Below, one piece after another: positions 1 through 50,832 of a DNA stretch of 50,832 nt. Location of the stretch: NCBI GenBank assembly GCA_030539285.1, contig JAUNSH010000016.1, positions 1-50,832 of the forward strand, written 5' to 3'. The notes beneath the pieces are model-generated. The model ran no database searches and had not been told where the DNA came from. It saw nothing but the letters and a program-made list of their open reading frames with translations. The DNA is from Eubacteriales bacterium. Lineage in GTDB: Bacteria > Bacillota > Clostridia > Oscillospirales > Oscillospiraceae. The number at the start of each line of letters is the position of its first letter. Position 1 is the first letter of the stretch. A program made the translations under genes and the position numbers.

Positions 1-94
1 TTACAACGCGCCGATGGAATACGCCAGTCTGGTGCTGTCCGGGGAGATGGAGAACTACTTGAAAGGCCCTGCGCTCCATGGAATAGAAGACTAA
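1..94 (+). CDS. C-terminal end of an unidentified protein (partial, runs in from the left)
   Basis: The frame beginning at base 2 is open to a TAA at 92-94 and encodes the last 30 residues of a protein, beginning YNAPMEYASL and ending in GIED. A strong intrinsic terminator follows 7 nt later, which supports this being a real gene end. I do not recognise a family from so short a tail, and no function is assigned. Its transcription converges with the leftward hemicellulose operon that ends at 200. Confidence 0.6.
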   Translation, partial: YNAPMEYASLVLSGEMENYLKGPALHGIED

Positions 95-101
95 ATAGAA
101 T

Positions 102-138
102 GCCGGTGTATCGTGTTTCGCGATACACCGGCTTTTTT
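102..138 (+). terminator. Rho-independent terminator
   Basis: A perfect 12-bp stem (GCCGGTGTATCG, 102-113, with CGATACACCGGC, 121-132) and 7-nt loop are followed by TTTTTTA. It terminates the partial gene on the + strand. The other direction has only a poor U-tract, so it is a weak terminator for the leftward operon. Confidence 0.9.
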
Positions 139-199
139 ATTTCTGTTTCTGCCCTATTTCTTTCTGCCGTTCCTGTTAATTCTTCTTACCATTTCTGCT

Positions 200-2086
200 T
201 TAAGCTTTTTTGCCCGGGATAACAGGCAAAAGAAGGTATGGCCGATTACCAGCTTCGGAATATACCGTTGTGGTGCCGAAAAACTCTTTTCGTTTCATAT
301 CCATATGGTGCGTATACATCGCATTTCCGTCCCACACCTTTTCATGGGTAAGAATTTTGAACAGCTGATTCATGGGAAGCGCCCGGAACATTCCCATCAT
401 CAATTTGGGATTTTTCAGATAATGACTGATGTCTACTTTACTTGTTAAATTCGGAGTGGGAAACCGAAAGTCTCTTCCTCCGATGTTAACCCCCAGACGG
501 TAGCCCTTGGGGATAATGATGTAGGTTGGCCAGATTTCGATATCCATTGGTACTTTCTCGCCGTTCTTTAGTGGCTGAAGCTCGTCATGGGTATGATAGG
601 GACGGTATGGTAGGCTCTTCTGCTCATCCAGCTTTCTATGGGACGCTCTTAACCAGCCTGTTGCAATCACGCCGTGGGGGTCATTGGCGGCAACGAAGGA
701 TACATCGTTTCCGTTGGGGTCAAGAACTCTGAGTGTAAGAAAAATGTCCGCATCTTTGGTCGAGGAAGATATTAGCACGGATGCGGCCGCCGGGCCGGTG
801 ATTTCCAGTTCTTCTGTCACTGGCTCCGTGAAGAAATTGATTCCCTCGCTGTCTGCCTTGAATGAAAACTGAAAGTCATCGCTTTCATCCGTTGAAAGGC
901 TGCTGTCTTGATGAAGATAGTATTTTGTCCACTGCGTTCTTGCAATCGGCCACTCCTGTTCATCTCTGTCCGTAAAGGAACCGTCAACATTTCGCAGTCT
1001 CAGATGAACCGGCGCGCGATGCCAGGTGTCTTTTCCTTTCAAATAGTGATCCAGAAAATCCTTCTGCATGGCCCTGCCGTAATCCGTGTAGAACTCCGTG
1101 AAATGCTCCAGTCCATGGATTTCCAGATATTTCTCTTTGGAAGGAATCGCCAGATAGCCTTCCGTATTGCCCCGAAGATGCAGAGCGTTTCCGCCCCAGT
1201 TTCCGCAGGACAAAACGGGAATTTTTATTTTTGATAGGTCGATCCGCCTGCGCCGGTAAACATCCGCATCCATCAGCTCGTTTTCTTCAATCTCTTCAAA
1301 ATAGTTTCTTCTGTTTTTGATGAGTTCTTTTTTTGACAGTGTTTCAGGCCCTGACAGAGAGTCTTCGGAGATTTTACCGATCTGACCGTATTTTCCAAGA
1401 CCATGCTGAACTGCTGCAACCTGCAGCGGATACCAGGCGTTTACAAAATCAGACCCAATACCGCCGTGCCGCGCAAATTCTCTGTAAAGATCACACGCGC
1501 CCTCGAATGGGATAATCGCTTTGAGGTGAGGAGGGCATTGCGCGGCAACGGCCCATTGCATAATGGCATAGTAAGAAACCCCAAGTCCCGCGATATTGCC
1601 GTCACACCAGGGCAAAGCGGCAATTTTCTCAATACACTCGGCGTAATCCTCCGCTTCCTGAATCGTCCAGTTGTCAATAACCCCTTCCGAGCGTCCGCAG
1701 CCGCGGGAGTCAATTTTGGCGATCGCATAGCCTTCTGGAACCCATTTTTCAGGATCGACGGTTTCCCAGTTCATATATTTTCCACTGGTACCTTTGAGAA
1801 TCTTCGGATACTTTTCCTTTATATCGTGCCAAAACAAGCTATATCCCTGAGAAAAATGCATCCCCTTGCTGTATGGCCCATAGGTCGTAATACACGGGTA
1901 TTGCCCTGCCTTGTCCGGGCGGTAAATGTCATATCGAATGATCGTGCCATCACGCATCACGGCTTCACAATCGAATTCAATCATCATTCCATCTTGGTGT
2001 GAGGTTTTCATCTTTCGTTTGCCTTCTCTCCAATGAGTCAAATCAGATTCTGAAACAGTAATGCGGTCATTTACCGAAGTGGGCAC
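200..2086 (-). CDS. CocE/NonD-family alpha/beta hydrolase (X-Pro dipeptidyl-peptidase-like esterase)
   Basis: This is a serine hydrolase of the CocE/X-Pro dipeptidyl-peptidase S15-like superfamily. Members cleave esters or peptides; the substrate here is unknown, but the operon suggests deacylation of decorated hemicellulose oligomers. Visible marks are the entry strand VMRDGTIIRYDIYRP, the nucleophile elbow GLGVSYY (Ser about residue 171) and a C-terminal jelly-roll region beginning near GPAAASVLISSSTKDADIFL. I chose the GTG at 2086: a GGTGAGG sequence overlapping the upstream GH3 stop codon lies 8 nt before it. The longer open frame back to 2233 would run through the end of the GH3 gene, and the ATG at 2011 is a weaker alternative. 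The result is about 628 residues, normal for the family. No signal peptide is seen, so the enzyme is probably cytoplasmic. It is the last gene of the leftward operon. Confidence 0.85.
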   Translation of the reverse strand: MPTSVNDRITVSESDLTHWREGKRKMKTSHQDGMMIEFDCEAVMRDGTIIRYDIYRPDKAGQYPCITTYGPYSKGMHFSQGYSLFWHDIKEKYPKILKGTSGKYMNWETVDPEKWVPEGYAIAKIDSRGCGRSEGVIDNWTIQEAEDYAECIEKIAALPWCDGNIAGLGVSYYAIMQWAVAAQCPPHLKAIIPFEGACDLYREFARHGGIGSDFVNAWYPLQVAAVQHGLGKYGQIGKISEDSLSGPETLSKKELIKNRRNYFEEIEENELMDADVYRRRRIDLSKIKIPVLSCGNWGGNALHLRGNTEGYLAIPSKEKYLEIHGLEHFTEFYTDYGRAMQKDFLDHYLKGKDTWHRAPVHLRLRNVDGSFTDRDEQEWPIARTQWTKYYLHQDSSLSTDESDDFQFSFKADSEGINFFTEPVTEELEITGPAAASVLISSSTKDADIFLTLRVLDPNGNDVSFVAANDPHGVIATGWLRASHRKLDEQKSLPYRPYHTHDELQPLKNGEKVPMDIEIWPTYIIIPKGYRLGVNIGGRDFRFPTPNLTSKVDISHYLKNPKLMMGMFRALPMNQLFKILTHEKVWDGNAMYTHHMDMKRKEFFGTTTVYSEAGNRPYLLLPVIPGKKA

Positions 2087-2096
2087 ATTGAATTCC

Positions 2097-4184
2097 TCAC
2101 CCAATGTCAAAAAAGATTTCTGTGCTGGCGCACTTGGTGCCGCACAGCTTTTCACTGCGTTCATCCGGCTGATGCGTGCCTGCGTACAATGTAAACCTGC
2201 CGCCAAAGCGGCTACGCCTGCCCATTTCGTCAACAGCGGTAAATGCTCTTTTCGGTACGGGTATCTCTACGAACTTTTTTTCGCCTCCCGCAAGCGTTAC
2301 CCGCTTGAAACCGCACAGGCTCACATTCGGCACAGCATTTTCACAATAATCTTTGATATAGAGCTGAATAACGTCCTCCACCGTTTTGTCACCCATGTTC
2401 TGCGCGGTCACAACCGCCTTGCCGTCTGTATATTCAACCGATGTGCAAATAAGTTTGCCGTAAGTCAGACCGTATCCGAAGGGATACAGCACATTATCTT
2501 CCGCATAACGGTAGGTGCGGTTTTTCATGGAATAATCGGTGAAGTCGGGAAGCATATCGGAACACTCGTAGAATGTAACAGGCAGCTTGCCCGAAGGGGA
2601 AACGTCTCCAAAAAGGATCTTCGCAAGCGCCGTTCCTCCTTCCGAGCCGGGATACCATGCGTGGATAAGCGCATCCGGCTCACACTCGGTATTTACCGAG
2701 CTTCCCGCGGCGCATACAACGACAACGGGCTTCCCTGTGTGCATGATCTTGTCTATCAGGATGCGCTGACATTCGGGCAGACGCAGATCCTTCTTATCTC
2801 CCGAAGAAAACTCGTTGCCCGTATCGCCCTCTTCGCCTTCGATGGTGGCGTCGAGACCAACGCAAAGTATAACCAGGTCGGCACAGTCCGCAGCGGCGAG
2901 TGCCTCCGCATATCTGTCTCCCGATTGCGCCAGAGCGGACACCCTGTCCTTATAAAGGTGACAGCCCTCTGCATAAATGACTCTGCCCTCAAAGCGTTCC
3001 CGGATGCCGTCAAGGAAGGTAACATACTGATCCGCAGTACCGTTATAGTTTCCCTCCAGCGTAATTTTGCTGTCGCTGTTTGGACCGATGACCGCAATTG
3101 TCCGCAGCCGGCCTTCATTCAGCGGAAGGATCCCGTTGTTTTTCAGCAATACCATGGACTTTTCCGCACATTGCAGCGAAACCGCCTTGTGCTCTCTGCA
3201 CGAAACGATCGTATAAGGAGTATCGTCGTATTCTGTTTTATCATCGAACATACCAAGCCTTATCCTTGTCCGCATAAGGTGTATGCAGGCGTTTCGGATA
3301 TGCTCTTTGGTGATAAGTCCCTTGTTCAGTGCGGCAAGAAGATACACATAAGTACAGTCGCAGTTTACATCGCATCCCGATTTAATGGCAAGCGCCGCGG
3401 ATTCAATCGGATTCGACGTAAGACCGTGATGCTCATGGAAATCCCGTACCGCCCAGCAATCGGATACAAAGTACCCGTCAAAGCCCCATTCCTTCAGCTT
3501 GGACATAAGAAAACTGCTCGCGCAGGCAGCCTCGCCGTTTACACAGTTATACGCTCCCATGATGCCTTCCACATGGGCTTCCCTGACAAGTGCTTCAAAG
3601 ACGGGAAGATAGGTTTCTTCCATATCCTTTGGGGAAACCTCGGCATTAAACTCGTGACGCAGCGCTTCGGGACCGCTGTGTACCGCGTAATGCTTCGTGC
3701 AGGCGGCAGCTTTCATTGTTTTTCCTTCCCCTTGCAGTCCCTTAACAAAGGCTTTCCCGTTTTCCGCGGTCAAGTACGGATCTTCGCCATAGGTCTCATG
3801 CCCTCTGCCCCAGCGGGGATCACGGAAAATATTGATATTGGGTGCCCAGATGGTCAGCCCCTTGTAGATATCTCTGTCGCCGTATTTTGTATACGCGTTA
3901 TACTTTGCGCGGGCTTCCTCGGCGGTTATAGCCGCAGCCTTCTGCGTCAGTTCTGTATCAAACATGGCCGCCAGGCCGATGGCCTGCGGAAACATTGTGG
4001 CTACGCCGGAACGTGCCAGGCCGTGAAGTCCCTCGTTCCACCAGTTGTATGCGGGAATCCCCAGCCTGTCTATGGAAGGAGCATCGTATCGGAGCTGAGA
4101 AGCCTGCTCATCCACCGTCATTGCATCGGTCAGCGCGATCGCTCTTTCTTCCGCGCCAAGGGAACTGTCAAGGTATTTTTCCAT
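2097..4184 (-). CDS. Glycoside hydrolase family 3 beta-glycosidase (beta-xylosidase/beta-glucosidase type)
   Basis: This 695-residue GH3 enzyme removes terminal beta-linked sugars from short oligosaccharides. The N-terminal motif NWWNEGLHG (about residues 47-55) is typical of the xylosidase-like GH3 branch. The catalytic nucleophile is Asp242 in VSDCWAV, and the KHY substrate-binding motif lies at 164-166. The alpha/beta sandwich and a fibronectin-III-like C-terminal domain are present, so the length matches a complete enzyme. There is no signal peptide, so it probably acts on imported oligosaccharides. It starts 13 nt after the GH5 stop and ends 11 nt before the CocE-type gene, indicating one transcript. 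Xylosidase rather than glucosidase activity is inferred from the motif and the GH51/GH5 neighbours. Confidence 0.92.
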   Translation of the reverse strand: MEKYLDSSLGAEERAIALTDAMTVDEQASQLRYDAPSIDRLGIPAYNWWNEGLHGLARSGVATMFPQAIGLAAMFDTELTQKAAAITAEEARAKYNAYTKYGDRDIYKGLTIWAPNINIFRDPRWGRGHETYGEDPYLTAENGKAFVKGLQGEGKTMKAAACTKHYAVHSGPEALRHEFNAEVSPKDMEETYLPVFEALVREAHVEGIMGAYNCVNGEAACASSFLMSKLKEWGFDGYFVSDCWAVRDFHEHHGLTSNPIESAALAIKSGCDVNCDCTYVYLLAALNKGLITKEHIRNACIHLMRTRIRLGMFDDKTEYDDTPYTIVSCREHKAVSLQCAEKSMVLLKNNGILPLNEGRLRTIAVIGPNSDSKITLEGNYNGTADQYVTFLDGIRERFEGRVIYAEGCHLYKDRVSALAQSGDRYAEALAAADCADLVILCVGLDATIEGEEGDTGNEFSSGDKKDLRLPECQRILIDKIMHTGKPVVVVCAAGSSVNTECEPDALIHAWYPGSEGGTALAKILFGDVSPSGKLPVTFYECSDMLPDFTDYSMKNRTYRYAEDNVLYPFGYGLTYGKLICTSVEYTDGKAVVTAQNMGDKTVEDVIQLYIKDYCENAVPNVSLCGFKRVTLAGGEKKFVEIPVPKRAFTAVDEMGRRSRFGGRFTLYAGTHQPDERSEKLCGTKCASTEIFFDIG

Positions 4185-4197
4185 AGTGACTTTCCTT

Positions 4198-5194
4198 TCA
4201 AAGGGACTTTATGATTTGGGGGAGCCGCTGCGAATAGTGTTCACCGCTGATACCAAAGTCAATGTCCTTGTACGTCCATGCCGCTCTTGCGATGCCGTAC
4301 TTTTCAAAAACGCTGTGGATATCCTCATACCATATGGCGGTATCGCTTATTTCGGCACGGTCAATAACGCCGTATTCGCCGCAGTAAATAGGAACATTCG
4401 CCTTTTCGGCAGCGTCCAAAGCCTCAACAATGAGCTTTTCCATAAATTCCGCGCCCATTGTGTCGGCATCCCAAAGCCCCGAACCAAAGCAGCCAATTTC
4501 CTCCGAGACCCTGCGGTATTCCTCCATTTTTCCGGGATATCTCATAGACCGATCCGCGACAATGGGCTGCCAATATGCGTGCTGGTGTGTAAAAAGAAAC
4601 GGCTCGTAGAAGTGAAAACTATACACAATATTTTCATCCTTGGGAACATCAAGCAGAGCCAGCGTATGGACGCTGTTCCACTGCGTTCCGCCGATGATGA
4701 TTTTGGTATCGGGAGCCAGGGGCCGTATTCTGGAAATTGCGTGGGAAGCAAGGGCATTCCAGCAGCTGCTGTCGATTTCTGCGATCTCATTGAGCAGTTC
4801 AAAAGTGATGTTCCGTTTCTTTCCGTAGCGCGAGGCGATATTTAGCCAGAGAGAAACAAATCTGTCCCGCAGCTCGGGACTGTCAAACATAACATTGTCC
4901 TCAGGCTTGTTGTCAAAGGAAAATCCCTTTGTTTTGTGCAGGTCGAGGATCAGGTTCAGCCCATATTTTTCGCACCACTCCACGCAATCGTCAATGTGCC
5001 GATATCCGTTTTCCAGCGGCAGACCATCCTCGTCCTCAATCACATTGTAGTCAATGGGCAGCCGGACGTGGTCAAGCCCCCATTCGGAGATCGTTTTGAG
5101 ATCGCTTTCGGTAATAAATTCGCTGTAATGCTTCTCGGAATAATCCGCGCACTGTGAAAGCCAGCCGCCCAGATTGATTCCGCGCATATATCCT

Positions 5195-5208
<14 letters not shown>
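4198..5208 (-). CDS. Glycoside hydrolase family 5 enzyme (endo-glucanase/mannanase-like)
   Basis: This is a single-domain GH5 TIM barrel of 336 residues. The N-terminal RGINLGGW strand, the VRLP strand, the acid/base Asn140-Glu141 (ELLNEIAEID), the SFHFYEP strand and the nucleophile Glu278 (YCGEYGV) are all visible. No signal peptide or carbohydrate-binding module is present, so it is probably an intracellular enzyme acting on imported oligosaccharides; the exact linkage cannot be read. Its ATG lies inside the last codons of the GH51 frame (14-nt overlap), pointing to translational coupling. That coupling could reduce its expression now that the upstream gene is frameshifted. Confidence 0.88.
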
Positions 5209-6522
<1,314 letters not shown>

Positions 6523-6560
6523 TCATATCCTTTCCGGTAAATCCGTTCTTCCTATCCTGA

Positions 6561-6623
6561 ATTATAAATTATGTGCCGCATCTTTCAATATAACATCCTG
6601 CTAAAACACTGACATATCCTGCT
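6561..6623 (-). promoter_or_regulatory. Promoter of the hemicellulose operon with AraC-type direct repeats
   Basis: On the minus strand TTGAAA (6583-6588) and TATAAT (6561-6566) are spaced by 16 bp. Immediately upstream of the -35 are two direct repeats (plus strand YATCCTGCT at 6594-6602 and 6615-6623) whose starts are 21 bp apart, two helical turns. A third, shorter TATCCTG lies at 6553. Direct half-sites abutting the -35 are the classic layout for an AraC/XylS activator, whose truncated gene is divergent at 6765. Confidence 0.6.
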
Positions 6624-6764
6624 TTCACATAAGAAATACAGCACATATCAGCGGCAGCGTGCAGATTTATAAGCACACACCATCATCGGCCTCAAAAACA
6701 CCGGGTTGATTTGTAGGGTAAAATCGTATATAACAAATACATGGTATATTGGGAGGTGCGGAAA

Positions 6765-7145
6765 TTGCATATCAATAATATCTGTTACAACCATTGCCAT
6801 GACGCTGATTTTCAGATACGGCGTCCAACAGGCTCGGGGGACTTTCTTTTGCTTCTCCTGAAAACCCCTGCAATTTTTACGTTGAATGGTGAGGATAGGA
6901 TCACAGAGCCAGATTCCTTTATGCTGTATCGTGAGGGCACCCCGCAGCTGTATCGTGCATACGGCGCGCAGTTCTCCAACGACTGGTTTCATTTCAGCAT
7001 CTGCGATGATGAGATGAGATTTTTCGAAGCGTTGGACATTCCTTTTGACACGGTAATGCCCATCGGGAACCTAAACGGTTTGTCCCTTATCATCAAGAAT
7101 ATGTGCTGTCTGACTTGCATGGGGATGCGGATTGCGAACCAGTGA
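6765..7145 (+). pseudogene. AraC-family transcriptional regulator, truncated (sensor domain only)
   Basis: The encoded ~126 residues resemble the N-terminal cupin-like sensor part of AraC regulators of sugar operons (HINNICYNHCHDADF, then YREGTPQLYRAYGAQF, then DWFHF). The paired helix-turn-helix DNA-binding domain that should follow is absent. Family-like sequence ends at about LSLIIKNM (near 7100), and the frame then runs into a palindromic repeat that supplies the stop codon. The start is taken as TTG 6765 because GGGAGG lies 8 nt before it; ATG 6741 lacks a ribosome site. It is divergent from the GH51-GH5-GH3-CocE operon and was presumably its activator. As it stands it cannot bind DNA in the usual way. 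Confidence 0.8.
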
Positions 7146-7166
7146 CATCGGTCACTGGTTCGCAAT
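7131..7166. repeat. Perfect intergenic palindrome (REP-like) at the broken end of the AraC gene
   Basis: ATTGCGAACCAGTGAC (7131-7146) is followed by ATCG and its exact reverse complement (7151-7166), a 16-bp perfect stem. It sits exactly where the AraC coding sequence breaks off and contains the fragment's TGA stop. No U-tract follows directly, so it is not a simple terminator. It looks like a dispersed palindromic element. Confidence 0.75.
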
Positions 7167-7200
7167 GACATCTTTATTAGGAGACCTTTTTGACAAGCTG

Positions 7201-7227
7201 ACCTTCCCCAAAGGGGAAGGTTTTTTG
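7201..7227 (+). terminator. Rho-independent terminator
   Basis: ACCTTCCCC, an AAA loop and GGGGAAGGT are followed by a T-run to 7226. It separates the AraC remnant from the BlaI promoter, whose -35 begins at 7229. Confidence 0.85.
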
Positions 7228-7228
7228 C

Positions 7229-7279
7229 TTGACAAAGTTGTCTACTTGCTGTAGAATATGTTTGTCTACAAATGGTAGA
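7229..7279 (+). promoter_or_regulatory. BlaI-type promoter with two operator dyads
   Basis: TTGACA (7229-7234), 17 bp, then TAGAAT (7252-7257) form a near-consensus promoter. Two perfect dyads of the form TCTAC-N5-GTAGA lie at 7241-7255 and 7265-7279, one overlapping the -10 and one just downstream of the start site, 24 bp apart. This matches the usual arrangement for autorepression by BlaI/MecI-family repressors, although the core differs from the TACA/TGTA form of staphylococcal operators. Confidence 0.85.
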
Positions 7280-7296
7280 ACAAAGGAGGAACCCCT

Positions 7297-7656
7297 ATGG
7301 CAGAATACAGACTTGGCGAAGTGGAATCCATTTTCGCCGACATTATTTGGAACAACGAACCGCTGACCTCCCGCCGCCTGGCGGAGCTTGCGGAAAAAAA
7401 GCTGAGCTGGAAGCGCACCACCACCTACACCGTACTGAAACGCCTTTGCGACCGGGGCCTGTTCCAGAATCAGTGCGGCACCGTGACCTCTCTGGTTAGC
7501 CGGGAGGAATTCTACGCCCGGCAGAGCGAGCAGTTCGTGGAGGACACCTTTCAAGGCTCCCTGCCCGCCTTTCTTGCGGCCTTTGGCAGTAGGAAGAAGC
7601 TGTCCGACGCGGAAATTGACGAACTGCAAAAGGTGATCGATTCCATGCGGAGGTGA
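7297..7656 (+). CDS. BlaI/MecI/CopY-family transcriptional repressor
   Basis: This 119-residue winged-helix repressor contains the family signatures EVESIFADIIWNNEPLTS, the recognition helix WKRTTTYTVLKRL and the C-terminal dimerisation helix region. BlaI-type repressors bind as dimers to short dyads and are inactivated by proteolysis triggered by the partner BlaR1/MecR1 membrane metalloprotease, which is encoded 4 nt downstream. The two TCTAC-N5-GTAGA dyads in its promoter are the likely operators. An AAAGGAGG ribosome site precedes the ATG. No beta-lactamase gene is nearby, so the stimulus need not be a beta-lactam. Confidence 0.93.
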   Translation: MAEYRLGEVESIFADIIWNNEPLTSRRLAELAEKKLSWKRTTTYTVLKRLCDRGLFQNQCGTVTSLVSREEFYARQSEQFVEDTFQGSLPAFLAAFGSRKKLSDAEIDELQKVIDSMRR

Positions 7657-7660
7657 TGGT

Positions 7661-10531
7661 ATGCAGGCCATATTCGCGAAAATTCTCAACATGAGCCTTA
7701 CCGGCAGTATCGTCATTGCCGTGGTGCTGCTGGCCTGGCTGTGTCTGAAACGGCAGCCGAAAATCTATTCCTACGCCCTGTGGGCGGTGGTGCTGTTCCG
7801 GCTGCTGTGCCCCCTGTCCATCACCGCCGGACTGTCCGTGCTGAAACCCATCCCGGTGACCACCACCCCCGGTATCAGTTCCGTATCCTATCAGCCTGTT
7901 CAGCAGGCGGTCAGCTATAGCAGAGCTGTCGCACAGGCCCAACAGGAGCAGACCGCCGTACAGGAAGCGGAAGAGCCAAAGAAGGTGGCTTCCCCCATGG
8001 AAATTGCGGCCTATATCTGGCTTGGCGGAGCGTCCATCATGGCACTTTACAGCGTCGCCCAGTATCTCACATTGCGGCGCAGATTAACGGAAGCGATACC
8101 CTATCAAGGTGAGGTGTATCTCGCCGATTCCATTGCGTCCCCCTTTGTCATGGGCGTTTTCCATCCCAAAATCTATCTGCCCTCCGGCACGCCGGAGGAA
8201 GAGCGCCGCTTTATCCTGGCCCACGAGCGGCACCACATCCGCCGGGGTGACCATCTCTGGAAGCTGCTGGGCTACGCCGCCCTGTGCCTGCACTGGTTTA
8301 ACCCGCTGGTATGGCTGGCCTTCAATCTCGCGGGGAAGGACATGGAAATGAGCTGCGACGAGGCAGTCATCAGGCAGCTGGGCGAGGATGTCCGGGCGGA
8401 CTACTCTCAGGCCCTTCTGCGCCTTGCCACCCACAATAAGACAATCGCCGGAATGCCCCTTGCCTTCGGCGAGGGTGACACCAAGGGCCGGGTGCGGAAT
8501 ATGGCCCGGTGGAAAAAGCCCAAGGTCTGTGTGAGCGTTGTCTGCGTGATTGTGTGCATTGTAATCGCGGCGGCCTGTGCACTGAACCCGAGACAAAGTG
8601 AAACGTCCTCGGAAGAATTGCGGCAAACTGTTGGCCCGGCAACCATAATCATCGGTGATCTCCGTTTCAAGGTCTCAGAAGGGTGTATAGTAGAAATTCG
8701 GGACAAGGAAACCTACAAACAGACAGATAATGGACTAGATGTATCCTATTGGGTATTCCTCGATGAGGAAACTGCTGTCGGCGGTGTGAATACATTCCGT
8801 ATTCCAGACAACTACAGCGCGGACAGCTGGGACTGGCTGAAATCCCTCGATTTTTCGGAGTGGCTGAAATCCCTCGACCCTTCGCAATGGCAGGATGAAA
8901 TAATAGACTGGCAGTTTGCAGCCAGCGCACCGGGTAGCATTGCCGCTTTGGAATTCCATAATGACGAGTGGACAGTGCACAGCCAGCATAATTTGTATTC
9001 CTATGAAGATTGGATCTATGATCTGTGGTTCGACAAGCTGACGGTGAAGCCCGAGGTCATGGAAGCCATTCTGGACAGCGTCAGCTTGAGCAAGCCCCAG
9101 GCAGCTGCCATCCCCCTGGACGTGGACGCTCCCCCTGCCGGGATCACCTACGAACTAGCGCCAAACGGTATTTTCTATATTGTAGAAGATGGCCCCGCCA
9201 TCGGTGAGATCGTCCGCTATGAGATCCCGGAAACTGTCAGAAATCCTTATGCGGATTATACATGGCTGGCAGACGTGGGCATCCCGGATATGCACAACGA
9301 TAGCCTTTTGCAATCCGCTTCCGGTTCGGAATACGGCGATTGGGAGATTCGATTTGAAAGTGACGTTCCGCCCGGAGAGGAGCGCATGATCGACCACTAC
9401 CATACGTTCTTTATACAGGACAACGTGGTTTATGATGTCTGGTTCGATTTTCGGCTGACAAATGAAAAGACCATGGACACCGTTCTGAAGGCCCTGACCG
9501 GAAGCAATGAAATGCTGATTTCCCTCCCTTACGTAATCGGAACACTTCCGAACGGCATTACCAGTGAGACAGCATCGGATGGAAGCCTTACCTTCTGGAA
9601 AGGCACCAGTGCGGTGGGCGGCCTTTCGGGCTATCCCATTCCCGACGGCGTGTACGACCCCAATGACAAAGCTTTCGTGTGGCTGGAGGACGTGGGCATC
9701 CCGGATCTGGAGGACCCGGACCTGACAATTTCGGGTATGTTCTTCTGGCGTGACAGCAATGGATGTTCGGTCACAGTCGTGGATGATCTTGAGAATCCTA
9801 CCGTTCAGCGCAGCCACAGCTTCCGAGTGGCGGGGAACATGGTCTATGACTTCTGGATGGACGAAATCCAGCTGGACACAGACGAGCAGAACGCCCTTTC
9901 CAAGGCGGTGGAGTATGTGGAGCCGTCCGTCCAGTCCACAGAACCATCCGAAACCCCGGAGGATATCGCCTTTGCCAGAGCGCAGGCGGTGATGAATGGT
10001 TTGCAGGATTCCCCCGTCCTGCTCCAAACCCAGTGCCGATACCAGAATACCCCCGAAAAGAATTGTATTGAGACATTCTGCTATGACAGTGAGATCGGCT
10101 TTCTGCGCTTCACCACCAATGCCGATGGAAGGAATCTGGGGGAACTGTATGGGAATGACCGTTACTTCACCAGTGAAACCAGCGGGGGAGCGCAATGGAG
10201 GGAAACGGAGCCACCGCAGGAATGGGGCGGCCCGTGGCTTGGAAATTTTAATTTCATCAGGCATTATGTGACCTACATGGACACGCTGTCCGGCGAAGAA
10301 GGGGACAGCTATCTGTTCCGGATCGACGCCCTCTTTGAGGACACCGAGGATGCCGCACCCTGCTACTTCGCAACCTTCCGCTATGATTCAGACGGCAATT
10401 TTGTGGAGGTCTATCTGCAAATCAACCCGGGCCGGGATGATGCCTACACCCTGACGGAGAGCATCATTACCACAGATGCGCAGGAAATCGCAGCCAAACT
10501 CGAAAGTGAATGCCAGCGTGCCATCCAATAA
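7661..10531 (+). CDS. BlaR1-like M56 membrane metalloprotease with a repeated extracellular sensor
   Basis: This 956-residue antirepressor-type protein starts with transmembrane helices and an M56 gluzincin domain. The zinc motif is HERHH at about residues 188-192 (LAHERHHIRRGDH), with the downstream ligand region EMSCDEAV. A last transmembrane helix (about 289-310) leads into about 645 outward-facing residues. These lack the SxxK/SxN penicillin-binding fold of classical BlaR1. Instead there are three related units (about 325-480, 485-618 and 620-758) sharing a PxGI start, a Y-x-IP motif, WLxDVGIPD and a VYDxWFD end, followed by a distinct C-terminal domain (about 765-956). Within unit 1 the six residues WLKSLD are tandemly duplicated. 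It is co-transcribed with the BlaI repressor; the ribosome site GGAGGTGATGGT overlaps that gene's stop. The ligand is unknown. Confidence 0.9.
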   Translation: MQAIFAKILNMSLTGSIVIAVVLLAWLCLKRQPKIYSYALWAVVLFRLLCPLSITAGLSVLKPIPVTTTPGISSVSYQPVQQAVSYSRAVAQAQQEQTAVQEAEEPKKVASPMEIAAYIWLGGASIMALYSVAQYLTLRRRLTEAIPYQGEVYLADSIASPFVMGVFHPKIYLPSGTPEEERRFILAHERHHIRRGDHLWKLLGYAALCLHWFNPLVWLAFNLAGKDMEMSCDEAVIRQLGEDVRADYSQALLRLATHNKTIAGMPLAFGEGDTKGRVRNMARWKKPKVCVSVVCVIVCIVIAAACALNPRQSETSSEELRQTVGPATIIIGDLRFKVSEGCIVEIRDKETYKQTDNGLDVSYWVFLDEETAVGGVNTFRIPDNYSADSWDWLKSLDFSEWLKSLDPSQWQDEIIDWQFAASAPGSIAALEFHNDEWTVHSQHNLYSYEDWIYDLWFDKLTVKPEVMEAILDSVSLSKPQAAAIPLDVDAPPAGITYELAPNGIFYIVEDGPAIGEIVRYEIPETVRNPYADYTWLADVGIPDMHNDSLLQSASGSEYGDWEIRFESDVPPGEERMIDHYHTFFIQDNVVYDVWFDFRLTNEKTMDTVLKALTGSNEMLISLPYVIGTLPNGITSETASDGSLTFWKGTSAVGGLSGYPIPDGVYDPNDKAFVWLEDVGIPDLEDPDLTISGMFFWRDSNGCSVTVVDDLENPTVQRSHSFRVAGNMVYDFWMDEIQLDTDEQNALSKAVEYVEPSVQSTEPSETPEDIAFARAQAVMNGLQDSPVLLQTQCRYQNTPEKNCIETFCYDSEIGFLRFTTNADGRNLGELYGNDRYFTSETSGGAQWRETEPPQEWGGPWLGNFNFIRHYVTYMDTLSGEEGDSYLFRIDALFEDTEDAAPCYFATFRYDSDGNFVEVYLQINPGRDDAYTLTESIITTDAQEIAAKLESECQRAIQ

Positions 10532-10534
10532 CCA

Positions 10535-10565
10535 AAGCGGCTTCCCAAAACATGGGAAGCCGCTT
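10535..10565. terminator. Bidirectional terminator between BlaR1-like gene and pilus operon
   Basis: AAGCGGCTTCCCA (10535-10547) pairs perfectly with TGGGAAGCCGCTT (10553-10565) around a 5-nt loop. It lies between convergent genes; flanking U-tracts are weak, so termination strength is uncertain. Confidence 0.7.
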
Positions 10566-10591
10566 CTGCATGACGGTGCGCATACTGATAT

Positions 10592-11266
10592 TCAATTGTC
10601 CGTGACGATTTCAAAACGGACGGTCACACGGCTTTGACCGCCGACCGTGCAGGTAAACAGGGTCAGGTCCCAGTCGCCGCTCTCCATTTCCTCAACAGCG
10701 GCCGGCAGAAGGATTTCCTGCTCCACTAGCCTGTAGGTGAAAACATTCCCGTCCATATCCGTGAAGGTGGCAAGATCACCCTCCCTCAGATTTTTCAGGT
10801 TGCCGAAATGGGAAGCGTAGTTGTGGGCGCAGATAATCAGATCATTCAGATAGGCGGAGCCGCTGTACCGGCAGGGCGCGGTTTTCAGGTTTGGATAACT
10901 CCACTGGCTGATGATTGGCAGTTCGAGTTCCAAAGCGGGAATTTGCAGAACACCGATATAGTCTATCCCGTTGATGGTTTCAACCGGCATTTCCATATCG
11001 GGGCAGAGCACATAGTCCGGGACGGCTATCTGCCCTTCGCCCACCGTTGGCTCCGGATCCACGGATGGATTCGTGGAAGCTTCCTGGGCAGTCCCGGCGG
11101 TCAAATCCTCCAGATGGCTGATAACCTGCCGGGCGGACTGTTCTGCGCGCAATTCGTCGTATAGATTGCGGGCTGTCAGGAAAAGAGCCGCCGCAATCAG
11201 CAGCAGCCCAATCGTAATCGACAGCAGCCCCGTTTGATTTCTGCCATTTTTCTTTTTACTGCTCAT
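10592..11266 (-). CDS. Sortase (accessory, possibly pilus-anchoring)
   Basis: This 224-residue sortase has one N-terminal membrane anchor (about residues 13-32). Sortase motifs are the catalytic His148 in ICAHNYASHFGNLKNL, Cys206 in LTLFTCTVGG and Arg213. Sortases cleave LPxTG substrates and join them to an amine, either cell wall or another pilin. It lacks the C-terminal membrane segment of the class C sortase two genes upstream, so it may attach the finished pilus or the minor pilin to the wall; this is inference, and I do not assign a class. Its ATG overlaps the end of the minor pilin gene by 11 nt, and it is the last gene of the pilus operon. Confidence 0.88.
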   Translation of the reverse strand: MSSKKKNGRNQTGLLSITIGLLLIAAALFLTARNLYDELRAEQSARQVISHLEDLTAGTAQEASTNPSVDPEPTVGEGQIAVPDYVLCPDMEMPVETINGIDYIGVLQIPALELELPIISQWSYPNLKTAPCRYSGSAYLNDLIICAHNYASHFGNLKNLREGDLATFTDMDGNVFTYRLVEQEILLPAAVEEMESGDWDLTLFTCTVGGQSRVTVRFEIVTDN

Positions 11267-12206
11267 CCGTCGAACTCCTGCGGCGAATCAAGCCGATGAC
11301 AACGAACAGCAATCCCACAGCGATCAGCACCGGCACCGGCCACCATAGCTGTCCGGTCTGGGGCAGGGTGGACTTGCCTGATCCCGTCGACGTTGTGGAC
11401 TTGTTACAGGTGTTGGTGACAATGAAGCGGTAGCCCTCCTGCTGAACGGTCGGCTCCTTGTAGCCGGTTGCTTTTTTCTCCGTCACCGTCCACTGATGAT
11501 TGGTGTCCAGATCCTCCCAGGTGTAGCGCCAAGCCCCCTCATGAGGAAGGGTGACGGTATCGTACACCTCTCCGTCACAGATCAGAGAAATGGTGATGGA
11601 TTTGGGGCGCTGATCCTTGTGGCAGCGGTCTTTCCAGACCTTGATGACTTCGTAGTTCGCCCGGACTGGTTCCTGGCCGGGCTTGGCGTTGGCCACCACA
11701 TGGTAGCTCCATGTGGTGCTGCTCAGATCCTGTTCCGGCAGCATGACGAAAAAGGGAGAAGTGGAATACACATAGCCGTTCTTTTGAATGGTGCTGCCCG
11801 GAACGAGGTAAAGACCCATAGGGATATCCGTAAACGCTGCCACACCGTCGGAATTTGTCACGGCGGAACGGCTGGGCTTCAGGTCCGGATCCAGCAGGAT
11901 CTCCCGGGCCAGGATCTGGGCCATGTTCTGCCACGCCGCATCATTTTTGCCCCGGATATCCAGCTCCTCCTCATAGTCCTCATAGCGGTCAATGACGGAC
12001 AGTTCTCCGTATTGATCCACATTGGCGATCAGATAGGCGTCAAGCCGCAGCCCGGAAATGGGCATGTCTGAATAGACCGCGGTGACGGTCAGGCTGTGCG
12101 CATGGCCCAAGTCAATGATTCCCGCCGCGGAAGCGCCGGCCGGCAGCAGAAGGACCACGGCCAGCAGCGAAAACAGCAGCGCGCTGAGCCGTTTACAGAT
12201 CTTCAT
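11256..12206 (-). CDS. Minor/basal pilin, SpaA/Cna-B type, LPQTG-anchored
   Basis: This is a cell-wall-anchored pilin subunit of about 316 residues. A signal peptide (LLFSLLAVVLLLPAGASA) leads into an N-terminal pilin domain, then a Cna-B-like beta sandwich (NYEVIKVWKD onward, with the edge strand WTVTEKKATGYKEP). A linker rich in Ser/Thr/Gly precedes the sorting signal LPQTG, a hydrophobic helix and the IRRRSS tail. I chose ATG 12206; the GTG at 12218 lies inside the GGAGGTG ribosome site itself. It overlaps the class C sortase gene by 14 nt and the last sortase gene by 11 nt. The differing sorting signals (LPQTG here, LPETG on the major pilin and adhesin) suggest distinct sortase preferences. 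Confidence 0.88.
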   Translation of the reverse strand: MKICKRLSALLFSLLAVVLLLPAGASAAGIIDLGHAHSLTVTAVYSDMPISGLRLDAYLIANVDQYGELSVIDRYEDYEEELDIRGKNDAAWQNMAQILAREILLDPDLKPSRSAVTNSDGVAAFTDIPMGLYLVPGSTIQKNGYVYSTSPFFVMLPEQDLSSTTWSYHVVANAKPGQEPVRANYEVIKVWKDRCHKDQRPKSITISLICDGEVYDTVTLPHEGAWRYTWEDLDTNHQWTVTEKKATGYKEPTVQQEGYRFIVTNTCNKSTTSTGSGKSTLPQTGQLWWPVPVLIAVGLLFVVIGLIRRRSSTDEQ

Positions 12207-13053
12207 CGTCGTCGTCACCTCCGTGGTTCGTTTTGGGCCGCTTTGGCAGCAGAAGCAGTATCAGCAGTAACAGTAGGATCGGGATCGCCACAATGGGAGC
12301 CACCAGCAGCGGTTCGATCTGGACGGCGTCGGCTGTGACGCGGACGGTTTTGGCCTCCTCGATATTGTCGATCCGGTGCCCCCGGACCAGAAGCCGGTGG
12401 GTATTGATGCCGTAGGGGGTGCAGGTCACCAGTGTACAGTAGTCTTTCCCTTCCTCGATTTGCAGCGCGCCGACCTCCTGAGGCTCCACGATGAGGATCT
12501 GGTCCACCTCATAGGTCAGCACCTCATCCAGAATGCGCAGCAGGAAGATGTCTCCTTCCTGAAGCTTATCCAGATTGGAGAACAGCTTGGCGCTGGGCAG
12601 GCCCCGGTGACCGGAAAGGACGCAGTGGGTGCTCTCCCCGCCCACCGGCAGGCTGGACCATTCCAGGTGGCCCACGGCGATTTGCAAGACGGATTCCTCG
12701 GTGCCGTGGTAGATGGGCAGGCTGACGTCGATCTCCGGGATCTCGATATAGCCCATGATGCCAAGGCCGGACACATCCAGCAGCCGGGTGTATTCCTCCT
12801 TCTGCTCGTCGCTCAGGAGGAAGGCGTTGTCCCGTTCCGCCAGAGACGCGTTGTAGGCCTTTGCGGCGGCCCAGATCTCGTCGTACTGATCCTGATCCAT
12901 AATTGCCACGTTTTCGGCGTAGGTGGCAATGGCGCGGGTTTGGTGGAAGGAGTTCCAGTAATCGCTTACCGTGGGGTACAGCAGCAAGGACAGCCCTGTA
13001 AGAAGGATCAGGACCAAAAGCAGCGTTGTGAAATTGCCGTTTTTCTTCTTCAT
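12193..13053 (-). CDS. Class C (pilin-polymerising) sortase
   Basis: This 286-residue sortase has both an N-terminal membrane helix (about 9-28) and a C-terminal one (about 250-270, very Leu-rich), the topology of class C enzymes that polymerise pilins by isopeptide bonds. Catalytic residues are His139 (LSGHRGLPSAKLF), Cys201 (LVTCTPYGINTHR) and Arg210. The region DNAFLLSDEQ may form the lid seen in this class. A GAAxxxT-like acidic tail (GGDDDDEDL) ends the protein. An AAGGAG ribosome site precedes the ATG. It lies directly downstream of the major pilin gene, as in most Gram-positive pilus islands. Confidence 0.94.
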   Translation of the reverse strand: MKKKNGNFTTLLLVLILLTGLSLLLYPTVSDYWNSFHQTRAIATYAENVAIMDQDQYDEIWAAAKAYNASLAERDNAFLLSDEQKEEYTRLLDVSGLGIMGYIEIPEIDVSLPIYHGTEESVLQIAVGHLEWSSLPVGGESTHCVLSGHRGLPSAKLFSNLDKLQEGDIFLLRILDEVLTYEVDQILIVEPQEVGALQIEEGKDYCTLVTCTPYGINTHRLLVRGHRIDNIEEAKTVRVTADAVQIEPLLVAPIVAIPILLLLLILLLLPKRPKTNHGGDDDDEDL

Positions 13054-13078
13054 TCAGGGTTCTCCTTGCCGCTGCTTA

Positions 13079-13147
13079 CCGGGGAGGAAATCCCTCCCCG
13101 GCTTGTCGCAGCGGAATTGGTTTTCTATGGGGTGACTGATTCAGTCA
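13079..13147 (-). other. Two hairpins between major pilin and sortase genes
   Basis: The 99-nt gap after the major pilin stop holds the palindrome TGACTGATTCAGTCA (13133-13147) and a 9-bp GC-rich stem CCGGGGAGG/CCTCCCCGG (13079-13101). No U-tract follows either one. Such hairpins after an abundant structural gene commonly protect the upstream mRNA or attenuate the downstream catalytic genes; that role is inferred. Confidence 0.55.
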
Positions 13148-13152
13148 GGGGA

Positions 13153-14727
13153 TCAGCCATTGGTGCTCATGCGCTTCTTGGTGACCAGCAGCACCACAGC
13201 CGCCAGCACCAGGACGGAACCCAGGACATAGAAGATGGTGGTGCCGATACCGCCGGTTTCAGGCAGGGTGGAGCCTTTGTTGTTGGCAACAGTGATGCCC
13301 GCGATACCAGTGCTGGTATTTCCTGTACCGGCAGTACCGTCAGCGGTAACCGCCAGGTTGGTCAGCGCACTGCTGGCCTTGCCGTCTGTCCAGGTCTGAC
13401 CGTTGGTGGTGGTTGCCGTGATTACCACAGTGATCTCACTGCTCAGCAGATTGTAGCCGGTAGGTGCCTTGGTTTCCTTCAGATAGTAGGTGCCGTCATC
13501 CAGACCGATGACCTTGAACAGACCGTTGGCATCAGAAGTAAGCGTAGAACCGCCCTCCTCAGTGTCTGCCCAGCCAGTTACTTTGCCATCGCTATTGACG
13601 ATCGCCCACTTATTGTCTGCATTGTGCAGCTTGAATTCCGCACCTTCCAATTTTTTCGTGTTATCCTGTCCATCCACCTTGGTGGTGTCAAGCTCATAAG
13701 TGAAGACAATGACCTTATCCTCGGGGGTATTGCCGGTGTTGTTATCGCCGGAGCCGGACTGGTCAGGCTTGTTGGAGTATTCCAGATAAACGGTGTTAGG
13801 GTTGCCATCCAGGCCAACCGCAGCGTTCTGATTCAGGGTTGCGGTATATTCCACAATGATGTATTTGCCCTGGGAAACACCGGAAACCGTCTTCAGATCC
13901 GTGAAAGAAACGGTAAAGGACTGTCCATCCACAGCTTTGGTCCAGCCTGTGATCTCGGTTTTATCAGTACCGGCCTTGTCAGCAGCCACATAGACCTTAA
14001 TAGTGTTCTCGTTCAGTGTAAGACCAGCAGACAGGGTGTCGTGGAAAATATACTTATAGGTGTCATAGCGGCTCATATCGGGTACGGAACCAATCAGGTG
14101 GAAAGGCACAGCGTCGCCCATGTTGTAGTCAGCCACGTCATTGTAGCCCTCACCATAGCCGCCGTCCTGATTATACTTGTCGTCTTCCAGGACCTTCTTC
14201 TCCACGGTGGGCGCGTCGGTCTTTACGGTGATGTTGATGTTGCCAACCACCTGCAGCAGTGCGGTATTGTAAGCGCCACCCTCACCAACGTTAGCGGTAG
14301 TATCCACAACTAAATAGTAGCCATCATCCAATGTGTTCTCGCCGGAACTCAGAGCGGTACCGCTGCCACTCTTATTAGTATAGGCCAGCTTCGCGACAGC
14401 GTTGGCAAGGGTTGTATTGGTGTTGTTATCGCCCAGGACCTTCGCAACGGCAACTGCGTCTGTGCAGTCGGTGAACAAGCTGCCATAAGTTGTGTCAGCC
14501 TTCAGAGCAGCCAGAAAGTCATCGGAATTGATGCCGCTGCCCCACTTAACATCGGACAGAATGCCGCCTTCCTCACGGCCGGAGAAAATCTGATAAGCGG
14601 TAAAGGTATGATCCTTCAGAATGCCGTTGGAAGGAACGGTGACCGTTGCCGCCATTGCCGTACCAGCCAGGGCGAAGACCATGACCAGCGCCAGCAGGAG
14701 GGAGAGCAGTTTTCTTGTGTGCTTCAT
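13153..14727 (-). CDS. Major pilin backbone subunit, LPETG-anchored
   Basis: This 524-residue shaft pilin carries a signal peptide (LLSLLLALVMVFALAGTAMA), an N-terminal pilin domain (TFTAYQIFSG onward), and a pilin-lysine region around APTVEKKVLED, where the Lys would be joined to the LPETG Thr of the next subunit. Two further isopeptide-type sandwich domains follow, with an E-box-like YYLKETKAPTGYN in the last. The sorting signal LPETG is at 488-492, followed by a hydrophobic helix and KKRMSTNG. The gene starts 47 nt after the giant adhesin ends, and the polymerising sortase follows. Two hairpins behind it may raise its relative mRNA level. Backbone rather than tip role is inferred from size, motif and position next to the class C sortase. 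Confidence 0.92.
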   Translation of the reverse strand: MKHTRKLLSLLLALVMVFALAGTAMAATVTVPSNGILKDHTFTAYQIFSGREEGGILSDVKWGSGINSDDFLAALKADTTYGSLFTDCTDAVAVAKVLGDNNTNTTLANAVAKLAYTNKSGSGTALSSGENTLDDGYYLVVDTTANVGEGGAYNTALLQVVGNINITVKTDAPTVEKKVLEDDKYNQDGGYGEGYNDVADYNMGDAVPFHLIGSVPDMSRYDTYKYIFHDTLSAGLTLNENTIKVYVAADKAGTDKTEITGWTKAVDGQSFTVSFTDLKTVSGVSQGKYIIVEYTATLNQNAAVGLDGNPNTVYLEYSNKPDQSGSGDNNTGNTPEDKVIVFTYELDTTKVDGQDNTKKLEGAEFKLHNADNKWAIVNSDGKVTGWADTEEGGSTLTSDANGLFKVIGLDDGTYYLKETKAPTGYNLLSSEITVVITATTTNGQTWTDGKASSALTNLAVTADGTAGTGNTSTGIAGITVANNKGSTLPETGGIGTTIFYVLGSVLVLAAVVLLVTKKRMSTNG

Positions 14728-14774
14728 AATGGAATCCTTCTTTCTCTATTTTGATCTTTGCGGATGTTTGCGCA

Positions 14775-17700
14775 TCAGGATGATGTGAGTTCCTCCTTTC
14801 TGCGCTTTGACTGGTTATACAACAGGAAGCATCCCGCAATTGCCATCAGCAGTAGGCCTCCCAGAGTATAAGGAATGGTACCGCCTCCGCCGGTTTCGGG
14901 AAGCTGGTATTCGGGGGTTTCCTTGGCCTTGTTGGTCACGGTAATGGTGCCGGACTGGATGCCGCCGTTATTGTCATAGCGGGTATCATAGTTCGGAACC
15001 GAAACCTCCTCGATGTAGTAATAGTAGGTCACGGCATTGCCGTCGCCATCCGTGCCCGTCAGGGGAAGATTGGTGAAGGTGTAGGACCAACCGTTGTCCT
15101 TGTCGAGGGTGACGGTATCACAGAGGGTGCCCTCAGTGGTTGTGGCGATGTCTTCGTCATCGTTGCCGGATTCATCAAGGTTGGATAAACTGGTAGGCTC
15201 TATATAGGAATATGTAAGCATACCAACATTGCTATCACCCGTATGACCGCTGATCGTCGTATCACCGTTCACAATAAAGGAATATGTATACACACAGAGA
15301 CCAGTACCTTCTTCAGAATAACTGGTTAGTTCTTCTCCGTTTATGCTAATTACCGGTGTACCCCAACTGCTGACACGAATTATAAATTCTGTCCCCTTTT
15401 TGCAAGAAACGGTTGTCTCCTGTTCACAAGCGGGGTTATTGTCCCATTTTCCTTTTGTCACATTGATTTCTACAGTTACATCATCGCTTGATCCACCGTC
15501 TCCACCGCTTCCTCCACTGCTGGAGCCGCTCACAGCTTTCTGGTATAGCTTGATTGTGACGGAGCCACTGTTGTGATCAACGGTGCTTCCGTTCTTATCC
15601 TGCCATACCTTATTTACCGTAAGGTCTGTTTCGGCGGGTTGCTTTTTGTTGGTGATGGTGAAGCTACTCTCACCGACTTGGGCCACCGTTGTCGCATACC
15701 CTTCAACGGACACTTCCTCAAAGGAATAGGAATAAGCATTGCCGTCAGAATCCGTCTTGGGCAGGTTGCCAACGGTCAGAGTCCAGCCGTTTTCCCTTGT
15801 CAGCGTGTAGGGCTTAGCAGAATCGCCGGTGTTCCCATCCGAATCCACCCGCTCCGTGGTCTCGCCTGCCGTTCTGGTAAGATAAACCTGAATGGAATCC
15901 GGCAGGGTAGCGGAGGTTCCTTCAATAACCTCACCGTTCACATCCTCCCAGACCTTGTTCACCTTGACCGATACCGTGGTAACCGTCGGTGCTTTACTGT
16001 TGGTGACGGTAATGGTACCGCTCTGAACGCCGGACTGGCCGTCGCTGTAGCTTACACTGTACCCATCGGGGACGGTTACTTCCTTGAAGTAATAGTAATA
16101 ATACTCCGTGGTGCCGTCCTCCGCTGTGCCGGCCAGGGGCAGATTCGTAATGGTATCGGTCCAGTTGTTGCCAGAATTGAGGGTGACGGTTTGTATCCAA
16201 GTGCTTTCCGTATCGCTGGTCTCCGGGGCAGTGGGAACCGTTGCCTGAGATAGCGTTGTAACCGTGATGCTGGCAATATTGCCCTCCATCTCATCACTGA
16301 TAGAAATACTGACATTTCCTGTTACAATACCTTCATAGGTATACGTAGAGTGTCCACTAGCGGAAGAATCCGCTAAAACCCACCCGGTGATTGTCCCATC
16401 TTCCGTGCCGGTTACATTCACAGTCGGCCTCCAGGTCCAATCAGACGGAATCGCATAAGTAAGCGCGACCTTGATCCGGATTTTTGAACCGATGGTAATT
16501 GAATCCGCCGTAATCTTTCCTGTAACGTTAGCGTTATCTTTTGCAGTTGCAGTAACCGTGGCAGGTTCTCCGCTTCCAATCACTCCACCGCCGGAGCCGC
16601 TTCCTTGACCAACCCTCTGATACAGCCCCAGTTCGATTGTCTCCCCGCTGTGGGAGGCCGTCTCGTCGTTGCCGTTTTCGTCCAGCCACTTCTTCTCCAC
16701 AGAAATCTCCGTGGTGTTCTTGACATTCTCCACATAGACAGTCCGGGCCTCGTTGGTCAGATCCACCGCGTCGCTGGGAAGATTATCGGGCAGGGCGTGG
16801 GCGGTATCCTCGGTGCTGCTGAAGTAGAAGTAGAAGGTTTTCACTTCGTCCGGTAGCCGGTAGCCCTCGGGCGGAGCGGTCTCCGTGACCTTGTAGAGGG
16901 TGTTGGTGTCGTAGGTGAAGGTCACGTTTCCGCTGGCGTCCTTCTCCTGCCGGGTGATCTGGAAGGAGCCGGAGGCATTGGTGGAATAGGTTTTGACAGG
17001 TTCTGTGCCGTATTCGCTGGTACTGGTGTCGTACTTGTAGACGCTGAAGGTTGCGTCCGCAAGGCTGACATTATAGTTGCCCGCCTCCACCTTGTAGAAG
17101 GTATAGCTCTTGTCGGTGGTGACGCCCGCGGAATCGCTGGAGTGCTCCCACTTGGAACCGCTGCTGGAATTGTTGCCGGAATAGTCCGTCCCTTCCAGCT
17201 TGGCGGTGTTTCTGAACTCCAGATCAAAGGAAGTCTTCTTCCCGTCGATCTCGTCCGGCACATTGCAGGTGACGCGGTAGGAATACTGGAGCATCAAGGG
17301 CGTGCCGTCCGGGATCCCCGTGGCGGTGATGGTGTTGGTGGCGTTGTTGTTATTCCAGCCATCCTCACCGGTCTTGGACTCGTAGGTCCAGCTCCAGTCG
17401 GTGACCGCCTCTCCGGCTGCCCATTCTCCCTTTTCTTCGTCCCACACAGCCGTGTACAGCTTCACACTGCTCTGGATCAGGGCGGCGTTGATGGAATAGG
17501 CAATGCTGCCGTCAAAGGGATAGGACAGCCAGACCTGATTGGTATAGGTCATGGTGTCCGCCAGGGTCAGGGTGTCCACGCCCTCCACCAGGTCCTTGCT
17601 CTCCGGGTTGAGGATGATGGTGTAGTTCATGATCCGGTTGGTATTGTCCCAGCCGCCGGATTTGTCCACTACCTGGGTGACGACCTCTTCTTCCTGATAG

Positions 17701-18815
17701 GTCCACTCCTGAGTCTGGCTGGAGGAGCCGATCTCCCCGCCGTCCAGCTCCATTTTGGCGGTGTTGGTCAGCGTCTTGGATTCGCTCTGGTTCTCCGCGT
17801 TATCCACCTGACAGGTGACGGTGAGGGTGAATTCCGCCCCGGTCTGGATGGTATTGCCCTCGGTCTTTGGCTCAATATTCAGGGTGATGACGCGACCCTG
17901 ATAGGTGCCGCTGACGGTGTACTGATTGGTGCTGTCGGTGCCGGAGATGGTTCTGTCTTCGCCCACCGTCAGTTCCATGTTCAAATTACTCCAGCCGGTG
18001 AGCCACAGGCTTTCCAGCGTCACGCCCTCGGGCAGGGTATCGATCAGGGTCAGCTTTTTGTTCCCTTCACCCACGGTGGCCTTTACCTTCCAGGTCAGCT
18101 CGCCCTCATTGCTGACGGTGGTTGTGACCGTGCTGCCGTTGCCGTCGGTCTTGACCACGCCGGGCTTATAATAGGTGTACTCCGCCCCGGTCTCCTTGCC
18201 GCCAACCTGGATATCGTTATAGAATTTGTTGCCGCCGGTGGTGGCTTTTGTCAGATCCACCGTGGTGGAATAGGTGAAGGTCAGCTTGGTGGCTCCCTCC
18301 GGGGGAATCAGGCCCTCGGGGAAATGGATGGTGAAGAGGGTGTAGGTCAGAGCCTCGTAATTGACCCCTTCCTCACCCGTCGGTGCCTTATACTCGTTGA
18401 TCTGCTTGAAGGTGTAGGTATTGCCATCGGAGGCCAGGAAGGTGACCTGCTCTGGGGGTGGGTTATAGGTGTTGGTGCCGCCCACCGGGTTGCCGCTGTC
18501 GTCCGTCCAGGTCAGGTTGGCGGCCCAGGCGGTGATCTGGCTGCGGGTCATCCACTGGTTGGTGTTGGTATTGCCCCACTGGCCTTTGGTCACATCGTCC
18601 ACAATGGTGGTGCCCGCGGGCAGGCCGCCCTTGGGGATGGTCAGGGTCACCGTCCAGGGGATGGTCATGGTGGTGCCGTCATCGGAGACTGTGCCCGTTC
18701 CCACACTCTTGGCAACGCTGCCGTCACCGGGAACGGTCACATCCGCTGTGCCGGGGGTCTCCTTGCCATCCAGAGTCAGCTTGGCCTCGTTGTGGACGGT
18801 CTTGTCGTTCCACTC
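14775..18815 (-). pseudogene. C-terminal part of the giant LPETG adhesin, beyond an in-frame TAG
   Basis: This is the in-frame continuation of the frame that stops at 18816-18818, about 1,346 codons. It has isopeptide/collagen-adhesin-like sandwich domains, then three Cna-B repeats beginning ISVEKKWLDENGND, VSVKVNKVWEDVNG and LTVNKVWQDKNG, each ending in an edge strand such as YYYYFKEV or YYYYIEEV. The sorting signal LPETGGGG, a membrane helix and a KRRKEE tail end it at 14775. No plausible start follows the TAG: the first alternative codon (GTG 18740) has no ribosome site and lies mid-domain. Unless the TAG is read through or is a sequence error, this wall-anchored part is not made and the N-terminal half would not be sorted. 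Confidence 0.85.
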
Positions 18816-21800
18816 CTAGGGTTCATCGGTGGTATAGGTGATCGTGTACTGGTTCGTGTTGACGCCGTTTTCCTCGGTGGCATTGAAGGTGATGCTGGTG
18901 ATCTTGCCATTTTCGTCTATGTCAACCGTGTATTCGCTGGGATCAGGAGTCCCCCAGCCGTTTTTCTGGATGGTAATATCACTGGCAGTCAACCGGCTGA
19001 ACATTTCATCCGTCAGCACCGCGCCCGCCATATTCAGCTTGCTGGCGTTGACGGTGATGGTCCAGCTGATTTTATTATTCCAGGTATAGCTGCCGCTCTT
19101 GGTCAGCTGTATTTCATCCGGTTTCACGGTGGATTCCGAACCAATGGGCGTGCCGTCTTTTCCCTCGCCGGGGTAGAGGGTGGCGCTGTTGGTGACGGGG
19201 GACGTGGTGCCGTCTTCATTCTCGGTCACAGCGGTGGAGTATTTAATAGTATAGGACTGAGTGTTCTTGCCGTCTTCCACCTCCGTGAAGGTGATGCCGG
19301 TGATCTTGCCGTCAGTATCCTCGGTGAAGGAATAACCGGTGGATGGCTCGATGGTGAAGTCCTTTTCCAACAGGGCGGCGAACATCTTGTCGGTCAGGGT
19401 AGCTCCCGCAATGTCCAGATTGCCGGCGTTGACGGTGATGGTCCAATCGATCTGGTTGGTGATGCCGTTAAATTGGCCCCACTTATTCAGCTGCACGCCG
19501 CTGACGGTTACGGAAGCGGTGACTTCCTTCTCGTCGCCGTCATCGCCAGGTGTGGGGTCAAAGGCGGCCTTGTTGGTCACGGTGGTGCCATCCCAGCTTT
19601 CCTTTACCGGGGTATAATAGGTGATGGTGTATTTGTTCTTGTTGACACCGTTTTCCGTGGCGGTAAAGGTGATGTCGGTGATCTTCCCGTTTTCGTCCTT
19701 GGTCATGGTTGCGCCCTCGGCGGGGTAGATCACGATATCCTTCGCGGTATCCTCCACCAGACCCAGCATTCCGTCCGCCAGCTTGGCCCCGGCGATATCC
19801 TGCTCGTTGTTGTTCACAGTGACCGTCCACTTGATATAGCCGGGCTTATCGGAGGCTACCTGACCGTACTTATCCAGCGTGTAGCTGAAATCCTTATTCA
19901 CGTTCACAGTGGTCTCGGCGCTGTCGGTAACGGTCTGGCCCTTGGTCTCATCTTTGGCGGTGACGGTGACTTTGTTCTCCGGGGAGACGATAGCCACCGT
20001 CTGGCCGGTGATGGGATAGGTGTAGGTGATCTTGTAGACCTGGCCGGTAATGTACGTCGTGTAATTACTGTCCGTTTTCTCCTCGGCGGACAGCTTTGAC
20101 AGCATAAGCGTTAATTCTCCGTTTCCATTGGTGTGCTCAATGGCGCTGACTTCGCTCCAATCATTTTGATCGTTAAGTGTCCAGGTTCCATTCCAAGAGA
20201 GATAATAATCAGAGGTTCCCTTTTCGATTGTGACTACTGGCTCTCCCAGCGTCAGGCCGTCGCAAGTAATGGTATCGGTAAAGCTGATGGGATCCGGAGT
20301 GCCTTTGGTTGTGCGGACGTAGACGGTATAGACCAGCTTGTCCCCGTCCTGGACCCAGCTGCCGGACTTGCTGACAGCAATGTCATAGGACTCCGTCTCA
20401 TCCTTCGGGTAAGTGATCTCCTCACTGGGGACCAGAACGGTGGCATCATCCCCGCCCACAACGATATCGCCCTTATCGTTCATGTCCTCTTTGCTGAAGG
20501 AGCCTTCAAACTGGACATAGCCGGTGACGGTATCGCCGGATTCGTTCACATAGTTCTCGTTGAAGATGACCTGAACGGAATATGTGCCATCCCCATTGTC
20601 GATAAACTGATAGGTACCCGCCAGCTTATCCCCATCATAGAGATTCTGGGCACCCTTACTCACAACGTCATCCGGAACTGTGATCCCCTTGGGATAGGTG
20701 TAGGTGTAGACAGTCCCCGCGGTGGGTTTTTCGGTGAACTGAAAATCAATGCGGACGTTGGTGGTGAACTGGTCGGTGGCGGGATTATACTTGGTTTCAT
20801 TGCCCGAAAGCTTGGTCACCGGGAGTGTAGCCGATGAATTTGCGTTGTCATCGTCCAGCAGCATGATCCCATATACAGCGGACGCCTCCTGGGGATAGCA
20901 GTCCTCCGTATGGGTATGTTCCTCCAACTCGCAGGTCAAAACCCAGGTGCCATAGCACAGGGCGGAATGGGTATGGTTCTCGTCCTCCGGCAGGGTGCAG
21001 GTCAGGGCTTCGGTGTCCACCGACTCCTGCACCGTTTCAAAACAGGCGGTGCTATGCTGGTGCTCCAAGACCTGGATCCTCCCGCAGACCAAATTGCCGG
21101 AAGCGTCAAAGCAGGCTGAAGTGTGCCGGTGAAGAATGATCTCTGGCTCTGCACAGACCAGCACCGGTTCCGGATCTTCCTCCGTGGCGCTTTCCACCGG
21201 TTCCGTGGGCAAATCGCAGATCAGTACCCGCTGCCATTCATAGCAGTCCTCGGTGTGCTGGTGGTCACTGTCGATCCCGCAGGTCAGCGTCTGGATGGTT
21301 TCGAAGCAGCCTTCTCCGTGCTGATGCCCCTCAGAGCATTCCAGCCCACAGATGATTTCCCCGTTTTCGTCCATGCAGCTTTCGTCGTGCTGATGGCCGG
21401 CGCTTTCCTCCAGACCACAGACAAGAACGGGGGTCTCGGTATAGCAGGCATCCGTATGGACATGCTGCTGGCAGGTCAGCGCTCCCTGCTCCAGGGTATA
21501 GCAGGCATCGGTATGGGCATGTACTTCTTCAACTGTCTTCTCCGGCTGGACATAACAGCTGCCGGTATGCTGGTGCGCTTCGATCTCGGGAAGCGGGCAC
21601 CACAGGTTTCCGTTTTCGCCGTAGCAGGTGGAATCGTGACGGTGGACCACAAAATTGGCGTATCCACAGGTCAGATCGCCGTCAGAGTCATAGCAGCTGG
21701 CGGTGTGCTGATGAATCGCCAGCGTCTCCGCGCTGCACACGGGAGCCGTCTTTTCCACGGATGTGACCTGGGTATAGCAGGCCTCGGCGTGGGTATGCTC

Positions 21801-21965
21801 AGGGATGTCGCACTGCTTCTCCATGGTGATGGCGGGGAGGATCAGCGCATAGGTGGTACAGAATACCACCACTGCCGCCAGACAGGTGACGACCTGATAC
21901 CAGCGTTTTTTCCTTAGATGTGCTTTCGTATATTTCTCTGCGCCTTGCAGCGCATCCTTCGCCAT
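18816..21965 (-). CDS. N-terminal part of giant pilus-associated adhesin with His/Cys repeats
   Basis: This 1,049-residue frame opens a ~2,400-codon surface protein. A basic stretch and one long hydrophobic segment (about residues 22-46, ending LILPAIT) form the export signal. Residues ~57-370 hold 13 units of H-x-H-x3-C-[YFM], most followed about 10 residues later by a second Cys in an L-x-C context. The rest is a series of ~130-residue sandwich domains with recurring strands such as WTITVNA and YTITYYT, resembling the isopeptide-rich domains of collagen-type adhesins. The frame ends in TAG immediately after TTDEP, inside the third recurring sandwich repeat, and the same frame then continues to an LPETG signal at 14775. 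It starts 7 nt after the signal peptidase stop. Tip adhesin is the likely role. Confidence 0.88.
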   Translation of the reverse strand: MAKDALQGAEKYTKAHLRKKRWYQVVTCLAAVVVFCTTYALILPAITMEKQCDIPEHTHAEACYTQVTSVEKTAPVCSAETLAIHQHTASCYDSDGDLTCGYANFVVHRHDSTCYGENGNLWCPLPEIEAHQHTGSCYVQPEKTVEEVHAHTDACYTLEQGALTCQQHVHTDACYTETPVLVCGLEESAGHQHDESCMDENGEIICGLECSEGHQHGEGCFETIQTLTCGIDSDHQHTEDCYEWQRVLICDLPTEPVESATEEDPEPVLVCAEPEIILHRHTSACFDASGNLVCGRIQVLEHQHSTACFETVQESVDTEALTCTLPEDENHTHSALCYGTWVLTCELEEHTHTEDCYPQEASAVYGIMLLDDDNANSSATLPVTKLSGNETKYNPATDQFTTNVRIDFQFTEKPTAGTVYTYTYPKGITVPDDVVSKGAQNLYDGDKLAGTYQFIDNGDGTYSVQVIFNENYVNESGDTVTGYVQFEGSFSKEDMNDKGDIVVGGDDATVLVPSEEITYPKDETESYDIAVSKSGSWVQDGDKLVYTVYVRTTKGTPDPISFTDTITCDGLTLGEPVVTIEKGTSDYYLSWNGTWTLNDQNDWSEVSAIEHTNGNGELTLMLSKLSAEEKTDSNYTTYITGQVYKITYTYPITGQTVAIVSPENKVTVTAKDETKGQTVTDSAETTVNVNKDFSYTLDKYGQVASDKPGYIKWTVTVNNNEQDIAGAKLADGMLGLVEDTAKDIVIYPAEGATMTKDENGKITDITFTATENGVNKNKYTITYYTPVKESWDGTTVTNKAAFDPTPGDDGDEKEVTASVTVSGVQLNKWGQFNGITNQIDWTITVNAGNLDIAGATLTDKMFAALLEKDFTIEPSTGYSFTEDTDGKITGITFTEVEDGKNTQSYTIKYSTAVTENEDGTTSPVTNSATLYPGEGKDGTPIGSESTVKPDEIQLTKSGSYTWNNKISWTITVNASKLNMAGAVLTDEMFSRLTASDITIQKNGWGTPDPSEYTVDIDENGKITSITFNATEENGVNTNQYTITYTTDEP
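20893..21797 (-). repeat. Array of 13 His/Cys repeats coding H-x-H-x3-C
   Basis: Thirteen degenerate units encode motifs such as HTHAEACY, HQHTASCY, HAHTDACY, HQHGEGCF and HTHTEDCY. Unit length varies from about 17 to 40 residues. Eleven units carry a second Cys (for example DLTCG, LICDL, LVCGR), giving up to two His and two Cys per unit, a set that could bind metal or form disulfides. Confidence 0.9.
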
Positions 21966-21972
21966 GTATCCG

Positions 21973-22575
21973 TCACCGTCCTTCCTGGCTCAGCGTCCCG
22001 AAGCCCGACAGGGGCCAGACCCGGAATATGATTTTTCCGACAACCTGTTCCTCAGAGACGCAGCCAACCACAGTGCTGCGGGAATCCACCGAGGTGGACC
22101 GATGGTCGCCCATGCAGAAGTACCGGCTGTCCGGCACCTGGTAGGGCAGATCGATGTCACAATCCCCCAGGGATTTTTCCGTCAGATACGGCTCGTCCAG
22201 CAGCTTTCCGTCCACATACACGTTGCCCTCGGCGTCGATATCCACCCACTGACCGGGACCGGCGATACAGCGCTTGACCAAAATCTTGTTGCCTATGTAA
22301 AAGGCTACCAGATCGCCTACCTCAAAATCCGATCCTTTGACGGAGACGACAATATCTCCCTCATTCAGGGTCGGCGTCATGGAAGCGCCGTAAATCTGCA
22401 GCACCGGCATCCAGATGGTGGCGACCAATACAGCTATGGCCGCAACGACCACAAGGGTATAGATAGTGCTTCTCAGGACCCGCCGGTACCGTCTTTTGTA
22501 TTTCTCTCTGTCAAGCTCCGCTTCCAGCTGCTCCAGGGTCGGAAGCCTGTGGGACGGATTTGCTGTATTCTTCAT
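21973..22575 (-). CDS. Signal peptidase I, dedicated to the pilus operon
   Basis: This type I signal peptidase of about 200 residues removes signal peptides outside the membrane using a Ser/Lys dyad. One N-terminal transmembrane helix (IYTLVVVAAIAVLVATIWM) precedes the Ser motif YGASMTPTL and the Lys motif NKILVKRCIA; the GDH/RSxDSR region (CMGDHRSTSVDSR) is also present. Both catalytic residues are intact, unlike the inactive pilus-type SipA proteins of streptococci. ATG 22575 is preferred (GGAGAGG 9 nt upstream) over the TTG at 22584. It overlaps the coiled-coil gene by 65 nt and is followed after 7 nt by the giant adhesin, so it probably matures the adhesin and pilins. Confidence 0.93.
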   Translation of the reverse strand: MKNTANPSHRLPTLEQLEAELDREKYKRRYRRVLRSTIYTLVVVAAIAVLVATIWMPVLQIYGASMTPTLNEGDIVVSVKGSDFEVGDLVAFYIGNKILVKRCIAGPGQWVDIDAEGNVYVDGKLLDEPYLTEKSLGDCDIDLPYQVPDSRYFCMGDHRSTSVDSRSTVVGCVSEEQVVGKIIFRVWPLSGFGTLSQEGR

Positions 22576-23026
22576 CGATCTCAACCTCTCCAGCCGACTG
22601 AATCAATTGCCGCAGCGCTTCCTGGTCTGCCAGCAGTTTGGCCGCTCTGGCAGCGACCTGCTTCCAGTAGGCATCCGCGTCCGCACGCACCTTTTTGCTG
22701 TACGCCTCTGCCTCCTGCCGGATCTGGGCGGCCTCTTTTGCCGACTGCTCCTTTATAACACGGCTGATGGCATCATGCTGGCTGCTGATCCGCTGGATAT
22801 TTTCCAGATACTGCTGCGCCGCGGCCTCCGCCGCCTGAAAGACACCGTTGAGGGACAGGGCAGCCTCCGCCAGGGAACCGGCCTTGTCGATCTCGATCCT
22901 GCGGTCCCGGAGCTGTGCTTCTGCCTGCTCCAGCCTGATTTTCAGCTGACTGTTTTCCTCTGTCTGGGCGATGAGCATTTCCAGCAGCTCACCCCGGCTC
23001 AAGCGCCGTAACTCTTTATCTGTCAT
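22511..23026 (-). CDS. Cytoplasmic coiled-coil protein of unknown function (DivIVA-like appearance)
   Basis: This 171-residue protein is almost entirely alpha-helical and charged. It has no signal peptide or membrane segment. Residues ~20-45 (ENSQLKIRLEQAEAQLRD) and ~95-150 are heptad-like and rich in Ala/Glu/Lys/Gln. I do not recognise a named family; the look is that of DivIVA/GpsB-type scaffold proteins. As the first gene of the pilus operon it might place the export and sortase machinery at a particular site in the cell. The start is supported by AGGAGGAACCGG just before the ATG. Its end overlaps the signal peptidase gene. Confidence 0.75.
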   Translation of the reverse strand: MTDKELRRLSRGELLEMLIAQTEENSQLKIRLEQAEAQLRDRRIEIDKAGSLAEAALSLNGVFQAAEAAAQQYLENIQRISSQHDAISRVIKEQSAKEAAQIRQEAEAYSKKVRADADAYWKQVAARAAKLLADQEALRQLIQSAGEVEIDEEYSKSVPQASDPGAAGSGA

Positions 23027-23068
23027 CCGGTTCCTCCTGATCTTTGTCCTATGTCATGAAAACAAAAA

Positions 23069-23118
23069 GGGCGGCAGTCATTTCTCCGCCCGCCCCAGAT
23101 TTCCGCTTCGCAGCGGGC
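23069..23118 (-). promoter_or_regulatory. Attenuator-like leader with mutually exclusive hairpins before the pilus operon
   Basis: In the transcript's 5' leader a 6-bp GC stem (plus-strand GGGCGG 23069-23074 with CCGCCC 23086-23091) is followed on the minus strand by TTTTTGTTTTC, an intrinsic terminator. An upstream segment (plus strand GCGGGC 23113-23118) can instead pair perfectly with GCCCGC 23088-23093, which would break the terminator. A further hairpin (CACCATG with CATGTGGTG) lies upstream, near 23126-23153. This is the layout of a riboswitch or attenuator; the signal is unknown. Confidence 0.6.
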
Positions 23119-23198
23119 TGATCCTATCACCACATGATCTCCATTACATGGTGAAATGTTCTCAACAATGGTTCCGTGCTCAATTTAAAATTATAATT

Positions 23199-23227
23199 AT
23201 TATAGTACGAGGACAAGAAAAAATCAA
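23199..23227 (-). promoter_or_regulatory. Promoter of the pilus operon
   Basis: On the minus strand TTGATT (23222-23227), a 17-bp spacer and TATAAT (23199-23204) form a good sigma-A-type promoter. Transcription would start near 23190, giving a ~165-nt leader before the ATG at 23026. The stretch 23228-23349 upstream is AT-rich and holds nothing else I can identify. Confidence 0.65.
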
Positions 23228-23349
23228 TATCGGAATAAAAATTGTATATATTGTATAAACGGAAACTGTAAATATTGTACATATAGATAAATGAATAAAT
23301 CGAAGTTACAAAAGAAACAATCCCTGACAGGCTGTGATTGCTGTATTGA

Positions 23350-23499
23350 AGGAAATTGATTGGCTATGCGGTGGCTGCTGAGCGCATGGAATATGAAAAG
23401 CGGATCGAGTCTCTGGAAGATAGCAAACAATCCCTGTTCGAGAAGTGCATTATGGGCCAAATTGACGCAGAAACCTACAAGCCTGAAAAGACCCGCTGA
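23350..23499 (+). pseudogene. C-terminal remnant of a recombinase-like protein
   Basis: An open stretch of 49 codons ends in TGA and encodes a charged helical tail including MEYEKRIESLEDSKQSLFEK and MGQIDAETYKPEK. It resembles the C-terminal coiled coil of large serine recombinases of clostridial transposons, but the catalytic and zinc-ribbon parts are absent and the upstream sequence does not continue them. It is followed by a proper terminator, so it looks like the preserved end of a once intact gene. Identification is tentative. Confidence 0.45.
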
Positions 23500-23523
23500 C
23501 CATACCGGTTAGCGGGCCTTTTT
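23492..23523 (+). terminator. Rho-independent terminator of the recombinase remnant
   Basis: CCCGCTGACC (23492-23501) pairs with GGTTAGCGGG (23507-23516), one G-T wobble, and is followed by CCTTTTT. It overlaps the remnant's stop codon. Confidence 0.8.
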
Positions 23524-23556
23524 CGAGTTTTCTATATGAAGATCATAATGAGACGG

Positions 23557-23645
23557 GTATTCATGATTTTCTATTTCGAAAATCATGAATACGACAACGC
23601 CAAAGGCGGTGTCTACCTGATAAAACCAAATGGTTTTATCAGGTA
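23557..23645. repeat. Three directly abutting hairpins (89 nt)
   Basis: Hairpin 1 is a perfect 15-bp stem (GTATTCATGATTTTC 23557-23571 with its complement to 23592, loop TATTTC). Hairpin 2 is 8 of 9 bp (GACAACGCC 23593-23601 with GGCGGTGTC 23605-23613, loop AAA). Hairpin 3 is a perfect 15-bp stem (TACCTGATAAAACCA 23614-23628 with its complement 23631-23645, loop AA). No unpaired base separates them. There is no coding frame and no U-tract. Confidence 0.85.
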
Positions 23646-23651
23646 ATAGTA

Positions 23652-24050
23652 TTACACTTCAATCAGATCGTACTCTCTGGTCCCGTAGCCAAAAGCGGCG
23701 GCAGCCTCGATGGTGTGGACACCGTTCCGGCTTTCGATCCGCTCCAGCAGGCGGGGCTTGCCGGGATCGGTGCAGGCGTATACCAGATCGATGCAGGCCT
23801 GATCGATGGCAATGGGGTCTGTGGAGGCAAGCACACCGATGTCGGCAATGCAGGGATCCTCCGCAACGGCACAGCAGTCGCAGTCCACGCTCATGTTCTT
23901 CATCACATTGATGTACACCAGATTGCCGTTAAAGTAGCTGACCACAGAGCCAGCCGCGTCCGCCATGGATTCCAGAAAGGAATCGTGATCGGATGTCCAA
24001 ATCTTCTCGGGATCGCCCGCACCGTGGATATAGGCCTTTAGGGACTCCAA
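23652..24050 (-). pseudogene. DUF362-family protein, N-terminally truncated
   Basis: About 130 residues match the C-terminal part of DUF362 (putative iron-sulfur/ferredoxin-associated) proteins: YFNGNLVYINVMKNMSVDCD, then the Cys pattern around DCDCCAVAEDPCIADIG, then LASTDPIAIDQACIDLVY and ERIESRNGVHTIEAA. The N-terminal two-thirds are missing. At the broken end (about 24040-24050) the frame meets the C-terminus of a small mobile-element HTH gene, and no ribosome site precedes the TTG at 24050. The gene therefore appears to have been cut by insertion or deletion. Confidence 0.75.
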
Positions 24051-24259
24051 AAACTTCGATTTAGGGTGTCCCTCTTTTCTTTTTCGCCATAGCAGAGTTC
24101 TTCCAGAAAGAATTTCCGGTTTACTCTGCCGGATATGGTCAAATACCCAAGGCTTTTCAATTCTGCATTGAGCTGCTGTACGATTTTGTAGGCATAGGAT
24201 TTGGAAACGCCCAACTCCTTGGCTACTTCATCTACTCTCATAAAAGTGTTTTCGTTCAA
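24038..24259 (-). CDS. Small helix-turn-helix protein of mobile-element (excisionase-like) type
   Basis: This ~73-residue protein has a clear N-terminal helix-turn-helix (MRVDEVAKELGVSKSYAYKI) followed by QQLNAELKSLGYLTISGRVNRKFFLEEL. Similar small proteins serve as excisionase or regulatory factors of integrative elements in Firmicutes. I chose TTG 24259 because AGGAGG lies 8 nt before it; ATG 24241 is in the same frame but too far from that site. The last residues (after YGEKEKRDTL) run into the truncated DUF362 gene, so the natural C-terminus may have been altered. Confidence 0.7.
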   Translation of the reverse strand: MNENTFMRVDEVAKELGVSKSYAYKIVQQLNAELKSLGYLTISGRVNRKFFLEELCYGEKEKRDTLNRSFWSP

Positions 24260-24409
24260 ATAAAGTACCTCCTGGTTTTGTTGTTGATTTTTGATTGTTT
24301 TCTGAAAGAAGCATAGACTGACCCTGCCTACTTCGTAAGATTTTCTACCCCGCCGAACCACCGGCAGCGATATGCTGATTGAGGCTTTGAAAGAAGGTAC
24401 TGAATAAAG

Positions 24410-24843
24410 ATGTACGAAAGCTACACCAGACAATCTCTCCCTACCAGACAATATAGAGAATTACTTGGTAGCGCAATTTGTGTTTTTAATTCCAATAATG
24501 CCTTTATGATTGAGAACATACTCAGATGTGATGAAATCGGGAAGTATGACTGGTATCACTTGATTGACCTTGAATCTGGTAAGCTCAAAAAAGCGTGCAT
24601 GAAGTGATTAGCTCAAAGTGTGGGACTGAAATAGAGGACTTATTTGTAACTATTGTGAATATGCGAAATCGAATAATTCATAGTTTTCGTATCACAGATG
24701 AAAATGGAGAACAGATTTTAGCAACCAAAGAAAAAGTGAAAGACGGAAATCACCAATTCCACATAACCGAAGAATACCTTTTAGAGTTCATAGGGCTTAA
24801 TCAACAGCTTTCAGACAAGTTGCATAATCTGCGAGGGTATTGA
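24410..24843 (+). pseudogene. Conserved accessory protein of unknown function, split by a frameshift
   Basis: Two overlapping frames form one protein of about 143 residues. The first (24410-24607) encodes YTRQSLPTRQYRELLGSAIC and ends after SGKLKKACMK; the second begins in frame near 24592 and encodes HEVISSKCGTEIEDLF, MRNRIIHSF and a C-terminal ITEEYLLEFIG region. The shift falls at a run of six A (24587-24592). Inserting one A joins the halves as SGKLKKSVHEVISSKCG, so loss of one base from an A7 run is the simplest explanation. Family function is unknown to me. The gene lies in mobile-element debris near guaA. A sequencing indel in the homopolymer is possible. Confidence 0.7.
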
Positions 24844-24864
24844 TATACTGATTTGAATAACAAA

Positions 24865-24903
24865 AAAGAGCTAACTGACTTAATCTAAATCAGTTAGCTC
24901 TTT
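24865..24903. terminator. Terminator (bidirectional form)
   Basis: AAAGAGCTAACTGA (24865-24878) pairs perfectly with TCAGTTAGCTCTTT (24890-24903), flanked by A-rich and T-rich sequence on the two sides. It ends the frameshifted + strand gene and could also work leftward. Confidence 0.8.
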
Positions 24904-24966
24904 ATTTATGAATAATGAAATTTTGTTGCCAAAACGTTGCCACGAATCGAGGAAAAGGCTACTTTC

Positions 24967-24989
24967 CCGGGTCAAGACCCGGATTTTTT
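24967..24989 (+). terminator. Terminator-like hairpin just beyond guaA
   Basis: CCGGGTC, AA, GACCCGG (24967-24982) is followed by ATTTTTT. The U-tract is on the + strand side, so it would mainly block rightward transcription into guaA. On the minus strand it gives a hairpin without a good U-tract. Confidence 0.6.
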
Positions 24990-24999
24990 GCGTTTTGGA

Positions 25000-25980
25000 T
25001 CATTCCCACTCAATCGTACCGACAGGCTTCGGCGTCAGATCCATCAGCACCCGGTTGATACCTTCAACCTCAGTGGTAATGCGGCTCGTGATATGGTGCA
25101 GCAGGGGATAGGGGATCTCCTCAATGGTGGCGGTCATGGCGTCGGTGGTGTTTACCGCACGGATGATGGCGGGCCAGCCTTCGTAGCGCTTGCCGTCCTT
25201 CACGCCTACGCTCTTCATGTCGGGAACCGCAATGAAATACTGCCAGACCTTGCCCGCCAGACCGTTTTTGTCGAACTCCTCCCGCAGGATGGCGTCGGCT
25301 TCCCGCAGGGCTTCCAGACGGTCACGGGTGATGGCACCCAGGCACCGTACGCCCAGACCGGGGCCGGGGAAGGGCTGACGGTAGACCATGCCGTGGGGCA
25401 GGCCCAGAGCTTCGCCGACCACGCGGACTTCGTCCTTAAACAGAAGCTTCACCGGCTCCACCAACTCGAACTTCATGCCCTCGGGCAGACCGCCCACGTT
25501 GTGGTGGGCCTTCACGCCGTGGGATTCCAGAATGTCGGGGTAGATGGTGCCCTGAGCCAGGAAATCGATGCCCTCCAGCTTCTTTGCCTCGTCGTTGAAG
25601 ACTTCAATGAACTCCTTGCCGATGATCTTGCGCTTGGTCTCGGGATCGGAGACACCTGCCAGCTTGTCCAGAAACCGATCCACGGCATCAACATAAATGA
25701 GATTAGCGTCCATTTCATCCCGGAACACCTTGACCACCTGTTCCGGCTCGCCCTTGCGCAGAAGACCGTGGTTGACGTGGACGCACACCAGCTGCTTGCC
25801 GATGGCCTTGATCAGCAGGGCTGCCACCACGCTGGAATCCACGCCGCCGGACAGGGCCAGCAGGACCTTCTTGTTACCGACCTGGGCACGAACCTCGGCG
25901 ATCTGCTCGTCGATGAATTTCTGAGCCAGCGCGGGAGTGGTGATGCGCTCCATGCTTTCGGGACGTACATTGTTTGACAT
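25000..25980 (-). CDS. guaA: GMP synthase ATP-pyrophosphatase subunit (lacks glutaminase domain)
   Basis: The 326 residues cover the ATP-pyrophosphatase and dimerisation domains of GMP synthase, which aminates XMP to GMP. The PP-loop [11 protein letters not shown] (about 41-51), [31 protein letters not shown] and the C-terminal KPVGTIEWE are all present. The ~200-residue class I glutamine amidotransferase domain normally fused at the N-terminus is absent. This is not a truncation artefact: GGAGGG sits 9 nt before the ATG and a promoter lies just upstream. No amidotransferase gene is adjacent, so ammonia must come directly or from a separately encoded subunit, as in the two-subunit archaeal enzyme. 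The 3' end borders mobile-element debris. Confidence 0.92.
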
Positions 25981-26025
25981 ATTGTATACCCTCCATTTTC
26001 ATAGCTGCTAAAATTGACCGAGGTC

Positions 26026-26079
26026 ATTATAAACGGATTTCTCCCTATACGCAAGGCTTTCTTGGCTTTAGGGAGAAAT
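26026..26079 (-). promoter_or_regulatory. guaA promoter spanned by an inverted repeat
   Basis: On the minus strand TTGCGT (26049-26054), 17 bp and TATAAT (26026-26031). The 11-bp sequence ATTTCTCCCTA lies in the spacer (26037-26047) and its exact complement lies upstream of the -35 (26069-26079), centres 32 bp apart, about three helical turns. This is a candidate operator pair. Confidence 0.6.
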
Positions 26080-26124
26080 TTTGTCGATGTTACGACAGTC
26101 TACAGCAGTAACCGGGGCTTTTTG

Positions 26125-26152
26125 TTGCAATTTGGCACAGATGTGGTATAAT
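26125..26152 (+). promoter_or_regulatory. Promoter of the PfkB-pyridoxine kinase pair
   Basis: TTGCAA (26125-26130), 16-bp spacer, TATAAT (26147-26152), 31 nt before the GTG start of the PfkB gene. It is divergent from the guaA promoter. Confidence 0.65.
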
Positions 26153-26183
26153 ATCTTCATATTTTTATTGTGGAGGCGGAAAT

Positions 26184-27122
26184 GTGGGCATTGTGGTGAT
26201 CGGTATGATTTTTGTGGACATCAAGGGCTACCCGGAAGCGTCCTTTATTCCCACGGGACGAAACGTGGGCAGGGTGGAGCGCGTCCACGGCGGCGTGGGC
26301 CGGAATGTGGCGGAGGATATTGCCAACTGTGAGCTGCGGCCCACGCTGGTGAGTCTCACCGATGAAAGCGGCGACGGAGAGGATGTGCTGAAAAAGCTGC
26401 GCAATCACAAGGTCAATACGGACTATATCCGCAAAACCCCGGACGGTCTGGGCACTTGGCTGGCGATATTTGATAACGCAGGGGATGTGGCGGCGTCCAT
26501 TTCCAAGCGCCCGGATATGGGGCCGCTGGTGGAGATCCTGGACAGGCAGGGAGACGAGATTTTTTCACAGGCCGACAGCGTTATCGTGGAGATCGATCTG
26601 GATAAGGAGATCGTCAAGCGGGTGTTCCGGCTGGCCCAGAAGCACGGCAAAAAGGTCTACGCCGTGGTGGGCAACATGAGCGTTGCGCTGGAACGCCGGG
26701 ACTTTATGAAATCCACGGACTGCCTCGTGTGCAACATCCAGGAGGCGGGACTCCTGTTTTTTGAGGATTATTCCGAAAAAAAGCCTGAGGAAATGGTGGG
26801 GATTTTGTCGGAAAAAATTGAAGCGGCTCAGATTCCCGGCATGATCGTGACCATGGGCGCGGAGGGAGCCGTCTATGCCAATCTGGCGGGGGAAAAGGGC
26901 TACTGCCCTGCCCGAAAAGTGGATGTTGTGGATACCACCGGGGCGGGGGATTCCTTCTGCGCCGGTGCGGTGATCGGTATGACCTACGGCAGCGGTATGC
27001 GGCAGGGCTGTGAGATCGGCTCCATGCTGGCGGCGTCTGTGATCGTGACTATGGAGGCGGTATGTCCCCGGTTCCTGCCCCGGGAACTGGGACTGGACAT
27101 GGAGCCGGTGGAGGGCGTATGA
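26184..27122 (+). CDS. PfkB-family carbohydrate/nucleoside kinase
   Basis: This 312-residue ribokinase-superfamily enzyme phosphorylates a sugar or nucleoside hydroxyl with ATP. It shows the N-terminal GGVGRNVAEDIA motif (PfkB signature 1 region) and the C-terminal DTTGAGDSFCAG motif with the catalytic Asp and anion hole. Members with a GRNVA-type N-terminal motif include pseudouridine and adenosine-like kinases, so a nucleoside substrate is plausible but not shown. The start is GTG, preceded by GGAGGCGGAAAT. It overlaps the downstream pyridoxine-kinase-like gene by 4 nt (ATGA), so the two are co-translated. Confidence 0.88.
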   Translation: MGIVVIGMIFVDIKGYPEASFIPTGRNVGRVERVHGGVGRNVAEDIANCELRPTLVSLTDESGDGEDVLKKLRNHKVNTDYIRKTPDGLGTWLAIFDNAGDVAASISKRPDMGPLVEILDRQGDEIFSQADSVIVEIDLDKEIVKRVFRLAQKHGKKVYAVVGNMSVALERRDFMKSTDCLVCNIQEAGLLFFEDYSEKKPEEMVGILSEKIEAAQIPGMIVTMGAEGAVYANLAGEKGYCPARKVDVVDTTGAGDSFCAGAVIGMTYGSGMRQGCEIGSMLAASVIVTMEAVCPRFLPRELGLDMEPVEGV

Positions 27123-27946
27123 ACTACAAGCGGATCTTGACGATTCAGGACATTTCCTGCGTGGGCCAGTGTTCCCTGACGGTGGCCCTGCCAGTGCTGT
27201 CCGCCTGCGGCCACGAGACCTGCGTGCTGCCCACAGCTCTGCTGTCTACCCACACTGGCGGCTTCGGCAAACCAGTCGTTGTGTCCCTGTCTGATGACCT
27301 CCCGGAGATTGTGACGCATTGGAAGAGGAATGGAATTACGTTTGATTTGGTTCTGACGGGGTATCTGGGCAGCATCCCCGCCATCCGCACGGCGATGCAG
27401 ATCATAGATACCATGCTGTCGCCCGGGGGCATCTGTATCGTTGACCCCGCCATGGCAGACAACGGAAAGCTCTATTCCGGCTTTGACGGGGACTACGTTC
27501 GGGAAATGAAACGACTGTGCGGCCGGGCCGACATCATTCTGCCCAATCTGACGGAAGCCGCCCTGCTGTCCGGCCAGCCCTGCCAAAACAGAACGGACGA
27601 AGCCTACGCCCGGGAACTGCTGGAAGCCCTGCCCAACGACCGGGTGATCCTGACAGGGGTTGGGGAGGAGGATACAGGCCTGCTCCTGCGGGAGGTTGGG
27701 GAAGTCATGCGTTATGCCCACCCCAGACTGCCGGGCAGCTTCAGCGGCACCGGTGACCTGTTTGCCGCCGCTTTTGCCGGGGCGCTGGCGGCAGAAAATG
27801 GATCGTATGAATCCGCCCAAATTGCGGCAGACTTTACTTACAGGTGCATACAATGTACCGCGGAAGAGCCTGCCCACTGGTATGGTGTCAAATTCGAGCC
27901 GGTGTTACCGGAACTGATGCGGATGCTCAAGCAAGTTGAAAGTTGA
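27119..27946 (+). CDS. Pyridoxal/pyridoxamine kinase-like protein
   Basis: About 275 residues of the PdxK/PdxY branch of the ribokinase superfamily, which phosphorylates B6 vitamers for PLP salvage. Visible are the start RILTIQDISCVGQCSLTVALPVLSA interrupted by the conserved Gly, PTALLSTHTGGF, GYLGS, the Mg/ATP region VDPAMADNGKLY, NLTEA and the C-terminal GTGDLFAAAFAG with the catalytic Asp. ATG 27119 is preceded by GGAGGGCGT; the open frame extending upstream to 27062 lies within the PfkB gene and is discarded. It overlaps the PfkB gene at ATGA, giving a two-gene operon. Confidence 0.9.
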   Translation: MNYKRILTIQDISCVGQCSLTVALPVLSACGHETCVLPTALLSTHTGGFGKPVVVSLSDDLPEIVTHWKRNGITFDLVLTGYLGSIPAIRTAMQIIDTMLSPGGICIVDPAMADNGKLYSGFDGDYVREMKRLCGRADIILPNLTEAALLSGQPCQNRTDEAYARELLEALPNDRVILTGVGEEDTGLLLREVGEVMRYAHPRLPGSFSGTGDLFAAAFAGALAAENGSYESAQIAADFTYRCIQCTAEEPAHWYGVKFEPVLPELMRMLKQVES

Positions 27947-27948
27947 AA

Positions 27949-28024
27949 ATGGAAAGTGGAAAGTAATGGCATTCCTTTCGGGGTTGATTGAAATTGTCCC
28001 GCAGGGACACCTATAACTTTCCAT
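27949..28024. repeat. Small element with inverted ends
   Basis: ATGGAAAGT (27949-27957) recurs inverted as ACTTTCCAT (28016-28024). The inside holds a GTCCC-GCA-GGGAC hairpin (27996-28008), and the left part has a tandem GAAAGT/GGAAAGT pattern. It directly follows the kinase stop codon. The element type is unassigned. Confidence 0.4.
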
Positions 28025-28104
28025 TATAAAAATATGAATTCCCCTCTTTCTTTTTGTGTCGAAATCGGGTATAGTTATGTCAACTGAGAAAAGGGAGCGT
28101 TGGC

Positions 28105-29571
28105 ATGGAGGAAACATCGAAAAAGCGCGGCAGGCCCTGGCTGTGGGTGCTGATCGCGCTGCTGGCCATCGGGGTGCTGGCAGCGGCGGCGTGGTTCGTG
28201 ACATTTCGTGTGAACCATTTTTCGCTGGAACTGGCGCTGACCGGGGACCCGAAGGTATTGCTGGAATACGGGGACAGCTTCACCGAACCCGGTGTCACGC
28301 CCATTTTGCGGGGAACGCTGTTTCTGAAAGAGGGCTATACCCCGGAGAAACTGGAAATTCTTCGGGAGACCGACCTGAACGAGGGGAAACTGGGAAAATA
28401 TTCCATCATATATTCGGCAAAGCTCCTGAACTGTTCAGCCGCGGCCCAGCGGGAAGTCCGCGTCATCGACACGAAAGCGCCCACCATCACCCTAAAGGAA
28501 GACCCGGAAGGCTCCCTGGTGGAGGGCGTGATCTATCAGGAGGCGGGCTTTACCGCAACCGACAACTATGACGGCGATATCACTGACCGGGTGGTGCGGA
28601 CGGAGGAGCCGGGGCTGGTGACCTATGCCGTCACGGATTCTTCGGGCAATCCTGCCGTGGCAAAGCGACAAATTCCCTTCCGGGACATGGTTCTGCCGGA
28701 GATCCTCCTGGAGGGCGGCGAGGATTATACCATTACCTTGGGCACACGCTATGAAGAACCGGGCTTTACCGCCACGGACAACGTGGACGGCGACGTGACG
28801 GCCATGGTGCAAGTGGAGGGGGAAGTGGACTGGCTCACCGCTGGAACCTACCCCATCACCTATACGGTGACGGACAGCTGCGAGAACCAGACTGTGGTCA
28901 CCCGGAATGTGGAAGTGGTGACCCAGCCTTGGCAGGATACGGTCTACCCTGAGGGTAAGGTGGTCTATCTGACCTTTGACGACGGCCCCAGCGCCTATAC
29001 GGCGGAGCTTCTGGATGTGCTGGATGCTTACGGCGCAAAGGCGACCTTTTTTGTGGTCGGCTCCGGCAATGGCAGCATGATGCGGCAGATCGTGAACCGG
29101 GGCCACAGCATCGGCATTCATTCGGTCAGCCACAATTATGACCAGATCTATGCCAGTCCTGAGGCCTATTTTGATGATTTGATGAATATGCAGTCCATCA
29201 TCTACGATAACACCGGCGTGAAAACCACCCTGATGCGGTTCCCCGGCGGCAGCTCCAATCTGGTCAGCCGCCACAGCTGCGAGGGTATCATGACTTTCCT
29301 GACCCAGGCGGTACAGGACGCGGGTTTCCAGTATTTTGACTGGAACGTCTATTCCGGGGACGCCGGCGAGACGAAAAAGACGGAAAAAGTGGCGGACAAC
29401 GTGATTGAGGGAATTCAGCAGCACCGGGTGTCCATCGTATTGCAGCACGATATTCACAGCTACAGCGTGGACGCCGTTGAGGACATCCTGAGCTGGGGTA
29501 AGCGCAATGGTTACCGTTTTCTGGCCCTGCAGCCTGGCAGCCCGGGCTTCCATCACGACCTGAACAATTAA
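28105..29571 (+). CDS. Membrane-anchored polysaccharide deacetylase with Ig-like repeats
   Basis: This 488-residue extracellular NodB-fold enzyme probably deacetylates N-acetylglucosamine in peptidoglycan or another surface polysaccharide. A basic N-terminus and one membrane helix (about residues 13-32) act as anchor. Three bacterial Ig-like (DUF5011-type) modules follow; the second and third share the pattern EPGFTATDNxDGDxT. The catalytic NodB domain begins near residue 285 with the metal/Asp motif YLTFDDGPS, HSVSH (metal His pair), RFPGGSSN and a C-terminal VLQHDIHS. All motifs needed for activity are present. AAAGGGAG precedes the ATG. It is monocistronic, with a terminator right behind it. 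Confidence 0.93.
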   Translation: MEETSKKRGRPWLWVLIALLAIGVLAAAAWFVTFRVNHFSLELALTGDPKVLLEYGDSFTEPGVTPILRGTLFLKEGYTPEKLEILRETDLNEGKLGKYSIIYSAKLLNCSAAAQREVRVIDTKAPTITLKEDPEGSLVEGVIYQEAGFTATDNYDGDITDRVVRTEEPGLVTYAVTDSSGNPAVAKRQIPFRDMVLPEILLEGGEDYTITLGTRYEEPGFTATDNVDGDVTAMVQVEGEVDWLTAGTYPITYTVTDSCENQTVVTRNVEVVTQPWQDTVYPEGKVVYLTFDDGPSAYTAELLDVLDAYGAKATFFVVGSGNGSMMRQIVNRGHSIGIHSVSHNYDQIYASPEAYFDDLMNMQSIIYDNTGVKTTLMRFPGGSSNLVSRHSCEGIMTFLTQAVQDAGFQYFDWNVYSGDAGETKKTEKVADNVIEGIQQHRVSIVLQHDIHSYSVDAVEDILSWGKRNGYRFLALQPGSPGFHHDLNN

Positions 29572-29575
29572 ACAG

Positions 29576-29606
29576 CACGGCGGCCCAATGGGCCGCCGTG
29601 GTTTTC
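29576..29606 (+). terminator. Rho-independent terminator
   Basis: CACGGCGGCCC (29576-29586), AAT, GGGCCGCCGTG (29590-29600) and GTTTTC. It directly follows the deacetylase stop codon. Confidence 0.85.
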
Positions 29607-29619
29607 TGATGGAAACCGC

Positions 29620-29648
29620 TTGACAGAAGGGCACATCTCGGGTAAAAT
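29620..29648 (+). promoter_or_regulatory. tRNA-Arg promoter
   Basis: Consensus TTGACA (29620-29625), 17-bp spacer, TAAAAT (29643-29648), ending 14 nt before the tRNA. Confidence 0.8.
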
Positions 29649-29662
29649 AGCGGGGTATATAC

Positions 29663-29739
29663 GCCCCAGTAGCTCAGCTGTATAGAGCGGCCGCCTCCTA
29701 AGCGGCAGGTCGGAGGTTAGAGTCCTCTCTGGGGTGCCA
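29663..29739 (+). tRNA. tRNA-Arg (anticodon CCT, reads AGG)
   Basis: The 77-nt cloverleaf folds fully: acceptor GCCCCAG with CTGGGGT (first pair G-U), D stem GCTC/GAGC, anticodon stem GCCGC/GCGGC around CTCCTAA, a 5-nt variable loop and T stem GGAGG/CCTCT, with an encoded CCA end. The anticodon CCT makes it Arg. Two normally near-invariant bases differ together: position 19 in the D loop is T (29681) and position 56 in the T loop is A (29719), instead of the G19-C56 elbow pair. It has its own promoter and terminator. Confidence 0.95.
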
Positions 29740-29747
29740 AAACATGA

Positions 29748-29787
29748 AAACAGCCGAAAGTATGGACTTTTCGGCTGTTTCTTTTTT
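29748..29787 (+). terminator. Rho-independent terminator after tRNA-Arg
   Basis: AAACAGCCGAAA (29748-29759) pairs with TTTCGGCTGTTT (29769-29780), followed by C and six T. Confidence 0.85.
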
Positions 29788-29857
29788 GCACATCATTGAT
29801 TTTCCTTATTTATGGCAGTATAATTCTGTGAGATAAATTAGGATTTGGAGAGCTGCC

Positions 29858-30385
29858 ATGTCAACCAAACAAATATTCATACAATCTATAGGCTTCTTGG
29901 GAACGATCCTGTTTTTCCTGTCCTATCAATGCAAAAGCAATAAAAGACTCTTTCGCGTCCAGTTCGCTTCCTATTTGTGCTACACGGTGCATTTGCTGCT
30001 GTTAGGCGCGGTTACTGGAGGGATCAGTTATGTCCTGAATATGGTTCGTTCCTTCTTCCTGGGGAGCAAAAATGCTTTTCTGAAGGGAAAACGGATGTGC
30101 TGGATCATCTGTTTGCTGCAAGTGGCGACCCTGTTTTTTACCTGGGACGGATGGTGGTCGGTGCTTCCCGTGACTGCCAATATTGCGGCAACAATAGGCG
30201 GATATACGTACAATGCCCGAAAAATTCGGGTTGTCGGGATGGTTGTCAATTCACCGCTGTGGATCGTGTATGACATCGTGGTCGGTTCCTGGGCAGGGAT
30301 TCTGGACGAAATTGTCAGCGAGGTATCCATGATTGTTTCCATCCTCCGTTACGGCTGGAAAAATCTGGATTCCATGGAAAACTGA
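29858..30385 (+). CDS. YgjV-family inner-membrane protein
   Basis: This 175-residue integral membrane protein has about five hydrophobic segments: the N-terminal IGFLGTILFFLSYQC, then YTVHLLLLGAVTGG, CWIICLLQVATLFF, VLPVTANIAATIGG and SPLWIVYDIVVG. The layout and the motifs FLSYQ, N-x-VRSFF and SPLWxxYD match the YgjV family, whose role is unknown. It stands alone between the tRNA and the convergent thiol-redox operon. A GGAGAGCTGCC sequence precedes the ATG. Confidence 0.85.
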   Translation: MSTKQIFIQSIGFLGTILFFLSYQCKSNKRLFRVQFASYLCYTVHLLLLGAVTGGISYVLNMVRSFFLGSKNAFLKGKRMCWIICLLQVATLFFTWDGWWSVLPVTANIAATIGGYTYNARKIRVVGMVVNSPLWIVYDIVVGSWAGILDEIVSEVSMIVSILRYGWKNLDSMEN

Positions 30386-30418
30386 CCTGTGCCAATGGAT
30401 TTCTGTTCCCGGCAGTGC

Positions 30419-30988
30419 TTATTGAATCATCCCGATGCCTTTTTTCAGCGTTTCGGCGTCGATGGCACCGGTGGAACGGGCCACGGCACAGCCCTGGGCA
30501 TCGATGAAATAGGTACAGGGAATGGCGCTGACATTGTAAGCAATGGCGGCGCTGAGCTGGGTGTCGTAGTAGGCCGGGAGGGTGTAGCCCTGCTCTTTCA
30601 GGTAAGCCGAGGCTGTCTCCAAGGTCTCCCGGCTGCCATCCGTCAGGTTTATAATGAGAAAGTGCACATCGCTGCCCAGTTCGTCATAGGTTGCCTGAAA
30701 ATCCGGCAGCTCCATCTTGCAGGGGCCGCACCAGCTGGCCCAGAAGTTCAGTACGACAGGCTTTCCAAAAAAATCGGACAGAGAAGCCGGGTTCCCATCC
30801 AGATCATATACGGTAAAATCCGGGGCGGTGACGGGCGGCGCGGTGGTTTCCGCTGCCGTCTCACTGGGAACGGAGGCAAGCTGCGCGGTTTCCTGCCGGG
30901 ATTCCAGATTTCCATAGAGCCAGTAGGCTCCTGCCAGCAGAACGATCAGCGCAGCTGCCGCGATAAGAAAGGTTTTTTTGCTGTTCAT
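30419..30988 (-). CDS. TlpA-like membrane-anchored thioredoxin
   Basis: This 189-residue extracytoplasmic thiol-disulfide protein has an N-terminal membrane anchor (about residues 5-25), a Thr/Ala/Pro-rich linker and a TlpA/ResA-type thioredoxin fold with active site WASWCGPCKMELP and the cis-Pro loop SAIPCTYFID. It would accept electrons from CcdA, encoded 9 nt upstream, to reduce disulfides outside the membrane. An extra Cys precedes Thr after the cis-Pro (IPCT). It is the last gene of the trxA-trxB-ccdA-tlpA operon; AGGAG precedes the ATG. Confidence 0.92.
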   Translation of the reverse strand: MNSKKTFLIAAAALIVLLAGAYWLYGNLESRQETAQLASVPSETAAETTAPPVTAPDFTVYDLDGNPASLSDFFGKPVVLNFWASWCGPCKMELPDFQATYDELGSDVHFLIINLTDGSRETLETASAYLKEQGYTLPAYYDTQLSAAIAYNVSAIPCTYFIDAQGCAVARSTGAIDAETLKKGIGMIQ

Positions 30989-30997
30989 AGTGTTCTC

Positions 30998-31660
30998 CTA
31001 GCTTAAAAGCCGCAGCAGCCGCCCCAGCAGCCCGGAGGCCATCAGCACGCCGATGAGAATGAGGAAGCTGCCGCTGAGCAGATTGATGACCCGGTAATGC
31101 TGCTTCACCCAGCTGAAAGCCCCTTTCAGTGCGTCGATGAGCACAGCGCTGATGAGGAAAGGAATTCCCAACCCCAGGGAGTAGCATAGCAGCATGATCA
31201 TCCCTTCCAAAACATGCCCCTGTTGGGCAGCAAGGGCCAGCGCGGAGCCGAGAAACGCGCCGACGCAGGGCGTCCAGCCAAGGGAGAAGATGATGCCGAA
31301 CAGGGCAGCGGAGAAAAAGGTCATATCCTGGGCATCCAGAACCCGGCTGCCGCCGTGAAACAGGTTCCAGCGGAACAGGCCCAGATAGTTCAGGCCAAAT
31401 ACAATGACGATGATGCCGCTGATCAAATTGACTATTCGCTGATACCGGGTCAGAAGCCCGCCAATGCTCCCGGCCAGGGCGCCCATTGCTGTAAACACCA
31501 CTGTAAAACCAACGACAAAGCCAAGGGCGCAGCGCACCGTCTTCCCGGTGCTGCGCTGACCGCCCCCGGCAAAGTAGGACACATAGATGGGCAGCATGGG
31601 AAGCAAACAGGGGGACAGGAAGGTAATGATGCCCTCCAGAAACGAAACCAGATACTGCAT
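30998..31660 (-). CDS. ccdA: CcdA-type thiol:disulfide interchange membrane protein
   Basis: This 220-residue protein has six hydrophobic helices and the two membrane cysteines of the CcdA/DsbD-core family, in FLSPCLLPMLPIY and GWTPCVGAF. CcdA carries electrons from cytoplasmic thioredoxin across the membrane to an outer thioredoxin-like partner. Here both partners are in the same operon: thioredoxin and its reductase upstream and TlpA downstream. It starts 3 nt after trxB. It ends in TAG. Confidence 0.93.
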   Translation of the reverse strand: MQYLVSFLEGIITFLSPCLLPMLPIYVSYFAGGGQRSTGKTVRCALGFVVGFTVVFTAMGALAGSIGGLLTRYQRIVNLISGIIVIVFGLNYLGLFRWNLFHGGSRVLDAQDMTFFSAALFGIIFSLGWTPCVGAFLGSALALAAQQGHVLEGMIMLLCYSLGLGIPFLISAVLIDALKGAFSWVKQHYRVINLLSGSFLILIGVLMASGLLGRLLRLLS

Positions 31661-31663
31661 GGT

Positions 31664-32605
31664 CTATCCCTCCCGATCTGCCAGATAGCCTTCTGCCATG
31701 TGCACGGCCACAGCCCCGTCTGCCACAGCGGTGACGACCTGCCGCACCGGCTTGGTTCGAACGTCACCAACGGCATAGACCCCCGGAATACTGGTGGCGG
31801 TGGATTCATCGGCGGTCACATAGCCGGAAGCATTCAATTCCAGCTGCCCGGCAAAGAGCGTTGTTGACGGCTGCCGCCCCACGCTGATAAAGACCCCGTC
31901 ACAGGGAATCTCCTCTTCCAGGCCGCTGACCCTGTTCCGGATACGAATGCCTGTGAGCCTGTCCCCGTGCAGCAGCTGGGCGGGCTCACTGTTCCAGCGA
32001 AATTCCACATTTTTCGCGTTTTTCAGCGGCTCCTGATCAATTTTGTCCGCCCGCAGGGTATCCCGGCGGTGAACGATGATGACCCTTTCTGCCACACGGC
32101 TCAGAAGCAGGGCGTCTGCCGCCGCACTGTTTCCGCCGCCGACCACCACCACGGTTTTGTTTCGGTAGAACATCCCGTCGCAGGCGGCGCAGTAGTTGAC
32201 GCCCCGCCCGGTCAGGGCCTGTTCCTCCGGCAGTCCCAGTTTTTTGGGTTCCGCTCCCGTGGCGATGACCACGGTTTTTCCGTAATAAACGCCCTCGCTG
32301 GTCTGGATGACTTTGGGATCGGATTTCAGTTCCACGGACCGAACCTCTGCCAGCTCCGTTACCGCCCCGAACCGCAGGGCCTGTTCCTCCATTTTTTGCG
32401 CCAGCGTAAAGCCGTCAATGCCGCCTTCGAACCCGGGGTAGTTGTCGATCTGATGGCTCAGGGCCATCTGCCCGCCGGGGGACAGCTTTTCCAGCACCAG
32501 CGCGGACAGTCCCGCCCGGGCGGCGTAGAGGGCGGCGGTGAACCCGGCAGGCCCGCCGCCGAGGATGACCATATCAAAAAGGCCGGGTTTTGCTGCGTTG
32601 GTCAT
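31664..32605 (-). CDS. trxB: Thioredoxin-disulfide reductase
   Basis: This 313-residue low-molecular-weight flavoprotein transfers electrons from NADPH through FAD to thioredoxin. Visible are the FAD-binding GGGPAGFTAALYAARAG, the redox motif YCAACDGMFY (CxxC), the NADPH-binding VVGGGNSAAADALLLS followed by VIIVHRRD, and the C-terminal GVYAVGDVR. The length is normal. Its start overlaps the thioredoxin stop by 4 nt. It ends in TAG, showing that TAG works as a stop codon in this genome. Confidence 0.95.
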   Translation of the reverse strand: MTNAAKPGLFDMVILGGGPAGFTAALYAARAGLSALVLEKLSPGGQMALSHQIDNYPGFEGGIDGFTLAQKMEEQALRFGAVTELAEVRSVELKSDPKVIQTSEGVYYGKTVVIATGAEPKKLGLPEEQALTGRGVNYCAACDGMFYRNKTVVVVGGGNSAAADALLLSRVAERVIIVHRRDTLRADKIDQEPLKNAKNVEFRWNSEPAQLLHGDRLTGIRIRNRVSGLEEEIPCDGVFISVGRQPSTTLFAGQLELNASGYVTADESTATSIPGVYAVGDVRTKPVRQVVTAVADGAVAVHMAEGYLADREG

Positions 32606-32928
32606 TTTTTCAGGGCCTCCTCAAGAAACTGGTCGATCATGGCTTTGGATTCCGGGGCCACAATGGAAGCGACGGCCTGTCCGCCCCGATACAGCACCAG
32701 CGTGGGGATCACTTCGATCTGCTCCTGCTGGGAAAGGGCGGCTTCCTCGTCAATGTTGACCTTGCCCACCATCAGGGTATCGGCGTACTGCTGGGCGATC
32801 TTGTCATATGCCGGGCCAATGCGGCGGCAGTAGGTGCACCAGGGTGCCCAGAAATCCACCAGAACAGGCTTTTCGGACTGTGCCAGGGCGGCGCGGAAGG
32901 CTTCGGTATTCAAATTCTGTGCGGACAT
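32602..32928 (-). CDS. trxA: Thioredoxin with a CTYC active site
   Basis: This 108-residue thioredoxin has the normal fold and length, with VLVDFWAPW before the active site and the cis-Pro in IEVIPTLVLY. The active site is WCTYC instead of the canonical WCGPC, which should change its redox potential and partner choice. It is the first gene of the redox operon, with AAGGAGG before the ATG, and overlaps trxB by 4 nt. It is probably the electron donor to CcdA and TlpA. Confidence 0.94.
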   Translation of the reverse strand: MSAQNLNTEAFRAALAQSEKPVLVDFWAPWCTYCRRIGPAYDKIAQQYADTLMVGKVNIDEEAALSQQEQIEVIPTLVLYRGGQAVASIVAPESKAMIDQFLEEALKK

Positions 32929-33013
32929 ATAATATCCTCCTTGGTTTCTTTTTCCTTTAGTATATCCATATTTCGGGAAAACACCGTGATGAAATCACAC
33001 AGAAAACGGAAAA

Positions 33014-33037
33014 CCCGCCGGGGAAACCCGGCGGGCT
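33014..33037 (-). terminator. Rho-independent terminator
   Basis: On the minus strand a 9-bp GC stem (plus CCCGCCGGG 33014-33022 with CCCGGCGGG 33027-33035) is followed by TTTTCCGTTTTC. It ends the Cys-rich gene, 3 nt after its stop. Confidence 0.85.
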
Positions 33038-33040
33038 TGC

Positions 33041-33865
33041 TCAGTTGCAGGAACAGGTGTCGTTATCTTTCCTGTCGCAGTCATCGGGGGAGAACTGCCT
33101 GGAGGGGAAGGGGATCCGGCTGAACATTTCACAGGGATCCTCGGTGCAGCAGCCGCCGGCAGAGTCACAGCATTCCTTGGTGGGAATGGAGTAATCCAGA
33201 ACGGGGATCACCAGCTGGGCATCCCGTTCCAGCCGGACGATGGAGAACTGCCCCAGGGTCACGAACAGCCGCCGCTGCCCGCCGGAAAGCACCAGCTCTT
33301 CGTCAAAGACGGAGCAGATGCCCTCCGGGATCTGAGCGGTGACGGTATCGCTGGCGCATTCGCACACATCCCGGATCTTGGACCCCAGCACCATGGGATC
33401 CAGTACCTCCACCACGGCGGTAGGACGGTTGGCGGTGCACAGAGTACGCCCGTCAGGACGGCCCAGGCCCGTATCGCTGCGGAAGATGTGGGCGCGGCTG
33501 TCCTCGCCGCACAGCACGGCCCGTTTGCTGAACACAGCCAGTCCGTAGAGGGTCGTGGGGCGGCAGGATCCAACAACCGCGTCCGCTACCACCCGGTAGT
33601 AGAAGGTGATGTCGATGCAGTAGTGGTTCCGGTCAAAGGCCACCGGCTCCACATCGATGTAAGTGTGGATCAGCTCCGCGCTGCGGACCCGGACATTGGC
33701 GGCGCTGTCCAGAAGCTGCTGAGAACCGCAGGTCAGGTAGACCCGAAGATCCTCAATGCAGTCCTTGTCGCGGCAGGAGTCGGTGATCTTTCGTGTGTGA
33801 ATGGACATGGTCTGGCGCGGATCGTTTGGCTCGCAGACTTGGGCGTCCAGGGATTGGTCTGACAT
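33041..33865 (-). CDS. Cysteine-rich protein of unknown function
   Basis: I do not recognise a named family. The 274 residues contain about 21 cysteines, including paired ones (SCRDKDC, VCECAS) and a C-terminal cluster (ECCDSAGGCC, then DPCEMF and DTCSCN). The centre looks like beta sandwich (VRSAELIHTYIDVEPVAFD, YCIDITFYYRV) with no signal peptide or membrane helix. ATG 33865 is chosen because GGGAGG lies 8 nt upstream; the longer frame to 33919 has none. Cysteine content and the spore-forming host make a spore-coat or structural role conceivable, but nothing here proves it. It is monocistronic. Confidence 0.8.
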   Translation of the reverse strand: MSDQSLDAQVCEPNDPRQTMSIHTRKITDSCRDKDCIEDLRVYLTCGSQQLLDSAANVRVRSAELIHTYIDVEPVAFDRNHYCIDITFYYRVVADAVVGSCRPTTLYGLAVFSKRAVLCGEDSRAHIFRSDTGLGRPDGRTLCTANRPTAVVEVLDPMVLGSKIRDVCECASDTVTAQIPEGICSVFDEELVLSGGQRRLFVTLGQFSIVRLERDAQLVIPVLDYSIPTKECCDSAGGCCTEDPCEMFSRIPFPSRQFSPDDCDRKDNDTCSCN

Positions 33866-33988
33866 GATAAATACCTCCCAGAAGAATGGTGATACGAAAA
33901 CCCGACGAAAACCGTTCAATCAGGTTTTGGCATAAGCATAGGCTTATAGGACAGTTTATGCGCGGCTTTCCGGGAAGTGCATAAAACG

Positions 33989-34013
33989 GGGGAAGAGCCG
34001 GAGGCTCTTCCCC
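33989..34013 (-). terminator. Rho-independent terminator
   Basis: An 11-bp stem (GGGGAAGAGCC 33989-33999 with GGCTCTTCCCC 34003-34013) is followed on the minus strand by CGTTTTAT, 10 nt after the galM stop. Confidence 0.8.
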
Positions 34014-34022
34014 ATGGTTGAT

Positions 34023-35039
34023 TTACCACTGAAAACGATAAACCGTTTCGCTGTGATAGCGCTCGCCGGCCTTTGTGACAGGCTGGGGCCAGTCGGGATG
34101 GTGCAGGGCGTCGGGATAGTACTGGGTTTCCAGGGCGACGCCGGTATTCTTCCCATAGTATACGCCGTCCTTGCCCTGCTCGTCCAGGAAATTGCCGGCG
34201 TAGAACTGGATGCCGGGACAGTCGGTATAGACTGCCATGCTCCGCCCGGAGACGGGGTCAGAAAGCTGGGCGCAGGGATTGCAGAAGACCTCCCAGTTGT
34301 GGTCGTATCCGCCCTGAAGCTTCAGGCACTCGTAATCCTGATGCAGGTCCTGGCCAATGGGCTTGGGGACCCGGAAGTCCATGGGGGTGCCCTCCACGCT
34401 GCGCTTTTCGCCGGTGGGAATGGCTTCGGCGTCGTCGGGATTGAAGAATCTGCCGGGAATGGTCAGCAGCTGGTCCATGGCGGCATCGGTATGCTCATGG
34501 CCCCGCAGGTTAAAGTAGCTGTGGTTGGTGAGATTGAACACGGTGTTCTGATCGCAGATGCCGTCATACACAATGTGCAGGCCGCCAGAGGCATCCAGCT
34601 GGTAGGTGACCCGGATCACGGCGTTCCCGGGGAAGCCCTGGTCACCGTGGGGGCTGTTCAGCTCCAGCGTAACGGCGGTCCCGGTGTGGGAAACCAGCTT
34701 CCACATTCTGTGAAAATAGTAGTCGGGGCCGGAGTGCAGGTTGTTTCCATGCTCGTTGGGGGTCATTGTATACTCTCTGCCGCCCAGTCGGAAGGCGGCA
34801 CCCTGAATGCGGTTGGCATTGCGTCCGACGGTGGCCCCCAGACAGCCGCCGCCGTTCGCGTAGCCGTTGCAGTCGTCAAAGCCCAGCACCACGTCTGCCA
34901 GACTGCCCGCACTGTCGGGAACCAGCAGGGAAACCAGAGTGGCGCCATAGTCGCAGATCCCGGCGGTGATGCCGCCGCAGGATATTGTGTAGAGGCTTGC
35001 TTCCTCTCCCGATGGCAAAATGCCGAAATTTTTCTTCAC
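34023..35039 (-). CDS. galM: Aldose 1-epimerase (mutarotase)
   Basis: This 338-residue galactose-mutarotase-like enzyme interconverts alpha and beta anomers of hexoses. It has the GalM signatures DYGATLVSLLVPD, GATVGRNANRI, the catalytic His in NLTNHSYFNL, DFRVPKPIG, GYDHNW and the Glu in TGVALETQYYPD. I place the start at GTG 35039, because AAAGGAG sits 8 nt before it. The ATG at 35057 is part of that ribosome site (ATGAAAGGAGC) and has no site of its own. It is monocistronic, divergent from nrdD, and links to sugar use elsewhere in the window. Confidence 0.93.
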   Translation of the reverse strand: MKKNFGILPSGEEASLYTISCGGITAGICDYGATLVSLLVPDSAGSLADVVLGFDDCNGYANGGGCLGATVGRNANRIQGAAFRLGGREYTMTPNEHGNNLHSGPDYYFHRMWKLVSHTGTAVTLELNSPHGDQGFPGNAVIRVTYQLDASGGLHIVYDGICDQNTVFNLTNHSYFNLRGHEHTDAAMDQLLTIPGRFFNPDDAEAIPTGEKRSVEGTPMDFRVPKPIGQDLHQDYECLKLQGGYDHNWEVFCNPCAQLSDPVSGRSMAVYTDCPGIQFYAGNFLDEQGKDGVYYGKNTGVALETQYYPDALHHPDWPQPVTKAGERYHSETVYRFQW

Positions 35040-35233
35040 GGAAATTGCTCCTTTCATTTTTCGTAGGGAAACGCACAGGATTATGTAAAGGCGCTTTCCG
35101 AAATTATACTATAATCCTTTGATGATTTCAAACCTTTCTTTCGGAAAAGCGCGAAAAAAGACAACAATCGATTGAGCGGCTGCGGTCTTTTTACCGGACC
35201 GGAATCGATAACTTTTTCCCGGTAAAAAGAGAG

Positions 35234-35284
35234 ATACTGTATTTTGTGTCCAGGACTTGACAAAACCACAATATCTTGTATAAT
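35234..35284 (+). promoter_or_regulatory. nrdD promoter with two NrdR-type boxes
   Basis: TTGACA (35257-35262), 16 bp, TATAAT (35279-35284). Two sequences match the palindromic NrdR box pattern: ATACTGTATTTTGTGT (35234-35249) and CCACAATATCTTGTAT (35266-35281). Their starts are 32 bp apart, three helical turns, the usual spacing for NrdR tandem boxes. The second overlaps the spacer and -10, fitting repression. Confidence 0.8.
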
Positions 35285-35335
35285 AAGCTCTGCACAAGTC
35301 CCATGACCCATCGAACCCCCAAGGAGGAGAACCCT

Positions 35336-37561
35336 ATGAAAATCATTAAGCGCAACGGCGCGGAAGTTGTTTTTGACATCGACAAGATCATTATGGCCGT
35401 GACCAAGGCCAATGAGGCAGTCGATGAAAGTGTGCGGATGACCCCGCTGCAGATCCAGCGGATCTCTCAGAGCGTGCAGATTTCCTGTGAGGAAATGGGT
35501 CGCAGCCCCTCTGTGGAGGAGATCCAGGACCTGGTGGAAAAGGCCATCATGGCCCACGGCGCCTTTGAGGTCGCAAAGGAATATATCACCTATCGTTATA
35601 CCCGTTCTCTGGCCCGCCAGTCCAACACCACCGACGACCGGATCCTCAGCCTCATCGAGTGCAACAACGAGGAAGTCAAGCAGGAGAACGCCAACAAGAA
35701 CCCCACCATCAATGCGGTCCAGCGGGACTACATGGCAGGCGAGGTCAGCAAGGACATCACCCGCCGGATCCTGCTGCCCCCGGAGATCGTGGCGGCCCAC
35801 GAGGCTGGCATCATCCACTTCCATGACTCCGACTATTATGCCCAGCATATGCACAACTGCGATCTGGTGAATCTGGAGGACATGCTGCAAAACGGCACCG
35901 TGATCTCCGGCACCCTGATCGAGAAGCCCCACTCCTTCTCCACCGCCTGCAACATCGCCACCCAGATCATTGCCCAGGTGGCTTCCAACCAGTACGGCGG
36001 CCAGTCCATCAGCCTTACCCATCTGGCACCCTTTGTCCAGATCAGCCGGGAAAAGATCCGCAAGAGCGTAGAAAAGGAAATGGCAGCCTTTGGCGTCAGC
36101 CCCAGCGAGGAGGCCATCACCAAGGTGGTGGAGGATCGTCTGCGGGAGGAAGTCCGCCGGGGCGTGCAGACCATTCAGTATCAGGTGGTGACCCTGATGA
36201 CCACCAACGGACAGGCACCCTTCATCACCGTGTTCATGTACCTCAACGAGGCCAAGAGCGAGCAGGAGAAGAAGGACCTTGCCATGATCATCGAGGAGAC
36301 CCTGCGCCAGCGCTACGAGGGCGTGAAGAATGAGAAGGGCGTGTGGATCACCCCCGCTTTCCCCAAGCTCATCTACGTGCTGGAGGAGGACAATGTCCGG
36401 GAGGGAACCCCTTATTTCTACCTGACCCGTCTTGCTGCCGAGTGCACCGCCAAGCGCATGGTGCCCGACTACATCAGTGAGAAGAAGATGAAGGAATTCA
36501 AGCTCTCCAAGGGTGAGACTGCGGGTAACGGCGACGTGTACACCTGCATGGGCTGCCGCAGCTTCCTGACTCCGGACCGTTCCGGCAACGGCTGGGACAA
36601 CATCGCGAATGCCGGCAACTATGAGCCGGGAAAGCCCAAGTACTACGGCCGCTTCAATCAGGGCGTTGTCACCATCAATCTGGTGGACGCGGCCCTGTCC
36701 TCCGGCCGGGACATGGGGAAGTTCTGGGAGATTTTCGAGGAGCGGCTGGAGCTGTGCCATCAGGCGTTGCAGTGCCGTCACGAGCGCTTGAAGGGCACCC
36801 TGTCCGATGCCGCTCCCATTCTGTGGCAGTACGGCGCGCTGGCGAGACTGGAAAAAGGGGAACCCATCGACAAGCTGCTCTACGGCGGCTACTCCACCAT
36901 TTCTCTGGGCTATGCGGGCCTTTACGAGTGCGTCAAGTACATGACCGGCAAGTCCCACACGGACGAGGAGGCCAAGCCCTTCGCACTGGCGGTCATGCAG
37001 AAGATGAATGACAAGTGCCTGGAGTGGAAGACCGCGGAGAACATCGATTACTCCCTCTACGGCACACCTCTGGAATCCACCACCTATAAGTTCGCCAAGT
37101 GCCTGCAGAAGCGCTTCGGCATCATCCCCGGCATTACGGACAAGAGCTATATCACCAATTCCTATCACGTTCACGTTTCTGAGCAGATCGATGCCTTCAC
37201 CAAGCTGTCCTTCGAGGCGGAGTTCCAGCAGCTGTCCCCCGGCGGCGCCATCAGCTATGTGGAGGTGCCCAATATGCAGCAGAACATCGACGCGGTGTTG
37301 GAGCTGATGCAGTACATTTACGACAATATCATGTACGCTGAGCTGAACACCAAGTCCGACTACTGCCAGGAGTGCGGCTACGACGGCGAGATCTCCATTC
37401 AGGAGGACACCGACGGCAAGCTGGTCTGGGTGTGCCCTCAGTGCGGCAATACCGATCAGAGCAAGATGAACGTTGCCCGCCGTACCTGCGGCTATATCGG
37501 CACCCAGTACTGGAACCAGGGCCGTACCCAGGAGATCAAGGACCGGGTCCTGCATCTGTAA
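35336..37561 (+). CDS. nrdD: Anaerobic ribonucleoside-triphosphate reductase (class III)
   Basis: This 742-residue glycyl-radical enzyme reduces ribonucleoside triphosphates to dNTPs without oxygen. It has an N-terminal ATP-cone (MKIIKRNGAEVVFDIDKI), the catalytic core with FHDSD and YTCMGCRSF, a C-terminal zinc site of two CxxC motifs (YCQECGYDG, WVCPQCGN) and the radical loop RRTCGYIG. I choose ATG 35336, 7 nt after AAGGAGG, and reject the upstream extension to 35276. The activase gene nrdG, normally adjacent, is not next to it in this window. Two NrdR boxes overlap its promoter. Confidence 0.97.
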   Translation: MKIIKRNGAEVVFDIDKIIMAVTKANEAVDESVRMTPLQIQRISQSVQISCEEMGRSPSVEEIQDLVEKAIMAHGAFEVAKEYITYRYTRSLARQSNTTDDRILSLIECNNEEVKQENANKNPTINAVQRDYMAGEVSKDITRRILLPPEIVAAHEAGIIHFHDSDYYAQHMHNCDLVNLEDMLQNGTVISGTLIEKPHSFSTACNIATQIIAQVASNQYGGQSISLTHLAPFVQISREKIRKSVEKEMAAFGVSPSEEAITKVVEDRLREEVRRGVQTIQYQVVTLMTTNGQAPFITVFMYLNEAKSEQEKKDLAMIIEETLRQRYEGVKNEKGVWITPAFPKLIYVLEEDNVREGTPYFYLTRLAAECTAKRMVPDYISEKKMKEFKLSKGETAGNGDVYTCMGCRSFLTPDRSGNGWDNIANAGNYEPGKPKYYGRFNQGVVTINLVDAALSSGRDMGKFWEIFEERLELCHQALQCRHERLKGTLSDAAPILWQYGALARLEKGEPIDKLLYGGYSTISLGYAGLYECVKYMTGKSHTDEEAKPFALAVMQKMNDKCLEWKTAENIDYSLYGTPLESTTYKFAKCLQKRFGIIPGITDKSYITNSYHVHVSEQIDAFTKLSFEAEFQQLSPGGAISYVEVPNMQQNIDAVLELMQYIYDNIMYAELNTKSDYCQECGYDGEISIQEDTDGKLVWVCPQCGNTDQSKMNVARRTCGYIGTQYWNQGRTQEIKDRVLHL

Positions 37562-37571
37562 AGATCCCCAC

Positions 37572-37609
37572 AAAACCATGAAGCGTTCCGCCGCTTCATG
37601 GTTTTTTTA
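37572..37609 (+). terminator. Rho-independent terminator of nrdD
   Basis: AAAACCATGAAGCG (37572-37585) pairs with CGCTTCATGGTTTT (37592-37605), continuing into a run of T. Confidence 0.9.
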
Positions 37610-37651
37610 TAGGAAAATGTGTCTTCATTGCAGGATAGACCCGGTTTACTC

Positions 37652-37680
37652 TTGCGTTTTTTGAAAGAAAAGGCTATAAT
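37652..37680 (+). promoter_or_regulatory. Promoter of the xpaC-telA-ydcF operon
   Basis: TTGCGT (37652-37657), 17-bp spacer, TATAAT (37675-37680), 28 nt before the ATG. Confidence 0.7.
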
Positions 37681-37708
37681 AAGATGACTATTGCGTGGAG
37701 TGGATCGT

Positions 37709-38917
37709 ATGGCGAACAACAATCAGGACTGGGAAGCGCTGGGCCGGAACATTCAGGAGATCATCGATCAGGCCGTCAATTCCCAGGACTATCGAAAATT
37801 GAATCAGACCATCACCAAGACGGTGAACCACGCCATTGACGTGGGCGGGGAGGCGGTGCGCCGGGCGGTGGATACTGCCGCACGGTCAGTGGACAATGCC
37901 GCCCGGACGGCGCAGGCGAAGCAGAAGCCGGTGATCATCGAAGAGCCGGAAACCCTGCCGGCCTTGTACGGAAGTACCGACGGAAAGACCGCCGTGGGCA
38001 TCGTGAAGATCGTGGGCGGGAGCCTGCTCAGCGCACTGGGTTTGGCAGGAGCCATTTCTGCGGTCGTTTTCAGTATTCTGATGGGTTCCGGCTTTGGAAC
38101 AGGATTTTTTGGTGCTGCGGCGTTGATCGGCGGCATTGGCCTGATCTTCAGCGGCGTGCATGGATTGGAGCGGGTGAGCCGCTTTAAAAAGTATTGTAAA
38201 ACTCTGGGCAAAAATACCCACTGCGCTCTGGAAAAGCTGGCAAGAAGCGTGGGAAAAAATGTGAAATTCGTCCGCAAAGAGCTGGTGAAAATGATCGACG
38301 ACGGCTACTTTTTGGAGGGACATCTGGACAAAGAGGAAGCGAATCTGATCACCAGCCATGAGACCTACCGCCATTATGAGCAGAGCCGCCTTGCGCTGGA
38401 AGCCCGAAAGAAAGCGGAACTGGAAGCGGCGAAACAGGCGGCGAAGCCCAACCCTTCCGCAGACCCCAGGGTCCGGGAGGTCATGGAACGAGGCAACGCC
38501 TTCATCGCCCAGATACGCCGCTGCAACGATGCCATCCCCGGCGAGGAGATGTCCGGTAAGATCACCCGGATGGAGCTGATCGTCCGGCGGATCTTTGAGC
38601 GGGCACAGGCCCACCCGGAGATCGTACCTGATTTGAAAAAGCTGATGGATTACTACCTGCCCATGACGGTGAAGCTTCTGAATGCTTACGCGGAGATGGA
38701 TGCCCAGCCCGCTCAGGGGGAGACGATCCGCGCGTCAAAGAAGGAGATCGAGGACACCCTGGATACTCTGAATCTGGCTTTTGAAAAGCTGCTGGATGAC
38801 CTGTTTGAGGATACCGCCATGGATGTATCCAGCGATATTTCCGTGCTGAATACCCTGCTTGCCCAGGAGGGCCTGACCGACGATGAGCTTTCGAAACTGA
38901 AGAAACGGGAGATTTGA
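37709..38917 (+). CDS. XpaC-like membrane protein (5-bromo-4-chloroindolyl phosphate hydrolysis family)
   Basis: This protein of about 402 residues belongs to the XpaC family, usually encoded next to TelA as here. The first ~100 residues are polar and predicted helical. Two hydrophobic segments (IVGGSLLSALGLAGAISAVV and an adjacent Gly-rich stretch) form a membrane hairpin at about 105-155. The C-terminal part is helical and coiled-coil-like, with ALEARKKAELEAAKQ. The molecular role of XpaC is not established; linkage to TelA suggests an envelope-stress or toxic-compound resistance module. ATG 37709 follows GGAG by 8 nt. The next gene starts 2 nt after the stop. Confidence 0.88.
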   Translation: MANNNQDWEALGRNIQEIIDQAVNSQDYRKLNQTITKTVNHAIDVGGEAVRRAVDTAARSVDNAARTAQAKQKPVIIEEPETLPALYGSTDGKTAVGIVKIVGGSLLSALGLAGAISAVVFSILMGSGFGTGFFGAAALIGGIGLIFSGVHGLERVSRFKKYCKTLGKNTHCALEKLARSVGKNVKFVRKELVKMIDDGYFLEGHLDKEEANLITSHETYRHYEQSRLALEARKKAELEAAKQAAKPNPSADPRVREVMERGNAFIAQIRRCNDAIPGEEMSGKITRMELIVRRIFERAQAHPEIVPDLKKLMDYYLPMTVKLLNAYAEMDAQPAQGETIRASKKEIEDTLDTLNLAFEKLLDDLFEDTAMDVSSDISVLNTLLAQEGLTDDELSKLKKREI

Positions 38918-38919
38918 TT

Positions 38920-40062
38920 ATGAGCACTGAATGGAACAAAGAAACGATCCCCAGCCTGACGCTGGAACCGGATCTGAACGACACCCAGGAGCTGGTGGTG
39001 GCGGAGGAAACTGCCATCCAGCAGACCCAGCCGGAGACCACGCTGACCCCGGAGGAACAAAGAATCGTGGATGACTTCGCCGCGAAGATCGACGTGGAGA
39101 ACACCACCCAGATTTTGCAGTACGGCGCGGGCACCCAGAAGAAAATGGCGGATTTCTCCGACACTGCCCTGGCCAACGTCCGCACCCAGGACCTGGGCGA
39201 GGTGGGCGACCTGATCACCAGCGTGGTGGGGGAATTGAAGGGCTTCGATGCAGAGGAGGAGAAGGGCTTGTTCGGCTTCTTCCGCAAGCAGGCTAACAAG
39301 CTGGATGTCATGAAGACCCGCTATGCCAAGGCGGAGGCCAATGTGGAAAAGATCAGCGACGCTTTGCAGCAGCATCAGGTGCGGCTGCTGAAAGATTCCG
39401 CGGTTCTCGATAAGATGTACGAGCAGAATCTGGCCTACTTCAAGGAGCTGACCATGTACATTCTGGCGGGTAAGCAGAAGCTGGAACAGGTACGCTCCGG
39501 AAAACTGCGCCAGCTGGAGGAAACGGCTCAGCGCACCGGCCTGGCCGAGGACGCCCAGGCGGCGAGAGACCTGTCTGAGAAGTGCCTGCGGTTTGAAAAG
39601 AAGATCCACGATCTGGAGCTGACCCGGGCCATCTCCATCCAGACCGCCCCCCAGATCCGTATGATCCAGAATAACGACAACGTGATGGTGGAGAAGATCC
39701 AGACCACCTTGGTCAACACCATCCCCCTGTGGAAGAATCAGATGGTACTGGCCCTGGGCATTGCCCACTCCACCGAGGCGGCCCAGGCCCAGCGGCAGGT
39801 GACGGACATCACCAACGCCCTGCTGAAACAGAACGCCGAGAAGCTGCACATGGCTTCCGTGGAGACCGCTAAAGAAGCGGAACGGGGTATCGTGGACATC
39901 GAGACCCTGAAAAAGACCAACGCCGAGCTGATCCAGACTCTGGACGACGTGATGAAGATCCAGGAAGAGGGCCGTGTCAAGCGTCAGGCGGCGGAAGTCG
40001 AGATGGCCAAGATGGAAAATGATCTGAAGACCAAGCTGCTCCAGATCCGGAGCGGCAATTGA
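38920..40062 (+). CDS. TelA-family toxic anion resistance protein
   Basis: This 380-residue, almost wholly helical cytoplasmic protein matches the TelA/KlaA family, originally tied to tellurite resistance but often of broader envelope-stress use. Family-like segments include NTTQILQYGAGTQKKMADFS, LGFFxFF-like KGLFGFFRKQANKL, QLEETAQRTG and ISIQTAPQIRMIQNNDNVMV broken by normal variation, then NTIPLWKNQMVLAL. ATG 38920 is used (GGGAG 8 nt upstream); the TTG at 38914 overlaps the preceding stop. Its TGA overlaps the TTG start of the downstream ydcF-like gene. Confidence 0.93.
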   Translation: MSTEWNKETIPSLTLEPDLNDTQELVVAEETAIQQTQPETTLTPEEQRIVDDFAAKIDVENTTQILQYGAGTQKKMADFSDTALANVRTQDLGEVGDLITSVVGELKGFDAEEEKGLFGFFRKQANKLDVMKTRYAKAEANVEKISDALQQHQVRLLKDSAVLDKMYEQNLAYFKELTMYILAGKQKLEQVRSGKLRQLEETAQRTGLAEDAQAARDLSEKCLRFEKKIHDLELTRAISIQTAPQIRMIQNNDNVMVEKIQTTLVNTIPLWKNQMVLALGIAHSTEAAQAQRQVTDITNALLKQNAEKLHMASVETAKEAERGIVDIETLKKTNAELIQTLDDVMKIQEEGRVKRQAAEVEMAKMENDLKTKLLQIRSGN

Positions 40063-40976
40063 CCCGGGGCGGTAAGCGGCTGTGGGCCGTGTTCCTGCTC
40101 CTGTGCGTGCTGGCGTCGGGTATCCTCCCGGTAAAGGCGGATACGCAGGAGTATCGACAGCAGCTTTTGAAGGCTTACAGCAGCGCCCCGGAGAATTCCT
40201 CCGCGAAAATTGAAACGCTGCTATCCCAGCTGGAAGTGGAATCACCGGCTCAGGGCACCATGTGGCGGCAGATCATGTCCGACTGGGACCGTCTGAATCA
40301 TTCCGGCTTTGCTTCCCGCCGCGGTTTGCAGGAGGGCCTGGCACAGGATGATTCTCTGTGCATTGTGGTATTTGGCTACGGGCTGAACACGAATGGATCC
40401 ATGAAGCAGGAATTATATGACCGCCTGAACATCGCTTTGCAGGCGGCCCGGCAGTATCCCAACGCCTATATCGCGGTGACCGGGGGCGAGACTGCGGGTG
40501 TCAAGGGCATCTCCGAGGCGGCGGTGATGGCGATCTGGCTGATGAACAACGACATTCCTGAGAACCGGATCATTCTGGAAAAGACATCCCTGAGTACCAC
40601 AGAAAACGCCCAGAATACCTGCACGATTTTGAATCAGAAGTATCCGCAGATCAAGCAGCTGGCAGTGGTGACCAGTGATTACCACATCACCCTGGCCGCT
40701 GCGGCTCTGCAAACGGCCTGTACCTACAGCGCTGCCATGCGGGGTGGTCGGGAGATGACCGTAGTCGCGGGGGCCTCCTGTGCCACCTCCACATCGGTGG
40801 GAAACAACCTTTCCACCCAGGCATGGTGCATCAGCGCCATTACTGGTACGAGATGGACGAGCAGCAGCACGGCATCCGCCGTTCAGAAAGAGACGGAGCC
40901 GGAACCCCAGGAGGAGTTCTACGCGGCAGACGATCCGATGGCTTTTGAAGAGGAATCGGATACCTGGTATGAATAG
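40059..40976 (+). CDS. YdcF/DUF218-family exported protein
   Basis: This 305-residue protein has a signal peptide (LWAVFLLLCVLASGILPVKA) and a DUF218 domain with the signatures VVFGYGLNTNGSM, YIAVTGGETAG and SEAAVMAIWLMN, then LEKTSLSTTENAQNT and VVTSDYH. DUF218 proteins such as ElyC and SanA affect cell-envelope precursors, but the activity of this group is not settled. The C-terminus is acidic and Glu-rich. The start is TTG 40059 within TTGA, where the TelA stop overlaps; CGGAG precedes it. It is the last gene of the operon and ends in TAG. Confidence 0.88.
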   Translation: MTRGGKRLWAVFLLLCVLASGILPVKADTQEYRQQLLKAYSSAPENSSAKIETLLSQLEVESPAQGTMWRQIMSDWDRLNHSGFASRRGLQEGLAQDDSLCIVVFGYGLNTNGSMKQELYDRLNIALQAARQYPNAYIAVTGGETAGVKGISEAAVMAIWLMNNDIPENRIILEKTSLSTTENAQNTCTILNQKYPQIKQLAVVTSDYHITLAAAALQTACTYSAAMRGGREMTVVAGASCATSTSVGNNLSTQAWCISAITGTRWTSSSTASAVQKETEPEPQEEFYAADDPMAFEEESDTWYE

Positions 40977-40977
40977 A

Positions 40978-41008
40978 AAAACGGACGGCATTGACCGTCC
41001 GTTTTTTC
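40978..41008 (+). terminator. Rho-independent terminator
   Basis: AAAACGGACGG (40978-40988), CATTGA, CCGTCCGTTTT (40995-41005) and more T. It ends the xpaC-telA-ydcF operon and could serve the convergent mgtC-like gene. Confidence 0.88.
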
Positions 41009-41026
41009 GTTGACCAAGAAATAGTA

Positions 41027-41701
41027 TTAAAGCTCTTCTAAGTATACGACGCCATCCACAGCCCGGATGCTGTCCAGCAGCTGCTGATGGTTTTGCTTGG
41101 CTCTGGACTTCAGAGTGACGATGAAGGAGCGGATGTCGTCCTCCGCCGCTTCCGTGTGGTCCAGCTGCAAATTGTCGATCTCCAGCCCCAATTCCCGGGT
41201 GCCCCGGATGAAGCTGCCCAGGGTCACCGAGGTGCTCAGCTCCACGTAGATCTCCATAATTTTGGAGTTGCGGTGCATCTGGTCATCCCAGCGGTGCATG
41301 ACCGTCAGAACCGCGTAGATGGCACAGCCGCCCAGTACGGCGGCTTCGTAAAAGCCGATCCCGATGGCAAGCCCCACCGCCGCGGCGGCCCACAGTCCGG
41401 CGGCCGTGGTCAGCCCCCGGATCTGATTGCGCTTGGTCACAACAATGGTGCCCGCACCCAAAAAGCCAATGCCGCTGACCACCTGGGCACCCATCCGTAC
41501 GGGATCGCCGGTATCGAACACCTGATAGATGTACTGGTTGGTCAGCATGATGAGACAGGAGCCGACGCAGACCAGCATATAGGTCCGCAGTCCGGCAGGC
41601 CGGTTTTTCATGCCACGCTCCATGCCGATAATGCCGCCCAGAAAAAAGGCGGCAAGAATACGGATCATGATCGAGGTATAGGTCACTTCTCTGACGGCCA
41701 T
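41027..41701 (-). CDS. MgtC/SapB-family membrane protein
   Basis: This 224-residue protein has four or five membrane helices in its first ~140 residues with the MgtC signatures GGIIGMERGMKNRPAGLRTYMLVCVGSC broken across helices 1-2, GAQVVSGIGFLGAGTI and GLTTAAGLWAAAAVG. A cytoplasmic C-terminal ACT-like domain (MEIYVELSTSVTLGSF onward) follows. MgtC-like proteins are linked to magnesium homeostasis and membrane potential; the exact role here is unknown. ATG 41701, preceded by AGGTG, is preferred over GTG 41710. Confidence 0.9.
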   Translation of the reverse strand: MAVREVTYTSIMIRILAAFFLGGIIGMERGMKNRPAGLRTYMLVCVGSCLIMLTNQYIYQVFDTGDPVRMGAQVVSGIGFLGAGTIVVTKRNQIRGLTTAAGLWAAAAVGLAIGIGFYEAAVLGGCAIYAVLTVMHRWDDQMHRNSKIMEIYVELSTSVTLGSFIRGTRELGLEIDNLQLDHTEAAEDDIRSFIVTLKSRAKQNHQQLLDSIRAVDGVVYLEEL

Positions 41702-41890
41702 CAGCGTCACCTGCTTTCCATTAAAAAATTTACCGTAATTTTACCATTGGAAGAAAGTGGTGTCAAGAAATACCATTCTACATCCTTCGTGCTGTAACGG
41801 GAGAGGGCGGCAGAATGCCGTTGTTTTCACTAAATTATATGCAAAGAATTTGACGTTTTTGATAAATCACGAATGGGGCCGCGCAAGTTG

Positions 41891-41940
41891 TTGACGAAAT
41901 CCCCAAAACGTACTATACTTACGGGGAAGAGAAACGTTTC
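41891..41940 (+). promoter_or_regulatory. malQ promoter with a LacI/CcpA-type operator
   Basis: TTGACG (41891-41896), 17 bp, TATACT (41914-41919). The perfect palindrome GAAACGTTTC (41931-41940) begins 12 bp downstream of the -10, at about +5. It matches the core of LacI-family operators and catabolite-responsive elements, suggesting repression by a MalR- or CcpA-like protein. A CCATTGG and AT-rich stretch at 41711-41890 shows nothing else. Confidence 0.75.
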
Positions 41941-42011
41941 CAAATTCCGTTGACAGGATGCGGATACGGTGTGCGCCATTCGGCGCGATTCTGAGAAAGA
42001 GGAGCTACATT

Positions 42012-43544
42012 ATGAACCGTTACGCAGGTGTTCTGCTGTCCGTCACCAGCCTGCCATCCAAATACGGCATCGGCTGCTTTGACCAGGCGGCCTATGATTT
42101 TGTGGACTGGCTGGAAAAGGCTGGTCAGCGCTATTGGCAGATCCTTCCCCTGGGCGCCACGGCCCACGGCGCTTCCGATGATTCCCCCTATCAGGCCTAT
42201 TCCGCCTTTGCCGGGAATCCCTATATGATCAGTCTGGACGCCCTGATCGAAGAGGGCGTGCTGACCCGGGCGGAGTGCGACGCGGCAGACTTTGGCAGCG
42301 ATCCTGCCAAGGTGGATTTCGTGAAACTGAGTGAAAACCGTCTTGCCCTGCTGCACAAGGCCTACGAGCGCAGTGACATTTCGAAAAATGCCGGTTTCCG
42401 GAAGTTCTGCGCCAGCAACGCCTGGTGGCTGGACGATTTTGCCTTGTTCATGGCGCTGAAAACCTACTTTGGTGACGCTTCCTTCCGGGAGTGGCCCGAG
42501 GACATTCGGATGCACTGGGGTTTTGCCATCGACTACTACAACCGGGAGCTGTATTTTGACGTCGAATTCCAGAAGTATCTGCAATTTAAGTTCGATGAAC
42601 AGTGGTCCAAGCTGAAGGCCTACGCCAACGGGAAGCACATTCAGATCGTGGGTGACATTCCCATCTACGTTTCTCCCGACGGCGCGGACGTGTGGGCCCA
42701 TCCCGAGCTGTTCCAGCTGGACGAGCACAATGCTCCCACCGCCATTGCGGGCTGTCCGCCGGATGCCTTCGCCGCCGACGGTCAGGTCTGGGGCAATCCC
42801 CTGTACCGCTGGGACTACCACAGGGGAACTAATTTCCAGTGGTGGTGCAGCCGGATGTGGTACAGCTTCAAGCTCTACGATGTGGTGCGCGTAGACCATT
42901 TCCGTGGCTTTGACGAGTATTTCTCCATTCCCGCGGGAGCTGACAGCGCTAAGTTCGGCCATTGGGAGAAAGGCCCCGGCATGGACCTGTTCAACGCCAT
43001 CCGCTGGCAGTTGGGCAATGTGAACATCATCGCGGAGGATCTGGGGCTGATGACCGACGGTGTCCGCAAGCTGGTGAAAGACAGCGGATGCCCCAACATG
43101 AAGGTGTTGCAATTTGCCATCGACCCAGCCGACGTGGGTGCTTCCAACGACTACTGGCCCCACAATTACAACGCAAATTGCGTGGTCTACACCGGTACCC
43201 ACGACAATGAGACGGTAGCTGGCTGGTATGCGGGTCTTGATAAGGAATCCAGAAAGCAGGTGCGGGACTATCTGGGGGATTACTACACCCCGGACAACCA
43301 GATGTATAAGGTCCTGATCACTCTTGCCATGCGGGCCGTGTCCAAAGACTGCATCATCCCCATTCAGGATTACCTGGGACTGGGCAACGAGGCCCGGATG
43401 AACCAGCCGGGCACTGTGGGCTTCAACTGGCGCTGGCGGTTAAAGCCCGGTCAGCTGACGGGTGCATTGGCCCAGGAGCTGCTGGTCCTTGCCAAGCGCA
43501 CCGGACGGGCCAACTGGGATGCCATCCAAAAGGAAGAAGAATAA
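42012..43544 (+). CDS. malQ: 4-alpha-glucanotransferase (amylomaltase, GH77)
   Basis: This 510-residue GH77 enzyme transfers alpha-1,4-glucan segments between maltodextrins in the cytoplasm. Signatures are GVLLSVTSLPSKYGIG, YWQILPLG, SPYQAYSAFAGNP, GDIPIYV, the catalytic region VVRVDHFRGFDEY with the Asp nucleophile, the acid/base IIAEDLG, and THDNETVAGW. ATG 42012 follows GAGGAG by 8 nt; the upstream extension lacks a site. Its own promoter carries a LacI/CcpA-type operator, and no other maltodextrin gene is adjacent. Confidence 0.97.
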   Translation: MNRYAGVLLSVTSLPSKYGIGCFDQAAYDFVDWLEKAGQRYWQILPLGATAHGASDDSPYQAYSAFAGNPYMISLDALIEEGVLTRAECDAADFGSDPAKVDFVKLSENRLALLHKAYERSDISKNAGFRKFCASNAWWLDDFALFMALKTYFGDASFREWPEDIRMHWGFAIDYYNRELYFDVEFQKYLQFKFDEQWSKLKAYANGKHIQIVGDIPIYVSPDGADVWAHPELFQLDEHNAPTAIAGCPPDAFAADGQVWGNPLYRWDYHRGTNFQWWCSRMWYSFKLYDVVRVDHFRGFDEYFSIPAGADSAKFGHWEKGPGMDLFNAIRWQLGNVNIIAEDLGLMTDGVRKLVKDSGCPNMKVLQFAIDPADVGASNDYWPHNYNANCVVYTGTHDNETVAGWYAGLDKESRKQVRDYLGDYYTPDNQMYKVLITLAMRAVSKDCIIPIQDYLGLGNEARMNQPGTVGFNWRWRLKPGQLTGALAQELLVLAKRTGRANWDAIQKEEE

Positions 43545-43551
43545 AGAAACA

Positions 43552-43583
43552 GGCGTTTGTCACCTACGACAAACGCCGTTCCT
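43552..43583. terminator. Terminator between convergent malQ and YitT-like genes
   Basis: GGCGTTTGTC (43552-43561) pairs with GACAAACGCC (43568-43577), followed by GTTCCTTTTT on the + strand. The TAG of the converging gene lies in the loop. Confidence 0.85.
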
Positions 43584-44190
43584 TTTTGGAAAAATCAATA
43601 TTTTGGATCCACCCAATCAGCTGCCCCGACAGAATTACCGTCAGCAGGGAATAGCCGATCCGTTTCAGAGGGATATAGCTCAGGGACAGCCCCAGCACCA
43701 GCAGGTCGCTGATCAAATACAGCCATTGAATGGGTACTTTTGTCAGGTGGGACAGGCTCATGGCAAGGGCATCGTCGCCGCTGGTGGCGCCGCCTACCCG
43801 GACACACAGTCCCGCACCCACGCCAATGAACAGCGCCCCCGCGACGGAGGCGAGCAGCGGCATCTGGGCGATCTGGGGCCACAGCGGCGGGAACTGCTCA
43901 CAGATGCCGTAGCCCACGGAGTAGCCGCAAGCGGCAACCAGAGAGTACCCAATAAACTCCCGGCCCAGAGTTTTCCAGCCCAGAGCGTAGCACCCGGCGT
44001 TGAGAACAAAGCTGGAAATAGCGGGGGACAGCCCCAGCCAGTGGCGCAGCAGCAGGATCAGACCGTAAATGCCGCCCTCGGTTACGCCGGACAGGGTGTG
44101 GATGTTGTACATACCAAAAGCCTGCAAAGCGGAAGCCAAAAAAGCAACGATACAGGAGGATATTTTCAATTTGGGAAAAAACAGCAGCAT
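43564..44190 (-). CDS. YitT-like integral membrane protein (without the usual C-terminal domain)
   Basis: This 208-residue protein has about six hydrophobic segments and YitT-family features: an N-terminal GMYNIHTLSGVTEGGIYGL, SPAISSFVLNAGCYALGW, and RVGGATSGDDALAMSLS, which matches the GGSTGG-x-D motif region of the family. Standard YitT proteins of ~280 residues carry a cytoplasmic DUF2179 domain; this one stops after the last helix. The function is unknown, probably transport. It is divergent from the S-box/metK promoter and has a TAG stop inside the shared terminator hairpin. Confidence 0.82.
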   Translation of the reverse strand: MLLFFPKLKISSCIVAFLASALQAFGMYNIHTLSGVTEGGIYGLILLLRHWLGLSPAISSFVLNAGCYALGWKTLGREFIGYSLVAACGYSVGYGICEQFPPLWPQIAQMPLLASVAGALFIGVGAGLCVRVGGATSGDDALAMSLSHLTKVPIQWLYLISDLLVLGLSLSYIPLKRIGYSLLTVILSGQLIGWIQNIDFSKKERRLS

Positions 44191-44268
44191 TTTTGTATCT
44201 CCTTACCCTTGGTTGAGAGAGAACCATACCATGAAAACAGAAAAATGTCAAGTGCGGCAGGAAAAGGG

Positions 44269-44296
44269 TTGACATTTGAAAAAAAGTGTGTATAAT
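44269..44296 (+). promoter_or_regulatory. metK promoter
   Basis: Consensus TTGACA (44269-44274), 16-bp spacer, TATAAT (44291-44296), 23 nt before the riboswitch. Confidence 0.85.
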
Positions 44297-44319
44297 GATG
44301 TCGAAAATTGCATACAAGC

Positions 44320-44455
44320 CTTATCAAGAGTGGTGGAGGGAACGGCCCGATGAAACCCGGCAACCTGTCCGAAAGGAAAAGGTGCCAAATCCGGCGGCAA
44401 ACGAAAGATGAGGGTTCGATACAGCGCACATCGAATCTTCGGTGTGCGGTTTTTA
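44320..44455 (+). ncRNA. SAM-I riboswitch (S-box) with its terminator
   Basis: The conserved S-box core is present: CTTATCAAGAG, GGTGGAGGGAACGGCCCGAT, GAAACCCGGCAACC, GGTGCCAAATCC and GAAAGATGAG. Helix P1 pairs CTTATC (44320-44325) with GATGAG (44407-44412). The expression platform is a terminator CGCACATCGAA/TTCGGTGTGCG (44425-44448) plus T-run, with a competing antiterminator in which AGGGTTCGAT (44411-44420) pairs with ATCGAATCTT (44430-44439). SAM binding should stop transcription before metK. Confidence 0.96.
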
Positions 44456-44482
44456 TTTTATTCGGCAGAAAAGAAGCCTTTT

Positions 44483-44595
44483 TGCACTCTGAGCGGATCT
44501 TTTGCTCCGGGAATGCGGAATGGAACCTCCGAAATACACAAAGTATTCCGAAGGCTCCATTCCTTTCCCCGAAACAAAATCTCTCGCTCAGAGCA
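44483..44595. repeat. Nested inverted-repeat element between riboswitch and metK
   Basis: Outer arms CTCTGAGCG (44487-44495) and CGCTCAGAG (44585-44593) enclose a long inner hairpin of 17 matches in 20 (44517-44536 with 44544-44563, ends GGAATGGA/TCCATTCC). It has no ORF or U-tract. It lies in the ~220-nt untranslated stretch between the S-box terminator and the metK ribosome site. Nothing else is seen in that stretch. Confidence 0.65.
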
Positions 44596-44675
44596 TCATA
44601 AATTCTTCTTTCCTGCCTCATGATTGCGCAAACAATGTTGTGTGAAAGTGTTGTACGGATTAGAAAGGAATTGTT

Positions 44676-45821
44676 ATGGAAAAAAGACTGTTTACCTCCG
44701 AATGCGTGACCAACGGCCATCCCGACAAGGTCGCCGACTCCATCTCCGACGCCATTCTGGATGCCTGCCTTGCTCAGGATCCCGATTCCCGGGTGGCCTG
44801 CGAGACCATGGTCACCACCGATTTCTGCATCATCTGCGGCGAGATCACCACAAAAGCGGTGGTTGATTACAAGAAAGTGGCCCGGGAGGCCATTCGGAAG
44901 ATCGGCTACATCTACCCCGGCGACGGCTTTGACGCCGATACTGTGGAAATCCAGTGCCGCATCCACACCCAGTCCGCGGACATCGCTCTGGGTACCAACG
45001 ACGAAGTGGGCGGCGCGGGAGATCAGGGCATGATGTTCGGCGGCGCCTGCACCCAGACCCCGGAACTGATGCCCCTGCCCGCAGCATTGAGCCGGGCCCT
45101 GTGCAATCGTCTGACTGAATGCGTTCACAGTAACGACCTGCTGCGTCCTGATGGCAAGACACAGGTCACTGTGGAATTTGACGAGAAGGGCGATGTGGTG
45201 GGTATCGACACTGTGGTGGTGTCTATCATGCATAGCGCGGAGTTTGCCATGGAGGAGCTGCGTCGGTACATCCGGGAGGGCGTGATTGCACCCGTTCTGA
45301 AAAACTACGGCTTTGACATCGCTGACGTTGCCCACATTCACATCAACCCCACCGGCAATTTTGTCATCGGCGGCCCCAACGGCGACACGGGCCTGACCGG
45401 ACGGAAGATCATCGTGGACACCTACGGCGGCTACTTCTCCCACGGCGGCGGCGCTTTCTCCGGCAAGGATCCCACTAAGGTTGATCGGTCCGCTGCTTAC
45501 ATGGCCCGGTACATGGCGAAAAATCTGGTGGCCGCTGGCCTTGCCAGCCAGGTGCAGGTACAGCTGGCCTACGCCATCGGCGTGGCCCAGCCTGTGTCCT
45601 TGCGGGTAGACAGCTACGGCACCGGCGTGATTTCTGACGAGAAAATGACGGAGCTGCTGCGCAAGACCTGTGACATGACTCCTGCGGGCATCATTCGCAA
45701 GCTGGAGCTGCGCCGTCCGATTTACGCCTCCACCGCCGCCATCGGCCACTTCGGCGTGGAAGGCCGTCCCTGGGAGCGTACCGATCTGGCTGACGAGCTG
45801 AAAACTTTGGCCGGACTGTAA
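44676..45821 (+). CDS. metK: S-adenosylmethionine synthetase
   Basis: This 381-residue enzyme makes SAM from methionine and ATP. Signatures include [20 protein letters not shown] (ATP/Mg site, with GHPDK), [13 protein letters not shown], the P-loop-like [19 protein letters not shown] and the C-terminal [27 protein letters not shown] precedes the ATG. It is controlled by the upstream S-box riboswitch, so the product represses its own synthesis. It is monocistronic. Confidence 0.98.
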
Positions 45822-45835
45822 TTGAAAAGATTGCA

Positions 45836-46049
45836 GACGGCGAATTTTCGCCGTCCGCTCAGCGTGTCAAAAAAGCACCCCGTAGGGGGCGATGCCCACA
45901 TCGCCCCTTTCGTAAATGTTCCGAATTCGCCGAAGATTTGAAATAATCGTGCACTTTCACTGCGGGCCGATGTGGGCATCGGCCCCTACGGTGATGAAAA
46001 CGTAGGTTTTTCAACAGTCTGTGCGGACGGCGAATTTTCGCCGTCCGCT
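45836..46049. repeat. Composite intergenic repeat block (MITE-like) flanked by direct repeats
   Basis: The palindrome GACGGCGAATTTTCGCCGTC plus CGCT occurs at 45836-45859 and again at 46026-46049 as direct repeats; the second copy extends to a 12-bp stem (46023-46048). Between them lies an inverted pair: CGTAGGGGGCGATGCCCAC with ATCGCCCC (45881-45907) and its near-exact reverse complement (45964-45992). No ORF is present in the 294-nt gap apart from the nadE promoter at its right end. Confidence 0.75.
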
Positions 46050-46060
46050 TCATATTTTCT

Positions 46061-46088
46061 TTGCAAATCGGGAAGAATGTGCTATGAT
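46061..46088 (+). promoter_or_regulatory. nadE promoter
   Basis: TTGCAA (46061-46066), 16-bp spacer, TATGAT (46083-46088), 27 nt before the ATG and just right of the repeat block. Confidence 0.65.
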
Positions 46089-46115
46089 AGTGCAAAATGA
46101 AATGGAGGGATTTCC

Positions 46116-48062
46116 ATGCTGGATTTTATTCGGATCGGCTGTGCGGTGCCTGCCGTGCGGGTGGGCGACACGAAACAGAATGCTGCCGATATCTGTAATT
46201 TTCTGAAAAAAGCGGAGGAGCAGAGCGTTGACCTGCTGGTGTTCCCGGAAATGGCGCTGACGGGCTACACCTGTCAGGACTTGTTCCTACAGGACACGTT
46301 GTACGAGGGCGTGAAGCGCGGGCTGGGGGAGATCCTGGATGCTTCCGCTGCCTGCTCAGCGGTGACAGCGGTGGTGGGCCTGCCCCTGCGGCTGGGCGCG
46401 CGGCTCTTTAACTGTGCCGCTGTGATCTCCGGCGGCGAGGTGCGGGGCATCGTGCCGAAGACCAGCATCCCCAACTATAATGAGTTTTACGAAAAGCGGT
46501 GGTTCGCTTCCGGTGACGATCTTGTGGAGGATACCGTTGACATCGGCACTTTGCTGGGGGGTTATCCAAAGCCGGTGCCCATCGGTCAGAATCTTCTGTT
46601 CCAGATCGGAGAGGGCACGCTGGTGGGCGTGGAAATCTGCGAGGACTTGTGGACGCCCCTGCCGCCCTCTGCCATGTTGGCCCTCAGCGGCGCGGAGGTG
46701 GTTGTGAACCTGTCCGCTTCCAACGAGACCATCGGCAAACGGGTCTACCGCCGGGAGCTGGTGACCCATCAGTCCGCTTCCCTGAACTGCGTCTACGCCT
46801 ACTGCTCCGCCGGCTCCACGGAGTCCACACAAGACTTGATCTTCTCCGGCCAGAGCCTGATCGCGGAGAACGGTAAGCTTTTGGCAGAAACGAAGGAAGC
46901 CATTGCCACGGATTACCTGCTGGTGCAGGACTGCGATTTGGGAAAAATCCGGGCAGACCGCCGCAGAAACAGGAGCTATGCCGACGCTGCCGCCCGGTAT
47001 GGCGCACAGGCCCAAACCGTGCACGTCCGGGAGGGGCTGCTCCGCACCGACGGGACCCTGTACCCCCTGGAAAAGCTGCCCTTTGTCCCGTCCCAGCGGC
47101 AGAACCGTATCCAGCGCTGCATGGAGATATTCCAGATGCAGGTTGCCGGCCTGAAACAGAGGCTGGCGGTGATTGGAAACCCCAATGCGGTCATCGGCAT
47201 TTCCGGGGGCCTGGACTCTACGCTGGCTCTGCTGGTGGCTGTGGAAGCCATGCGCCAGCTGGGGAGACCCTCTACGGACGTGTATGGCGTGACCATGCCC
47301 TGCTTCGGCACCTCCGACCGCACCTACAGCAATTCCTGGGAGCTGATGCGCACCCTTGGGATTTCCTGCAAGGAGATCAACATTAAGGACGCTGTTTCCC
47401 TGCATTTTTCCGACATTGGGCACGATCCCAGCGTTCACGACGGCACCTACGAAAATTCCCAGGCCCGGGAGCGCACCCAGATCCTCATGGACTACGCCAG
47501 CGTGGTGAAGGGGATCGTGGTGGGCACCGGCGACCTGTCGGAGCTGGCGCTGGGCTGGTGCACCTACAACGGCGACCACATGAGCATGTACGGCGTCAAC
47601 GCTTCTATCCCCAAGACCCTGATCCACTGGATGATCGACGCCATTTCGGAGATGCCGGCGTTCGCGGCCTCCCGCCCGGTTTTGCAGGACATTCTGGATA
47701 CCCCCATCAGCCCGGAGCTGCTGCCCCCGGATGCGGAGGGGAAGATCGCCCAGCACACCGAAGATCTGGTCGGCCCCTATGCCCTCCACGACTTCTATTT
47801 GTACTACACCCTCCGTTTTGGCTTTACGCCCCGGAAAATCTACACCCTTGCCTGCCGGGCTTTCGGGGGAGATTTTGACAGTGAAACCATCAAAAAATGG
47901 CTGAAAACCTTCTACCGCCGCTTCTTTACCCAGCAATTTAAGCGCAGCTGCCTGCCCGACGGCGTGAAGGTCGGCTCTGTCACGCTCAGTCCCCGTGGAG
48001 ATTGGCGGATGCCCAGCGATGCCAGCGCCCGGCTGTGGCTGGACGAGGTTGATTCTCTGTGA
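46116..48062 (+). CDS. nadE: Glutamine-dependent NAD+ synthetase
   Basis: This 648-residue two-domain enzyme aminates deamido-NAD to NAD+ using glutamine. The N-terminal nitrilase-type glutaminase carries its Glu-Lys-Cys triad in VFPEMALTGY, IVPKTSIPNY and GVEICEDLW. The C-terminal synthetase domain has the PP-loop IGISGGLDSTLAL and the substrate-binding GTGDLSELALGWCTYNGDH broken only by normal variation. The length matches the glutamine-dependent form. AATGGAGGGATTTCC precedes the ATG. It is monocistronic, with a terminator shared with dpaB. Confidence 0.96.
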   Translation: MLDFIRIGCAVPAVRVGDTKQNAADICNFLKKAEEQSVDLLVFPEMALTGYTCQDLFLQDTLYEGVKRGLGEILDASAACSAVTAVVGLPLRLGARLFNCAAVISGGEVRGIVPKTSIPNYNEFYEKRWFASGDDLVEDTVDIGTLLGGYPKPVPIGQNLLFQIGEGTLVGVEICEDLWTPLPPSAMLALSGAEVVVNLSASNETIGKRVYRRELVTHQSASLNCVYAYCSAGSTESTQDLIFSGQSLIAENGKLLAETKEAIATDYLLVQDCDLGKIRADRRRNRSYADAAARYGAQAQTVHVREGLLRTDGTLYPLEKLPFVPSQRQNRIQRCMEIFQMQVAGLKQRLAVIGNPNAVIGISGGLDSTLALLVAVEAMRQLGRPSTDVYGVTMPCFGTSDRTYSNSWELMRTLGISCKEINIKDAVSLHFSDIGHDPSVHDGTYENSQARERTQILMDYASVVKGIVVGTGDLSELALGWCTYNGDHMSMYGVNASIPKTLIHWMIDAISEMPAFAASRPVLQDILDTPISPELLPPDAEGKIAQHTEDLVGPYALHDFYLYYTLRFGFTPRKIYTLACRAFGGDFDSETIKKWLKTFYRRFFTQQFKRSCLPDGVKVGSVTLSPRGDWRMPSDASARLWLDEVDSL

Positions 48063-48069
48063 AAATAAG

Positions 48070-48097
48070 AATGCCGCCCTTGCCTGGGCGGCATTTA
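48070..48097. terminator. Bidirectional terminator between nadE and dpaB
   Basis: AATGCCGCCC (48070-48079) pairs with GGGCGGCATT (48086-48095); TTATTC follows on the + strand and CTTATTTTC on the minus strand. Confidence 0.85.
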
Positions 48098-48098
48098 T

Positions 48099-48659
48099 TC
48101 ATAGTAAGAGGGGCTGAATCTGTTTTCCTTCCAGTGCAAACTCTACTGTTTGCGGGATCTTGCTGAAATCCGCGACAATGGAGGTGGGCTTCCCAAAGGC
48201 ATCGTCCTGCCCAAAGGGCACAAAATAATAGTGCTTTCTTGTGAGCAGCTTCCCGATATTCTCCGCGGCCCCCGCCAAAGCATCGTTGGTGGAAATGGCT
48301 ACGATCACGGGTCGTCTGTTGCGAAGATGGCTCTTTGCTGCCATGGTCACGGGGCCGTCGGCAATGGAATGGGCCAGCTTTGCCAGCGTGTTCCCGGTGC
48401 AGGGAGCAATGACCAGCGCGTCCAGCAGCTTTTTTGGGCCGATAGGCTCCACTTCCGACAGCGTGTGCAGCACAGGCCCGCCGCAGATGGCTTCCGCTCT
48501 TGCAATATGCTCGGCGGCTGTACCAAACCGACTGTCTATGGTATAGGCACTTTGCGAAAAAATTGGGATGATCTCATAGCTTTTGGAGAGCCGCTCCATG
48601 ATGGGGAAAACCCTGTCGTATGTACAGAAAGAGCCGCAAAGGGCAAAGCCGACGGTCAT
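48099..48659 (-). CDS. dpaB: Dipicolinate synthase subunit B
   Basis: This 186-residue flavoprotein-like subunit (SpoVFB) works with DpaA to make dipicolinic acid, the calcium-chelating compound of the spore core. Family motifs are VGFALCGSFCTYDRV, IPIFSQSAYTIDSRFG, IGPKKLLDALVIAPCTGNTLAKLA and DGPVTMAAKSHLRN. ATG 48659 overlaps the dpaA stop in ATGA; the upstream in-frame extension to 48806 lies inside dpaA and is rejected. In sporulating bacteria it is transcribed in the mother cell under sigma-K or an equivalent. Confidence 0.96.
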   Translation of the reverse strand: MTVGFALCGSFCTYDRVFPIMERLSKSYEIIPIFSQSAYTIDSRFGTAAEHIARAEAICGGPVLHTLSEVEPIGPKKLLDALVIAPCTGNTLAKLAHSIADGPVTMAAKSHLRNRRPVIVAISTNDALAGAAENIGKLLTRKHYYFVPFGQDDAFGKPTSIVADFSKIPQTVEFALEGKQIQPLLL

Positions 48660-49414
48660 AATGTTTCCTCCCTGAGATACCGCAGAATCCTTTCGGCGAT
48701 GAGAGCACCGGAGGACTCCGGTGCGTACTGCCCCGGCAGACCACGGGCATAGACAATGCCGCACCCCTCCAGTCCGGGGCGGGATGCCAGATCGATTTTT
48801 GCGCATTTTCTGTATTTATCCAATATGTTGGCACCCAGAATCGGCGCGGGGGCTGTATTCAATAGTAAATGTATATCGGGCAGAATTTCGGGAATTTTCG
48901 AGATCTCTACGGCATTCCATCCCAGCGCCGCGGCCATGGCGCGATCTGCCGGATTTCGTGCCGCAACAGTAACGGGACAGCCTATCGCGGACAGCAGCTT
49001 CGTCAGACATTTTCCAATCCGTCCCCATCCGATGACCAGCGCCGGGGTATCTGTCAAAACAGTCGGAAGCAGGGGAAAGGCGACACGCAGCGCGCATTCC
49101 GCCGTGATCGCGGCGTTTTTTGCCAGGTATTCTTCGTCCCGCAGTAAATCCACCACTGGATGCTCCGCAAGGGAAGGATGGTTCAGATTTCCGCCAATGA
49201 CCGTGACCCCGCCGGGCAGCCGCTCCAGCACAGCGGGCAGACTGCCGCCGCCCCGCAGGGAGCCGTCACCGGCAAAGCTGGGAACGTCCAGCATCAGGTG
49301 CGTCACCTCAGGCGAAGGATGATCGGTCAGGGGGAAACCGGCCTGTTTCAGATACGCCCCGGCGCAGCGGCAGGCATCCGTTGTTCCCACGGGATACATG
49401 AGGATATGCTTCAA
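48656..49414 (-). CDS. dpaA: Dipicolinate synthase subunit A
   Basis: This ~252-residue subunit (SpoVFA) is a Rossmann-fold dehydrogenase-like protein acting with DpaB in dipicolinate synthesis. It has the nucleotide-binding ALVIGWGRIGKCLTKLL, NLNHPSLAEHPVVDLL and LNTAPAPIL, and ends in IDLASRPGLEG followed by GLPGQYAPESSG. The start is judged as TTG 49414 because AAAGGAG lies 8 nt upstream; ATG 49420 is only 2 nt from that site but is a possible alternative. It marks the organism as spore-forming. Confidence 0.94.
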   Translation of the reverse strand: MKHILMYPVGTTDACRCAGAYLKQAGFPLTDHPSPEVTHLMLDVPSFAGDGSLRGGGSLPAVLERLPGGVTVIGGNLNHPSLAEHPVVDLLRDEEYLAKNAAITAECALRVAFPLLPTVLTDTPALVIGWGRIGKCLTKLLSAIGCPVTVAARNPADRAMAAALGWNAVEISKIPEILPDIHLLLNTAPAPILGANILDKYRKCAKIDLASRPGLEGCGIVYARGLPGQYAPESSGALIAERILRYLREETL

Positions 49415-49463
49415 GGGCATCACTCCTTTTCTATAGAATATGCCGCAAGCTTTTGGGTTGTGC

Positions 49464-49491
49464 TTGATTTTTTCGCCTGTATCTGTATAAT
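49464..49491 (+). promoter_or_regulatory. Promoter of the DUF4364 gene
   Basis: TTGATT (49464-49469), 16-bp spacer, TATAAT (49486-49491), 21 nt before the ATG. Confidence 0.7.
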
Positions 49492-49512
49492 AAATGATAA
49501 GAGGTGATGGTT

Positions 49513-50055
49513 ATGCAGAGACTTGGGTTTATTCACGATATGATGGATGTGAAGGTTCTGATCCTGTTTGTTATGTCGCGGGTGGGCTATCCCGTGAACG
49601 TTCAGCAGATCTACGAGCTGTGCTTTCAGGATGACTGCCTGAGCTATTTCGATATCTGTACGGCAGTGCCGGAGATGGTGGAGTCCAACCATCTGAAAAG
49701 CGTAGAAGACGAGTGTTACAAAATTACCGATAAGGGCCGGGAAACGGCAAAGCTGGTGGAGGATTCCATCGCTTTTACCGTACGGCAGAAAGCGGAAAAC
49801 GCTGTTGACCGTTTCAACCGGAAGGTACGCCGCAGCAGCTTTGTCAGAACCAAAGTGACGCAGCGGGAAAGCGGAGACTTTTCTGTGGTGATGTCCCTGG
49901 ATGATGAAATGGGCAATCTCATGACGCTGGAACTGCTGGCCCCGGATCAGCGGCAGGCCAACCGCCTGAGCAGACTGATGGAAAAGAAAGCGGAAGCGGT
50001 GTACAACCTGACCATGACGGAGCTTCTGGATGACGAGGACGAAATTGAGAGCTGA
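49513..50055 (+). CDS. DUF4364-family winged-helix protein
   Basis: This ~180-residue protein is of a family found in Clostridia. The first half resembles a winged-helix DNA-binding domain (HDMMDVKVLILFVMSRVG, then CFQDDCLSYFDICTAVPEM and YKITDKGRETAKLVE). The second half is a basic strand-rich domain (VRTKVTQRESGDFSVVMSL). A transcriptional regulator role is usually presumed but not shown. ATG 49513 is used, 6 nt after GAGGTG; GTG 49504 is inside that site. Confidence 0.88.
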   Translation: MQRLGFIHDMMDVKVLILFVMSRVGYPVNVQQIYELCFQDDCLSYFDICTAVPEMVESNHLKSVEDECYKITDKGRETAKLVEDSIAFTVRQKAENAVDRFNRKVRRSSFVRTKVTQRESGDFSVVMSLDDEMGNLMTLELLAPDQRQANRLSRLMEKKAEAVYNLTMTELLDDEDEIES

Positions 50056-50059
50056 CACC

Positions 50060-50088
50060 TTGTCGATTTTGGGAAACGGTGGTATAGT
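50060..50088 (+). promoter_or_regulatory. hpf promoter
   Basis: TTGTCG (50060-50065), 17-bp spacer, TATAGT (50083-50088). It overlaps the end of the upstream gene's untranslated region, and an ATCGATCGGTGAT palindromic stretch (ATCGATCGGT near 50100) follows. Confidence 0.65.
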
Positions 50089-50132
50089 ATTCTTACACCG
50101 ATCGATCGGTGATACGAAAGGAGCTGCCGCAT

Positions 50133-50669
50133 ATGAAATTCCAGTTCAGAGAAAAGAAAGTCAAACTCCCCGGCAATGTCCACGCTTATGCTGAGAAGAA
50201 AGTAATGAAGCTGGAGCGCTTTTTTGACGAGAATGCGGAGGCCTTGATCGTCTTCTCTGTGGAGAAGAACCGTAATCAGGTGGAGCTGACCGTTCACGGT
50301 GCCGGCACCTGGTTCCGGGCCAGCGAGAGCACATCGGATATGTTTGCTTCCATCGATGCGGCTGTTGCCACTATTGAGGGCCAGATTCGCAAGAACAAGA
50401 CCCGCCTTGCCCGCCGCCTGAAGCAGGATGCGTTCGTCCGCAGCGTACAGGAGGAAACCTCCTTTGTGCCGGATGCGGAGGAGGACCTGAGCATCGTGCG
50501 CAGTAAGAAGTTTTACTTCAAGCCCATGACCCGTGAGGAGGCGGTGATGCAGATGAACCTGCTGAACCACAACTTCTTCGCTTTCCGGGATGAGGATAAC
50601 GGCGGAAGCTTCGCGGTTGTCTATAAACGCAACGATGGCGGCTACGGCCTGCTTGACGATACGGAGTAA
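50133..50669 (+). CDS. hpf: Ribosome hibernation-promoting factor, long form
   Basis: This 178-residue long HPF binds the 30S subunit and dimerises ribosomes into inactive 100S particles in slow growth. The N-terminal domain (KKVKLPGNVHAYAEKKVMKLERFF, with basic C-terminal helix RKNKTRLARRLK) is joined by an acidic linker to the C-terminal dimerisation domain (IVRSKKFYFKPMTREEAVMQMNLL, then HNFFAFRDEDNGG and VVYKRNDGGYGLL). ATG 50133 follows AAAGGAG; the in-frame extension upstream to 50109 has no site. Confidence 0.96.
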   Translation: MKFQFREKKVKLPGNVHAYAEKKVMKLERFFDENAEALIVFSVEKNRNQVELTVHGAGTWFRASESTSDMFASIDAAVATIEGQIRKNKTRLARRLKQDAFVRSVQEETSFVPDAEEDLSIVRSKKFYFKPMTREEAVMQMNLLNHNFFAFRDEDNGGSFAVVYKRNDGGYGLLDDTE

Positions 50670-50682
50670 ACGGAACAACAGG

Positions 50683-50712
50683 AAAGGGGCCTCGAAAGAG
50701 GCCTCTTTCTTT
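50683..50712 (+). terminator. Rho-independent terminator of hpf
   Basis: AAAGGGGCCTC (50683-50693), GAAA tetraloop, GAGGCCTCTTT (50698-50708), then CTTTG. Confidence 0.88.
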
Positions 50713-50759
50713 GTTGTGAAAGAGTACGAAAAAAACTGTCGAATTTTGTGAAATGATCC

Positions 50760-50788
50760 TTGACAAATGGGAAGGCGTGTGATAGTAT
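50760..50788 (+). promoter_or_regulatory. Promoter running off the right edge
   Basis: TTGACA (50760-50765), 17-bp spacer, TAGTAT (50783-50788). The 44 bases that follow contain no start codon with a ribosome site, so they are leader sequence of a gene outside the window. Confidence 0.65.
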
Positions 50789-50832
50789 ATGCAAGCTGTC
50801 CGCGAGAGTGGCGGTGAAGAGCAAAAGATGAA

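What the first reader, a model, noticed from the sequence alone, without database searches (positions are those of the whole stretch)
14775..21965. Single in-frame TAG splits a ~2,400-codon pilus-associated adhesin
The minus-strand frame runs 1,049 codons, meets TAG at 18816-18818, and then continues in the same frame for about 1,346 codons to an LPETG signal. The break falls inside a recurring sandwich domain (after TTDEP, before EWNDKTVHNEAKL). The downstream part has no usable start. One C-to-T change in a Gln codon (CAG to TAG) would explain it. Either the wall-anchored adhesin is off in this strain, or readthrough makes a minor full-length form, or the base is wrong. TAG ends trxB, ccdA, the ydcF-like and the YitT-like gene here, so the code is not recoded.
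Basis: partly seen in the sequence, partly recalled or inferred. Interest (0 to 1): 0.75.

Follow-up and report, generated by a model that had tools for sequence, protein, structure and literature searches.

The report
Nonsense-split pilus tip adhesin gene
In this draft genome, probably of an uncultured gut bacterium, the gene for the large adhesive tip protein of a surface pilus is cut in two by one in-frame stop codon that its relatives lack; this looks like an ordinary recent gene inactivation (or an assembly error), of a kind already described in another pilus cluster.

Summary
On the minus strand a 1,049-codon frame ends at TAG (18816-18818), and the same frame runs on for 1,346 codons to an LPETG wall anchor. 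The parts are one gene: in six orthologs from other draft genomes titled as Clostridia, one uninterrupted frame of 1,853-2,165 codons carries both, collinear. The stop is not conserved. The cluster is a classical sortase pilus operon. TAG is a normal terminator here (23 of 184 ORFs, this one included). No TAG-reading tRNA was found among 36 tRNA genes (one with an unassigned anticodon) of an 84%-complete assembly. Constraint downstream is intact, so the stop is recent, or it is not real. In the same genus, two other tip adhesins are broken by other lesions, and one pilin-like gene is cut by an in-frame TAG. The closest precedent is Streptococcus suis sfp2 (PMC2797073), where a nonsense mutation leaves pili of the major subunit only. 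Best reading: recent loss of the anchored tip adhesin, with an assembly error as main rival. Programmed readthrough is unlikely.

The parts
21973..22584 (-). signal peptidase I, first gene of the pilus cluster
   Evidence: PF10502 E 8.7e-32; TIGR02227 112.8 bits, cut-off 47
18819..21965 (-). upstream part of the tip adhesin, 1,049 aa: membrane/signal segment (by eye), 13 HxHxxxC repeats, then sandwich-type domains; lacks a wall anchor
   Evidence: (PF05737 Collagen_bind)
18816..18818 (-). in-frame TAG inside the third of three similar domains (by eye)
14775..18815 (-). downstream part, 1,346 open codons: rest of the broken domain, further domains, SpaA and Cna_B domains, LPETG sorting signal; no start or signal peptide
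13153..14727 (-). major (backbone) pilin, 524 aa, LPETG
   Evidence: NF033902 101.6 bits (cut-off 95), TIGR04226 85.8 bits (cut-off 30), PF16569
12193..13053 (-). class C (pilin-polymerising) sortase
   Evidence: NF033745 279.1 bits (cut-off 160)
11256..12218 (-). small Cna_B protein with LPQTG, likely basal pilin
   Evidence: PF05738 E 2.9e-15; sequence
10592..11266 (-). second sortase-family protein
   Evidence: PF04203 E 6e-14; no NCBIfam sortase model above its cut-off

Best explanation
A recent nonsense mutation in the gene for the tip (ancillary) adhesin of a sortase-assembled pilus. Shown: the two frames are one gene, the stop is present in this assembly, and the relatives found lack it. 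Inferred: the cell makes at most a secreted 1,049-aa piece without a wall anchor, which sortase cannot attach. The downstream 1,346 codons are not translated, because they have no start and no signal peptide. Pili, if made, consist of backbone and basal pilin without this tip, because the backbone pilin, basal pilin and class C sortase genes are open.
For: The parts are collinear in single uninterrupted genes of six orthologs. TAG is a normal terminator: 23 of 184 ORFs of at least 200 aa, this one included. No anticodon CTA among 36 tRNA genes of this assembly, one of which has an unassigned anticodon (pattern search). Of 37 gene places of the family that could be classified, 34 end at a wall-anchor motif and 3 are broken: this one, G132:C47 (frameshift plus TAA) and G019:C32 (frameshift near the end). 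Breakage is thus sporadic and of mixed kinds. Precedent: S. suis sfp2, in a cluster of signal peptidase, ancillary pilin, major pilin and class C sortase, with an ochre nonsense codon and pili made of the major subunit only (PMC2797073: abstract and two Results sections read).
Against: Downstream of the TAG there is no sign of decay: no further stop or frameshift in 1,346 codons. Differences to L107 by codon position are 0.177/0.098/0.643, and this genome alone departs at 17 sites against 22 for L107. So the mutation must be recent, or it is not real. No second genome of the species and no reads were available.
Confidence: 0.6

Rival explanations
1. The TAG is a wrong base in a fragmentary assembly, or a minority variant picked from a strain mixture; the living cells carry an intact gene.
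For: The genome is a draft in 98 contigs, 84% complete, 2.6% contaminated. The six orthologs are intact. The downstream frame is under full constraint. The same contig holds another broken gene, a GH51-like arabinofuranosidase with a frame change and apparently missing middle.
Against: Wrong bases in an assembled consensus are rare at normal read depth (general knowledge; depth and platform are unknown here). Copies broken by other lesions in other genomes suggest that real inactivation happens in this family, though those are drafts too.
Confidence: 0.3
2. Regulated or leaky readthrough of the TAG yields a minor anchored full-length adhesin beside a secreted short form.
For: Constraint on the downstream part is intact. 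A pilin-like gene of another genus member (G076:C20) is also split by an in-frame TAG before its LPETG tail.
Against: The stop is absent from six of six orthologs. No anticodon CTA was found among the 36 tRNA matches of G000 (one anticodon unassigned) or the 51 of 52 tRNA matches of G076 that ARAGORN called (one anticodon unassigned). The other two broken tip adhesins carry a TAA or frameshifts, not TAG.
Confidence: 0.06
3. Two separate proteins: the downstream part is re-initiated and works alone.
For: A long open frame with its own wall anchor; an AGGAG string overlaps the stop.
Against: The first in-frame start-like codon is a GTG, 26th codon after the stop, inside a domain, and no signal peptide follows. 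The six orthologs are single genes.
Confidence: 0.03

Closest known systems
Streptococcus suis srtF pilus cluster, sfp2 pseudogene (PMC2797073)
   Same: Signal peptidase, ancillary pilin/adhesin, major pilin and class C sortase in one cluster; nonsense codon in the ancillary gene with the remainder left in the genome; the other genes open
   Different: There the stop is TAA after codon 49, was found in the further strains sequenced, and pili were shown by blots (read) and microscopy (section heading only seen). Here it is TAG after codon 1,049 in one draft genome, and a basal pilin and second sortase follow. The two adhesins were not compared by sequence.
SpaCBA/Ebp-type sortase-assembled pili of Gram-positive bacteria (recalled)
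   Same: Class C sortase, isopeptide-domain major pilin and two ancillary LPXTG proteins
   Different: Tip protein with 13 HxHxxxC repeats that no Pfam model matched
Collagen adhesin Cna (PDB 1d2p)
   Same: Repeat domains in the downstream part match (E 2e-11; Cna_B)
   Different: Only a stretch of about 100 residues was listed; the upstream part matched no solved structure at E 0.001

Membership tests
Sortase-assembled pilus cluster | class C sortase gene | tested here: met
   NF033745 279.1 bits over cut-off 160
Sortase-assembled pilus cluster | major pilin with isopeptide domain and LPXTG | tested here: met
   NF033902 101.6 bits over 95; TIGR04226 85.8 over 30; TIGR01167 23 over 15.9
Sortase-assembled pilus cluster | covalent polymer on the cell surface | not testable with these tools
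   needs blots or microscopy
Nonsense-inactivated ancillary pilin gene (sfp2-like) | in-frame stop with collinear remainder, intact in relatives | tested here: met
   six orthologs intact
Nonsense-inactivated ancillary pilin gene (sfp2-like) | protein absent from the cell | not testable with these tools
   no culture or proteome
Nonsense-inactivated ancillary pilin gene (sfp2-like) | stop seen in further strains of the species | not tested
   one genome per species held; no same-species second genome seen
Programmed stop readthrough | stop conserved among orthologs | tested here: not met
   absent in six of six orthologs
Programmed stop readthrough | TAG-reading tRNA | tested here: inconclusive
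   none among 36 tRNA genes, one of them unassigned, but the assembly is 84% complete and Tyr, His, Phe, Ile and Thr tRNAs were not seen either
Recoded genome (TAG = sense) | TAG not used as terminator | tested here: not met
   23 of 184 ORFs end in TAG, this one included; a Mg-chelatase gene with complete domains ends in TAG before a ThiI gene

The most novel reading that the evidence does not exclude
In this genus, in-frame TAG codons in wall-anchored pilus genes (this tip adhesin and the G076 pilin-like gene) are read through at a low rate, so that each gene gives a secreted short form and a rarer anchored form, an on/off dial at the level of translation.
Probability: 0.04. Interest if true: 0.7.

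Novelty: new member of a known kind. Interest (0 to 1): 0.2.

Why it matters
Tip adhesins decide what a pilus sticks to (general knowledge). If the stop is real, this lineage has shed its anchored tip while keeping the rest of the pilus operon, as reported for S. suis. Together with two other broken tip adhesins in the genus, that hints that tip loss recurs here. If it is an error, it is a warning about judging single stops in draft genomes. Either way the finding is ordinary.

Tried and rejected
Recoding of TAG: rejected. Suppressor tRNA: ARAGORN on all 36 tRNA matches of G000 and all 52 of G076 (one of these, at a contig end, was not called; one anticodon in each genome could not be assigned), plus a pattern search of both genomes. 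Its six hits fell in four tRNA-Leu(cag) genes and two places without a tRNA, one of which was also checked against Rfam; the backwards control pattern hit more often, 10 and 25 times. Two separate genes: rejected. Long-decayed pseudogene: not supported. Virus-borne copy: the one viral-contig scan found no relative. Promoter and terminator scans of 10300-23500 found about what shuffles give (9 vs mean 8.5; 14 vs mean 12.1). Literature: four searches, listings only except for two papers. on readthrough in adhesins listed one unrelated paper; on sortase pili in Oscillospiraceae drafts listed seven, none on point by title. PMC8088525 (passages only) reports nonsense mutations in C. perfringens pilin mutants but not in the pilin genes, so it is not a precedent.

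Full report
What is there. The minus strand from 22584 to 10592 holds a pilus cluster: signal peptidase I (21973-22584), the finding's two frames (21965-14775), a major pilin (13153-14727), a class C sortase (12193-13053), a small Cna_B protein with LPQTG (11256-12218) and another sortase-family protein (10592-11266). The upstream frame gives 1,049 residues and ends at TAG 18816-18818; the same frame then stays open for 1,346 codons and ends in an LPETG sorting signal. By eye the break lies in the third of three similar domains (printed). Pfam finds Collagen_bind in the upstream part, and Cna_B and SpaA in the downstream part.

Is it one gene. Eight relatives were compared with the two pieces apart. 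In four (G116, G019, G135, G139) the upstream piece aligns up to residue 1046-1049 and the downstream piece starts at residue 1-2, at places 3-5 residues apart in one protein. Of the other four, G118 matches only upstream (residues 1-356), G104 matches the N-terminal repeats and the anchor, G002 matches both ends, and G121 aligns over most of both pieces but at 26-30% identity with overlapping ends. L107 (record title Lachnospiraceae bacterium SUG1763) and L110 (record title Blautia sp. SUG67) also carry both pieces in one frame, with a 9-base interval that the last two residues and the stop position account for. The genome-contig scan returned six loci, of which four have the contig lengths of G116, G135, G019 and G139. 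The six are uninterrupted, 1,853-2,165 codons from stop to stop. Identity of the first 420 downstream residues is 46-81% (best segment). No second copy was found in this genome. That the organism is an uncultured gut bacterium is inferred from these record titles, one of which names a deer colon.

Is it chance or recoding. Of 210 mechanical ORFs in 291 kb of this assembly none has a longer open run behind its stop. TAG ends 23 of 184 ORFs of at least 200 aa, this one included, among them genes with complete known domains. The tRNA search gave 36 genes, none with anticodon CTA; one has an unassigned eight-base loop. The pattern search for a CTA loop hit tRNA-Leu(cag) genes and two non-tRNA places. 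The tRNA set is incomplete (no Tyr, His, Phe, Ile or Thr), so this absence is only moderate evidence.

How old. Over 633 ungapped columns of the downstream part, differences between this genome and L107 fall at codon positions 1/2/3 as 0.177/0.098/0.643. Where the outgroups L108 and L112 agree, this genome alone departs at 17 sites and L107 alone at 22. In the upstream part (631 columns) the values are 0.162/0.154/0.659 and 37 against 21. The part behind the stop is thus no less constrained than the part before it. Two stretches were compared, not the whole gene. A recent mutation, an error and continued translation all fit.

How common. The N-terminal 138 residues match in 37 of 136 genomes of the genus, at 43 gene places by my count of the listing. 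I fetched regions for all but one of them (G133:C143, whose contig ends inside the gene) and classified ORFs together with L107: 43 rows. One (L151) duplicates L106, four run off contig ends, and one (L142, 346 aa) is not clearly a member; one fetched region (L167) gave no match. Of the remaining 37 places, 34 (L107 among them) end in a wall-anchor motif and three do not: this one; a second copy in G132:C47 (152 codons, then a frame change, then a TAA); and a second copy in G019:C32, whose anchor lies in another frame just behind its stop. L110 is intact but was not in this count. Separately, a pilin-like gene in G076:C20 (assembly 8% contaminated) is cut by TAG before its LPETG tail. Errors in these draft assemblies cannot be excluded.

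Reading. Loss of the tip with the pilus machinery kept is the simplest account. The S. suis srtF cluster gives a worked example: a nonsense codon in the ancillary gene sfp2, no detectable Sfp2, and pili of Sfp1 only (PMC2797073; abstract, and the Results sections on the cluster and on other strains, read). That pili form here is inference. Whether the base is right cannot be decided without reads.

Length. The two parts sum to 2,395 codons against 1,853-2,165 in the orthologs. In G116, G019, G139, L107 and L110 the main downstream alignment ends near residue 940, and a further match starts between about residues 1037 and 1216, so extra repeats near the anchor probably account for most of the difference (inference).

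Noticed in passing
5195-6516 (-): A GH51-like arabinofuranosidase is broken: the N-terminal part (5845-6516, named by eye; no Pfam match) and the C-terminal domain (5195-5920, PF06964) lie in different frames and the middle seems to be missing.
   Followed up: partly
23652-24451 (-): Only the C-terminal part of a DUF362 protein is left (PF04015 positions 132-200), directly behind a short helix-turn-helix-like frame that resembles a mobile-element remnant (by eye).
   Followed up: partly
20898-21797 (-), residues 57-356 of the upstream piece: Thirteen HxHxxxC motifs in the N-terminal region, 9-15 in each of six orthologs, many H and C columns invariant in six aligned sequences; no Pfam family matched there.
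   Followed up: partly
L141:11572-13817 (G132:C47): Second, damaged tip adhesin upstream of a pilin-like and a sortase-like gene: frame change after 152 codons and an in-frame TAA further on.
   Followed up: partly
L156:934-6626 (G019:C32): Tip adhesin of 1,794 codons whose wall anchor lies in another frame just behind the stop, a frameshift near the end.
   Followed up: partly
L174:1013-3103 (G076:C20): Pilin-like gene cut by an in-frame TAG, with 118 more codons ending in an LPETG anchor in the same frame, followed by two sortase-like genes (by eye).
   Followed up: partly
25000-25980 (-): GMP synthase of 326 aa in which Pfam finds only the synthetase domains; no amidotransferase half was noticed next to it.
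   Followed up: no
L084:13564-13641 (G000:C23) and L216:132-206 (G076:C112): tRNA-like genes with odd anticodon loops (ARAGORN reads 'caat' and 'aa').
   Followed up: no
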